A stretch of DNA of 64,000 nucleotides, taken from NCBI GenBank assembly GCA_934045905.1, contig OW203762.1:2480001-2544000 (forward strand), in the 5' to 3' direction. Shown piece by piece: positions 1-64,000 of this stretch. Each line of letters starts with the position of its first letter. The stretch's first letter is position 1. The notes below the pieces were generated by a model that did not search any database, had not been told where the DNA came from, and saw only the letters and a program-made list of their open reading frames with translations. A program made the translations under genes and the position numbers. Origin of the DNA: Leuctra nigra. Taxonomy: Eukaryota > Arthropoda > Insecta > Plecoptera > Leuctridae.

Positions 1-819
1 CATAATTTACTTTTATAATATACTGGGTAGTTGAAATAGACAACATTTAATGGTATTTATACGTTATCTTATTATTTAGAGCAGTATTAATGCCACAAAG
101 AAGTTAGTTTTGAATTGGATATTGAAGATTTTTCTATAATTTTAACAATACGGTACAATAAATGGCAACATCGTACTTTGGAAATTTGAATTTGTGTGGA
201 ATCATGATGGCCGAGCTTGCTGAGCTTACACCTAGAGTTTACTCTCATGAAAAGTCTAGGTATCTTTAGTAGGCATTTAGTGCCTTCTAACTACCTTGAG
301 CACTCCCGTGTTGCCAAAAGTATTTTGACTTGATTCACAATTTGAATTGAATCGCCTACAACTTTTTATTTAGCACACGATGATATTGGTGTATATATTT
401 TTAATGAAAGTAAATAGGTAGATGAAAGATTTTTTCTTATATAGGTTTTTTGAAAATCTATCGGGCCAATTAAATAAAATCTTCATTTGTAGCAAATTTT
501 TCAAATCTGCCATGAGATAACATGGGGAAAATACGTATTTCTTATTCGCCTATCTCGAAAACTAGTCATGGGAAGTATTTTATTTTTTGAAGTGTTGTAT
601 ACCAATGAGTGAGTACCGCAAAATTGAACACTATCTGAAAAAATGGTTGATCGACCCACCTTAGCCACCTTAACTAAAATCTAGGAAATATACAAAACTC
701 TATTTATCTCTATTTGTAAAAAATGTGATTTGTTTGCCTTTACTTCCGACCCCCTCAAATACTGTTCTTGGCTGCAATCCTAATGCAATGTCGGTACACT
801 TTGTCGAGAAGGTACTTAC
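1..819. other. Chip intron, unique AT-rich DNA
   Basis: This stretch lies 3' of the Chip exon c donor on the minus strand and should be the start of the next intron. I looked on the minus strand for the next conserved LDB block (the IGRTLIPRYF region) and did not see it. No repeat or RNA gene is recognised. Confidence 0.6.
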
Positions 820-922
820 TGTATCGTTTGGGTCCGTCTTCTAAACAGAAGGTGAGCGTAAGATTGGCGTCGTCCTCAAAGAATTCCGTTGCAAATGCGT
901 CCCACCAGAGGTTGTCGCTTTC
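820..922 (-). CDS. Chip: Chip / LDB1 orthologue, internal coding exon c
   Basis: Chip/LDB1 is a nuclear cofactor that dimerises and bridges LIM-homeodomain and LMO proteins at enhancers. Read on the minus strand this 103-nt exon begins in phase 0 and gives 34 codons, including ESDNLWWDAFATEFF and FCLEDGPKRY, a near-invariant part of the LDB dimerisation domain. It ends with one nucleotide (A) of the next codon, as expected for the conserved T that follows KRY in the family. A canonical acceptor (TTTGCGCAG) precedes it and a strong donor (GTAAGTACC) follows. Joined to exon b it gives RTE-ESDN, matching insect Chip as I know it; vertebrate LDB1 has WTEECDN here. The exon is too short and lacks an ATG, so it is easily missed. 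The next exon must lie outside the window. Confidence 0.95.
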
Positions 923-2162
923 CTGCGCAAACAAAACAACAGATTATCATCAAGCTCAGAACAACTTGGAACTGTAATTCCTGTATTCACCCGAAGGATG
1001 ATAACCTGGAAATCTACTGTCAAACCAAAGTAATTTAGCTCAATGTTGAATTTGAATACGATTTTAATGACTGTAAAATATTTGATATGATATTTATAAT
1101 GTTAATTAATTGTTTTTAAGAAATCTTAGGCTTGACTTTATGTTTCAAGGTCGATCATTCTTAGAGTGAATGGATTTTAGAACTGTAAATGTACTTAAGA
1201 ACTGAACTCTATACTGTGAACTGTGTAAATGAACTGTAAAGGCACTTTGAAAAGTATTCAATTCATTCCACATTATGAATTATGATGCATCAAGTGAGAG
1301 ATAGGCAAGGGGAATGATAGAATGAAGTTTACTCAGATGAAGAAGAATATAGAGGGATCATACCACGCTACTCTTATGACACTTGAGTCCTTTTAATTCT
1401 TTGTTTATGTGTGTTTTTGCCTGCAGTGCCCAGGTCAAACGGTTCAACCAAACAATCTGATATTTTGCAAATAGTAATGTAATCTGATCCGTCTCGTGTA
1501 TAATTTTTGAATAGGATCCTGGGATTTTTGTTAAAATTTAAACTTGAACTGTTTGACCCACCAAATTTTTCATGGTCACAAGTTTAAAGTTTTTGTAAAT
1601 TTTCCGACTAATCTATTGTTATTTGCCACCAAACGTTGCACGGCAGAAAGTGACACTACAGGTTGGGGTACAGAATGGAATTCACATACGCAATGCTGAG
1701 TTTAAAAAGCTCTCAACAACCTTCAGATTCGGAGTGTGTATAGAAGAGATTTATTTGGTTCAATCTCTCACCTCAAAATTTGTCACCCAGTTGAAATTAC
1801 AGTGAAATCATTGTGCAAACATGAAATACGTCAGCCAATGAGAGCTTAGCCGCCCATCAACTGACCAATCATGTTACTCTAGAAGTGTCATAACTTAAAG
1901 TTTAAGTTTTATTTGAAAATTATCTAGCATTTATCATCAAAGACGAATACTTACTGATTGTCTGACTTTATAACCATGTTTTGCAATAAGAAACCATGTT
2001 CAGGTGACCACAGCGCTATCTATTGATACTTTTAGTACCGAATCTTCAAAAGTAATTGACTAATAGACACCAACAATTTGACCAATGATTTAAGCGTATC
2101 TGGAAATATTTGTGTAGAGAGCAGAGACTTGCAAACGCATATCAAATTGCATGCAATACGAA

Positions 2163-2200
2163 GGCTCGCTCATCAACGCGTTACACAGTAGGTAATAATG
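2163..2200 (+). repeat. Fragment of the dispersed HINE-like family (3' core)
   Basis: It carries GCTCGCTCATCAACGCGTTA, the conserved 3' core shared with the elements at 28530-29495, 34080-34678 and 51426-52022. The sequence from about 1360, which contains a CACGCTACTCTTATG motif also seen near 11135, may be the decayed body of the same insertion. Its boundaries cannot be fixed. Another short 3' core lies at about 3908-3930. Confidence 0.4.
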
Positions 2201-2224
2201 GACGGTGGGAAGGAACCTTCCCAT

Positions 2225-2335
2225 TATTTGCCTCTAGACTGAGTAATATCTTCAAGAGGCTCAGTCAGAAGGAAGCAGCAGGAATTGAACCCAAGACCTT
2301 GTGAGTTGAGCCAACTTGCTCCGGTTCAGTGTTTA
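2225..2335 (-). mobile_element. tRNA-derived SINE-like fragment
   Basis: The minus strand contains a good pol III B box (GGGTTCAATTCC, 2281-2292) and an A-box-like GAGCAAGTTGG upstream. The spacing is short and no tRNA cloverleaf forms, so a tRNA-derived repeat is likelier than a tRNA gene. I could not fix its 3' tail. Confidence 0.35.
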
Positions 2336-2682
2336 TGTCTCTGCAAGGTCTTCAAGGCTAAATCATTGTGCTAAAAGTTATAAATAAATACTCAGATTAA
2401 TTTTACAAAAAAAATCTGATTGGTTGAAAAATCAAATTGTTCCGATGCAGGCCTATCAAAATCTTTTATTAAACAAATTTTCATCTAAATATCTCATTTG
2501 ATATTGACAACAAGACCAGTACATTATCTCATATTTTACAAATATTCAAACATATTCGAAAATAATGTATGGAATATGGACTTATTGTAATTTTAATATT
2601 TTTGAAATAGCTGTCAAAAGTGATGTATTGATCTGCAGCTTGATCTGGTTCTGAGTGTACAAAATACAAATGGTTAGGTGTA

Positions 2683-2795
2683 CAGTCAGGGAAACTAGAT
2701 GGTTCATACTCTGCCTCTCTCTGACCAATAACATAAACATGTTTTTATATGGAGCAGAGAGAGATAGAGTATGAACCATCTAGTTTCCTTGACTA
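2683..2795. mobile_element. TA-flanked foldback MITE (family shared with 55337-55451)
   Basis: This 113-bp element is almost wholly an inverted repeat. The left end AGTCAGGGAAACTAGATGG is mirrored by CCATCTAGTTTCCTTGACT at the right, and TA lies at both borders, as for Tc1/mariner insertions. A second copy with the same arms lies 52 kb away. It has no coding capacity. Confidence 0.8.
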
Positions 2796-3153
2796 TACAA
2801 TCATTAGAGCTAGGATGTTTACTGTTCAGGACATATTATCCTTTTTTAATTTTTTGTTCGGACACCTCTGACACATAAATATGTTTCATGTGTTCCTGAT
2901 TTCAAATGTGTTTTATTTTGCCTGAAAATGCCTTTTTCTTTTTTTTTATGAATTCAGTCCTTTTCTTGGCACTATTTTAAGGTCTTTTTGTCATTTTTTA
3001 AAATTATTGGGGAAAATAATATAAAATATTTGTGTCAAGTTCTCCAACAATTATGGTTGTCTTCACAAATGTCCGTCCTCCACTTGGATGGCCAACAAAA
3101 CAGCGATACTTGTCACATTGACACATGCATGCAATAATTGAAGTTCATTTTAA

Positions 3154-3682
3154 GGTGATACTAGCGCTCGGCCGTTTTAGAAAATTGAGAGAGAAAAATT
3201 GTTTCATAAGTGAGTGTAACTTTTACAGTATGTTCACATGATCAGTCTGATTGTATATTAGTAGCCCTTTTTAATTTTTGCTTATTGCATCGTTAATTAG
3301 GCGCCGGTTATTCAACAAAACCGCGTAAAACGATGAAATTTGCGATACGATTGGAGACCAAACCCGTAAACCAATTGATCTCAAATTTTAATCATGATTA
3401 GATGAAAGACAAACTTAGGGTTATCCCTTGGCACATTTTTGAAATTTTGTTTTATACGGCGCCCAGGGAGACGAGAAAGTAGCTAATTTTTCACCAAAAA
3501 TACACTAATTATTACTAATTAACGAAACAAAAAATTAAAAATGTACCAAGGGATAACCCTAAGTTTGTCTTTTATCTAATTACGATTAAAATTTCAAATA
3601 ATTTGGTCTACCCATTTCGTCTCCAATCGTATCGCAAAAAGTGTCTACAAAAAGCAGCAAAATCGCTCGCGCTTGCAGCACC
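3154..3682. mobile_element. TTAA-flanked 529-bp palindromic MITE, copy 1
   Basis: TTAA borders it at 3150-3153 and 3683-3686. The ends are GGTGATACTAGCGCTCGGCC and, on the other strand, GGTGCTGCAAGCGCGAGCG. The interior folds back on itself: the segment around GCGATACGATTGGAGAC recurs inverted on both sides of a centre near 3465. A near-identical copy lies in opposite orientation at 9073-9599 and a diverged one at 57935-58933. The TTAA target suggests mobilisation by a piggyBac-type transposase, though its ends differ from those of the piggyBac at 5248-7970. Confidence 0.85.
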
Positions 3683-3686
3683 TTAA

Positions 3687-4720
3687 TAACGAACTCCAAA
3701 TTCAACTCCAAAACAAAGAAATCGAATAATATTATGTTGACGAATATTACAATGCCTAACATTTCATAGATCCTTTTTAGGGATTTTATGGTCCTTTTTG
3801 AATAGTACTAAGGTACTATTTGCCTGCCTATTTGGACGTTGCATAGGTCCTAAACAACCTAGCCCTATTAATCATGAAGTGGCTTTCAGATGGAAGTGTT
3901 GCACATACCGGTGCTCGCTCACCAACGCATAGGTTTGATATTATCACGTAATAAAACCCTGCGTCACTGTAGCTTTAATTTACATCCAGATTAATGTCAT
4001 AATGTAGGAAATGGTCGGCCATTATTCTGTACGGCAAATCACAAGCTGCACTGAACAGTAAAAATCACGTTAGGAAAATAGTCGGCTGCACTCAAAGTAA
4101 ACATTGTATTGAACTTAATATCGTCGACAAATTGCTGAGAAAAAACTTTTCCTACAAAAAGCAATTTAAAAAACTTTCTTAGAAAAAGGAAGTTATTTTT
4201 TCTACTTTTTATGACACATTTCAATTTACCTGAAGATGTTTACCAATATATCAAACAATTTATTTTGATTCTCAGAAACTACCTACTATATATTCGCCCA
4301 GCCAATAAATTGACGTTTGAAATTTCAGAGAAAAATATTCTAAGTGGGGATGAGCAAAAAAACAAAAACTGTTAATGATACAAAATATACAACTAAGAAA
4401 TGCAATATAAAACAACTTACAAACTAAAATTAAAACTCTATCATTAAATCACGACAGCAACAGCGCAGCGATTTAAATTTTACAAACAAATAAAAAGTGT
4501 TCCAAATATTGTCAGAAACACTTAATGATGTGAACTTTTAGAGATGTTCCCCAGAATGGGGATTTCACAGGATTTTTTTTAACAATTAATATAATTCATT
4601 GATTGCTTTTTATGATATTTTTGTGACTAAGATGAGGTCCCATTATATGCGGGTACATTTTATGGGGTAAAAACATAACTCGAGTTTATAAAAAGATCTC
4701 TGTAATAAAATAAACGTAAT
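3687..4720. other. Intronic DNA with no recognised gene
   Basis: AT-rich sequence holding only the short HINE-like 3' core near 3908-3930. Open frames are short and look random. Confidence 0.6.
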
Positions 4721-4790
4721 ATTCATGATTTCGGGTGGACTGTGTTGTCTGTCATGTCAGCTCGGAGCTTTGAGTGACAAGACAACATGG

Positions 4791-4845
4791 GAATCAATAG
4801 CGCGTGGGGCGGGGGCGGGGGCGGGGGCAATAGATGTATTGATTC
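4791..4845. other. G-quadruplex candidate in a hairpin loop
   Basis: Four runs of four to five G separated by single C (4806-4827) lie in the loop of a 9-bp perfect stem, GAATCAATA at 4791-4799 and TATTGATTC at 4837-4845. It sits in a local GC-rich island (about 4730-4900) within AT-rich intron. No exon is recognisable on either strand. Confidence 0.6.
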
Positions 4846-5553
4846 ACCGAGTACAGGCAGCGCTCGCAGCGGCGGCCACCGACACTCCATCCCACCAACA
4901 CAACACGATGTTTTCAACAAATAGTTTCATTACGCCCGCAGAGCTCTCCGAAAATAGTTTTCTATTTATTCATTTTTACAACAATAAATTGCACTTACTA
5001 AGTAATTCTATATAACTTGCAATTATTAAGTTCTCAATTTTATGTCTTTAATGAATACGAGGATATTTTAACAATAAAAATAAATTAAAAAATATTAGAT
5101 TTTGTCGTCTAACTTTCAAAAACATCCAATACCTATGTGTAATTACGCATATTATTAGAATTAAGTTGGAATCTATCGGCAGAAAATAGTTTAAATATCG
5201 AATATTTACAAGGAAATGTACTGTGTTTTTTCATCGCGGCATATTAACCCTTTAGGACATAACTTTTTTTGGCTGATAAAAAAAATATGAAATTTTATAC
5301 ATAGTGCTTCTGATTTTTTTTCTGATTTTACAAATTTAAAAAAATAAAATTTTGTCGCTAATTTTCCAAAATTTTTAATGTACATTATAATGTACAAAAG
5401 TACCAAGCGGGTGTGTTATAAGCAATTTTAACTTGTATTGATTATATATTTTAAATATTTTAGTAAATGCATTCTTGCCTATAATGTACATATTTTGAAG
5501 GAAAGCAATTGGGTAATAAAAAATTACATACTTTCTTAAATAAAATACACAAT

Positions 5554-5559
5554 TTTATT
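5554..5559 (-). terminator. Polyadenylation signal of the piggyBac transposase gene
   Basis: AATAAA on the minus strand, about 20 nt after the transposase stop codon and still inside the element. It is a plausible element-encoded mRNA 3' end. Confidence 0.6.
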
Positions 5560-5577
5560 ATTTTGTACAGATCGTAT

Positions 5578-7422
5578 TTACAGGTGAAATTCTTTGAAGC
5601 AATTTCTTTCTCGTGTAAGGCATAAATGTACCTTACATTTCTCACACATGAAATGAGTCCTCCCCTTACAGTCCTTTTTCTTGCATCGGGTTGCCTCTTT
5701 ACCACTCGAAAACACTGGCATGTGGTCAATCGAATCCAACTGGACCGCGCGGGTAGGGCGAACCTCAGTACCTGCTCTCTTCGGTACGATGACTTCTGGA
5801 GCGGGGCTTGACGATGGTCTTCCTCGCTTCCTGTTTACCGTCTTCTTAGCCAGTATCAAGCTGGCAGCAACTTCTTGGCGGAAATGTAGCAGATCCAAAA
5901 TATTCTTTTTTGGAACTTTAAACTCTTCCGCCTCCGACCGATACTCGAGCCAGCTGTTGGTAATGGCTAGATCTATGGCGTGGAAGATCATCCGCAGTGT
6001 CCATTTCTTGGACCGAATAAATATTCTGTACAGTCCAAGGAGCATGTCCAGCAAATCTACTCCACCCATATTCTCATTGTAGAGTGAGATTACTTCTGGC
6101 CGAGGAATATTTATGTACACACCTTCTTTCTTATCCCATCTTCGGGCTTCGTTGACGTCACCAACACCAACAAAATTGGAGGCGATGTTCACTGTGCGGT
6201 TGTCTAACCACTTGACAATTACGATGTCACCATCTCGACTCACAATCTCGTCGCACGTACCACGTGGCATCTTCTTCATGTCTTTGTCGGACTTTAGAGG
6301 CGGATTGACAAACCGATTGAGGCGCACCGTGCCAGCGGCCAGAATTCCGCGTCGTTTCAGGATTTGTAAGAGATGGTACGAAGTGAAATAGTTGTCACAG
6401 TAGAGCACGTGACCCAAAGCGTCGAGTGGAACTCTCTGAGCTAAATGAAGAACTACCGACGCACCTTGGCCGTAAGCCTTCTTCAGCAGCTCGTCGATCT
6501 CCGTAGTCTTGCCCTGATATATGACAAAGTCATAAGCTTTGCCACTCTTTCCACATAACATGAAGATTTTTACACCCCATGGGTTTGGCTTACCCTTTAT
6601 ATATTGTTTTACATTGAGCTGGCCCTTAAAGGGGACCATCTGCTCATCTACGCACAGATTCTGCTCCAATTGTAACTCTAAGCATCTCTTGCGTACAACA
6701 TCATATATTGGTCGGACTTTATACATGCGGTCATTGTTTAGCTGTCTATCGTCTAAAATATTTACAAGGTGGAGCATGTTGCGGAGTTTGAAAAATCTAT
6801 TTACACTCATGTTCTCCGTGAAGAGCGGCATGTGAACCGAGTGGTCCCAATACAATCGAACTCGAGGCAATTGAAGTGATCCCATCATAATGTGAAGCCC
6901 TACTAGGGTTTTCATTTCCTCAATGTTTGTAGGCTTAAATGATATATCACCTTTTTGCAGAGCATAAATTGATGTCATTTCTGCCATCAAAGTGAAGAGA
7001 CTGTCCGGTACGTACCTCTCGAAATACTCAATTGGTAATAATGGCCCCAGCTGAGTCGGTGCTATTGAAGAAGGCATTTCTTCCCAATGCCTGGGCATTG
7101 AATCCAGCAGAACAGATCGCCGCCATTGAATATTCTTCTTCGGAGTCAAGTCCATTAATGCAAACGGTACTTCATCTGCGATGTCGACATCTTCTTCGTT
7201 GAAGTCATCATCAATGTCTTCATCGACGTCAACACCATCAACATTCTCAATCTCTTCTGGTGGAGGATTCGTCAAGGTGGCAGCTCTTGCAGAGATTATT
7301 TGGGAAGCTTCTTCATCTTCTTCATCTAGCTCATCATTCAAGTCTTCAATGTCGGAGACATCGCCGCTCATCAACATATCTAAAATGTCGTCAGCAGTTC
7401 GACATTTGTCTTTGGATTTCAT
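5578..7422 (-). CDS. piggyBac-family transposase (main exon)
   Basis: This 614-codon frame would encode the nuclear cut-and-paste transposase of its element, excising and inserting at TTAA. The N-terminus (residues 15-85) is very acidic, as in many piggyBac proteins. The catalytic core carries the expected aspartates: D259 in CVDEQM, D343 in YCDNYFTS and D456 in MGGVDLLD. The C-terminus (from about residue 579) is a Cys/His-rich domain (CKKKDC, CEKC, NCFKEFH) of the type that binds the element ends. There is no internal stop or frameshift, and the length is normal for the family. The ATG at 7422 is a workable start. However, splice signals just upstream suggest the true protein begins in a 5' exon at 7787, adding 17 residues (see next entry). 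It is inserted in a Chip intron in the same orientation as Chip. Confidence 0.95.
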   Translation of the reverse strand: MKSKDKCRTADDILDMLMSGDVSDIEDLNDELDEEDEEASQIISARAATLTNPPPEEIENVDGVDVDEDIDDDFNEEDVDIADEVPFALMDLTPKKNIQWRRSVLLDSMPRHWEEMPSSIAPTQLGPLLPIEYFERYVPDSLFTLMAEMTSIYALQKGDISFKPTNIEEMKTLVGLHIMMGSLQLPRVRLYWDHSVHMPLFTENMSVNRFFKLRNMLHLVNILDDRQLNNDRMYKVRPIYDVVRKRCLELQLEQNLCVDEQMVPFKGQLNVKQYIKGKPNPWGVKIFMLCGKSGKAYDFVIYQGKTTEIDELLKKAYGQGASVVLHLAQRVPLDALGHVLYCDNYFTSYHLLQILKRRGILAAGTVRLNRFVNPPLKSDKDMKKMPRGTCDEIVSRDGDIVIVKWLDNRTVNIASNFVGVGDVNEARRWDKKEGVYINIPRPEVISLYNENMGGVDLLDMLLGLYRIFIRSKKWTLRMIFHAIDLAITNSWLEYRSEAEEFKVPKKNILDLLHFRQEVAASLILAKKTVNRKRGRPSSSPAPEVIVPKRAGTEVRPTRAVQLDSIDHMPVFSSGKEATRCKKKDCKGRTHFMCEKCKVHLCLTRERNCFKEFHL

Positions 7423-7759
7423 TTTAAATTTGTCTCGAGAAGTACCTGCAATGAAATAAATTCATATTTTGGTGATTTACGTAAAGTTTTGACGATAAAC
7501 AGTGTTGAAATGATTTTTTTCTGCATAAAAGTGAGGTTAGGTCAACTTTGTTGAGAAACGTCAAACACACCCCCCTAGAACCAATGGCCACTGTAATGTA
7601 CACGCATTTTGGAACAAATAATCTCAGTTAAAAAAGGCGAATCACCCTAATGTAAAACGACACAAATATTCCTCATTTCATATATGATAAATCTACAGAA
7701 CGAAATATTGTGAAACTATGCATTTTTAAGTCCAAAAAAATAGTTTAGCAAGTACTTAC

Positions 7760-7787
7760 TTGCAGAAGTTGAGGCGACTGGCTGCAT
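7760..7787 (-). CDS. Probable short 5' coding exon of the piggyBac transposase
   Basis: ATG at 7787 gives MQPVASTSA plus one nucleotide, followed directly by a strong donor (GTAAGTACTT, from 7759). A pyrimidine-rich acceptor (TTTCATTGCAG) ends at 7446. Removing the 314-nt intron joins this exon in frame to STSRDKFK and then to the Met at 7422, giving 631 residues. The signals and the phase are seen in the sequence; use of the intron is inferred. Confidence 0.6.
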
Positions 7788-8270
7788 TGCTTTTTCAATA
7801 ATTTTTAGTTCTACCAATCGTCGACTGAGAGCAGCACTGTATGGTATTACATTGGAGAAAACATGACCATTTAAATGTACAAAAGAACTCAAGAATCTAT
7901 CTCTGTCAGGGCGCGTTCAGAAAATTATTGATTTTGATGTACATTTAAATGTGCACCATGACTGAAAGGGTTAAGACAGTGCTATAACTCACATTTAGGT
8001 ATAAAGTGATTAAGGTACTTGGAAATTAGTCGGCTCTTGCGTTTCTATTCACAAGGAAATGACCTACAATAAACATCCTGTCTGACTTGCCCGGCGTTGC
8101 TCGTGCTGGTAGGGAGGGGAGGCAACCCGCATTACACTAATGCGAGACGAAGATAGTTTGTACATGAGGTGGTTTTATAGCTATACAATCTTTAAATTTA
8201 ATATTCAAAGCTATACATTTGCACAGGGAACCAATAATGCAATGAACAAAACTCCACACAACAGATTAAC

Positions 8271-10620
8271 AGCCGTTCTGATATGTAAAAAAAAAGTATT
8301 GAGCATTTAGCTGAAATAAGCCACGTTTATAATGAGTGCATTACGGAAGGTGTGTTTCCGAATAGGCTTAAAATTGCTAAAATAATACCGTTAGGTATAT
8401 AAGAAAAGTGATAAGCTTCAATTAGGTAATTATCGACCAATTTCTTTGCTACTAGCCTTTTCGAAATGTGTCGAAACATAACTTTTTTTTGGACAAGTTT
8501 AGCATTTTATCTGATCGTCAAAATGGTTTTAGACAAAATAGATCTACTAGTTCCACAAACAATTCACAATGTTTTAAAACTGATAACGGATGCGCTTGAT
8601 AATCATGAGCACCAGTTAGGTGTATTTTGCGTTCGATTGCGTTGACCATAAAATATTAATTACTAAAGTTAAGCACTATGGTTTCCAGGGAAATGCACTG
8701 CACCTAATGGAAGCATACCTAACTGATAGGATCGTATCACTGAAATAAAGTATTTTGATGATGAAAATATGGAAAGTATCTATGCCTCTAAACCGGCGAA
8801 TATCACTTGCGGGGTACCGCAAGGCTCAATTTTAGGTCCACTGCTGTTCATCATATTCATAAATGACCTTCCGTTTAGCATTGTAAATTCAGAGCTTTTT
8901 GAGATGACACCAGCAAACTCAGCAAAGAGTCTACTTTTGAAATACTTATAGATAGCGCGGAAAAAAGTATCAAAGAAACAAGCATTTGGCTTAAAACGAA
9001 CAAATTGATCATGAACACCGATAAAACAAATAACATACAATTTCATACAACGCAGAAAAGCAAAAGTCTTAAGATGCTGCAAGCGCGAGCGATTTTGCTG
9101 CTTTTTGTAGACACTTTTTGCGATACGATTGGAGACGAAATGGGTAGACCAAATTATTTGAAATTTTAATCGTAATTAGATAAAAGACAAACTTAGGGTT
9201 ATCCCTTGGTACATTTTTAATTTTTTGTTTCGTTAATTAGTAATAATTAGTGTATTTTTGGTGAAAAATTAGCTACTTTCTCGTCTCCCTGGGCGCCGTA
9301 TAAAACAAAATTTCAAAAATGTGCCAAGGGATAACCCTAAGTTTGTCTTTCATCTAATCATGATTAAAATTTGAGATCAATTGGTTTACGGGTTTGGTCT
9401 CCAATCGTATCGCAAATTTCATCGTTTTACGCGGTTTTGTTGAATAACCGGCGCCTAATTAACGATGCAATAAGCAAAAATTAAAAAGGGCTACTAATAT
9501 ACAATCAGACTGATCATGTGAACATACTGTAAAAGTTACACTCACTTATGAAACAATTTATCTCTCAATTTTCTAAAACGGCCGAGCGCTAGTATCACCT
9601 TAATAGGGTTACTTCAGTAAACAATTCATTGGATATGACGAATATTTCATCCGTTTGTCATACACAATTTTTAGGTTTGACCATTGATGAGAATTTAAAT
9701 TGGTCGCGACATTGCAGTAACATTGCTAGCAAATTAAATTCGGCGTGCTTTGCTATCAGAACTATCAAATCATTATCTGACACAAAACTGCTAAATTAGT
9801 CTATCACTCAAACTTTGAAACACACCTCCGGTATGGCATTGAGTTTGGGGATTATCCCCACATGCTCACAAGTTATTTATCATTCAAAAGAGAGCTCTCC
9901 GATCAATGTGTGGGGCTAGGACCAAGGACAATGTCATACCACATTGTAAGGAGCTCTTCCAAAAAAAATATTATATTATAATATTATATATAAATATTAT
10001 ATTTATTTATTATTAATATTATAATATGATATTATAATATCATATTTTTTGTGTATTGACATTGGAAGGAGCCTCTTCCGAGTATACAATATTCTAACAT
10101 GTTATAGCCTTTACCTACTAGAAGCTATTTCATTAATCAAACGTAATATCAACACTCGGGTTTTTAGTAATTCCGTTCACAGTTATGATACTCGAAATAA
10201 GGATAATATTCATACCAAAGGATATAATTTGTCTATTTCTCAAAAAAACTGAACGTACCTACATAAATGCTAAATTTTACAATAGACTACCAATTATAAT
10301 TAAAACCATACAAAAATTTAAGCACTTTAAGCATGAACTCAAAACTTTATTAACCAAGAAAGCTTATAATTCAATCAATGAATTTCTAGTGGATACATCT
10401 TTGTAGTGTGTTTAGTGCATTACTGTACATTTTTATTGTTGGATTATTTAAAATAGATATTTTAAATAAAATTTTAGTTATTAGTGTTTTTGTAATTGTT
10501 TAATGTATATTATTTTGTACTACCTGACTTTACTGCTGTGTCGGTTTGTGTATCTTTCCAAATACCTTTGTTAAAAGTCAAATATGTATTCTTGTACATT
10601 ATTGGAAATAAATTGAAATT
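8271..10620 (+). pseudogene. Decayed non-LTR retrotransposon (LINE) reverse transcriptase, 3' part
   Basis: Conceptual reading in shifting frames shows LINE reverse-transcriptase blocks in order: GNYRPISLL (about 8425), FDCVDHKIL (about 8630), HYGF and YLTDR (about 8670-8730), GVPQGSILGPLLF (about 8808-8846), FLGLTIDENLNWS (about 9670), and a C-terminal stretch with HSYDTRNKDNIH and KFYNRLP (10170-10290). The catalytic FADD block is broken by a 1-nt deletion near 8901, and several stops occur, so it cannot encode an active enzyme. It is interrupted by a TTAA MITE (9073-9599) and an AT-only tract (about 9965-10045). The 3' end is an A-rich tail near 10610. No RNase H or endonuclease domain is visible. 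The clade is not assigned; CR1/Jockey-like is a guess. Confidence 0.85.
9073..9599. mobile_element. TTAA-flanked palindromic MITE, copy 2 (inside LINE)
   Basis: Inverted relative to copy 1 and nearly identical to it. TTAA lies at 9069-9072 and 9600-9603. Removing the element plus one TTAA gives an uninterrupted LINE reading frame across the junction (KSKSL then NRVTS), which defines the insertion exactly and dates it after the LINE. Confidence 0.93.
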
Positions 10621-12185
10621 TAATTGTTACACCAAGATGGCCGCGCAACAATGAGATGTCACGTGCAAACTAGGCAAATGTTTGACCTCTGACACATCGA
10701 TCTCAGATCAACTTGTAGGGCCAAAGAATATTTGACGTGGAGTGGAAATTAACTTGATTACATTGTGGCGTCCGTTGGATGAAGTCAGGGGCCAATATTT
10801 CAGAGCATTACAATAATTATTACCCAATATCTCAATAGGTGAATATTTACATACATTTAAGAATGAAATTTTCTCCTTTAAAAAAAGTGTAGCGAAATAT
10901 TTAAATTAATACTCGCAGAGTTTATCGATTCGGATCTATAAAATTGTCTACAAATGCATGAAACATTAATTGTAACATTAATTCGTGTGTTGCATGTCTT
11001 ATGCTGCAAAATAAGTTATATTAAATAAAATATTGAGAAGTTAAAAACCACAAAATTCAAAATAAATTTACAGATGTCTACGGAATTTATTAATTTTTGT
11101 TCGAAATTTTTGAGCGAGCTTAGCGATAGCGTCACCACGGTACTCTTATGGCACTTTTTCGTTTTGTTTTTTCTGCACTGCTGGGACCGCAAACCAATCG
11201 ATCTGAAATTTTGCACACATACTAACGTAATCTATGCGGTCTCTGGGATCGTTTTTGAAAGGGATCCTGTGATTGGTTAATTTTTTTAAAATATATCTTT
11301 CGATTGGTTGGTTTGATCGATTTGAAATTATGACAAGTCATTACGACCAACTTTGTCCCCAATCTTACATAGTTTCAGCCAAATCCTCTCATTGGTTTAA
11401 ATTTAAAGCCATATTTCGGTTTTTTTTTAAATTTAAACTAGAACCATATGACCGATCAACTTAAAACTTTGCATGGTCATTCGGACCAACATTAACTGTA
11501 TTTTTGACAATTTTCTGACTAATCTATGTTTAAATCCAAAAGTTATTGACATTTTACGGACATTTTGCGAGTTGGCTGTCGAATAGACAACATTAAAAAT
11601 TTTCCAGTTAAAGTGACCCGCAGTCGATCTGTAGATTGTGATTTTCTTGAACAACAGGTATTTTACGAACCCCTTAGCGAGCTCAACCCAAGAGAAGGCT
11701 CGGCATGAACAATGGGGCATGGTGCGCACGCAGGTAAAGTAGGGGACGGGAAAGTAAAAAGACCCTTTTCCAATCCACAGATCGACTGCGGATGACTTTA
11801 GCTCTGCTTTTCAAAAACTTTCATATACAGTTCCGCCTAATATCTATTTATGTTATTATCCATTGTTGGATAACAAAAATAGATATTAGGATCACGGTCC
11901 TACATTTGAAATTTTTTGAAAAGCAGAGCTAACTAGATAATTTTCAATTTTGTCTATTTCTCGAAAATGTTGATCGCGGCAACTTCGACTCTTCATAGTT
12001 CCAAGTTAGTTAGAGCAGAAACTTTCAATCTCATATGAAACTAATGATGACAGTTCAACATATCGATCTGATATTGTGTACACACACTAATATTATAATA
12101 TCATATGAGTGGTCCCAGGTATATTTTTTTGAAAGAGATCCTGTGATTTTTGAATATTAACAAGGAACATTTTTTTTTATTTTTT
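10621..12185. other. Intronic DNA with a degenerate dispersed repeat
   Basis: From about 11105 to 11225 it carries a diverged copy of the HINE-like 5' region (GAGCGAGCTTAGCGATAGCG, then GATCTGAAATTTTGCACAC). Nothing else is recognised. Confidence 0.5.
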
Positions 12186-12189
12186 ATTG

Positions 12190-12297
12190 GTAGCGATCCG
12201 ATTATATGGTTTTGGAAACTTCAAAATTTCGTTTTTGGAATTGGAAATTTCGCGTTTTGTGGTTTTAAGAATTGTAAATTTCGCGTTTTATGTTTTT
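12190..12297. repeat. Left arm of a 3.3-kb-spaced inverted repeat
   Basis: About 105 bp, including GGAATTGGAAATTT and GTGGTTTTAAGAATTGT, recurs inverted at 15408-15512. The pair may be ends of one old element enclosing the 39-bp array, the palindrome and the repeats between them. No transposase frame or clear target duplication is visible. Confidence 0.6.
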
Positions 12298-12882
12298 AAA
12301 AAATATAGATGAACTTCAGATTATGAGTATAAGAATTTTAATTGAAGAATAATGAAAATGGAAAAGTGTACCTACAAATGCTGGGACTTTCATAATATTG
12401 TCACCATTTACCTATTTACCAAATGTCATAGAGCAATGTTGTTAGACATTTATATACATTTCTCGCGATATAAATTAAGAGGGTTAATATATCACTCCCA
12501 AATGTAAACACTAGGTAAGACAGTGCAGCAAGTGACTGTCCACCTTGGTTGTTCACAATGCAAAATAAAAAATAAAATTATTATAAGCTGTTTCATGCTG
12601 TTTGTTTATGTATTTCAACTGTAAAAGACAAAATTATGTCAACTTTAAATTTTCCCGTGATAATGCGAGGTCACTGCCCATCCCACTAAGCAACCCCAAG
12701 TAGTTTTCTACAAGGTCAGAGCTCTTCTGTCATTTACGTGTATATAAGGGAGGGTCACTGACTTATTTTAGAAGTAAAAAAGGTTGAATGTTGGGGTTTA
12801 CCTTGGTGATCCTGAGAAAAATTAGAAAAGCAACTGCGAAATGTACAAAATAACAGGAAAAAATTCAATTTGGTGATATTTC

Positions 12883-13060
12883 GCGGTATATTTCGCGATT
12901 TAGTCTCTTTAGTGGTGTTTAGGGGTATATTTCGCGATTTAGTCTCTTTAGTGGTGTTTAGGGGTAAATTTCGCGATTTAGTCTCTTTAGCGGTGTTTAG
13001 GGGTAAATTTCGCGATTTAGTCTCTTTAGCGGTGTTTAGGGGTAAATTTCGCGATTTGTC
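12883..13060. repeat. 39-bp tandem repeat, about 4.6 copies
   Basis: The unit contains TTTAGGGGTAAATTTCGCG. Because 39 is divisible by 3, it creates a short false frame with repeating VFRGKFRDLVSLA. Its TTTCGCG words also occur in the flanking inverted-repeat arm, suggesting a common origin. Confidence 0.85.
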
Positions 13061-13145
13061 GCGATTAGATTCCAGTGTTTTTGGGTCAGAAACATATGGA
13101 AACGAATTTATATTTAGAAATTCGAGTCAATACGAGTCATTTTTT

Positions 13146-13202
13146 TGAATATTGTATTTACAACACTTCGAAAATTTCGAAGTGTTGTAAATACAATATT
13201 CA
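13146..13202. repeat. Perfect 57-bp palindrome
   Basis: Two 28-bp arms beginning TGAATATTGTATTTACAAC meet at one unpaired A (13174). The outer part of the arm recurs alone at about 13427. Such a perfect hairpin suggests a recent origin or a very small foldback element. Confidence 0.85.
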
Positions 13203-13260
13203 CGCCAAATAGTGAAATATAAGCATTTATAAATATATATTCAATATTGCAGTTCTTTCA

Positions 13261-13756
13261 GCCGCCATTTTGACAACCGGAAGTGATGCTTAAACCCGGA
13301 AATCTTGCGCTATACTAATTCACTACTAAACGGCATCACTTCCGGTTGTCTAATGGCGACTAAAAGCACTGCCTTGAATTCCTACATATTTATACATTTG
13401 TCATTTTTATGTCACTATAGGGCGTCTGAATATTGTATTTATAGTTTAAAAAGAGGGATCTTGAAAGATTTTGAAAATTAATGAAGTCATTTCCGGTTTT
13501 ATTAATTTCAAATTTATAGTTTTATTATTGTTGTGTATTAAAGATGACCGTCTGAATCCATTGGCTCCAGTTTTGTCCAAATCGAACAAGCTGTTTTCGA
13601 GATACGATGTCACTTCCGGTTTCAAAATGGTGGCACAACAAAAATTTAGAGCAAGGCATCATCATAGGACAAAACTGAACATGCGATAAAAGTTCCAAGT
13701 CATTCGGTTCAGCCGTTTTTAAGAAAACATGTCACTTCCGGTTTCAAAATGGCGGC
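13261..13756. repeat. Dispersed repeat cluster with CCGGAAGTGA and GCCGCCATTTT motifs
   Basis: Several copies, in both orientations, of a motif pair: AAAATGGCGGC and ACCGGAAGTGA (13261-13289, 13335-13360, 13609-13634, 13729-13756). They are parts of an old dispersed family also seen at 16021-16314. The words match consensus sites for YY1-like and ETS-like factors; any regulatory role is unknown. Confidence 0.6.
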
Positions 13757-14466
13757 CCCAACATCCCTTCAAGCAAAGTATCATCAGACGCAAAAACTGC
13801 ATAAGTGATAATTTTTTCAGGTCAATTGTTTCAGCATTTTGGATAAATAATTTCAAAAAAGTGATTTTTAAGTGTCATATTATGCGAAAAAAACAGCTTA
13901 AAACTTTGTTTGATAACAATTAGTAAATGCGTGGTGAACTTTTGATCATATTCACATCAAAAATATTAGCATGTATTACCAACATTTTCCTGCAAAAACA
14001 TTTACTCTACTCTTTCACTCTCTTCACTCTCTCTTTCATTCACTCTTCCTTACGTCACTACGGCTGATTTTTTAAATGACGTCACGTCATTTTATGAAAT
14101 TATTGAATAAATCAAACATTATAAAATATTTTCACCTGATTTTTTTTTCTGTGTTGTATCCTAATATAATATATTTTATTGGTCAAAAAAGAGAAGGAAA
14201 ATGTGTTTCATGTATCTTAAAATGAATATTTAATGTTTTCAAAATTTGAACTTTACACGTAAATTTAGGCAATTTCCCTTCACATTTGTGCGAAAAACTT
14301 TTTTTGTTGTAATCAGCGAATTTTTCTGAATAAGGTCTGATGAAAAAGACAAATCTTGTAATTTGTCCCGGGTTAAATGCTTCGTTGCTTGGCCTACAAT
14401 GTAGCAGACTAGAGGGCAATCTCAATTGTTTTCAAGTGGCGCGATCACTATGCCAGGCGCGTAGGA

Positions 14467-14486
14467 AGGGGGGGGGGGGGGGGGGA
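14467..14486. repeat. Poly-G tract
   Basis: A run of about 20 G. The flanking sequence rich in CCCCACA and ACACCCCC looks like part of a dispersed repeat. Confidence 0.9.
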
Positions 14487-14839
14487 AGTGGGGGTCAATG
14501 ATCCCCACACTTTTCATCTTGACACCCCCAGATATAACCCCCACATATCGCTCCATTGTGAGGTTGAATTCTCAAAATTTTCCCAAGTTTTGCAAAACTA
14601 ATTGAACAGAGGTATTTCCAATGAGACAATAACTCATTTGTTCTACATGATCATCCTCATGAATGCAATTTACTAATTACATGTTGAACTATGATACCAA
14701 AACATATACTAACAGATTTTTCTCATTGCTTATTATTGGTTATTGCAACTGTTTTCAAAGGGATTTCAAAACCGATTCATAATCGATTCTCTTTAGGGAT
14801 TTTATCGAATAACAAAATGTACAGATTATAATGCATTTT

Positions 14840-15265
14840 GTCTCAAGTTTCCCAAGAAAATTGCATATCACACATTTTAAATTTCTTTGAAAAGGATGCC
14901 AAAATAGCTTCAAATTCGATTCTTTTGTATCAAAAACTCAATACATTCCCTGCGGGGTCAATGGGGATTCTATAAAAACAAATAGTTACTTACAGATTAT
15001 GAATATTGCATTTCATACATTTTAAATTTCTTTGAAAAGTATGCCAAAATAGCTTTAAGCTCGATTATTTTATATCAAAAACCCAAAAAATACCCTGCGG
15101 GGCCAATGGGTATTCTCTAAAAATAAATAGCTACAAATTATATTACATTTGTCTAAAATTTCCACAGAATATTGCATTTCACACATTGTACATTTCTTTG
15201 AAAAGTATGCGAAAATAGCATCAAAATCGATTCTTTTGTATCAAAAATTCAAAAAAAGCACTGCG
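14840..15265. repeat. Three imperfect repeats of about 145-170 bp
   Basis: Each contains TTTCTTTGAAAAG, then ATGCC/GAAAATAGC, then TGCGGGG (units start near 14865, 15008 and 15178). They are strongly diverged, so this is an old duplication. No coding sense. Confidence 0.65.
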
Positions 15266-15407
15266 GGGCAATTTGGGGTGCGGGCCCCTTGTAACGGCGA
15301 CTACTTTTCCTCACATTCATTGATCCCGATAATTTTGACCATTTTAATATTGACCCATCTCCATTTAGATCGCGATAGATAACATTGCTTATCTTTATTT
15401 TTTACGA

Positions 15408-15512
15408 ACATAAAACGCGAAATTGACAATTCTTAAAACCACAAATCGCCAAATTTCCAATTCCAAAAACTATATTTTGAAGTTTTTAAAACCAAACCAT
15501 AAGTATTGGTAA
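15408..15512. repeat. Right arm of the inverted repeat begun at 12190
   Basis: The reverse complement matches 12190-12297 over about 105 bp with scattered differences. Confidence 0.6.
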
Positions 15513-16020
15513 TCGGATAGATACAGCAAATTTGTTAAAAATTCTACAACAGTGTGTAATGAGTAATTTAATGTCACATATATGTGACTAGATCTAGTGG
15601 AGCGGTCGCTCCACACAGCCAAGTCGTAACGTACACTCACAGTCACTCAACATACCGTAAATGCCGATATAAACTGAGGAGCAGACCAACCACTTTTACT
15701 GTAAGCAACACCATAGCATTTTCGGCCTACTGGATCTCAAAATTGGAAAATCTCACATTGTTGCAAAATATCTTAATTTCGAGATATGGCCCACCCCACA
15801 CCATGTACCAAATTTGTGAACAACAGGTTATGCCATTTGCGAGCTAGAGGGCCGTGAAAACAGTGAAATTACACCCCTTTTATCTGATGATGATGATTCT
15901 GATATCAGGCGACCCCGTTGACAGGGCCACAGCCTAAACGGCTGAACCGATCGATCTTAAATTTTACCCACATGTGCACTTTTGGCGTCTGATGATACCT
16001 TGCCCTTACGATTTTTTTGT

Positions 16021-16314
16021 GCCGCCATTTTAAAACCGGAAGTGACGTCATATCTCAAAAACAAACAGACCGATCGGGACGAAACTAGCGCCAAACGATT
16101 CGGACGGTCATCTATATAAAATATCAATAGTTGAAATAGAAATGTACTATTACCGAAACCGGAAATGACGTCATAAAATTGCAAAATCTGACTATAATCA
16201 TCACTTATAACAATAACTACATATTCAGAAGGTTTATAATGTCACATAACATTACAGATACAAATTTTAGGTGGCAGTGATGTCAGCCGCCATTTTGAAA
16301 ACCGGAAGTGATGC
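16021..16314. repeat. Dispersed repeat with CCGGAAGTGACGTCAT motifs
   Basis: Three further members of the 13.3-13.7 kb family: 16021-16051 (GCCGCCATTTT then ACCGGAAGTGACGTCA), 16155-16174 and 16286-16314. Two include TGACGTCA, the full cAMP-response-element palindrome. Confidence 0.6.
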
Positions 16315-16513
16315 CATAATTCGAGAACGGCTGGACCGATTGGAAAGAAACTTCCGCTATACTTCATAGCATATTATTTATAGCATATACATAGTAACAA
16401 GCACAACTTTTTTTAGCAACCAAATCACAAAGGCGTATTTTTTTAAGGGAATTATGGTCTTTGGTGCCACAATATAATGTTACAAGTTGTAAGAATCAAC
16501 TGAAAAAAGAAGT

Positions 16514-17196
16514 GATATCCCCATAAAAAACCACTCCGTTTAAAAATACCAGCCAAGTCTCTTCAACTAAAAAAAATTGAAGAAATCTAAAAATTTAGCA
16601 CTGAAAAGTAGTGATATCAAAAAATTGGCCAAGTAAAAAAATTTCAAAAAATACTTGGCGCATCGTTTTCTTAGTGCATTATAGATATATTATAAGTATA
16701 GACAGTGGCGGCTATTTGGCTTTACAACAGGTGTTCAATTACATAGAAGGACGTAGAAGAAAGTACTCTAAGAGGAGAGCCCCCAGCAGATGCGGGGCCG
16801 GGGCGCATAACCCCGGATTTTTTTGTATCTTTAGTTTGAAATGGATGCATTTTTACGTCTTTTGGAGAGCAAAATGATTAGACAAAATATTTAACTTCCT
16901 ACTTCCTGGATTAGGGAGCACTTTTAAATAATTTTCTTGGATGATCAGGTGTGCAATTGTCACACCTTGCACACTGTAATAGCCGCCACTGAGTATAGAT
17001 AAGTATATTTGATTAACGGCCAACTTCTATACTATTTATAATTCACAATGCGCAAAGTATTTTTTGAAAAATTTTTACTTGGCCAATTTTTAGATATCAC
17101 TACTTTTCAGTGCTAAATTTTTAGATTTCTTTAATTTTTTTTAGTTGAAGAGACTTGGCTGGTATTTTTACACGGAGTGTTTTTTTATGGGGATAT
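16514..17196. mobile_element. Long-armed inverted-repeat element
   Basis: Arms of about 160-175 bp (16514-16690 and 17035-17196) are inverted copies, with outer ends TATCCCCATAAAAAA. A hAT-like MITE sits in the loop. A one-ended copy lies at 52502-52624. No coding capacity and no clear target duplication, so the superfamily is undetermined. Confidence 0.8.
16703..16991. mobile_element. hAT-like MITE nested in the inverted-repeat element
   Basis: The 289-bp element has 14-bp perfect terminal repeats (CAGTGGCGGCTATT) and an exact 8-bp target duplication AGTATAGA at 16695-16702 and 16992-16999. The 8-bp duplication and CAGTG ends are typical of hAT elements. It has no transposase. Confidence 0.9.
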
Positions 17197-17368
17197 AGTT
17201 TGCAGCTCTCGCCCAATAATGAGTTTTAAATTGTTGTGTCATGTCCCCTCAGAAAATGAACAAAACTTTAGGAAAATCATTTCGAACTTTTAAAATAGCA
17301 CACGTTGGAACCGTCTAGTTTATGGAGCGTCTTGAATTATATGAACCTGTCGCGTTTTCATTGTTTAA

Positions 17369-17750
17369 GAGGGCTGAGTAGTGAGCGTGGCCTGAAGAGT
17401 TTTTTAATCGATTTTTATCAATATCTTTTACCAATGTAATTGTTAACAAAATAAGGCTTTGTACAAGTATTATGAACAGTTTAATGAAAATAATTCCATA
17501 GCTTCTAATGTTTTATTATATTTACTTTGTCCCACAGACGTTTAGTGCCCGAAAATTAGTAAAATTATGGCACTAAACATCTGTTGGACAAAATAAAACT
17601 ATAAACTTATTCCAAACTAGGAAATTATTTTCATTGAACTGTTCTGAATACTCGTACAAAGTCCTATTTTGTTAACAATTACATTGGTAAAAGATATTGA
17701 TAAAAATCGATTAAAAAAATCTTCGAGGCCATGCTCACTACTCAGCCCTC
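17369..17750. mobile_element. TTAA-flanked palindromic MITE (382 bp)
   Basis: The ends GAGGGCTGAGTAGTGAGC are inverted at the right, and most of the element folds back, centred near 17555. TTAA at 17365-17368 and 17751-17754. Confidence 0.8.
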
Positions 17751-17794
17751 TTAAAACTTGAATTGTTGACAACGAGGCCTTAGTCTTGATTTAA

Positions 17795-18364
17795 AGTAGT
17801 ACCCTCATTAGTCGGTGTTAAATAGAAATGCTTCAAATTTTCCTCAAATATGCCTCAAGCAATACCATTTGCAAATACGAAAAGAAAAACATGTGTCACG
17901 GGATTAATTTAAGAGATATCTTAAATGAATTCTTGAAATTTCCCATAAGATAACATGGTGAAGCTTAAAAATTACACTTATATCTTCTGTAGAAATCGTA
18001 ATACAAACTACAAAGTAAAATTATTGATTTCATTTTAAAGGCCGATTTTTTTTCAATATTTTAGCCGCTTAAAAATGTGGGGTTACGGGATTAAATAAAG
18101 AGATAATCAAGAATAATACCCTAATTTAGCCAGTTTCTACTAGACACTGCTTAAAATCAAATCAAGTACTTAATTCGTACTGCATGAAATTAATTAAAAT
18201 AATTGTACATTCTTTATAAAATATCGTATTTCTACAAAGTAATATTATGATATTCATCAACAATGCAAAATATAGTTGTAAAATATTTATTTCATTGATT
18301 TGTAATTTAATTTGTGACTTGTGAGTCACTGACTTGAATTACGTGGACTAATGAGGGTACTACT
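17795..18364. mobile_element. TTAA-flanked MITE (570 bp) beside Chip exon b
   Basis: Perfect 19-bp terminal repeats AGTAGTACCCTCATTAGTC lie just inside TTAA at 17791-17794 and 18365-18368. The element ends 75 nt from exon b and lies in the intron just downstream of its donor. Non-coding. Confidence 0.85.
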
Positions 18365-18439
18365 TTAAACGTAACGGAATGAAAGCGTGTGTTCTCCTGC
18401 AGAACATGCATGAGTATGATATGAAGAAGTGTTACTCAC

Positions 18440-18515
18440 CTCAGTGCGCTGCTGCAGTCGCTTGTTGAGCTCGTAGATGCGGTAGTCGGGCTGGCCGAAG
18501 TACGGCGTGTGTCGT
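18440..18515 (-). CDS. Chip: Chip / LDB1 orthologue, coding exon b
   Basis: On the minus strand this 76-nt exon carries the last nucleotide of a split codon and then 25 codons beginning RHTPYFGQPDYRIYEL and ending QQRTE. It is the conserved N-terminal block of LDB proteins. The F and Q of PYFGQPDYRIY mark the insect form; vertebrate LDB1 has PYGNQTDYRIF. The donor is GAG followed by GTGAGTAAC, and the acceptor is CTGTCTGCTTCCAG. It joins exon c in phase 0 and exon a in phase 2. Its first 23 nt are also part of the 84-bp unit repeated about 68 times on its upstream side, so this acceptor is one of about 68 nearly identical ones. The exon boundary assigned here uses the acceptor nearest the unique part of the exon. 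Confidence 0.95.
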
Positions 18516-21500
18516 CTGGAAGCAGACAGAGATCTAACAAATAAGATGAACCTATCACACGTCACATCACACATTAGGCCGAAGTACAGCGTGTGTCGTC
18601 TGGAAGCAGACAGAGATCTAACAAATAAGATGAACCTATCACACGTCACATCACACATTAGGCCGAAGTACAGCGTGTGTCGTCTGGAAGCAGACAGAGA
18701 TCTAACAAATAAGATGAACCTATCACACGTCACATCACACATTAGGCCGAAGTACGGCGTGTGTCGTCTGGAAGCAGACAGAGATCTAACAAATAAGATG
18801 AACCTATCACACGTCACATCACACATTAGGCCGAAGTACGGCGTGTGTCGTCTGGAAGCAGACAGAGATCTAACAAATAAGATGAACCTATCACACGTCA
18901 CATCACACATTAGGCCGAAGTACGGCGTGTGTCGTCTGGAAGCAGACAGAGATCTAACAAATAAGATGAACCTATCACACGTCACATCACACATTAGGCC
19001 GAAGTACGGCGTGTGTCGTCTGGAAGCAGACAGAGATCTAACAAATAAGATGAACCTATCACACGTCACATCACACATTAGGCCGAAGTACGGCGTGTGT
19101 CGTCTGGAAGCAGACAGAGATCTAACAAATAAGATGAACCTATCACACGTCACATCACACATTAGGCCGAAGTACGGCGTGTGTCGTCTGGAAGCAGACA
19201 GAGATCTAACAAATAAGATGAACCTATCACACGTCACATCACACATTAGGCCGAAGTACGGCGTGTGTCGTCTGGAAGCAGACAGAGATCTAACAAATAA
19301 GATGAACCCATCACACGTCACATCACACATTAGGCCGAAGTACAGCGTGTGTCGTCTGGAAGCAGACAGAGATCTAACAAATAAGATGAACCCATCACAC
19401 GTCACATCACACATTAGGCCGAAGTACGGCGTGTGTCGTCTGGAAGCAGACAGAGATCTAACAAATAAGACGAACCTATCACACGTCACATCACACATTA
19501 GGCCGAAGTACGGCGTGTGTCGTCTGGAAGCAGACAGAGATCTAACAAATAAGATGAACCTATCACACGTCACATCACACATTAGGCCGAAGTACGGCGT
19601 GTGTCGTCTGGAAGCAGACAGAGATCTAACAAATAAGATGAACCCATCACACGTCACATCACACATTAGGCCGAAGTACGGCGTGTGTCGTCTGGAAGCA
19701 GACAGAGATCTAACAAATAAGATGAACCTATCACACGTCACATCACACATTAGGCCGAAGTACGGCGTGTGTCGTCTGGAAGCAGACAGAGATCTAACAA
19801 ATAAGATGAACCTATCACACGTCACATCACACATTAGGCCGAAGTACGGCGTGTGACGTCTGGAAGCAGACAGAGATCTAACAAATAAGATGAACCTATC
19901 ACACGTCACATCACACATTAGGCCGAAGCACGGCGTGTGTCGTCTGGAAGCAGACAGAGATCTAACAAATAAGATGAACCTATCACACGTCACATCACAC
20001 ATTAGGCCGAAGTACGGCGTGTGTCGTCTGGAAGCAGACAGAGATCTAACAAATAAGATGAACCCATCACACGTCACATCACACATTAGGCCGAAGTACG
20101 GCGTGTGTCGTCTGGAAGCAGACAGAGATCTAACAAATAAGATGAACCTATCACACGTCACATCACACATTAGGCCGAAGTACGGCGTGTGACGTCTGGA
20201 AGCAGACAGAGATCTAACAAATAAGATGAACCTATCACACGTCACATCACACATTAGGCCGAAGCACGGCGTGTGTCGTCTGGAAGCAGACAGAGATCTA
20301 ACAAATAAGATGAACCTATCACACGTCACATCACACATTAGGCCGAAGTACGGCGTGTGTCGTCTGGAAGCAGACAGAGATCTAACAAATAAGATGAACC
20401 TATCACACGTCACATCACACATTAGGCCGAAGTACGGCGTGTGTCGTCTGGAAGCAGACAGAGATCTAACAAATAAGATGAACCTATCACACGTCACATC
20501 ACACATTAGGCCGAAGTACGGCGTGTGTCGTCTGGAAGCAGACAGAGATCTAACAAATAAGATGAACCTATCACACGTCACATCACACATTAGGCCGAAG
20601 TACGGCGTGTGTCGTCTGGAAGCAGACAGAGATCTAACAAATAAGATGAACCTATCACACGTCACATCACACATTAGGCCGAAGTACGGCGTGTGTCGTC
20701 TGAAAGCAGACAGAGATCTAACAAATAAGATGAACCTATCACACGTCACATCACACATTAGGCCGAAGTACGGCGTGTGTCGTCTGGAAGCAGACAGAGT
20801 TCTAACAAATAAGATGAACCTATCACACGTCACATCACACATTAGGCCGAAGTACGGCGTGTGTCGTCTGGAAGCAGACAGAGATCTAACAAATAAGATG
20901 AACCTATCACACGTCACATCACACATTAGGCCGAAGTACGGCGTGTGTCGTCTGGAAGCAGACAGAGATCTAACAAATAAGATGAACCTATCACACGTCA
21001 CATCACACATTAGGCCGAAGTACGGCGTGTGTCGTCTGGAAGCAGACAGAGATCTAACAAATAAGATGAACCTATCACACGTCACATCACACATTAGGCC
21101 GAAGTACGGCGTGTGTCGTCTGGAAGCAGACAGAGATCTAACAAATAAGATGAACCCATCACACGTCACATCACACATTAGGCCGAAGTACGGCGTGTGT
21201 CGTCTGGAAGCAGACAGAGATCTAACAAATAAGATGAACCCATCACACGTCACATCACACATTAGGCCGAAGTACGGCGTGTGTCGTCTGGAAGCAGACA
21301 GAGTTCTAACAAATAAGATGAACCTATCACACGTCACATCACACATTAGGCCGAAGTACGGCGTGTGTCGTCTGGAAGCAGACAGAGATCTAACAAATAA
21401 GATGAACCTATCACACGTCACATCACACATTAGGCCGAAGTACGGCGTGTGTCGTCTGGAAGCAGACAGAGATCTAACAAATAAGATGAACCCATCACAC

Positions 21501-24193
21501 GTCACATCACACATTAGGCCGAAGTACGGCGTGTGTCGTCTGGAAGCAGACAGAGATCTAACAAATAAGATGAACCCATCACACGTCACATCACACATTA
21601 GGCCGAAGTACGGCGTGTGTCGTCTGGAAGCAGACAGAGATCTAACAAATAAGATGAACCTATCACACGTCACATCACACATTAGGCCGAAGTACGGCGT
21701 GTGTCGTCTGGAAGCAGACAGAGATCTAACAAATAAGATGAACCCATCACACGTCACATCACACATTAGGCCGAAGTACGGCGTGTGTCGTCTGGAAGCA
21801 GACAGAGATCTAACAAATAAGATGAAAATATTACACGTCACATCACACATTAGGCCGAAGTACGGCGTGTGTCGTCTGGAAGCAGACAGAGATCTAACAA
21901 ATAAGATGAACCTATCACACGTCACATCACACATTAGGCCGAAGTACGGCGTGTGTCGTCTGGAAGCAGACAGAGATCTAACAAATAAGATGAACCTATC
22001 ACACGTCACATCACACATTAGGCCGAAGTACGGCGTGTGTCGTCTGGAAGCAGACAGAGATCTAACAAATAAGACGAACCCATCACACGTCACATCACAC
22101 ATTAGGCCGAAGTACGGCGTGTGTCGTCTGGAAGCAGACAGAGATCTAACAAATAAGATGAACCTATCACACGTCACATCACACATTAGGCCGAAGTACG
22201 GCGTGTGTCGTCTGGAAGCAGACAGAGATCTAACAAATAAGATGAACCTATCACACGTCACATCACACATTAGGCCGAAGTACGGCGTGTGTCGTCTGGA
22301 AGCAGACAGAGATCTAACAAATAAGATCAACCTATCACACGTCACATCACACATTAGGCCGAAGTACGGCGTGTGTCGTCTGGAAGCAGACAGAGATCTA
22401 ACAAATAAGATGAACCTATCACACGTCACATCACACATTAGGCCGAAGTACGGCGTGTGTCGTCTGGAAGCAGGCAGAGATCTAACAAATAAGATGAACC
22501 TATCACACGTCACATCACACATTAGGCCGAAGTACGGCGTGTGTCGTCTGGAAGCAGACAGAGATCTAACAAATAAGATGAACCTATCACACGTCACATC
22601 ACACATTAGGCCGAAGTACGGCGTGTGTCGTCTGGAAGCAGACAGAGATCTAACAAATAAGATGAACCTATCACACGTCACATCACACATTAGGCCGAAG
22701 TACGGCGTGTGTCGTCTGGAAGCAGACAGAGATCTAACAAATAAGATGAACCTATCACACGTCACATCACACATTAGGCCGAAGTACGGCGTGTGTCGTC
22801 TGGAAGCAGACAGAGATCTAACAAATAAGATGAACCTATCACACGTCACATCACACATTAGGCCGAAGTACGGCGTGTGTCGTCTGGAAGCAGACAGAGA
22901 TCTAACAAATAAGATGAACCTATCACACGTCACATCACACATTAGGCCGAAGTACGGCGTGTGTCGTCTGGAAGCAGACAGAGATCTAACAAATAAGATG
23001 AACCGATCACACGTCACATCACACATTAGGCCGAAGTACGGCGTGTGTCGTCTGGAAGCAGACAGAGATCTAACAAATAAGATGAACCCATCACACGTCA
23101 CATCACACATTAGGCCGAAGTACGGCGTGTGTCGTCTGGAAGCAGACAGAGATCTAACAAATAAGATGAACCTATCACACGTCACATCACACATTAGGCC
23201 GAAGTACGGCGTGTGTCGTCTGGAAGCAGACAGAGATCTAACAAATTAGATGAACCTATCACACGTCACATCACACATTAGGCCGAAGTACGGCGTGTGT
23301 CGTCTGGAAGCAGACAGAGATCTAACAAATAAGATGAACCCATCACACGTCACATCACACATTAGGCCGAAGTACGGCGTGTGTCGTCTGGAAGCAGACA
23401 GAGATCTAACAAATAAGATGAACCTATCACACGTCACATCACACATTAGGCCGAAGTACGGCGTGTGTCGTCTGGAAGCAGACAGAGATCTAACAAATAA
23501 GATGAACCTATCACACGTCACATCACACATTAGGCCGAAGTACGGCGTGTGTCGTCTGGAAGCAGACAGAGATCTAACAAATAAGATGAACCTATCACAC
23601 GTCACATCACACATTAGGCCGAAGTACGGCGTGTGTCGTCTGGAAGCAGACAGAGATCTAACAAATAAGATGAACCTATCACACGTCACATCACACATTA
23701 GGCCGAAGTACGGCGTGTGTCGTCTGGAAGCAGACAGAGATCTAACAAATAAGATGAACCTATCACACGTCACATCACACATTAGGCCGAAGTACGGCGT
23801 GTGTCGTCTGGAAGCAGACAGAGATCTAACAAATAAGATGAACCTATCACACGTCACATCACACATTAGGCCGAAGTACAGCGTGTGTCGTCTGGAAGCA
23901 GACAGAGATCTAACAAATAAGATGAACCTATCACACGTCACATCACACATTAGGCCGAAGTACGGCGTGTGTCGTCTGGAAGCAGACAGAGATCTAACAA
24001 ATAAGATGAACCTATCACACGTCACATCACACATTAGGCCGAAGTACGGCGTGTGTCGTCTGGAAGCAGACAGAGATCTAACAAATAAGATGAACCTATC
24101 ACACGTCACATCACACATTAAGCCGAAGTACGGCGTGTGTCGTCTGGAAGCAGACAGAGATCTAACAAATAAGATGAACCCATCACACGTCAC
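18493..24193. repeat. 84-bp minisatellite made of the Chip intron/exon b boundary, about 68 copies
   Basis: Each unit, read on the minus strand, is 61 nt of intron ending in a polypyrimidine tract and CAG (CTGTCTGCTTCCAG), followed by the first 23 nt of exon b (ACGACACACGCCGTACTTCG and GCC). A CTAAT branch-point-like word lies at the start of the intronic part. Units differ at a few sites, for example AACCTATC or AACCCATC and TACGGCG or TACAGCG. A marked variant pair (GTGTGACGTC with GAAGCACGGC) occurs twice, four units apart (19852 and 20188), a trace of block duplication or conversion. The unit is 28 codons, so frames stay open on both strands. These long frames are not independent genes. 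Confidence 0.97.
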
Positions 24194-25384
24194 CCGGCAG
24201 AATAAAATAAGTGCTTCATTTGGGGCCGGACGTGTCTCACTTTTCATGGAAATAAAAATCAGCGGAAAATTGTGTACAAATCACCTAAAAAGGCGCCAAA
24301 TTTATTTATGTAATTCTACATTCTCTAATATGTTTCCCTTAAAATCGCCGAGCGTCCGTCCGTTTATCATTTAAATAATATGGTGTAAGAAGGTAAAGTC
24401 GACTAAAAACGCGTACGATAATTACATTTCACATTTGTTTTGAACTGAATGGTAGAAATGTTATCAAGCGAGCGACTTCACTTTAAACTTATGGCTCAAA
24501 TTTCTGTTTTTTTATGCATCTGTGTTTTTCGCATTAAATTTTAAACTAAGTAACGGATCTTATCAAATTTTTCAAACAAGATTCATTACTATCCAATGCA
24601 GAAGGCTAATGATTTCCAGCAAAATCGGTATATTAATTTTATCGGAACCTTGATTTGTTTTGGCAATGTGAAAGAAATGTGTTGATTGTGTGGATCATAT
24701 TTCAATTCAATATGGATGTATATGTTTCTGTGAGTTTGGTACGGAATTCCTGTTGGACTTATTTGACACACACATTATGAATCGCATCGCATGCTGTACG
24801 AATGCTCGCTTATCAACGCGTTATACTGAGCGTTTTCCTCGTCGGACGATCCTACTCTCAGGAGGAAGGGAAAGGGTCGGCACTTGGCCGGCTGCCAGCG
24901 TGGAGCGGTCTCTGCATCGATTAGGTCCAGCATAGGCGATCTGGAGGCTGGGACTGGACCTCAGTCAGGTATCACTCACTTCACTCTTCAGGACTGAATA
25001 GCGCAATCCAATGGACACAAATATTACAAGTACAATGTGATAGTAGAATAAGTCGACAAATCACATGAAAATATTTCAAAATAATGTATTTGTAAAATAC
25101 CTACACATATTTATAATACAATACATCTGAGCAGATTTTCTGTCTTTCAAAATCATATCGTAATTATGATCTGGCCAGTAGATTTGGTGCATTATGAGAC
25201 GCTATTTATTGAGTCCTTTGAAAAACAACACTTGGGTATTTTCTGCTTGAGCCAAGTTTGTCACAACATATGATACGAGTTAGTGTTGATGTTGCTGAGG
25301 TAGACTCAAATGGTTGATTGTGAGAACTTTCCTCCGCTCTCAGAGCGGCGAGTCTCCAAACTTCTCTCGTATGTAATGTGCATG
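24194..25384. other. Intronic DNA with a degenerate HINE-like element
   Basis: A 377-bp stretch (about 24466-24842) begins AAGCGAGCGAC and ends with GCTTATCAACGCGTTATACT and GCGTTTTCCT, the two ends of the HINE-like family, so it is probably a diverged or deleted copy. The rest is unrecognised. Confidence 0.5.
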
Positions 25385-25386
25385 TA

Positions 25387-25467
25387 CAGTGAGATCCAGA
25401 AGAAAGCGGTCGTAGCCAGGCAGTGATGCACAGGGGCACTCCGACCGCTTTCTTCTGGATCTCACTG
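25387..25467. mobile_element. 81-bp TA-flanked MITE with perfect ends
   Basis: Inverted ends starting CAGTGAGATCCAGAAGAAAG are perfect over 26 bp, around a 28-bp loop, with TA at 25385-25386 and 25468-25469. This fits a Tc1/mariner-type insertion. It is unrelated in sequence to the 2683 family. Confidence 0.85.
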
Positions 25468-25741
25468 TATAATCCACCCCACTAGATAGCATTGCGCTCA
25501 TAGAATATTTCTTTCTTCGTACAACTATAATACCTGCACCCGCGGTCAGAAGAATTCACTGTAAACAGCGAAGTTGGACTCGAATTACCGTCAATATTTG
25601 TTGAATGGAGAAATAATTCTTAATGAGTTAGTTGAATTGTTCTTGCAATCGAACCCTCCAACTCCACATGCTCGTAATCTACATTTATTTTCTGTATTCG
25701 TCTGGATATCAAGATTTGAAAAATAACTTCGAAGTTTGCAA

Positions 25742-28037
25742 GTGGTGCTTGGTATGTGGTGCTTGGTATGTGGTGCTTGGTATGTGGTGCTTGGTATGTG
25801 GTGCTTGGTATGTGGTGCTTACTGCTTGGTATGTGGTGCTTGTTATGTGGTGCTTGGTATGTGCTGCTTGGTATGTGGTGCTTGGTATGTGCTGCTTGGT
25901 ATGTGGTGCTTGGTATGTGGTGCTTGGTATGTGGTGCTTGGTATGTGGTGCTTGGTATGTGGTGCTTACTGCTTGGTATGTGGTGCTTGGTATGTGGTGC
26001 TTGGTATGTGGTGCTTGGTATGTGGTGCTTGGTATGTGGTGCTTGGTATGTGGTGCTTACTGCTTGGTATGTGGTGCTTGGTATGTGCTGCTTGGTATGT
26101 GCTGCTTGGTATGTGGTGCTTGGTATGTGGTGCTTGGTATGTGGTGCTTGGTATGTGGTGCTTACTGCTTGGTATGTGGTGCTTGGTATGTGGTGCTTGG
26201 TATGTGGTGCTTGGTATGTGGTGCTTGGTATGTGGTGCTTACTGCTTGGTATGTGGTGCTTGGTATGTGGTGCTTGGTATGTGGTGCTTGGTATGTGGTG
26301 CTTGGTATGTGGTGCTTGGTATGTGGTGCTTACTGCTTGGTATGTGGTGCTTGGTATGTGGTGCTTGGTATGTGGTGCTTGGTATGTGGTGCTTACTGCT
26401 TGGTATGTGGTGCTTGGTATGTGGTGCTTGGTATGTGGTGCTTGGTATGTGGTGCTTGGTATGTGGTGCTTGGTATGTGGTGCTTACTGCTTGGTATGTG
26501 GTGCTTGGTATGTGCTGCTTGGTATGTGCTGCTTGGTATGTGGTGCTTGGTATGTGGTGCTTGGTATGTGCTGCTTGGTATGTGGTGCTTGGTATGTGGT
26601 GCTTGGTATGTGGTGCTTGGTATGTGGTGCTTGGTATGTGGTGCTTGGTATGTGGTGCTTGGTATGTGGTGCTTACTGCTTGGTATGTGGTGCTTGGTAT
26701 GTGGTGCTTGGTATGTGGTGCTTGGTATGTGGTGCTTGGTATGTGGTGCTTGGTATGTGGTGCTTGGTATGTGGTGCTTACTGCTTGGTATGTGGTGCTT
26801 GGTATGTGGTGCTTGGTATGTGGTGCTTGGTATGTGGTGCTTGGTATGTGGTGCTTGGTATGTGGTGCTTGGTATGTGGTGCTTGGTATGTGGTGCTTGG
26901 TATGTGGTGCTTACTGCTTGGTATGTGGTGCTTGGTATGTGGTGCTTGGTATGTGGTGCTTGGTATGTGGTGCTTACTGCTTGGTATGTGGTGCTTGGTA
27001 TGTGGTGCTTGGTATGTGGTGCTTGGTATGTGGTGCTTGGTATGTGGTGCTTGGTATGTGGTGCTTGGTATGTGGTGCTTGGTATGTGGTGCTTGGTATG
27101 TGGTGCTTGGTATGTGGTGCTTGGTATGTGGTGCTTGGTATGTGGTGCTTGGTATGTGGTGCTTACTGCTTGGTATGTGGTGCTTGGTATGTGGTGCTTG
27201 GTATGTGGTGCTTGGTATGTGGTGCTTGGTATGTGGTGCTTACTGCTTGGTATGTGGTGCTTGGTATGTGGTGCTTGGTATGTGGTGCTTGGTATGTGGT
27301 GCTTGGTATGTGGTGCTTGGTATGTGGTGCTTGGTATGTGGTGCTTGGTATGTGGTGCTTGGTATGTGGTGCTTGGTATGTGGTGCTTGGTATGTGGTGC
27401 TTGGTATGTGGTGCTTGGTATGTGGTGCTTACTGCTTGGTATGTGGTGCTTGGTATGTGGTGCTTGGTATGTGGTGCTTGGTATGTGGTGCTTGGTATGT
27501 GGTGCTTGGTATGTGGTGCTTGGTATGTGGTGCTTGGTATGTGGTGCTTGGTATGTGGTGCTTGGTATGTGGTGCTTGGTATGTGGTGCTTGGTATGTGG
27601 TGCTTGGTATGTGGTGCTTGGTATGTGGTGCTTGGTATGTGGTGCTTACTGCTTGGTATGTGGTGCTTGGTATGTGGTGCTTGGTATGTGGTGCTTGGTA
27701 TGTGGTGCTTGGTATGTGGTGCTTGGTATGTGGTGCTTGGTATGTGGTGCTTGGTATGTGGTGCTTGGTATGTGGTGCTTGGTATGTGGTGCTTGGTATG
27801 TGGTGCTTGGTATGTGGTGCTTGGTATGTGGTGCTTGGTATGTGGTGCTTGGTATGTGGTGCTTGGTATGTGCTGCTTGGTATGTGGTGCTTGGTATGTG
27901 GTGCTTGGTATGTGGTGCTTGGTATGTGGTGCTTGGTATGTGGTGCTTGGTATGTGGTGCTTGGTATGTGGTGCTTGGTATGTGGTGCTTGGTATGTGGT
28001 GCTTGGTATGTGGTGCTTGGTATGTGGTGCTTGGTAT
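25742..28037. repeat. 14-bp minisatellite (GCTTGGTATGTGGT), about 160 copies
   Basis: Units are almost identical, with some GTGCTG variants. At least 16 half-unit insertions of GCTTACT divide the array into blocks of about 5 to 15 units. Since 14 is not divisible by 3, the plus strand shows the same CLVCGAWYVVLGMW peptide in all three frames, which are artefacts. Strand composition is highly skewed: G and T on plus. Confidence 0.97.
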
Positions 28038-28174
28038 CACTCAGTGTTCGTAAGAGGGAGCTGGTAACATTTGATATCAAGTGACAATAGTCGGTTTTGA
28101 ACGCCACAAAAAAATCCGGGACGTTTTCAAATGTGTAAAATGCATGTTACAACTGACAACGTATAGACAAAACC

Positions 28175-31100
28175 GCTTAATAGTGGAGTAAAGATGTCTA
28201 AAATTAGTGCGTTTGTGATACTATTCGTGAAAATTGGTACCCTTACTAATTTGAGTATGGGAAATCCAAAAATCGATGGCACCAACCTGAGTAATTAATA
28301 CTTTCTGCGTAATTAGCATAATTAGCATAATTAATAAACATGGATAAAACAATATATAATTTTATAATATGACCTTTATGGGTATCCATCGAAAGCTCGT
28401 CATGTCTACAATATATATAAATCATAAAAAGTTAAATTTTTTCATTCACATAATAATTAACCGTATAATTAATTATTTTATAAAAATCGTCATTCAACAA
28501 AAAGCTTAAAATTACCCTCTCAGATTTTTAAGCGAGCGGAGCGAGCGTCTCTACTTGACTCTTGCGGCACTTTCTCTGTGTGTGTGTTTTTTTGTCGTCG
28601 CTTCAACCCAGGTCGCACCGGTCAACGTATCGATCTGAAATTTTGCACACACCTTCATCTCATACTAACTTAGACCTGTATAGTTTTTGAGAAAGATCCG
28701 TCCATAAATAAAAAAAATCGTGTTTTTCCATATAAATAGCATTGTAGGTTCGAGGAGTCCGTTGCGGCCGCTCGATGCACCCCATTCAAAACAAACTCGG
28801 AAGCAGTCAGCTGTCTATAGATTATTGTTAGAATACGTTTTACGGTTAAATAGTTATAGTTATAGCAATACCTGCGAGGTTATAGTTTTTATTTTATTTT
28901 AACCGATAGTATAGGTATTTATTGTTTATAAAAGTTTTAACATGCAGTCTTACTTTCAATCCTTTCAAATGCTAAGCAAATTATTTGTAGACCGGCGAAA
29001 TGTCTGCTTGATTGTAGAAATAGATTGGTTGGTTGGTTGATAAATGAAATTACGTTTATGAATTATTTTATTTATTCAGTCACGTTATATTTATAGTTAC
29101 AATAATACAATGTGTTGGGTAATAGGAAATTGCTCTATTGTACGGAACGGCAAGTAACTGTTTGAATACTATTTCTTAAATAATGTCAAGTTGCCTATTT
29201 TGTGAGTTTCAATCTCTGTATTTATCTGTATTGTTTATGTATCTGTTTTGTTTCTGTAATTATTATTTGGAATAAATCCCTTTGATACACACCTAAATAC
29301 TCCAAAAAATACACATGAGTGTGTGTCTGTTACTAACTTGCAATGAGACACAAATGCAGTTATTTTTTATATAATTTAGTGAATCATAGCTTCTAGCCTT
29401 CAGTATATTATTGCCGTGTTTTAAGGAATTATGGTTCGAGGTTTTGCACGTATCCGTGCTCGCTTATCAACGCGTTACACAGAGCGTTTTCCTAGTGATA
29501 AAACTTGGTAGGATTGGTCACAAGCCCAAAGTAACACATAGGTATTTTTTGGTTTGTCCATTTATTGGGTACTTTTGGATTTCCAGGCCCTCAAATAATC
29601 AAAATTTTGATTTCCATTCCTTCACTTGAATTGTTCTAACTTTTACACCGTTCAACTCAAAAGCTTCGTCTTTTTCTAATTGTGTGAAACTTATTGCTAG
29701 GGACTAAGTAGTAAGTACATTTAAGGGGGGAAAAGTCAAAATTTTGGCTTCCAAATTGCCTATTCACAAAAAAGTATTTTTTGCAATTTATTGAGTAATT
29801 AGTGCGTTTGTGAAAATTGGTGAAAATTGGAAAACGTGAAAATTGGTACCCTTACTAATTCGAGTATGAGGAATCCAAAAATCGATGGCACCAACCTGAG
29901 TAATTAATACTTTCTGCGTAATTAGCATAATTAGAATAATTAATAAAATCGACATAAAAATTACATTATTATATAACGTGGTCTTCATGGGTATCTAAAG
30001 AAAGCTTGTAATGTCCACAATGCATATTAGTCGCCAAAAGTTAATTATAGTCATTAACATAATAATTAATCCACTTATTAATTCATCTGATTAAAATCGC
30101 CATATTCACACAAGGCTGAGATCAAAGATGTTTATGATGAGATAAAAAACAAGGTTTGTAATTTAAGCTTATAAGTAGTATAAACAATTATTCCAAATTT
30201 TGTGTTTAGTTCCTAATTAGCATAATTAATTATGCGTAATTAATTATGCTAATCTCACATTTTGATAGAAATGTCACTTGATATTCAACAAAATTGAGGT
30301 TTTGAAAATTGAATTTTGATTTTATGTAATTAATTGCAATTAAATTTAAATTAATTAATTAACAGAAAATTGTATATTATTGATACGCAACCAAAGGTGG
30401 TTATTCAACACAAGTAACCTATTTGTGATATTAAAACCTCAATTTTGTTGAATTTCAAGTAACATTTTTATCAAAATGTGAGATTAGCATAATTAATTAC
30501 GCATAATTAATTATGCTAATTAGGAACTAAACACAAAATTTGGAATAATTGTTTATACTACTTATAAGCTTAAATTACAAACCTTGTTTTTTATCTCATC
30601 ATAAACATCTTTGATCTCAGCCTTGTGTGAATATGGCGATTTTAATCAGATGAATTAATAAGTGGATTAATTATTATGTTAATGACTATAATTAACTTTT
30701 GGCGACTAATATGCATTGTGGACATTACAAGCTTTCTTTAGATACCCATGAAGACCACGTTATATAATAATGTAATTTTTATGTCGATTTTATTAATTAT
30801 TCTAATTATGCTAATTACGCAGAAAGTACGAATTACTCAGGTTGGTGCCATCGATTTTTGGATTCCTCATACTCGAATTAGTAAGGATACCAATTTTCAC
30901 GTTTTCCAATTTTCACCAATTTTCACAAACGCACTAATTACTCAATAAATTGCAAAAAATACTTTTTTGTGAATAGGCAATTTGGAAGCCAAAATTTTGA
31001 CTTTTCCCCCCTTAAATGTACTTACTACTTAGTCCCTAGCAATAAGTTTCACACAATTAGAAAAAGACGAAGCTTTTGAGTTGAACGGTGTAAAAGTTAG

Positions 31101-31602
31101 AACAATTCAAGTGAAGGAATGGAAATCAAAATTTTGATTATTTGAGGGCCTGGAAATCCAAAAGTACCCAATAAATGGACAAACCAAAAAATACCTATGT
31201 GTTACTTTGGGCTTGTGACCAATCCTACCAAGTTTATCAAAATCTGAGAGGGTAATTTTAAGCTTTTTGTTGAATGACGATTTTTATAAAATAATTAATT
31301 ATACGGTTAATTATTATGTGAATGAAAAAATTTAACTTTTGATGATTTATATATATTGTAGACATGACGAGCTTTCGATGGATACCCATAAAGGTCATAT
31401 TATAAAATTTTATATTGTTTTATCCATGTTTATTAATTATGCTAATTATGCTAATTACGCAGAAAGTATTAATTACTCAGGTTGGTGCCATCGATTTTTG
31501 GATTTTTCCATACTCAAATTAGTAAGGGTACCAATTTTCACGAATAGTATCACAAACGCACTAATTTGCCATTATATAGGACATCTTGACTCCACTATAA
31601 GC
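28175..31602. repeat. Large palindromic element with a short central loop
   Basis: The inner arms (29496-30309 and about 30430-31235) are nearly identical inverted copies of about 800 bp with a loop of about 120 bp. The outer arms continue at 28175-28528 and about 31236-31602, ending in GCTTA/ATAGTGGAGT. The left arm is split by a 966-bp HINE-like insertion. Inside are many TAATTA words. Twin 66-codon frames (29788-29988 minus and 30748-30948 plus) are mirror images in the arms and show only two or so differences. No transposase is visible; it could be a very large foldback transposon. Confidence 0.85.
28530..29495 (+). mobile_element. HINE-like element inserted in the palindrome arm
   Basis: It begins AAGCGAGCGGAGCGAGCGTC and ends with GCTCGCTTATCAACGCG, a small AACGC/GCGTT hairpin and CCTAG. 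The opposite palindrome arm keeps the empty site (CAGATTTTGATAAAC when reverse complemented), so both borders are known to within one or two bases. It is longer than its 0.6-kb relatives at 34080 and 51426 and may contain extra sequence. Confidence 0.7.
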
Positions 31603-32176
31603 TGAATTACATGAAACTTGGAGGGAATATTCATCAGATATTTAGTTGTGGGCTGACTAAGCCCTTTTTCTAATTTTTTGTTTACATTTTTGTAAAAAAA
31701 ATATATTCAACGTACCGGATTTTAAGGTCAAATATTACTGATTTAGTAGGAGCTAGAGTTGCAGTAGGAATGAAGTTATCGAAATTTGGGCCTAGTCAGC
31801 CCATCCGCCCATTCGTTGTGAACAAAATGAGACCTCGTGGAAGTCTGTCTGTAGTGTGAAAGGCTTAAATCGTGACAAAAATAAAAAATAATTAATAAAT
31901 AAGTCAAAATTTTACGGTACAACAATAATGTGTTAAAAAAATATACAGTGAGTTGTAGAATCACTTACTGAATGAGAAAAATGCCCTCTTGACTATTTGA
32001 GTGCAGTACTTTGGACAATATCGTGATTTATATTTTTAATCACGTGGTATCGCTCGAATCGCGTTAAATCCAGGCAAACCATAGGCAGGCCATAGCCCCC
32101 CAGGGGCAAATTTTCCTCATATCAAAAAATAAACTGAGCATTTTACAAAATATCAAAAAATGTAAATAAATAATTT
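31603..32176. other. Intronic DNA, nothing recognised
   Basis: AT-rich, short random frames only. Confidence 0.6.
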
Positions 32177-32270
32177 AATGAATTGGCAGTGGTGACGGTT
32201 TGTTCCGATGAATGTGCTGGTGGCCCTGATAAGGGCCAGTGGTGACGGAACAAACCGTCACCAATTCATT
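32177..32270. mobile_element. 94-bp foldback
   Basis: AATGAATTGG and GGTGACGGTTTGTTCCG at the left are mirrored by CGGAACAAACCGTCACC and CCAATTCATT at the right; GGCCCTGATAAGGGCC forms an inner hairpin. Probably a small MITE; no clear target duplication. Confidence 0.65.
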
Positions 32271-32990
32271 ACAAGATGGTTCCGAAAACGTCCACAATAT
32301 CAAATAATTTAATATATTTTTCTTCAAAATGTTATTTCGAGCCAGTTAGTTGATTAATCTAAAAGATGTGATAATAAGATAACGTTCTTAATATGTAATG
32401 GGTGGGTGAAAGTTTTAACTCTTTGTTTTGTTCTTCTCCCTATCCCATCGTTTATTCCCGCGTCTGATTCAAATGATTTAGATATATCTCGAATCGGTTA
32501 TTAAAATTAATAATTTGTAAATGTCATTTGAACTGTTTTTTTTATAATTGTTGCTCTCCTGCAGTTCTTTTGCACACACTCGTGTGGTTGCAAAAGAATA
32601 CACAGGGGCGCAGTTCAGTTTTCAGTGATTTTTTTAACATCGTCATTATGTCATGATGATATGTCATTACGAAAAAGATTAGTCGAAACCGCGTAAAAAT
32701 GCACTACATGCAATTGCGAAATTGAAAATTTTTCCGGGCCTACGCGGGTGGCTGGGGGGCCCTCCCCCCGACCCCCCATTGATGTCTTGTAAGACACTAT
32801 ACTTTCTGCGTACCCACTACAAAAATCCACCGCACGCCACTACTCAGGCATGGTGTGCACCCCCGAGAATGTCAATAGCCCCCCCGAACAAAAAAGTCTG
32901 AATTCAACACTGAATTCACTTGAGATGATAAAATCCTGCAACATTTACCAATAAAAGAATTTTGCCCGTCAAATCTCATCCCTTATATAT
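32271..32990. other. Intronic DNA, nothing recognised
   Basis: Mixed composition, with a short C-rich patch near 32760-32785. No conserved frame on either strand. Confidence 0.55.
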
Positions 32991-32994
32991 GGAA

Positions 32995-33105
32995 GTGTGT
33001 CGACGCCACAGCTGATTTGCCCAGGAATAGAACCCGGGTCCTACCCTGCACGTTCCACCGCGTGCTTATCATCATGTCGCTACGCTCTGCCCCTCCAGAT
33101 CGTTC
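32995..33105 (-). mobile_element. tRNA-derived SINE-like fragment
   Basis: The minus strand has a B box GGGTTCTATTCC (33024-33035) in a tRNA-like context. No full cloverleaf forms. It abuts the 21-bp array. Confidence 0.35.
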
Positions 33106-33116
33106 GAGTCACGCCA

Positions 33117-33789
33117 TCGAATCCGCATGGAATTGACTCGAATCCGCATGGAAATGACTCGAATCCGCATGGAACTGACTCGAATCCGCATGGAAATTAC
33201 ACGAATCCACATGGAAATGACTCGAATCCGCATGGAACTGACTCGAATCCGCATGGAACTGACTTCAATCCGCATGGAACTGACTTCAATCCGCATGGAA
33301 CTGACTCAAATCCGCATAGAAATGACACGAATCCGCATGGAACTGACTCGAATCCGCATGGAACTGACTTCAATCCGCATGGAACTGACTTCAATCCGCA
33401 TGGAACTGACTCGAATCCGCATGGAAATTACTCGAATCCGCATGGAAATTACTCGAATCCGCATGGAACTGACTCGAATCCGCATGGAACTGACTCGAAT
33501 CCGCATGGAACTGACACGAATCCGCATGGAAATGACTCGAATCCGCATGGAACTGACTCGAACCCGCATGGAACTGACTCGAATCCGCATGGAACTGACT
33601 CGAATCCGCATGGAACTGACTCGAATCCGCAAGGAACTGACTCGAATCCGCATATGGAAATGACTCGAATACGCATAGAACTGAATCGAATCCGCATGGA
33701 AATAACTGGAATACGCATGGAAATTACTCCAATCCGTATGGAACAGGAATCCGCACGGAAATGGCTCTAATCCGTATGGAAATGACTGG
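33117..33789. repeat. 21-bp minisatellite, about 32 copies
   Basis: The unit is TCGAATCCGCATGGAACTGA plus C, with common AAATGAC, AAATTAC and TTCAATC variants; divergence rises at the right end. The unit is 7 codons, so several frames remain open (MELTRIR, NPHGTDS), none with signs of a real gene. Confidence 0.97.
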
Positions 33790-34079
33790 AGGCAGAGTTC
33801 ATGGCCATGTGTGGGTCACTCAGGCTCAAGCGAGAGGCAAATGAATGGAAGGTTCCACACTAATAATAGGCCACGACCGACACTGTCCACATTGCATCCC
33901 GGTCTCTTGTGGAAAATATGAGCAGAACATTATCAAATTTAAAAGAATTGTCGTTTGTCCAGATGCACTGTCCAGATCCAATACCAACAAAGATGTTGGT
34001 ATTGGAAGTACTAATAGATCGCACACAGAAATGCTAACTCGGCACTAGCTCTAGTAATGAGTTCTGATTTCATTGATAG
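33790..34079. other. Intronic DNA with a small hairpin
   Basis: CCAATACCAAC and GTTGGTATTGG (about 33977-34004) form a short stem-loop. Nothing else is recognised. Confidence 0.5.
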
Positions 34080-34678
34080 CTAGGAAAACGCTCAGTGTAT
34101 CGCGTTGATGAGCGAGCACGGGTGCGTGCATATTCTCGAACCGGAAATGCGTACACAATGCACAGAAAACATTTACATCCACATTGAATTGAAATAAATA
34201 TGATCACTCAATCAACATAAAAGTATCTGCTTTTCATGGAAACTTAAAAATAGGATCTAAACACTCTGGTACCTAAAGCAAATCAGATTCAATTCAAATG
34301 GCACTGGGAAAACATTCACTTCATTTCTGACAGCTATTAAAACTGTCAATTGCATACGTTCTTAACTGATGGGATGAAAATGTGTAAAATAAGAGACAAT
34401 GTTGGTCTTCATGACCATGCAATATATGAGCTATGATCAGATTTGTCGAAGGCTATTTTCATTTTTCAACCTAGATGTTTTGTTTTAAATTTGAACCAAT
34501 AAAAGGATTTCGAAAAAATTAGGGTCTGCTAACAGAAAAGGTTGTCTCTACATGTTTGCAAAATCTCAGATCGATCGGTGTAACGGTGCAACTTCTATTA
34601 CTCCAGAGAGCAGCCAAAAAAAAAGAGGTCCGTGTCAAAAGAGTCAAAAGGAGCCAGTCGCTCGCTTCGCAGACTCAA
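34080..34678 (-). mobile_element. HINE-like element (599 bp), minus orientation
   Basis: Reverse-complemented it begins TTGAGTCTGCGAAGCGAGCG and ends GCTCGCTCATCAACGCGATA, GCGTTTTCCTAG. The length and both ends match the 597-bp copy at 51426-52022. The interior shares the GATCTGAAATTTTGC-like motif with the other copies. Non-coding. Confidence 0.7.
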
Positions 34679-35023
34679 TAATATGGATCGATTGCCAAAG
34701 AGCATCAAATGTATTCATGTATTCAAACGCCATTTTATGTTTTGCCGAGTGTACATAAAACTATGTCATGTCTCCAGCTGGAGAGGGAATTGCTTTAGAC
34801 TCTTTCGAATATTAAGATTAGATTAGATTGCCCAGACACAAGAATCTGTTCTTCATAATGCAAGAAATCAAACGTCATTTCATCCCAAGCCGAGCATTTC
34901 ACAGGCTTTCAAACAGCCTCATAAGTTGCTTGCGTGTGAAAGTATATTCCAGTCCTCAACACCACAAGACAGTGAGCTAATCTTATGGACGGAATCCAGT
35001 AGACTCTGGGTTTGGCGTCATAA
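34679..35023. other. Intronic DNA, nothing recognised
   Basis: No repeat, frame or RNA gene was recognised. Confidence 0.5.
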
Positions 35024-35242
35024 GGCCGATGCACAATTGACGCAGACGTCATGCCTATAATACATCGTACCCGTCCGCGTCAATTGTGCATCGGCGTTTA
35101 AGGTCGTCGTCCGTCCGCGTCGTCCGTCAGCGTCAATTGTGCATCGGCCTTTAAGGGCGTCGTCCGTCCGCGTCAATTGTGCATCGATCTTTAAGGTCGT
35201 CGTCCGTCAGCGTCGTCCGGTAGCGTCAATTGTGCATCGGCC
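35024..35242. mobile_element. MITE with GGCCGATGCACAATTGACGC ends and internal repeats
   Basis: 20-bp perfect terminal inverted repeats. The right-end motif GCGTCAATTGTGCATCGG also recurs internally near 35075, 35131 and 35170 with TTTAAGG between, so part of the element is tandemly duplicated. The ends resemble PIF/Harbinger MITEs; a TAA target duplication is possible but not clean. Confidence 0.7.
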
Positions 35243-35640
35243 TATAAATCTGAACATATTTATGAAAATGCTTGCGCAAAAAAATATTTTCGTGTCACAA
35301 ATCCAAAGTCCTTGTTTTGAAATGGATATAATTGTCTAAATTCTTGTCGGAATGTTTGTCACCACTTCTGCTGAGCAATAATGATTAGTTTTCATCTTTT
35401 TGTTGTACATCTACAAGTCACACTTGAGTGCTTGTTGGACTTATTGATTGGAGGTTATGTGGAACCCACTTTAGGAAATGATAAAGAGTTCTTGAAGTAA
35501 AATTAAACCACGAAATAATATAAATTGATGCGTACGTCAGTGTCTACAATCTAATATTTGCATCATTCATATTCTTGTGAAAACTTTGCCCCAAGAGCTG
35601 TATCTAGACAGATTGCAGATGTTCTGAACGAGGCGTCCAG
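35243..35640. other. Intronic DNA, nothing recognised
   Basis: No repeat, frame or RNA gene was recognised. Confidence 0.5.
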
Positions 35641-35774
35641 GGGCCAGATTCACAAAAGGTATTATCTCTACTACGTACTATCCTTGGTATTATCTTTCAT
35701 TTAACATGGTGTTTTTGATATTATATCAAAAGATAATACGTATTAGCAGATAATATCTTTTGTGAATCCAGACC
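35641..35774. mobile_element. 134-bp foldback MITE
   Basis: The ends GGCCAGATTCACAAAAGGTA and, inverted, TGGATTCACAAAAGATATT flank a core that also folds back. The superfamily is undetermined. Confidence 0.7.
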
Positions 35775-36098
35775 CAGAAGACCGTGGGTTCGCTGAAATG
35801 CAGATTACTTCCAGTCTCAAAGAAGAATAAAATGTGTTGATCGAACCCACACATTCATTCAATATCCTCTAAATATCGATGTGTGTACCCCCCCCCCCCC
35901 CCCCCATCCCTCACAGGAGGTATTCCTGGATGCGCTGAAACAATGGCTGCAAGTGAGAGAGCGCGAGAGCATGCGATGCTGAGTGGGAGAGAGAGAGAGA
36001 GAGAGAGAACAATCTGACCTTCTTGCCGGGCGTGCGAGGTTGCCACGTCTCTATTGTTCACACACCCACCAGGCTGAATGTTGCCTGCGCCGGCTTGC
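35775..36098. other. Simple-sequence region before the 131-bp array
   Basis: Contains a run of about 17 C (35889-35906) and a (GA)n tract (35988-36010). No gene. Confidence 0.7.
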
Positions 36099-39000
36099 TC
36101 TGTCCAGCTGTCGAGCCGCGCATAAAGCCACGCGCTGGGTGATGCTTCCACATCATCCCCTATCTCTATCGTCAACACAACGGCTGGTGTATTGCATGGC
36201 TCGGGACTCGTCTCATGTGACCGCTCAACTCTGTCCAGCTGTCGAGCCGCGCATAAAGCCACGCGCTGGGTGATGCTTCCACATCATCCCCTATCTCTAT
36301 CGTCAACACAACGGCTGGTGTATTGCATGGCTCGGAACTCGTCTCATGTGATCGCTCAACTCTGTCCAGCTGTCGAGCCGCGCATAAAGCCACGCGCTGG
36401 GTGATGCTTCCACATCATCCCCTATCTCTATCGTCAACACAACGGCTGGTGTATTGCATGGCTCGGAACTCGTCTCATGTGACCGCTCAACTCTGTCCAG
36501 CTGTCGAGCCGCGCATAAAGCCACGCGCTGGGTGATGCTTCCACATCATCCCCTATCTCTATCGTCAACACAACGGCTGGTGTATTGCATGGCTCGGGAC
36601 TCGTCTCATGTGACCGCTCAACTCTGTCCAGCTGTCGAGCCGCGCATAAAGCCACGCGCTGGGTGATGCTTCCACATCATCCCCTATCTCTATCGTCAAC
36701 ACAACGGCTGGTGTATTGCATGGCTCGGGACTCGTCTCATGTGACCGCTCAACTCTGTCCAGCTGTCGAGCCGCGCATAAAGCCACGCGCTGGGTGATGC
36801 TTCCACATCATCCCCTATCTCTATCGTCAACACAACGGCTGGTGTATTGCATGGCTCGGGACTCGTCTCATGTGACCGCTCAACTCTGTCCAGCTGTCGA
36901 GCCGCGCATAAAGCCACGCGCTGGGTGATGCTTCCACATCATCCCCTATCTCTATCGTCAACACAACGGCTGGTGTATTGCATGGCTCGGGACTCGTCTC
37001 ATGTGACCGCTCAACTCTGTCCAGCTGTCGAGCCGCGCATAAAGCCACGCGCTGGGTGATGCTTCCACATCATCCCCTATCTCTATCGTCAACACAACGG
37101 CTGGTGTATTGCATGGCTCGGGACTCGTCTCATGTGACCGCTCAACTCTGTCCAGCTGTCGAGCCGCGCATAAAGCCACGCGCTGGGTGATGCTTCCACA
37201 TCATCCCCTATCTCTATCGTCAACACAACGGCTGGTGTATTGCATGGCTCGGGACTCGTCTCATGTGACCGCTCAACTCTGTCCAGCTGTCGAGCCGCGC
37301 ATAAAGCCACGCGCTGGGTGATGCTTCCACATCATCCCCTATCTCTATCGTCAACACAACGGCTGGTGTATTGCATGGCTCGGGACTCGTCTCATGTGAC
37401 CGCTCAACTCTGTCCAGCTGTCGAGCCGCGCATAAAGCCACGCGCTGGGTGATGCTTCCACATCATCCCCTATCTCTATCGTCAACACAACGGCTGGTGT
37501 ATTGCATGGCTCGGAACTCGTCTCATGTGACCGCTCAACTCTGTCCAGCTGTCGAGCCGCGCATAAAGCCACGCGCTGGGTGATGCTTCCACATCATCCC
37601 CTATCTCTATCGTCAACACAACGGCTGGTGTATTGCATGGCTCGGGACTCGTCTCATGTGACCGCTCAACTCTGTCCAGCTGTCGAGCCGCGCATAAAGC
37701 CACGCGCTGGGTGATGCTTCCACATCATCCCCTATCTCTATCGTCAACACAACGGCTGGTGTATTGCATGGCTCGGAACTCGTCTCATGTGACCGCTCAA
37801 CTCTGTCCAGCTGTCGAGCCGCGCATAAAGCCACGCGCTGGGTGATGCTTCCACATCATCCCCTATCTCTATCGTCAACACAAAGGCTGGTGTATTGCAT
37901 GGCTCGGGACTCGTCTCATGTGACCGCTCAACTCTGTCCAGCTGTCGAGCCGCGCATAAAGCCACGCGCTGGGTGATGCTTCCACATCATCCCCTATCTC
38001 TATCGTCAACACAACGGCTGGTGTATTGCATGGCTCGGGACTCGTCTCATGTGACCGCTCAACTCTGTCCAGCTGTCGAGCCGCGCATAAAGCCACGCGC
38101 TGGGTGATGCTTCCACATCATCCCCTATCTCTATCGTCAACACAACGGCTGGTGTATTGCATGGCTCGGGACTCGTCTCATGTGACCGCTCAACTCTGTC
38201 CAGCTGTCGAGCCGCGCATAAAGCCACGCGCTGGGTGATGCTTCCACATCATCCCCTATCTCTATCGTCAACACAACGGCTGGTGTATTGCATGGCTCGG
38301 GACTCGTCTCATGTGACCGCTCAACTCTGTCCAGCTGTCGAGCCGCGCATAAAGCCACGCGCTGGGTGATGCTTCCACATCATCCCCTATCTCTATCGTC
38401 AACACAACGGCTGGTGTATTGCATGGCTCGGGACTCGTCTCATGTGACCGCTCAACTCTGTCCAGCTGTCGAGCCGCGCATAAAGCCACGCGCTGGGTGA
38501 TGCTTCCACATCATCCCCTATCTCTATCGTCAACACAACGGCTGGTGTATTGCATGGCTCGGGACTCGTCTCATGTGACCGCTCAACTCTGTCCAGCTGT
38601 CGAGCCGCGCATAAAGCCACGCGCTGGGTGATGCTTCCACATCATCCCCTATCTCTATCGTCAACACAACGGCTGGTGTATTGCATGGCTCGGGACTCGT
38701 CTCATGTGACCGCTCAACTCTGTCCAGCTGTCGAGCCGCGCATAAAGCCACGCGCTGGGTGATGCTTCCACATCATCCCCTATCTCTATCGTCAACACAA
38801 CGGCTGGTGTATTGCATGGCTCGGGACTCGTCTCATGTGACCGCTCAACTCTGTCCAGCTGTCGAGCCGCGCATAAAGCCACGCGCTGGGTGATGCTTCC
38901 ACATCATCCCCTATCTCTATCGTCAACACAACGGCTGGTGTATTGCATGGCTCGGGACTCGTCTCATGTGACCGCTCAACTCTGTCCAGCTGTCGAGCCG

Positions 39001-42000
39001 CGCATAAAGCCACGCGCTGGGTGATGCTTCCACATCATCCCCTATCTCTATCGTCAACACAACGGCTGGTGTATTGCATGGCTCGGGACTCGTCTCATGT
39101 GACCGCTCAACTCTGTCCAGCTGTCGAGCCGCGCATAAAGCCACGCGCTGGGTGATGCTTCCACATCATCCCCTATCTCTATCGTCAACACAACGGCTGG
39201 TGTATTGCATGGCTCGGGACTCGTCTCATGTGACCGCTCAACTCTGTCCAGCTGTCGAGCCGCGCATAAAGCCACGCGCTGGGTGATGCTTCCACATCAT
39301 CCCCTATCTCTATCGTCAACACAACGGCTGGTGTATTGCATGGCTCGGGACTCGTCTCATGTGACCGCTCAACTCTGTCCAGCTGTCGAGCCGCGCATAA
39401 AGCCACGCGCTGGGTGATGCTTCCACATCATCCCCTATCTCTATCGTCAACACAACGGCTGGTGTATTGCATGGCTCGGGACTCGTCTCATCACCACAGT
39501 GACCGCTCAACTCTGTCCAGCTGTCGAGCCGCGCATAAAGCCACGCGCTGGGTGATGCTTCCACATCATCCCCTATCTCTATCGTCAACACAACGGCTGG
39601 TGTATTGCATGGCTCGGGACTCGTCTCATGTGACCGCTCAACTCTGTCCAGCTGTCGAGCCGCGCATAAAGCCACGCGCTGGGTGATGCTTCCACATCAT
39701 CCCCTATCTCTATCGTCAACACAACGGCTGGTGTATTGCATGGCTCGGGACTCGTCTCATGTGACCGCTCAACTCTGTCCAGCTGTCGAGCCGCGCATAA
39801 AGCCACGCGCTGGGTGATGCTTCCACATCATCCCCTATCTCTATCGTCAACACAACGGCTGGTGTATTGCATGGCTCGGGACTCGTCTCATGTGACCGCT
39901 CAACTCTGTCCAGCTGTCGAGCCGCGCATAAAGCCACGCGCTGGGTGATGCTTCCACATCATCCCCTATCTCTATCGTCAACACAACGGCTGGTGTATTG
40001 CATGGCTCGGGACTCGTCTCATGTGACCGCTCAACTCTGTCCAGCTGTCGAGCCGCGCATAAAGCCACGCGCTGGGTGATGCTTCCACATCATCCCCTAT
40101 CTCTATCGTCAACACAACGGCTGGTGTATTGCATGGCTCGGGACTCGTCTCATGTGACCGCTCAACTCTGTCCAGCTGTCGAGCCGCGCATAAAGCCACG
40201 CGCTGGGTGATGCTTCCACATCATCCCCTATCTCTATCGTCAACACAACGGCTGGTGTATTGCATGGCTCGGGACTCGTCTCATGTGACCGCTCAACTCT
40301 GTCCAGCTGTCGAGCCGCGCATAAAGCCACGCGCTGGGTGATGCTTCCACATCATCCCCTATCTCTATCGTCAACACAACGGCTGGTGTATTGCATGGCT
40401 CGGGACTCGTCTCATGTGACCGCTCAACTCTGTCCAGCTGTCGAGCCGCGCATAAAGCCACGCGCTGGGTGATGCTTCCACATCATCCCCTATCTCTATC
40501 GTCAACACAACGGCTGGTGTATTGCATGGCTCGGGACTCGTCTCATGTGACCGCTCAACTCTGTCCAGCTGTCGAGCCGCGCATAAAGCCACGCGCTGGG
40601 TGATGCTTCCACATCATCCCCTATCTCTATCGTCAACACAACGGCTGGTGTATTGCATGGCTCGGGACTCGTCTCATGTGACCGCTCAACTCTGTCCAGC
40701 TGTCGAGCCGCGCATAAAGCCACGCGCTGGGTGATGCTTCCACATCATCCCCTATCTCTATCGTCAACACAACGGCTGGTGTATTGCATGGCTCGGAACT
40801 CGTCTCATGTGACCGCTCAACTCTGTCCAGCTGTCGAGCCGCGCATAAAGCCACGCGCTGGGTGATGCTTCCACATCATCCCCTATCTCTATCGTCAACA
40901 CAACGGCTGGTGTATTGCATGGCTCGGGACTCGTCTCATGTGACCGCTCAACTCTGTCCAGCTGTCGAGCCGCGCATAAAGCCACGCGCTGGGTGATGCT
41001 TCCACATCATCCCCTATCTCTATCGTCAACACAACGGCTGGTGTATTGCATGGCTCGGAACTCGTCTCATGTGACCGCTCAACTCTGTCCAGCTGTCGAG
41101 CCGCGCATAAAGCCACGCGCTGGGTGATGCTTCCACATCATCCCCTATCTCTATCGTCAACACAACGGCTGGTGTATTGCATGGCTCGGGACTCGTCTCA
41201 TGTGACCGCTCAACTCTGTCCAGCTGTCGAGCCGCGCATAAAGCCACGCGCTGGGTGATGCTTCCACATCATCCCCTATCTCTATCGTCAACACAACGGC
41301 TGGTGTATTGCATGGCTCGGGACTCGTCTCATGTGACCGCTCAACTCTGTCCAGCTGTCGAGCCGCGCATAAAGCCACGCGCTGGGTGATGCTTCCACAT
41401 CATCCCCTATCTCTATCGTCAACACAACGGCTGGTGTATTGCATGGCTCGGGACTCGTCTCATGTGACCGCTCAACTCTGTCCAGCTGTCGAGCCGCGCA
41501 TAAAGCCACGCGCTGGGTGATGCTTCCACATCATCCCCTATCTCTATTGTCAACACAACGGCTGGTGTATTGCATGGCTCGGGACTCGTCTCATGTGACC
41601 GCTCAACTCTGTCCAGCTGTCGAGCCGCGCATAAAGCCACGCGCTGGGTGATGCTTCCACATCATCCCCTATCTCTATCGTCAACACAACGGCTGGTGTA
41701 TTGCATGGCTCGGGACTCGTCTCATGTGACCGCTCAACTCTGTCCAGCTGTCGAGCCGCGCATAAAGCCACGCGCTGGGTGATGCTTCCACATCATCCCC
41801 TATCTCTATCGTCAACACAACGGCTGGTGTATTGCATGGCTCGGGACTCGTCTCATGTGACCGCTCAACTCTGTCCAGCTGTCGAGCCGCGCATAAAGCC
41901 ACGCGCTGGGTGATGCTTCCACATCATCCCCTATCTCTATCGTCAACACAACGGCTGGTGTATTGCATGGCTCGGAACTCGTCTCATGTGACCGCTCAAC

Positions 42001-42495
42001 TCTGTCCAGCTGTCGAGCCGCGCATAAAGCCACGCGCTGGGTGATGCTTCCACATCATCCCCTATCTCTATCGTCAACACAACGGCTGGTGTATTGCATG
42101 GCTCGGGACTCGTCTCATGTGACCGCTCAACTCTGTCCAGCTGTCGAGCCGCGCATAAAGCCACGCGCTGGGTGATGCTTCCACATCATCCCCTATCTCT
42201 ATCGTCAACACAACGGCTGGTGTATTGCATGGCTCGGGACTCGTCTCATGTGACCGCTCAACTCTGTCCAGCTGTCGAGCCGCGCATAAAGCCACGCGCT
42301 GGGTGATGCTTCCACATCATCCCCTATCTCTATCGTCAACACAACGGCTGGTGTATTGCATGGCTCGGGACTCGTCTCATGTGACCGCTCAACTCTGTCC
42401 AGCTGTCGAGCCGCGCATAAAGCCACGCGCTGGGTGATGCTTCCACATCATCCCCCTATCTCTATCGTCAACACAACGGCATAGCTCGTGACTCG
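36099..42495. repeat. 131-bp minisatellite, about 49 copies
   Basis: The unit includes CTCTGTCCAGCTGTCGAGCC and CACAACGGCTGGTGTATTGC. Units are almost identical, varying mainly at one site (CTCGGGACTC or CTCGGAACTC). One unit near 39488 carries a 7-bp change (CATCACCACAGTGACC), which merges two short frames. Since 131 is not divisible by 3, each unit yields the same 70- and 73-codon frames; these are artefacts. The high homogeneity implies recent amplification or ongoing homogenisation. Confidence 0.97.
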
Positions 42496-42988
42496 TTATC
42501 AATAATCAATCATTCATCCACCGCAATTAACCAAATTACAGAACAGTGCGACCTTTTATTTTTTAAATAACGAAATCACACAATTTTAAAACGTCGCATT
42601 CTTTATTTCCATAAATTTGCAAAGAAATACGAATTTCTAGAAGATCGTAGGATAACGTGGAACTAAAGCAAAGTAAAACCCTCATAGAAATCATCCAGGA
42701 ACGTGTACATTGAGCTTGACATTTGGTTCACGTTGACCACGTTTCCTTGCCATGTAATGGTGCAGAACATACGATCTACGTTCGCCGAGTTTGACCGATA
42801 AGACAGGAATCTCACGGTGTACTTTCTGCTAGACCTGGAGCCCTATTCTATAACTTTTAAATTCCCAATTCCACTGGAATTCGTTTCCATCCCATGCTAC
42901 TCCTAATGGCCGTACCGGATTCCATCCGAATGGAAGTGGGAAAACGTTGTAGAATAGACCTCCTGCTCGGCCGGGCAACAGGTCCTAC
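42496..42988. other. Unique intron DNA just downstream of candidate exon a
   Basis: Single-copy sequence in appearance. No further exon is recognised. Confidence 0.5.
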
Positions 42989-43104
42989 CTGTAGTACGGA
43001 CTGCCGAATGGCGAGCAGTAGAAGGGGTCGTTGTGCACGAGCGGCATGGCATGTGCCACGAGCATGGCGTCGCTGCTCCTGCCCCTGCCAGCGACGCCTG
43101 GCAT
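42989..43104 (-). CDS. Chip: Chip, candidate N-terminal coding exon a
   Basis: In a GC-rich stretch, the minus-strand ATG at 43104 opens 38 codons: MPGVAGRGRSSDAMLVAHAM, then PLVHNDPFYCSPFGSPYY, then AG before a donor (GTAGGACC). The two leftover nucleotides (phase 2) complete exactly the split codon with which exon b begins, giving SPYY-R-RHTPYFG. Insect Chip proteins have a variable Gly/Pro/Met-rich leader before RHTPY, which this resembles. The frame stays open upstream to a TGA at about 43210, so a longer or spliced 5' part is possible. I am confident of the phase and donor and less sure of homology, because this part of Chip is poorly conserved. Confidence 0.62.
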
Positions 43105-43197
43105 CGCGACGCCGCCGCCGCTCTTCCACACGCCGCCGCACAGCTGCTGTAGCGACTCCAGGGCGACGCCGTCATCGGGACGGGCGCCCCCTCCGCA

Positions 43198-43248
43198 TGC
43201 GTCACGTCACGTCACGTCACGTCACGTCACGTCACGACACGACGTCAC
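43198..43248. repeat. (GTCAC)n microsatellite beside exon a
   Basis: About eight pentamers followed by GACACGACGTCAC. On the minus strand it lies directly upstream of the exon a frame and contributes its in-frame upstream stop. Confidence 0.9.
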
Positions 43249-43644
43249 AGAGTCAACAGCGAGGGAAAACAAACTCGAGGAAGTTGGGTATAACCGCCGA
43301 GTTGACATCGGTTTTGCACTGTCAATTAACAAAAAACATGATTTTACGTCTATTTGAAACAAATGTCAACGATATTATGTTAAATACAGAAATTGCATTT
43401 CCAATCGCGATTGCATGTAGATTTTTCACATCAAACAAAAGATTGACAGATGAATTGTGACAGAAATGTGTCTTCAAACAAACACCTCGATTTTTACATG
43501 GCAAAAATACACTGGTCAAACCCTTGACATTTACGTCCCCCAGTATTTACGTCCCCCAGTATTTACGTCCCCGCGACACAGGAGGTGTTTTAGAGAGATA
43601 TTGTCACTTGTCCCTAGATTCGGTCACCGCTCCACGATTGTTCG
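43249..43644. other. Probable 5' region of Chip; short tandem triplet
   Basis: Mostly unique. ATTTACGTCCCCCAGT (16 bp) is repeated about three times at 43530-43575. Confidence 0.5.
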
Positions 43645-44190
43645 ACGTGATGTGATGTTTTGACACTTTACACGATGTTTTGTACTTTTCGCTCACTTGT
43701 TGCGATGTTTTGACACTTTACACGAAGATTTGACACTTGTCACGACGATTTGACACTTGTCTCGATGTTTTGACACTTTACACGACGATTTGACACTTGT
43801 CTCGATGTTTTGACACTTGTCACGAAGATTTTACACTTGTCTCGATGTTTTGACACCTGTCACGAAGATTTGACACTTGTCACGACGATTTGACACTTGT
43901 CACGACGATTTGACATTGTCTCGATGTTTTGACACTTTACACGACGATTTGACACTTGTCTCGATGTTTTGACACTTGTCACGAAGATTTTACACTTGTC
44001 TCGATGTTTTGACACCTGTCACGAAGATTTGACACTTGTCACGATGTTTTGACACTTGTCGCTATGTTTTGACACCTGTCACTATGTTTTGAAACTTGTC
44101 ACGAAGATTTGACACCTGTCACGACTCACGAAGATTTGACACCTGTCACGACTCACGACGATTTGACACCTGTCGCTATGTTTTGACACT
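43645..44190. repeat. 20-bp minisatellite, about 27 copies
   Basis: Unit ACGAAGATTTGACACTTGTC with alternation of GATGTTTTGACAC and GACGATTTGACAC types, in places as a 100-bp or larger higher-order pattern (43750-44040). No coding sense. Confidence 0.92.
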
Positions 44191-44460
44191 GTGCCTGCTG
44201 CGATGCGATGTCGCCACGTGCTGCGTGCTACACGTGTGCGCGGCTGTGTGCTAACTGCAGCTCCGCGCGAGCTAGTGGCAGCGATGTGGCAACGCCGCGC
44301 CGACAGACGACGCTAGCCTCGCGCGCGCGCCGCCATTGGTCGGCGCGCCCCACGTGACCACCGCGAGGGGGGGGGGTTAACGGCGCACGCCGGCTCGAAC
44401 AGGGCACCGCGGCGCGCCGTGGCGTGGCGTGGGAGGAGGCTTGACGCAACACAGAGATAG
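44190..44460 (-). promoter_or_regulatory. CpG-rich island, candidate Chip promoter
   Basis: This is the most GC- and CpG-rich part of the window, about 1.1 kb upstream of the exon a ATG on the minus strand. It holds three CACGTG E-boxes (about 44213, 44229 and 44350), an inverted CCAAT box (ATTGG, 44335-44339) beside GCCGCCAT, and several GCGCGC runs. No TATA box is seen. Promoter identity is inferred from composition and position. Confidence 0.45.
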
Positions 44461-45445
44461 GACTCAAACTCACGCTTCAAACTAACTTCAACACACGAGA
44501 AGTGGAGGATCGAAACGCAACGATTACAACGAAAAATCAAACTTGAGATAAAGATAAAGCTCTATCATTTAAAAAATTGACATTATGTAACAGTATGAAA
44601 AAAATCTTGGGTATAAAAATCGTATAATATGTAATTTGCTTGTTGCATTCGATAAGGACTACCAACAAACAGAAGCCGGATTTTCGCGAATATCTCGAAA
44701 AATATAATAAGTCCAACAGTTTGGTTATCCTAAGCTCGTCATATCTTCATGGAGATTTATTGTAACTAATTCTAAGTAGTGTTCTGTGCTGTGAATGTTA
44801 CACCGTCCTTCGGAAGGGACGTTCAGCCGTTGGCCCCCTTAGTATCTTTCATAGGAGTAGGCTACATGCCGGTACCGGGTTTCAAATACTCCCTTCTCTA
44901 TATATTACATTCTCACTAGTGGAGCCTCGGCTCTGTTGAGAATATATAGACTTAATCACTCTTCTCTATAACATTCGAGACTAATATTTTATTATATTTT
45001 ACACATTTCGGGCAAATCGGTAAAGAACTTGAAGATGCTTTGACATTTGTTTTCTCGATCAAGTAACATGCTTATTGCTCTCTCTCTCTCTTGCGCACTT
45101 GCTCTCGATCTGATACAGTGACGCTGCTATCACACGGCGCGCTGTGACGTCACAGATAACCTGCTCGAGATTACATCGAGTCACCACACTCTCACGCAAA
45201 CACGGCAGCAGAGCCAGGACATACATGCATATCAATCATTATCATTGATTCTTCCCATTTGGCAAAATATTGCACAACTATTTTTAAAAAAACATTTTTC
45301 TATTAATATTTAATGAAGTATTATTTTGTGTATTAATGTTGATTTATCCCTGCCACCCCCACACGGTGATTGCTTCGGACTACTCGGCATTGTACTGTCC
45401 ACTATCAGTACATGCTGTGATAGTTCCAGTGTGTCGTGAGCGAGC
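44461..45445. other. Upstream DNA with a CRE palindrome
   Basis: A perfect 14-bp palindrome CTGTGACGTCACAG lies at 45142-45155, with a CT-rich tract at about 45079-45092. A dispersed-looking motif (CGTCCTTCGGAAGGGACGTT) lies near 44803-44825. No gene is recognised. Confidence 0.5.
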
Positions 45446-47680
45446 AGTCACGCCGCGCCGAGTTGCATTGTCCGACATTCTTCATCCTCGCGTCACTACC
45501 TGCGCCCCGACGCTTGCCACCTTATCGCGGTGTGCCAATGATCCCCTGCAGCTACGCCGGCGAGCATATGCTCATGTGTAAGTAAGGGCTACCCAGTCAC
45601 GCCGCGCCCAGTTGCATTGTCCGACATTCTTCATCCTCGCGTCACTACCTGCGCCACGACGCTTGTCACCTTATCACGGTGTGCCAATGATCCCCTGCAG
45701 CTACGCCGGCGAGCATATGCTCATGTGTAAGTAAGGGCTACCCAGTCACGCCGCGCCCAGTTGCATTGTCCGACATTCTTCATCCTCGCGTCACTACCTG
45801 CGCCACGACGCTTGTCACCTTATCACGGTGTGCCAATGATCCCCTGCAGCTACGCCGGCGAGCATATGCTCATGTGTAAGTAAGGGCTACCCAGTCACGC
45901 CGCGCCCAGTTGCATTGTCCGACATTCTTCATCCTCGCGTCACTACCTGCGCCCCGACGCTTGTCACCTTATCGCGGTGTGCCAATGATCCCCTGCAGCT
46001 ACGCCGGCGAGCATATGCTCATGTGTAAGTAAGGGCTACCCAGTCACGCCGCGCCCAGTTGCATTGTCCGACATTCTTCATCCTCGCGTCACTACCTGCG
46101 CCCCGACGCTTGTCACCTTATCGCGGTGTGCCAATGATCCCCTGCAGCTACGCCGGCGAGCATATGCTCATGTGTAAGTAAGGGCTACCCAGTCACGCCG
46201 CGCCCAGTTGCATTGTCCGACATTCTTCATCCTCGCGTCACTACCTGCGCCACGACGCTTGTCACCTTATCACGGTGTGCCAATGATCCCCTGCAGCTAC
46301 GCCAGCGAGCATATGCTCATGTGTAAGTAAGGGCTACCCAGTCACGCCGCGCCCAGTTGCATTGTCCGACATTCTTCATCCTCGCGTCACTACCTGCGCC
46401 CCGACGCTTGTCACCTTATCGCGGTGTGCCAATGATCCCCTGCAGCTACGCCGGCGAGCATATGCTCATGTGTAAGTAAGGGCTACCCAGTCACGCCGCG
46501 CCCAGTTGCATTGTCCGACATTCTTCATCCTCGCGTCACTACCTGCGCCACGACGCTTGTCACCTTATCACGGTGTGCCAATGATCCCCTGCAGCTACGC
46601 CGGCGAGCATATGCTCATGTGTAAGTAAGGGCTACCCAGTCACGCCGCGCCCAGTTGCATTGTCCGACATTCTTCATCCTCGCGTCACTACCTGCGCCCC
46701 GACGCTTGCCACCTTATCGCGGTGTGCCAATGATCCCCTGCAGCTACGCCGGCGAGCATATGCTCATGTGTAAGTAAGGGCTACCCAGTCACGCCGCGCC
46801 CAGTTGCATTGTCCGACATTCTTCATCCTCGCGTCACTACCTGCGCCACGACGCTTGTCACCTTATCACGGTGTGCCAATGATCCCCTGCAGCTACGCCG
46901 GCGAGCATATGCTCATGTGTAAGTAAGGGTTACCCAGTCACGCCGCGCCCAGTTGCATTGTCCGACATTCTTCATCCTCGCGTCACTACCTGCGCCCCGA
47001 CGCTTGTCACCTTATCGCGGTGTGCCAATGATCCCCTGCAGCTACGCCGGCGAGCATATGCTCATGTGTAAGTAAGGGTTACCCAGTCACGCCGCGCCCA
47101 GTTGCATTGTCCGACATTCTTCATCCTCGCGTCACTACCTGCGCCCCGACGCTTGTCACCTTATCACGGTGTGCCAATGATCCCCTGCAGCTACGCCGGC
47201 GAGCATATGCTCATGTGTAAGTAAGGGCTACCCAGTCACGCCGCGCCCAGTTGCATTGTCCGACATTCTTCATCCTCGCGTCACTACCTGCGCGCCGACG
47301 CTTGTCACCTTATCACGGTGTGCCAATGATCCCCTGCAGCTACGCCGGCGAGCATATGCTCATGTGTAAGTAAGGGTTACCCAGTCACGCCGCGCCCAGT
47401 TGCATTGTCCGACATTCTTCATCCTCGCGTCACTACCTGCGCCCCGACGCTTGTCACCTTATCGCGGTGTACCAATGATCCCCTGCAGCTACGCCGGCGA
47501 GCATATGCTCATGTGTAAGTAAGGGCTACCCAGTCACGCCGCGCCCAGTTGCATTGTCCGACATTCTTCATCCTCGCGTCACTACCTGCGCCCCGACGCT
47601 TGTCACCTTATCGCGGTGTACCAATGATCCCCTGCAGCTACGCCGGCGAGCATATGCTCATGTGAAAGTAAGGGCTACCC
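45446..47680. repeat. 149-bp minisatellite, 15 copies
   Basis: The unit runs from AGTCACGCCGCGCCCAGTTG to GTAAGTAAGGGCTACCC. Variation is mostly CGCCACGACG or CGCCCCGACG and TTATCACGG or TTATCGCGG, often co-varying, so two unit subtypes are interspersed. All but the last unit carry GTAAGTAAG, a donor-like word on the plus strand; the last has GAAAGTAAG. No protein is recognised. Confidence 0.96.
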
Positions 47681-48056
47681 ATGCCGGACAGGTCAGTGGT
47701 GAAGCCCAGACAAAGAGCGGCCATAATAGTATAACAAGTATAATAAGTAATATAGTAGTACAACAAGTAGTAAGTACAGCTGGTAAGTACAATAGGTATG
47801 TTTAAATACAGCGTGTAGACGAGACGTAAAGAAAGTCGAGCTGATTGTTGATGTTGTTGATTGTCTTAAGAGGAAGGACGAGCCCCTCTCAACAGCCAGT
47901 ATCAAGAATCAAGAAAGTATCCTTCGGTATGACTTTCAAAATAGCAGCGAAAAACAAGAGTTTTTATTTAATCCAGGAACTAGAGACAAGTGAATCTTAG
48001 AAAAAACAGTAAGGAAATTGTTATCAAGCAATACAAATCCAGCAGGCTTCTATTTA
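47681..48056. other. Short unique spacer between two arrays
   Basis: Contains a degenerate AAGTA/TAGTA-rich stretch (47725-47800). No gene. Confidence 0.6.
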
Positions 48057-51003
48057 GCGAGTGTACCGGGCAATGTCTGCTCGTGTTGTCAGCAGGTGTA
48101 CCGGGCAATGTCTGCTCGTGTTGTCAGCGAGTGTACCGGGCAATGTCTGCTGGTGTTGTCAGCGAGTGTACCGGGCAATGTCTGCTTGTGTTGTCAGCGA
48201 GTGTACCGGGCAATGTCTGCTGGTGTTGTCAGCGAGTGTACCGGGCAATGTCTGCTCGTGTTGTCAGCGAGTGTACCGGGCAATGTCTGCTCGTGTTGTC
48301 AGCGAGTGTACCGGGCAATGTCTGCTCGTGTTGTCAGCGAGTGTACCGGGCAATGTCTGCTCGTGTTGTCAGCGAGTGTACCGGGCAATGTCTGCTCGTG
48401 TTGTCAGCGAGTGTACCGGGCAATGTCTGCTCGTGTTGTCAGCGAGTGTACCGGGCAATGTCAGCTGGTGTTGTCAGCGAGTGTACCGGGCAATGTCTGC
48501 TCGTGTTGTCAGCGAGTGTACCGGGCAATGTCTGCTGGTGTTGTCAGCGAGTGTACCGGGCAATGTCTGCTGGTGTTGTCAGCGAGTGTACCGGGCAATG
48601 TCCGTGTTGTCAGCGAGTGTACCGGGCAATGTCTGCTGGTGTTGTCAGCGAGTGTACCGGGCAATGTCTGCTGGTGTTGTCAGCGAGTGTACCGGGCAAT
48701 GTCTGCTCGTGTTGTCAGCGAGTGTACCGGGCAATGTCTGCTGGTGTTGTCAGCGAGTGTACCGGGCAATGTCTGCTGGTGTTGTCAGCCAGTGTACCGG
48801 GCAATGTCTGCTGGTGTTGTCAGCGAGTGTACCGGGCAATGTCTGCTCGTGTTGTCAGCGAGTGTACCGGGCAATGTCTGCTGGTGTTGTCAGCGAGTGT
48901 ACCGGGCAATGTCTGCTGGTGTTGTCAGCGAGTGTACCGGGCAATGTCTGCTCGTGTTGTCAGCGAGTGTACCGGGCAATGTCTGCTTGTGTTGTCAGCG
49001 AGTGTACCGGGCAATGTCTGCTCGTGTTGTCAGCGAGTGTACCGGGCAATGTCTGCTCGTGTTGTCAGCGAGTGTACCGGGCAATGTCTGCTGGTGTTGT
49101 CAGCGAGTGTACCGGGCAATGTCTGCTCGTGTTGTCAGCGAGTGTACCGGGCAATGTCTGCTGGTGTTGTCAGCGAGTGTACCGGGCAATGTCTGCTCGT
49201 GTTGTCAGCGAGTGTACCGGGCAATGTCTGCTCGTGTTGTCAGCGAGTGTACCGGGCAATGTCTGCTGGTGTTGTCAGCGAGTGTACCGGGCAATGTCTG
49301 CTCGTGTTGTCAGCGAGTGTACCGGGCAATGTCTGCTGGTGTTGTCAGCGAGTGTACCGGGCAATGTCTGCTCGTGTTGTCAGCGAGTGTACAGGGCAAT
49401 GTCTGCTGGTGTTGTCAGCGAGTGTACCGGGCAATGTCTGCTGGTGTTGTCAGCGAGTGTACCGGGCAATGTCTGCTTGTGTTGTCAGCGAGTGTACCGG
49501 GCAATGTTTCCTCGTGTTGTCAGCGAGTGTACCGGGCAATGTCTGCTCGTGTTGTCAGCGAGTGTACCGGGCAATGTCTGCTCGTGTTGTCAGCGAGTGT
49601 ACCGGGCAATGTCTGCTTGTGTTGTCAGCGAGTGTACCGGGCAATGTTTGCTCGTGTTGTCAGCGAGTGTACCGGGCAATGTCTGCTCGTGTTGTCAGCG
49701 AGTGTACGGGGCAATGTCTGCTCGTGTTGTCAGCGAGTGTACCGGGCAATGTCTGCTGGTGTTGTCAGCGAGTGTACCGGGCAATGTCTGCTCGTGTTGT
49801 CAGCGAGTGTACCGGGCAATGTCTGCTCGTGTTGTCAGCGAGTGTACCGGGCAATGTCTGCTCGTGTTGTCAGCGAGTGTACCGGGCAATGTCTGCTCGT
49901 GTTGTCAGCGAGTGTACCGGGCAATGTCTGCTGGTGTTGTCAGCGAGTGTACCGGGCAATGTCTGCTGGTGTTGTCAGCGAGTGTACCGGGCAATGTCTG
50001 CTCGTGTTGTCAGCGAGTGTACCGGGCAATGTCTGCTCGTGTTGTCAGCGAGTGTACCGGGCAATGTCTGCTGGTGTTGTCAGCGAGTGTACCGGGCAAT
50101 GTCTGCTCGTGTTGTCAGCGAGTGTACCGGGCAATGTCTGCTCGTGTTGTCAGCGAGTGTACCGGGCAATGTCTGCTGGTGTTGTCAGCGAGTGTACCGG
50201 GCAATGTCTGCTCGTGTTGTCAGCGAGTGTACCGGGCAATGTCTGCTCGTGTTGTCAGCGAGTGTACCGGGCAATGTCTGCTGGTGTTGTCAGCGAGTGT
50301 ACCGGGCAATGTCTGCTCGTGTTGTCAGCGAGTGTACCGGGCAATGTCTGCTCGTGTTGTTAGCGAGTGTACGGGGCAATGTCTGCTCGTGTTGTCAGCG
50401 AGTGTACCGGGCAATGTCTGCTCGTGTTGTCAGCGAGTGTACCGGGCAATGTCTGCTGGTGTTGTCAGCGAGTGTACCGGGCAATGTCTGCTCGTGTTGT
50501 CAGCGAGTGTACCGGGCAATGTCTGCTGGTGTTGTCAGCGAGTGTACCGGGCAATGTCTGCTCGTGTTGTCAGCGAGTGTACCGGGCAATGTCTGCTCGT
50601 GTTGTCAGCGAGTGTACCGGGCAATGTCTGCTCGTGTTGTCAGCGAGTGTACCGGGCAATGTCTGCTCGTGTTGTCAGCGAGTGTACCGGGCAATGTCTG
50701 CTGGTGTTGTCAGCGAGTGTACCGGGCAATGTCTGCTGGTGTTGTCAGCGAGTGTACCGGGCAATGTCTGCTGGTGTTGTCAGCGAGTGTACCGGGCAAT
50801 GTCTGCTGGTGTTGTCAGCGAGTGTACCGGGCAATGTCTGCTCGTGTTGTCAGCGAGTGTACCGGGCAATGTTTGCTGGTGTTGTTAGCGAGTGTACCGG
50901 GCAATGTCTGCTGGTGTTGTCAGCGAGTGTACGGGGCAATGTCTGCTCGTGTTGTCAGCGAGTGTACCGGGCAATGTCTGCTCGTGTAGTCAGCGAGTGT
51001 ACA
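48057..51003. repeat. 35-bp minisatellite, about 84 copies
   Basis: The unit contains GCGAGTGTACCGGGCAATGT and CTGCTSGTGTTGTCA, and varies chiefly at one base (CTCGTG, CTGGTG or CTTGTG). One unit near 48600 is shortened to 28 bp. All three plus frames stay open for about 800-1,000 codons with the same peptide, a result of the repeat length and lack of stops. They are not genes. Confidence 0.97.
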
Positions 51004-51425
51004 GAGACATGTCTGATGTCGGACATTGACTGGTGCCACTTGAATCCAAACCGCATGCGAAAAGGATCGACTATTCGAAATAAAATAAGTAAAATCTCTT
51101 CTTTTTGCAATGGATTTGTTTTTCCAAATTAAGGAGGGATGCCCAAGTAGATTTTCCGAAAATATTTTTTGATGAAATGTACGACTTTTATTAATTTTTT
51201 CAACATTTCAACTATATTTTTATGTAAAAGTTTCATCAAATGTCTTGTAACTTGCAACTCTGGAATTATATTGAGTTTTCAATATGATGTCTTCGGAAGA
51301 TTAAGAAATTTTAACACAGGAGGTATAGGAAAATTATTTAGAATTTGGCGCCTAACTTTTAAAAACGTACGGCTAGGTGTATATATAAAAATCTTAATAA
51401 ATACCTCTATGTCTAATACACATAA
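51004..51425. other. Unique DNA, nothing recognised
   Basis: AT-rich, ending at the HINE-like insertion. Confidence 0.5.
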
Positions 51426-52022
51426 TTGAGCGAGCGAAGCGAGCGTCTCCTTTTTGGCTTTTTTGGCACGGACCTCTGTTTTTTTTTGTTTTTTTTTTGT
51501 TTGTTTTTTCTGCTATTAACCGATACACAGGTTGCACCGTTTCAGCGATTGATCTGAAATTTTGCACACATGTAAAACCAACCTTCTCTGTTTGCAGACC
51601 CTAATTTTTTTGAAATCCATTCATTGGTTAAAATTTAAATAAATATCTCCTAAAAGGCTGAAAAATTAAAACGGTCTGTGATAATTCTGATCAAACTCAT
51701 ATTTACAAAATTTCATCCCAATCAGTTAAGAACGTATGCACTTATTGACATTTTTATATATGTCAGTAATGAAGTATCGAAAGTAATGTTTTCCAGTGCC
51801 AATTGAATTGATTCTGATTTGCTTTATGAACCAGGTGCTTAGATGCTATTTTAAAGTTTCGATGAAAAGCATTATATACTTTTATGTTGATTTAGTGATC
51901 ATATTTCTATTCAATATGGATGTAGGTATATGTTTTCTGTGCGTTGTGTACGCATTTCCGTTTCGAGAATTTGCACGTACCCGTGCTCGCTCATCAACGC
52001 GTTACACTGAGCGTTTTCCTAG
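51426..52022 (+). mobile_element. HINE-like element (597 bp), best-preserved copy
   Basis: It begins TTGAGCGAGCGAAGCGAGCG and ends CGTGCTCGCTCATCAACGCG, TTACACTGAGCGTTTTCCTAG. TGAGCGAGC at the 5' end is repeated inverted about 40 nt inside the 3' end, followed by an AACGC/GCGTT hairpin and a CTAG terminus. This asymmetric arrangement is that of Helentron-associated non-autonomous elements (HINEs). No Rep/helicase is present. The class assignment is inference. Confidence 0.65.
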
Positions 52023-52060
52023 TAAGTCAAACGGTTCTACGATTGTTTGGTTTTGACATC

Positions 52061-52282
<222 letters not shown>

Positions 52283-52334
52283 TAGCCATTATAACCTTCT
52301 CGTCATGACTGAGGGAAAACTTCAGTCGGAAAGG

Positions 52335-52389
52335 TCCATGTCCATGTCCATGTCCATGTCCATGTCCATGTCTATGTCCATGTCTATGT
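52335..52389. repeat. (TCCATG)n hexanucleotide repeat, about 9 copies
   Basis: Perfect TCCATG units with two TCTATG variants near the end. Confidence 0.95.
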
Positions 52390-52501
52390 TCACCACCGCT
52401 ATTGTGATAAAAAGTTTTGCTAAAATCACGTAGTATTTATATTTTACTTCATATCAAAACAATATTTTTCAATGGTACGATTAAAATTTGGAAAATTCGT
52501 T

Positions 52502-52624
52502 GACTTGGCTCCTTTTTTGATATCACTCCTTTTCAGTGCTGAATTTTTAGATTTCTTCTATTTTTTTTTATAGTTAAAGAGACTTGGCTGGTATTTTTAC
52601 ACGGAGTGTTTTTTCTGGGATATG
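52502..52624 (-). mobile_element. Partial copy of the 16514-17196 inverted-repeat element
   Basis: Matches the right arm (ATTTTTAGATTTCTT, GAGACTTGGCTGGTATTTTT, CACGGAGTG, GGGATAT). The other arm is absent, so it is a solo end or deleted copy. Confidence 0.75.
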
Positions 52625-53089
52625 ATATAAGTGTGTGAACACAATATTAGATCGATCTGTTGAACGGTCATATCAGTTTCATACGTTTGAAAGTTTTTGC
52701 TCTAACTACCTTGGAACTGAAGATTCGAAGTGACCATGAAATATGAAATTCGAGATATTTGACAGCCAACACGCAAAATGTCCGTAAACTGTCAATAACT
52801 TTAGAATTTAAACTAAATAAATACAGATAATGTCGGTCCCAATGACCATGCAAAGTTTTAAGTTGATTGGTCGTACGGTTCTAGTTTAAATTTCAATGAT
52901 CACATGATTTTTTTTTTTTGATTTTAACCAATGGGAGGATTTGGCTGAAACTTTGTAAGATTGGGAATGACGAATGAAGATTGGTCGTAATGACTTGTCA
53001 AAATGTCAAATTGATTAAATCAACCAATCGAAAGTTAACTTTTTTTTAAATTTGAACCAATCAGTAGATTTCAAAAAAAGTAGGGTCTG

Positions 53090-53260
53090 CAAAGCCCAGA
53101 AATGGTCCGTACATATTGTGTGCAAAATTTCAGCTCGATCGAAGAAAAACTGTGATTTGTATATCGTCAGGTAACAGAAAAAAACCACAAAAAAGCACAC
53201 ACAAAAAACAGAGGTCCGTGCCAAAAGAGCCAAGAGGAGACGCTCGCTTCGCTCGCTCAA
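53090..53260 (-). repeat. 5' part of a HINE-like element
   Basis: Reverse-complemented it begins TTGAGCGAGCGAAGCGAGCG and contains GGCACGGACCTCTG and CTGAAATTTTGCACACAA, as in the 51426 copy. The 3' terminus could not be found upstream. Confidence 0.65.
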
Positions 53261-54377
53261 TTATATCGATTTAACTTGCACCAATGTATCGCTGATCCTT
53301 CATATCGCTGTATTTGAGTCGACCTATGTGTTAAGAAGGCACAGTGAGCGATGTGAACTGCAACGTAAGAATATCGTGGCTATGTTTTGCTACTCGTGCT
53401 TTGTGTCTGGGCACAGGATTACATTGCGAGGGAATACTTTGAAAACATATTGATACATAACGGGGATTTGGGTGTTGGTTCAAGGTCAAACGTTTAGGTG
53501 CACATTTGAATCGTAGTGTAGGTGCCAGATATTTTGGGAAATATCCTCAATTCCTATAATATTAGTAATTCAATAATTAATTATTATATATTTTTTAAAT
53601 CTTACTGCTATACAGGTAAATAACACACCCGATGTATTTTTTCTAAGTTTATTTTTGTTCACATAACTGCGCTCAATTTGTTTCGATGTTCGGTTCTGGT
53701 CTCTGTACGGTACAGGCTGGGCTAAATCCTATGTACATAATGACGTACAAAACAGCAAAGTAAAATAATATAATTATAATTATGATAATTATAATATCAA
53801 TATAATATAATATATCTTATAATTATGTTGTAAGAAGTGAAATACTAATTCAATTCAAAGTAGGTATTGTTTCAAAGTGTGGAAATATTACGTGATTTTC
53901 ATAAAACTGGACAACGAACCTCCTTAGTGCGAACGCATTTTAAACCATTCTATTATTTCTACTGCAAATTGAACAGATGTGTCGACTATGGACGCCAACA
54001 ACGGGATGATGTTGAGAGATTGTGAGGAGGAAAAGAAGATGATATTATATTTATCAATTGAATGAGTCGATTTGTCGTGGTTCACGTAAAACTGCCGTCA
54101 ATATATTGTCAGAAAAAAATGTCGCTCCCGGTGTACGAAGCGAGCGTGTCACTTCAACTGTCCGCGATATGATCGTGTTAGACGTCTCAAGTCGAGCAAT
54201 AAAAGCGTCAAGTAGTTAAACAAGTTGGGAGTTTGGAACTGGGTTTATTGTCGCTGGCAATCAATAGCATAGTTCACATTCCTCCCTTGCTTCTGCTGCT
54301 CTTGCTCACAACACTGCCAGTGGCGTGCAGTGCCGGGACACGAGACTAGGCAGTGCAGAGGCATCCGTGTAGTACAG
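53261..54377. other. Unique DNA with AT tracts
   Basis: A TAATTATAAT-type tract lies at about 53765-53830. The segment at about 54310-54355 (CCAGTGGCGTGCAGTGCCGG onward) is a single copy of sequence that occurs in the 133-bp repeat at 56553-56865. No gene. Confidence 0.55.
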
Positions 54378-54696
54378 GAGCTTTCACTCAAAACTCAAGC
54401 CATTTATTAGTTGACTTTTAGCTATCGATTAAAAACAATAAATTGAGATTATAAATATATATTTTATAATCTCAATTTAATGTTTTTAATAGTAAATTAA
54501 ATTATAAATTGAGATCATAAATATATATTTATAATCTCAATAAATTGAGATGATAATATTAAATATATATTTATAATCTCAATTTATTTTTTTTAATAGT
54601 AAATTAAATTATAGATTGAGATTATTAATACATTTATACTCTCAATTATTGTTTTTAATAGTAATAAATGGCTGGACTTTTGAGTTGAAAGCCTTC
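54378..54696. mobile_element. Inverted-repeat element filled with AT hairpins
   Basis: The outer ends (CTTTCACTCAAAACTCAAGC and its mirror near 54670-54695) bound a tandem series of palindromes of the form TTGAGATTATAAATATATA with their mirror AATCTCAA, about four or five units. A further hairpin of the same kind lies at 54708-54739. Confidence 0.65.
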
Positions 54697-54739
54697 TCAT
54701 TTGAATTGAGATTATACATATATATTTATAATCTCAATT

Positions 54740-55026
54740 AATTTATTATAATAAATATAATTGTATAGTAGGTATATAAACAGTAAATCTTATTCAAAAG
54801 CGAGCTAAATGACTTGACAGTAGATTTCAAGGATGCATTCTTACGGTATATGGATTTCTTTAGCTCATTCTTTAATTATCAACAAATTCTATATCAACGT
54901 TAGAAAAAACATTAGATCTTCGATTTAGAAGTAAAACAATGTACAAATACTATTACACATTTTGGAAGTTTTGTTCAATTCTCTTCACATTTGCCTTGCA
55001 TGTGATAGTTCTACGAAACTACTTGT
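54740..55026. other. Unique DNA, nothing recognised
   Basis: Short AT-rich stretch without recognised features. Confidence 0.5.
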
Positions 55027-55128
55027 GTCTAAACTCCGTTTCATGGGGTCTAGAGTCCTAAATAGCATGGGCAGGTAGAGGACTACCCATGTTAAACAGG
55101 ACTCTAGACTGCATGAAACGGAGTGTAG
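55027..55128. mobile_element. 102-bp foldback
   Basis: CTCCGTTTCAT and GTCTAGAGTCCT at the left are mirrored by AGGACTCTAGAC and ATGAAACGGAG at the right, around a CATGGG/CCCATG inner stem. Confidence 0.7.
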
Positions 55129-55336
55129 AGTGTCATATTCTGACAATTCTCAGACCTAAATGACTGTTTAATTTTACATTAATCTTACTATTATTGCATT
55201 TAAAATCAAAACGCGATTCGTAATTTGTAATTATATGTAATTATGTAATAATGTAATTTGTCTACATTTGTGATCGATTAGAACCTCTGTCAAATGTCAG
55301 TTGAGTTAGAAACTGCGTGAAATCAGCCATCATGTA

Positions 55337-55451
55337 CAGTCAGGGAAACTAGATGGTTCATATCTGCCTCTCTCTGACCCATAACATAAACATGTTTTAT
55401 ATGGAGCGGAGAGAGATAGAGTATGATTGAACCATCTAGTTTCCTTGACTA
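55337..55451. mobile_element. TA-flanked foldback MITE, second copy
   Basis: Same arms and loop as 2683-2795, with small indels; TA at 55335-55336 and 55452-55453. Confidence 0.85.
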
Positions 55452-55659
55452 TACTACAGAGATAGTTCAAGCTATTGTTTGAATCCTCGGCGTCGTTTCT
55501 CCTCAGTAGGTCTATTTTATTTGCATCCCCCGCAAAAGTTCCGCTCCCTTCCGAGAGACACCGCGACATGAGCTTTAGAATAAAAATCATCATTTGGAAA
55601 TACTTTTTCTCAACGAAATTTGGCTATGGTGTGCGAAAAGTTGTAAGTTGTACTGCGTG

Positions 55660-56164
55660 AATCACGGGGGACCACGATCAGTACAGGGGGTTGGAGTCGA
55701 ACTCACGCCCGCTGAGACAGAACAATCACGGGGGACCACGATCAGTACAGGGGGTTGGAGTCGAACTCACGCCCGCTGAGACAGAACAATCACGGGGGAC
55801 CACGATCAGTACAGGGGGTTGAGTCGAACTCACGCCCGCTGAGACAGAACAATCACGGGGGACCACGATCAGTACAGGGGGTTGGAGTCGAACTCACGCC
55901 CGCTGAGACAGAACAATCACGGGGGACCACGATCAGTACAGGGGGTTGGAGTCGAACTCACGCCCGCTGAGACAGAACAATCACGGGGGACCACGATCAG
56001 TACAGGGGGTTGAGTCGAACTCACGCCCGCTGAGACAGAACAATCACGGGGGACCACGATCAGTACAGGGGGTTGGAGTCGAACTCACGCCCGCTGAGAC
56101 AGAACAATCACGGGGGACCACGATCAGTACAGGGGGTTGGAGTCGAACTCACGCCCGCTGAGAC
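55660..56164. repeat. 64-bp minisatellite, 8 copies
   Basis: The unit contains ATCACGGGGGACCACGATCA and GGAGTCGAACTCACGCCCGC. Every third unit or so lacks one G (GTTGAGTCG), giving a 191-bp higher-order period. On the minus strand each unit has GAGTTCGACTCC, a pol III B-box match, so the array may have grown from a tRNA-derived sequence. Confidence 0.95.
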
Positions 56165-56552
56165 CTGGCAACGAGCCAACTCAACCCACCAATGTAAATT
56201 TAGAACAAATTCACCTTTATTTATTTTCCTTCTAAGCGAGGAAATAATCAATGACAACGCAAAGACGGGAAATCGCAACGCCGCCATGAGCCTGGAGCTA
56301 TTCAATAGAATGGTTTAACAACAACACGATTTTGGTAACTAAAATTGCAGCACGGTCATCAACATTTTTATTGAACAAAAAAATAGGAATTTCTATTTAA
56401 AAAAATAAAATGATTCGTATGCTTAGATTGTCCGTACCGCCCAGAATACAAAGTTCACCCAATCAATATGCCGTGTACAAGCACGGAGCAACGGCACGGA
56501 GTCGCGAGGCAAGTGATGAGAGGGTTCCCTCCTGCCTATCACCAGCATGAGT
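56165..56552. other. Unique DNA, nothing recognised
   Basis: No gene or repeat was recognised. Confidence 0.5.
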
Positions 56553-56865
56553 GATGACGTCACGGTAACCATGGCGACGCGGGATGAGGCGCTGTTGCCG
56601 GCCTCGTGGTCACAACACTGCCAGTGGCGTGCAGTGCCGGGCCACGAGACTAGGCAGTGCAGAGGCTTCCAGTGGCGTGTACAAGTATGACGTCACGGTA
56701 ACCATGGCGACGCGGGATGAGGCGCTGTTGCCGGCCTCGTGGTCACAACACTGCCAGTGGCGTGCAGTGCCGGGCCACGAGACTAGGCAGTGCAGAGGCT
56801 TCCAGTGGCGTGTACAAGTATGACGTCACGGTAACCATGGCGACGCGGGATGAGGCACTGTTGCC
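56553..56865. repeat. 133-bp repeat, 2.3 copies, with CRE and X-box-like motifs
   Basis: Each copy starts TGACGTCACGGTAACCATGG. TGACGTCA is a full CRE, and GGTAACCATGGCGAC matches the RFX X-box consensus at 11 of 12 positions. The unit also includes CCAGTGGCGTGCAGTGCC. Confidence 0.9.
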
Positions 56866-56911
56866 ACGCAATGTGTGACTTATAAAAGTGCCGCCAAGCC
56901 CCGACTGAGCG
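56821..56911 (+). promoter_or_regulatory. Promoter-like segment: CRE, X-box, TATA
   Basis: The third CRE/X-box copy is followed 52 nt later by TATAAAAG (56881-56888), and about 30 nt after that the 17-bp array begins. The layout resembles a pol II core promoter reading rightwards, but no open frame or recognised gene follows. Confidence 0.35.
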
Positions 56912-57553
56912 CTGTGCTGAGACAGACTAAGTGCTGAGACAGACTCAGTGCTGAGACAGACTCAGTGCTGAGACAGACTCAGTGCTGAGACAGACTCAGT
57001 GCTGAGACAGGACTCAGTGCTGAGACAGGACTCAGTGCTGAGACAGGACTCAGTGCTGAGACAGGACTCAGTGCTGAGACAGACTCAGTGCTGAGACAGA
57101 CTCAGTGCTGAGACAGACTCAGTGCTGAGACAGACTCAGTGCTGAGTCAGACTCAGTGCTGAGACAGACTCAGTGCTGAGACAGACTCAGTGCTGAGACA
57201 GGACTCAGTGCTGAGACAGGACTCAGTGCTGAGACAGACTCAGTGCTGAGACAGACTCAGTGCTGAGACAGACTCAGTGCTGAGACAGACTCAGTGCTGA
57301 GACAGACTCAGTGCTGAGACAGACTCAGTGCTGAGACAGACTCAGTGCTGAGATAGACTCAGTGCTGAGACAGACTCAGTGCTGAGACAGACTCAGTGCT
57401 GAGACAGACTCAGTGCTGAGACAGACTAAGTGCTGAGACAGACTAAGTGCTGAGACAGGACTCAGTGCTGAGACAGGACTCAGTGCTGAGACAGGACTCA
57501 GTGCTGAGACAGACTCAGTGCTGAGACAGACTCAGTGCTGAGACAGGACTCAG
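56912..57553. repeat. 17/18-bp minisatellite, about 37 copies
   Basis: Units GCTGAGACAGACTCAGT (17 bp) and GCTGAGACAGGACTCAGT (18 bp) occur in runs; three or so carry ACTAAGT and one GAGTCAGA. Confidence 0.96.
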
Positions 57554-57934
57554 ATCTCAGATCATGCGTTGTCATAACAACACGAAAAACAACACACTTT
57601 CATTCATTCAGAAAAAAAATCCACTATAAACAAATCCAATCTAAGCCAATTGGATATTACCTAGTTTCACTCAAAACAATGTTCATTGGCGAGTATTTCA
57701 CATTGTCTCATTTGAATTGTATTTGTATTCCTAGTGGAATATGATGGACTTTGGGCAGTTTGATCAATTTTTCAGGAGGCACAATAGCACACTTTTCCTA
57801 GCCAGTTCAAATAAATAGAACATTTTACTGAAACCTTTTTAAATAAGCAACAAATATGTTGATCATTTACATCAAATTCTTCAATTAATTAAATTAGATT
57901 AGTTTTGAGATACGTGTTTTTGTATGATTTTCAA
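57554..57934. other. Unique DNA, nothing recognised
   Basis: AT-rich sequence with short random frames. Confidence 0.5.
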
Positions 57935-58933
57935 GGTAAAGAAAGCGCGAGCGATTTTTCCGCGTTTTACAGGCACATTTTTGGATACGATTGGAAGTTT
58001 AAATGCGTGGACCAAATGATTTGAAATTTTAACCATGATTAGATGAAAGACAAACTTATTTTTGGTAATTTTTTTTTATATATTCTTGTCTCACTGGGTG
58101 CCGTATGAAATTTAATTTTAAAAATGTGCCAAGTGATAACCCTAAGTTTGTCTTTTATCTACCTAATCTTCATTAAAATTTGTGGTCGATAGGGCACTAG
58201 CCAAACTATTTCCCGCTAGGGTGCTGCCTTCGGTTTTGTGATAAGTGTGAAGTAAGCTGTTCGTGCCACTCAAAATTAAAACTCGCGAAACTTTATTTTG
58301 ACATGCGTAAGAAGATGTACTCACTGTTTAGATACAAAGATTTTTTACTCTAGTATAATAAAATGTGTAAAAATAAGAAGATAGTGCAATATCTAAAACA
58401 AATTCTATTTCAATCTGAAGCGACACCCTCTCAATTGTTTTAATTGGAAGTTTCAAAATTCCATGAAGCAGTGAGTCATTTCAAGAGAGCGCTGGAAACA
58501 AAAATCATTCTGTGAGCTGTCATATATGATCAAAATATCATTATTACACTATTATTTCTAATACTTATCCACTCTTGCGGTAAATAACCAAATATCAACA
58601 TTAATTTGTATAATATAACATGAAAATACGGACTGTGGGGTAAGAAATACGTTGATTTGAAAAGCACAGCCTCGACGCTAGCGCCCAAGTGGCCGATCCT
58701 GTCGTCCTAGCTTGGCATCGCCCCGGTTCGCGGGTTTGGTCTCCAATCGTATCGGAAATGTCATCGTTTTGAGCGGTTTCGTTGAATAACCGGCGCCTAA
58801 TTAACACTGCAAGAAGCAAACGTGAAAAGTGGGACCTACTAATATACAATCAGACTGATCTTGTGAACATCCTATCAGAGTTTCACCCACTTATGAAACA
58901 GTGTTTCGATCTCGGCCGAGCGCTAGTATCACC
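57935..58933. mobile_element. Diverged third copy of the TTAA MITE, with an insertion
   Basis: The left end GCGCGAGCGATTTTTCCGCG, the internal GATTAGATGAAAGACAAACT, and the right end CGGCCGAGCGCTAGTATCACC match copies 1 and 2. The flanks are TCAA and TTAG rather than TTAA. About 545 bp (58185-58730) of unrelated sequence, ending with CCCCGGTTCG, interrupts the second half. Confidence 0.75.
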
Positions 58934-59002
58934 TTAGAGGAACGTCTTTTGTCTGAACAACACAAGTTTTTGCAAATGACATTATTTATTTTCAAATTTT
59001 TA

Positions 59003-59198
59003 GGCTGCAAACACACGGGGCGTTTTTTTGCACGCCCAGCCGAAGCGTTCGAACGCCGGCGAAACGCCGAGCAGATGGGTAGCATTGAGTCTTATGGGAG
59101 CGAACACACGGGACGCGCAAAAGACGCGCGTGTAAAACCCCTCAGGGCGAAAAATCGCGCGTTTTGGCAGGGAAAAAACGCCCTGTGTGATTGCAGCC
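59003..59198. mobile_element. 196-bp MITE with GGCTGCAA ends
   Basis: GGCTGCAAACACACGGGGCG at the left is mirrored at the right (inverse reads GGCTGCAATCACACAGGGCG). The flanking triplets are TTA and TTG, close to a PIF/Harbinger-type 3-bp duplication. GC-rich inside. Confidence 0.75.
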
Positions 59199-59304
59199 TT
59201 GGAGTTAAAATGGAAAAAATGGAAAAGTGCATTTATAAGAGGTTTTAAACTTTACTTTTGCAGTTACTTTTGACTGTGTGTGACGTCCCGTTTGTCACCC
59301 TAAC

Positions 59305-59365
59305 AATGCGTTTCCATGGTGACGACTTTGTTGCCATAGCAATGCTCCAGATCATTACGTCATGT
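59305..59365. promoter_or_regulatory. Two X-box-like motifs and a CRE-like site
   Basis: GTTTCCATGGTGAC (11 of 12 consensus positions on the reverse strand) and GTTGCCATAGCAAT (11 of 12) lie about 10 nt apart, followed by ATTACGTCAT. No gene start is visible nearby. The motifs are seen; function is unknown. Confidence 0.3.
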
Positions 59366-59394
59366 CGATACTGCTGGTTAATAGTCTCCGTTTA

Positions 59395-59840
59395 ACCACT
59401 CCAATTCCTGTTAACCACCCCAGTTTAACCACTGCTCTAAATCATGGTTAAACATACGCCTCAGTTTAACCACTGCTCCAATTCATGGTTAAACATACGC
59501 CCAGTTTAACCACAAATGGGGGTTCGTTGACAGCGCAAGTTGCATCTGCGGGCAGCAGGAACAAACTACCAATCATATTATGATGGAATGCGCTGTCCTG
59601 AAATATCCTGGTGACATCCAGGATATTGCCGACCTCAAAGGCGAAGCTATTGATTGGCTGACCTCTTTAAATTTGTAATTTATTGTTAAAATTTAGATTT
59701 TTTAGAACAATTTATTTTATTTTAAGTATATGTGATTAATATTTAATAAGACTTTGTATTCCAATAAAATCCATACGATAAATAAATAACCACTAGTCTA
59801 AATCATGGTTAACGTACGACTCAGTTTAACCACTGCTCCA
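59395..59840. repeat. 40-41-bp tandem repeat split by a LINE fragment
   Basis: Units contain CAGTTTAACCACTGCTCCAA and CATGGTTAAACATACGCC, about four copies in all, with a 273-bp insertion at 59514-59786. Confidence 0.85.
59514..59786 (+). pseudogene. 5'-truncated non-LTR retrotransposon tail
   Basis: The reading frame from 59514 to the stop at 59676-59678 encodes the C-terminus of a LINE ORF2: CICGQQEQTTNHIMMEC, a Cys/His zinc-knuckle-like block, then DWLTSLNL and stop. An AT-rich 3' UTR and a GATAAATAAA tail follow. A 7-bp target duplication TAACCAC flanks it (59507-59513 and 59787-59793), as expected from target-primed reverse transcription. It is far too short to be functional. Confidence 0.88.
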
Positions 59841-59891
59841 ATTAGAGATGTAAAGTTACCGGTAACATTGAAACCGCTACTATTACCGGTA

Positions 59892-60837
59892 ATGTTGTAC
59901 AAAAACAAAAACTTGTATATAGACTGCCAAGCACCTTTCCCCCTAAAAAGATTGAGATCTAAAAGAAGGTCGCAGCAATAATATATTGTTGAAACATTTT
60001 CGCACTTAAAATTCGTGAAATCATTTCGCCCAGTTACTGCCGCCAAGCACAACATTATAAACCAAACATTGTACCCAAATTTGAGATTGAAAAAATCTCT
60101 ATGTGAACCATCATAGTATAAACTTTAAAACAATTATACTCATTTAAAACTAAAAATAGAAAGTATTCAAATTTTAAAAACGTAAACAAAATCAATTTAA
60201 AAACATTTTTTTTTTACATAACTTAAAATACAAATTAAAAAAAAATATTTAAAATTAAATAAAACAAAATAAAAGTAAAAAAAATAAAAATAAAGCTTGG
60301 CGCATTGTGTCAAGGAGGGGGCAACATAAAAAGAAAATGTCGACCAAGGAGACGACGAAAGAAAGAGGAAGAAGAAGGTGATGAAGGAAAGAAGGAAGAA
60401 GTCAACATGACGGTGCAAATTCAATGCGCCAAGCTTTATTTTTATTTTTTTTACTTTTATTTTGTTTTATTTAATTTTAAATAATTTTTTTTAATTTGTA
60501 TTTTAAGTTATGTAAAAAAAAAATGTTTTTAAATTGATTTTGTTTACGTTTTTAAAATTTGAATACTTTCTATTTTTAGTTTTAAATGAGTATAATTGTT
60601 TTAAAGTTTATACTATGATGGTTCACATAGAGATTTTTTCAATCTCAAATTTGGGTACAATGTTTGGTTTATAATGTTGTGCTTGGCGGCAGTAACTGGG
60701 CGAAATGATTTCACGAATTTTAAGTGCGAAAATGTTTCAACAATATATTATTGCTGCGACCTTCTTTTAGATCTCAATCTTTTTAGGGGGAAAGGTGCTT
60801 GGCAGTCTATATACAAGTTTTTGTTTTTGTACAACAT
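59892..60837. repeat. 946-bp palindromic element, arms of about 417 bp
   Basis: The arms 59892-60308 and 60422-60837 are nearly identical inverted copies, with outer ends ATGTTGTACAAAAAC. The 113-bp loop is purine-rich (GAAAGAAAGAGGAAGAAGAA). Mirror-image short frames (59798-60055 minus, 60674-60874 plus) reflect the arms. No transposase; probably a foldback element. Confidence 0.88.
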
Positions 60838-63600
60838 GTCACATGAGGTGGTAGTTTACAGCAGCTTTCATTGATCATTGAGTGTTACCTATCATTACAT
60901 TGTTAACGCCAACAACGTCACTTCTTGTCTAAAAATTTCTGTTTTTCTTCCAATAGTTCCCAAGTTAGTATAACGAAAGGGTCAATTTCTTTTGGTTGAA
61001 TATGAGTTATCTCAACTTTTAAATTGCTAAAAGTTCACAACTTGTGAATAACGTAAATTGTAGGTGTATTGTTCCGGTGTAGACCGGAATTTGTGCGTCA
61101 TCTCGTACTACGCATATTAGTTGCCAGTTGGTAAACTGAAAGGTACACGAAAGGTAGATGATTGTAAATGCGTTTCCTTAATTTTAAATTCTTCTAAGTT
61201 CACTTTTTGTGTAATTTAAACTCTATTGGTAAAGCGTTAAGGCTTACAGATGTTTACAGCACATTTTAAATAAAATCCGGATGTGTTTTGGAAGGCAATA
61301 TAACTTAAAAGGAACTTATTTCATAAGTTAACTTTCCAGTTTCTGGAAACTTTCCAGGTAGGTAACTAACCAGTTCTTTATTTGAACTGGAACTAGTTCC
61401 TTTTTTTGAGGAACTAATCCAACACTGCTGTTTAGTGATAGTTCCATAACATGGATTATGCCGCAAATTTTTCCGCCAACAGTTTAAAAACGTACCAAAG
61501 ATCACGAGTGGGGTTATGCAGAATATGCATATATAATTTTCTATTATTACCTACGGGTGATTTTTTAAATTAGGGGATGTTGGAAGGGATCAAGTATCAT
61601 ACGGTATGGGTTATTTCATATAGAATGAGTACACCAAATTTGGTTGAGATCGGTCAAAGGGTGTAGGAGAAAATAAGAACGTTCATACCAAGAAGCCTTT
61701 TCCTTTGTTCATGCGCAGAGAGACACTACTGAAAGTTAAAGGAATTACGGCAAAGGATGTGGCCATTTGATATTGCCTTGTTGTGAAAATTGATTTTGAA
61801 GATGTCAACCTAGAGTTCCTTTAAGATTAACTAGCTGAGCCACCTGGTGTTTATAGTGCTGGTTGGGAAGGAGTAGGACGTATATCATTAACAGTCACAA
61901 AACACACCAACACACGAACAAACCAACAAAGAACGGTCAACCTAATTGTACCTGACTGATTGCCAAGATACCCGAGAAGCTAAAGCACTATTTTTGCCGG
62001 AGAACAGACGCATAATCCTTGATCACACGCTTATAAATTCCCTAAGGTGTCTACCGCTTACATCGGTATGTACGAGGGACAATCAATTAAAAATCAATGT
62101 ACCTACCCATATTTTGTTTAAATCTCACTAAATGATAATTAACATAAAAAATCTCAAATGATTAAAAAAAAATATATATATATATATGATAACAATGAGA
62201 AAAAATGGTAACACGGAGCGTATTTTATCTCCTCGGTCCCATTCAGTGCGTACATATACATTTAAAAAAAACTGTTGCTCGTCAAGACTCAAGTGAAAAA
62301 AACATTGTTTAAAATATGACTTTATCCAACACGTCATGTAATATACAAGCTAATGTTCAAATTCTTTTAAAAAGTACCAAATATAGTTATGAATGTAATT
62401 TATGAATAAGATTTTTTTATTTCATTTTGAATGAAATGGCTTTAAATAAAAGTCCTTTACGATTACTAATTTTACCCTGGGGACGTCTTCGAACGAGTCG
62501 TGTGCTTACTCATTGTCTTGAAGTATACAATTTTACAATAAATAGTGTGAAAATAAGTTATTTGAAAATACAATTGTGCTAGAAGACAGCCTCCTACTGC
62601 AGCAGAATCTATTATGTTATATTCCAAAACAAGTGTCATCTACGTACATTTGTATTCGTTTAAAAGTGTCAAGACAACATAGGAAACCAAACCTCTGATA
62701 CGCTCACAACACAACCCCCACCCCTAATCCACCAGCCACTGAATAGATCTGAATGTGAATTGTTTATTCTCCAAGCAATGACGATTCACGATATTAAATG
62801 ACCTTTTATTGTTGTTGTTTATTGATTATGGTGTGTGTGTGGGGGGGGGGGGGGGAGGGGGTGTATGTGTTTATTACGCATAGATCATACAATCAATTAG
62901 TCTACCGGTCTTTATTCCTGATAGTGATGGCATATTGTTGATGCATCTAATTGATTTATTGTTTGTTTTGATATTTTAGACAGTATGAATTATTTCGTGC
63001 ATTAGGTATTCTTTTAAAAATGCCATTGCATAATTGACCATGTTTGTAAACACCTTTCGCACAAGGCATTCGATTGGCGTCAGAATACCATTGTTCATTG
63101 TGCGTAGTTAATCTATTATTCTTTATTCTACACAAAACGAAGTTTCCATACTCTCGAAACTGAAATAAATTTAGATATTATAATATACATACGTCAAGTA
63201 GTAGAAATAAAGATGTCATTATGGAACGGAATCGATGTCTGTTATTCGTTTGTATTATTGTCCCAATACTTGAATATCCATAAATACTATCCAAACTAGT
63301 TTTCTCAAATGGTTGATACTACGTCATATTCTGTCGTCATATTGAGGTATATTTGAGGTTTGAATCTTTCAATATGACAAAATTATGAAGTTCACCTAGA
63401 ATTCTACGAGCGGCTAGAGACAGAAGGTGCTCCAGGCGGCGTAGGGCGCGCGCATAAGTTTTACTGGGCAGCCTAAGGAATAAAACTCTCTATGGGTATA
63501 GACAAAGTCGAACTGGCGAAAATTAAAACTGTGCAACTTAAAAAAATAACTCTATGGTTAGGCAGAATTAAAACTTGTAATAATTGCAAATAAAAAAGTA
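60838..63600. other. Unannotated AT-rich DNA
   Basis: Contains (TA)n at about 62170-62187, a GT/G-rich tract with about 16 G at 62830-62860, and short random frames. I saw no conserved exon, RNA gene or long repeat. Confidence 0.55.
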
Positions 63601-63673
63601 CGACCCCGGCCGGTATCGAACCGGCGACCCCTAACACCGTAAGCCAATGCACTGTCTATTGCGCCAACAGGAC
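63601..63673 (-). pseudogene. tRNA-Arg(ACG)-like sequence
   Basis: The minus strand folds with a good D arm (GCGC/GTGC), an anticodon arm whose loop TTACGGT would give anticodon ACG, and a perfect T arm (GCCGG/CCGGC around TTCGATA, with a B box). The start GTCCTGTTGGCGCAAT resembles tRNA-Arg(ACG). The acceptor stem pairs poorly (three of seven positions mismatched), so it is a pseudogene or the head of a tRNA-derived repeat rather than a working tRNA. Confidence 0.55.
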
Positions 63674-63939
63674 GGCGATACTGTATGCCGTTCGTAACCA
63701 CTAAACTAGCAAATGGGCGAAGATTTCAACAAGACGCAATGTCGCTCGTCATACCTGCAGCATTACCTACGAACCTGATACTATCTGTGATCGCGATGGC
63801 AATCGGCGTGCCGCGATGGCGATGTTTCGGGTTATTGATGATCTACACAGCATCCCTCGACCTCTCATTTGAATATATATACTGGAAGGTATCATCGCTT
63901 ACACAAATTAAAAAAGGATGATGTGAAAAAAAAGTTTTT

Positions 63940-64000
63940 CTAGGATCGGGAATCGAACCCGTTATGCAGGAACACAAGCCAGCTGCCTCCGATAATTCAG
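63940..64000 (-). pseudogene. tRNA-like sequence cut by the window edge
   Basis: The minus strand has GGGTTCGATTCCCGATCCTA, a B box with T-arm and acceptor-like end. The 5' half would lie beyond 64000, so a true tRNA cannot be excluded. Its position 0.3 kb from the other tRNA-like sequence suggests a tRNA-derived repeat pair. Confidence 0.4.

Follow-up and report, generated by a model that had tools for sequence, protein, structure and literature searches.

The 3' splice site of exon b of Chip, a conserved developmental gene, stands in 68 nearly identical tandem copies in the insect Leuctra nigra. The structure is probably a very large mirage, in which the acceptor pair adjoining the exon is normally used through exon definition, with minor in-frame isoforms possible. 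The window analysed, to which coordinates refer unless contig positions are named, is a stretch of 64,000 nucleotides (positions 2480001-2544000 of a 57-Mb contig, in an assembly of 536 Mb and 144 contigs).

Chip and its exon b

Exon b (18440..18515, minus strand; 76 nt) opens in phase 2, closes in phase 0 at the donor GAG/GTGAGT, and encodes (R)RHTPYFGQPDYRIYELNKRLQQRTE; exon c (820..922, minus strand), encoding ESDNLWWDAFATEFFEDDANLTLTFCLEDGPKRY, ends at the donor ACA/GTAAGT. The alternative upstream exon a (42989..43104, minus strand) ends in phase 2 at CAG/GTAGGA, its start being placed, as a guess, at the first in-frame ATG. The phases are consistent, with exon a leaving in phase 2, exon b opening with one base, and b and c joining in phase 0; the joined translation of b and c scores 28.5 bits against Pfam LIM_bind (cut-off 24.2) and matches seven distinct solved LDB1/LDB2 chain sequences.

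Queried with a full-length cockroach Chip protein, the genome yields eight scored matches, all on the same contig, on the minus strand and in gene order, with exon b occurring once; an N-terminal match nominally overlaps the exon b query range, yet continues beyond its own donor into an intron with two stops. Searching the genome with Pfam returned one match to LIM_bind, located in the next exon downstream, and Chip looks single-copy among the best-scoring candidates of the genome search. Exon b, colinear on the 57-Mb contig with the remaining exons of Chip, is real; at the level of the assembly, the gene-ordered matches contradict the doubt, raised in the initial annotation, that it might be a non-functional duplicate. 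A further upstream exon (contig positions 2552946-2553623) ends in ...PVDRIDQ plus GG before GTGAGT and by homology would also join exon b in phase 2; two alternative upstream exons would thus face the array.

Structure of the array

Tandem Repeats Finder (TRF) delimits the array at 18493..24193 (minus strand), with a period of 84, 67.9 copies, 98% matches and 0% indels, and with the acceptor as anchor 68 consecutive units can be delimited on the minus strand. Each 84-bp unit splits exactly into 61 nt of the Chip intron end and the first 23 nt of exon b, so that the unit composition and approximate copy number proposed in the initial annotation agree with both TRF and the unit table, as does its reading of the array as an amplified 3' splice site of Chip. 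The intron part of copy 1 (18516..18576, minus strand) ends at the proximal acceptor CAG/A, with the exon beginning at 18515, and contains two candidate branch points, CTTAT and TTCAT (matches to the consensus YTNAY only), whose adenines lie 27 and 32 nt upstream of the exon. Copy 1 is identical to the array consensus and, as had also been proposed, is the only copy that runs on into the complete exon. At the opposite edge, transcribed first, copy 68 (24121..24193, minus strand) is shortened at its intron end and differs from the consensus at 8 of 84 positions, six of them at the cut end; it is transcribed approximately 5.6 kb ahead of copy 1.

Copies 1-67 comprise 15 unit types, with an average pairwise difference of 1.05%, and among the unit types one block recurs four units apart; this repeated block and the divergent edge copy fit tandem turnover. 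The variant rate of the exon part (8/1541 cells) resembles that of the intron part (24/4087). The proximal AG (-2,-1) is intact in 68/68 units, as is a second AG 18 nt upstream of it, although this conservation is uninformative as a sign of selection because just 14 distinct variants exist among copies 1-67.

Every unit thus holds two acceptors 18 nt apart, a feature overlooked in the initial annotation, and both were duplicated along with the unit, since its sequence includes both (GTTAG/ATCTCTGTCTGCTTCCAG/ACGACAC, read as R-SLSAS-RRHTPYFG). The distal acceptor of copy 1 (18533..18535, minus strand; TTAG/A), from which the exon would begin at 18533, has its counterpart in the long 'SLPVPR' form known from other insects. 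Many insect database proteins read ...DQG/RHTPYFG or ...YFR/RHTPYFG, and others carry extra residues, ...RSLPVPRRHTPYFG; among 201 database proteins, 68 have the long form, 67 the short form and the rest neither, by rough patterns whose counts may overlap (Chip protein matches were drawn from the best 120 of 718 and the best 120 of 692). The paired acceptors correspond to these short and long N-terminal forms, and other insects, judged from their proteins, appear to choose between in-frame acceptors at this place.

Reading frame through the array

The unit equals 28 codons and is open in the Chip frame, with the consensus translation RHTPYFGLMCDVTCDRFILFVRSLSASR; that the frame stays open in all copies but one was likewise overlooked in the initial annotation. 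The only in-frame stop of the array, a TAA at 23246..23248 (minus strand), lies in copy 57 and would be included from the acceptors of copies 58-68; the Chip frame runs uninterrupted through 1626 codons downstream of 23245 and through 344 codons upstream of that position, as far as 24280. When exon a, each version of exon b and exon c are joined, the product is open for 114 of the 136 acceptors, and the TAA of copy 57 closes the remainder.

Openness of this kind is near what chance would give. A random local intron piece placed before the same exon start yields an open unit with probability 0.27, or 0.44 if its final 20 nt are retained; the requirement that the period be divisible by three lowers these values threefold, to 0.09-0.15. 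The antisense strand of the array likewise has one open frame. Coding selection on the array was considered and rejected, given this near-chance openness, the copy with a stop and the commonness of amino-acid-changing variants. Of 7992 scored candidates with the most words in common, 82 proteins match the array translation at E <= 0.001, and array-specific words or two RHTPYFG motifs occur in 0/201 database proteins, a set from which the species' own protein may be missing. Preservation of the frame may explain tolerance of the array; an open frame does not establish that the array is translated.

Splice-site strength and acceptor choice

On a rough scoring matrix, the proximal acceptor is strong (5.2) versus a weak distal acceptor (0.1), and 68 sites of the a-b intron reach the score of the copy 1 proximal acceptor, two of them outside the array and the rest belonging to 66 of its 68 copies. 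Nothing in the acceptors themselves therefore favours copy 1, and the earlier transcription of copy 68 also counts against preferential use of copy 1. By the same rough matrix, the exon b donor ranks first of 2507 GTs in the stretch from exon a to exon c, and four scored Chip donors range from 2.9 to 7.5 versus 0.2 to -6.9 for the nine GTs of copy 2, so that the units would not readily serve as exons. RNA structure hiding the acceptors was also considered and rejected, as a 221-nt segment that takes in exon b, copy 1 and the greater part of copy 2 folds no better than shuffled sequences (z 0.82; 164/200 shuffles equal or better).

The array, its intact acceptors, its reading frame, the colinear gene and the genomic setting are thus shown, and from them a course of events can be proposed that covers the growth of the array, the choice of acceptor and its tolerance. 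A segment straddling the boundary between the Chip intron and exon b would have been duplicated in tandem, and would have grown to 68 units via slippage or unequal exchange in a minisatellite-rich genome. From either upstream exon, splicing most likely goes to the last acceptor pair, which exon definition would link to the strong exon b donor across 76-94 nt, while for acceptors farther up no good donor lies at the distance of an ordinary exon; the argument draws on established knowledge of splicing. Exons begun at the acceptors of copies 2-4 would measure 160, 244 and 328 nt, sizes in the usual range for exons, which makes minor in-frame isoforms plausible, and these next few copies probably yield such isoforms with 28, 56 or more added residues, which would be tolerated because a unit of this length and frame happens to leave the protein readable. 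Frequent splicing to the copies transcribed first should carry a cost, since the acceptors of copies 58-68 lead to the stop.

A minisatellite-rich genome

Arrays of at least 300 bp with a period of at least 10 occupy 34.6% of the bases of the window, and 14.6% of 27 other stretches (220 kb), 14 of which have one; three stretches flanking the window (0, 16.5 and 14.7% in arrays) are excluded from that count. At coordinates 0.5-3.0 Mb, 13 of 17 10-kb stretches contain such an array; at 16-48 Mb, 1 of 10 5-kb stretches does, and the difference is only suggestive given the small sample and unequal stretch lengths.

Within Chip, a second array, with at least 44 copies of a 34-bp unit, ends 28 nt before exon f. 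A survey for other mirages was based on a kinase search with 132 matches, of which the two exons whose open frames were longest, nearly identical to each other, were examined; the 83-bp arrays beside them do not cross the splice site (one read by eye, its array beginning approximately 35 nt into the intron, the other judged from translation). Arrays near splice sites are therefore not peculiar to exon b, and an array crossing the splice site is plausibly the extreme of such splice-site-proximal arrays. No second crossing array was found among the arrays examined; the genome may hold more, and further arrays would bear on the tolerance of exon starts for repeats and on intron gain.

Alternative explanations

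The most serious alternative is that several copies are substantially used, generating a series of Chip proteins lengthened by n x 28 residues before LIM_bind, in a mix tuned by array length. The 114 open products, the unit length divisible by three and open in the Chip frame, and the apparent in-frame acceptor choice of other insects all accord with it, and the retention of one unit in human ABCA7, described in passages of PMC5954066, indicates that leakage is real in a comparable array and speaks against exclusive use of the last acceptor. Set against this, openness is weak evidence at a chance of 0.09-0.15 with an open antisense frame besides, the variants include amino-acid changes and a stop at an exon-part rate like that of the intron part, and the array-specific words are absent from the 201 database proteins, leaving this reading unlikely; that Chip with 0, 28, 56 or more extra N-terminal residues is made and that repeat length heritably tunes the isoforms is less likely again; if true, a boundary minisatellite would have turned into an in-frame ladder of splice acceptors in a master developmental cofactor. 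A decoy effect, in which the first-transcribed copies take much of the splicing, stop-containing mRNA is degraded and Chip output falls, draws on the position of copies 58-68 ahead of the TAA in copy 57, but requires an exon of 4.9-5.7 kb without a good donor nearby. Chip is dosage sensitive in Drosophila, so that such a trap should be selected against, and it is very improbable here.

That an array of this size is missing from the animal, or much shorter in it, gains some credence from one amphioxus array which its authors describe as aberrantly assembled in the genome draft; the length of the contig (57 Mb) and the small number of contigs (144), the scattered variants and duplicated block among the 15 unit types, and the many more arrays in the genome make a misassembly very improbable as well, although the copy number may still be off. 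Splicing of new introns between units, with copies as mini-exons, has a precedent in potato RdRp, where a duplication across an acceptor gave a new intron (PMC4974935), and introns of approximately 60 nt might suffice in length; the potato intron recruited a GTAAG from exon sequence, whereas GTAAG is absent from the 23-nt exon piece of the unit and the GTs of copy 2 score poorly on the rough matrix, so that this outcome is highly improbable. A real exon b elsewhere, with the present one a dead duplicate, is almost certainly wrong: frame, phase and donor are intact, the cockroach query (best candidates scored) finds the exon once and in order, and the N-terminal match overlapping its query range leaves its own donor for an intron with stops.

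Comparison with known systems

In Dscam-like arrays every copy is a full exon with its own donor, and such an alternative exon array is rejected for Chip, whose copies hold just the first 23 nt of the exon. Closer parallels are minisatellites whose units carry splice sites. In the human ABCA7 intron-18 VNTR (PMC5954066), a 25-bp unit whose first two bases form the exon 18 donor is present in approximately 12 to 427 units, and retention of one unit occurs via the donor one unit further on; as in Chip, the unit carries the canonical splice site of the adjoining exon, but on the donor side, starting with the GT of the intron and, in the passages describing it, with retention out of frame. Units of the IFI6 (6-16) minisatellite likewise serve as alternative splice sites, these being donors (Turri et al. 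1995, as cited). The donor of exon b lies outside the Chip array and the unit contains an acceptor, so that the array does not belong with the donor-type arrays of ABCA7 and IFI6. The potato RdRp duplication (PMC4974935) resembles it in bringing along branch site, polypyrimidine tract and AG, and differs in being a single duplication in which a cryptic GTAAG made the new spliced intron, whereas the Chip unit has no comparable donor by the rough matrix.

The nearest relatives are the amphioxus mirages, a name that later papers credit to Canestro et al. 2002: minisatellite-like tandem repeats across an intron/exon boundary, many units of which keep splice signals, described in passages of PMC3087553 and PMC3902484 for Adh3, the globins BflGb6 and BflGb9, TnC and PGBD5. 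The initial annotation knew of no earlier description of such an amplification, a claim overturned by these mirages, which include the acceptor side, and by the donor-side array of ABCA7. The Chip array shares their character, consisting of head-to-tail minisatellite-like repeats (84 bp x 67.9, 98%) whose unit spans the boundary of a real, colinear gene. For a homogenised interior with divergent edges the picture is mixed, since copy 68 differs at 8 sites (six at the cut end) but copy 1 equals the consensus. Neither an insect boundary array nor any with this many acceptors was found in searches of open-licence papers, and 68 near-identical acceptors before one exon constitute a natural competition experiment on the choice of the spliceosome among equal sites, with outcomes distinguishable by 84-nt steps. 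The kind of structure is known but obscure. In BflGb6, with six and three units of 150-160 bp in two haplotypes (81-100% alike; PMC3087553, PMC3902484), the units likewise join the 3' end of an intron to the 5' part of the next exon; relative to what is described there, the unusually large acceptor mirage of Chip is new in its size (68 x 84 bp), its insect host, its doubled acceptor per unit and a unit open in the frame of the gene.

Minisatellites and other elements around the Chip exons

Large minisatellites flank Chip exon a on either side, with units of 14 bp (172 copies, window 25742-28037), 131 bp (49 copies, 36098-42480), 149 bp (15 copies, 45445-47681) and 35 bp (84 copies, 48056-51002). 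Near Chip exon f, which lies outside the window on the same contig (C2), a 34-bp unit is repeated at least 44 times (positions 1661-3156 of the extracted stretch L036, corresponding to C2:2467126 to beyond 2468621); this array stops 28 nt upstream of the exon, leaving the intron array-free only over its final stretch.

A short element whose 24-nt inverted ends match perfectly (window 17790-18369) lies ∼70 nt downstream of the exon b donor, and a long hairpin occupies 17394-17724, its 165-nt arms 84% complementary and separated by 1 nt. The b-c intron also holds a piggyBac-like element (window 5244-7974), in which a 627-aa open frame carrying DDE_Tnp_1_7 (E 1.4e-70) is enclosed by the ends TTAACCCTTT and AAAGGGTTAA.

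Arrays elsewhere in the assembly

Two near-identical kinase genes, both on C2, each have an 83-bp array a short way downstream of the kinase exon (L040 1-954 and L041 1228-2301, in the local coordinates of these extracted stretches). Along contigs C1-C4 of this assembly (G000), minisatellite density appears higher at 0.5-3 Mb, where 13 of 17 stretches bear arrays, than at 16-48 Mb (1 of 10), a comparison of few stretches of unequal length.
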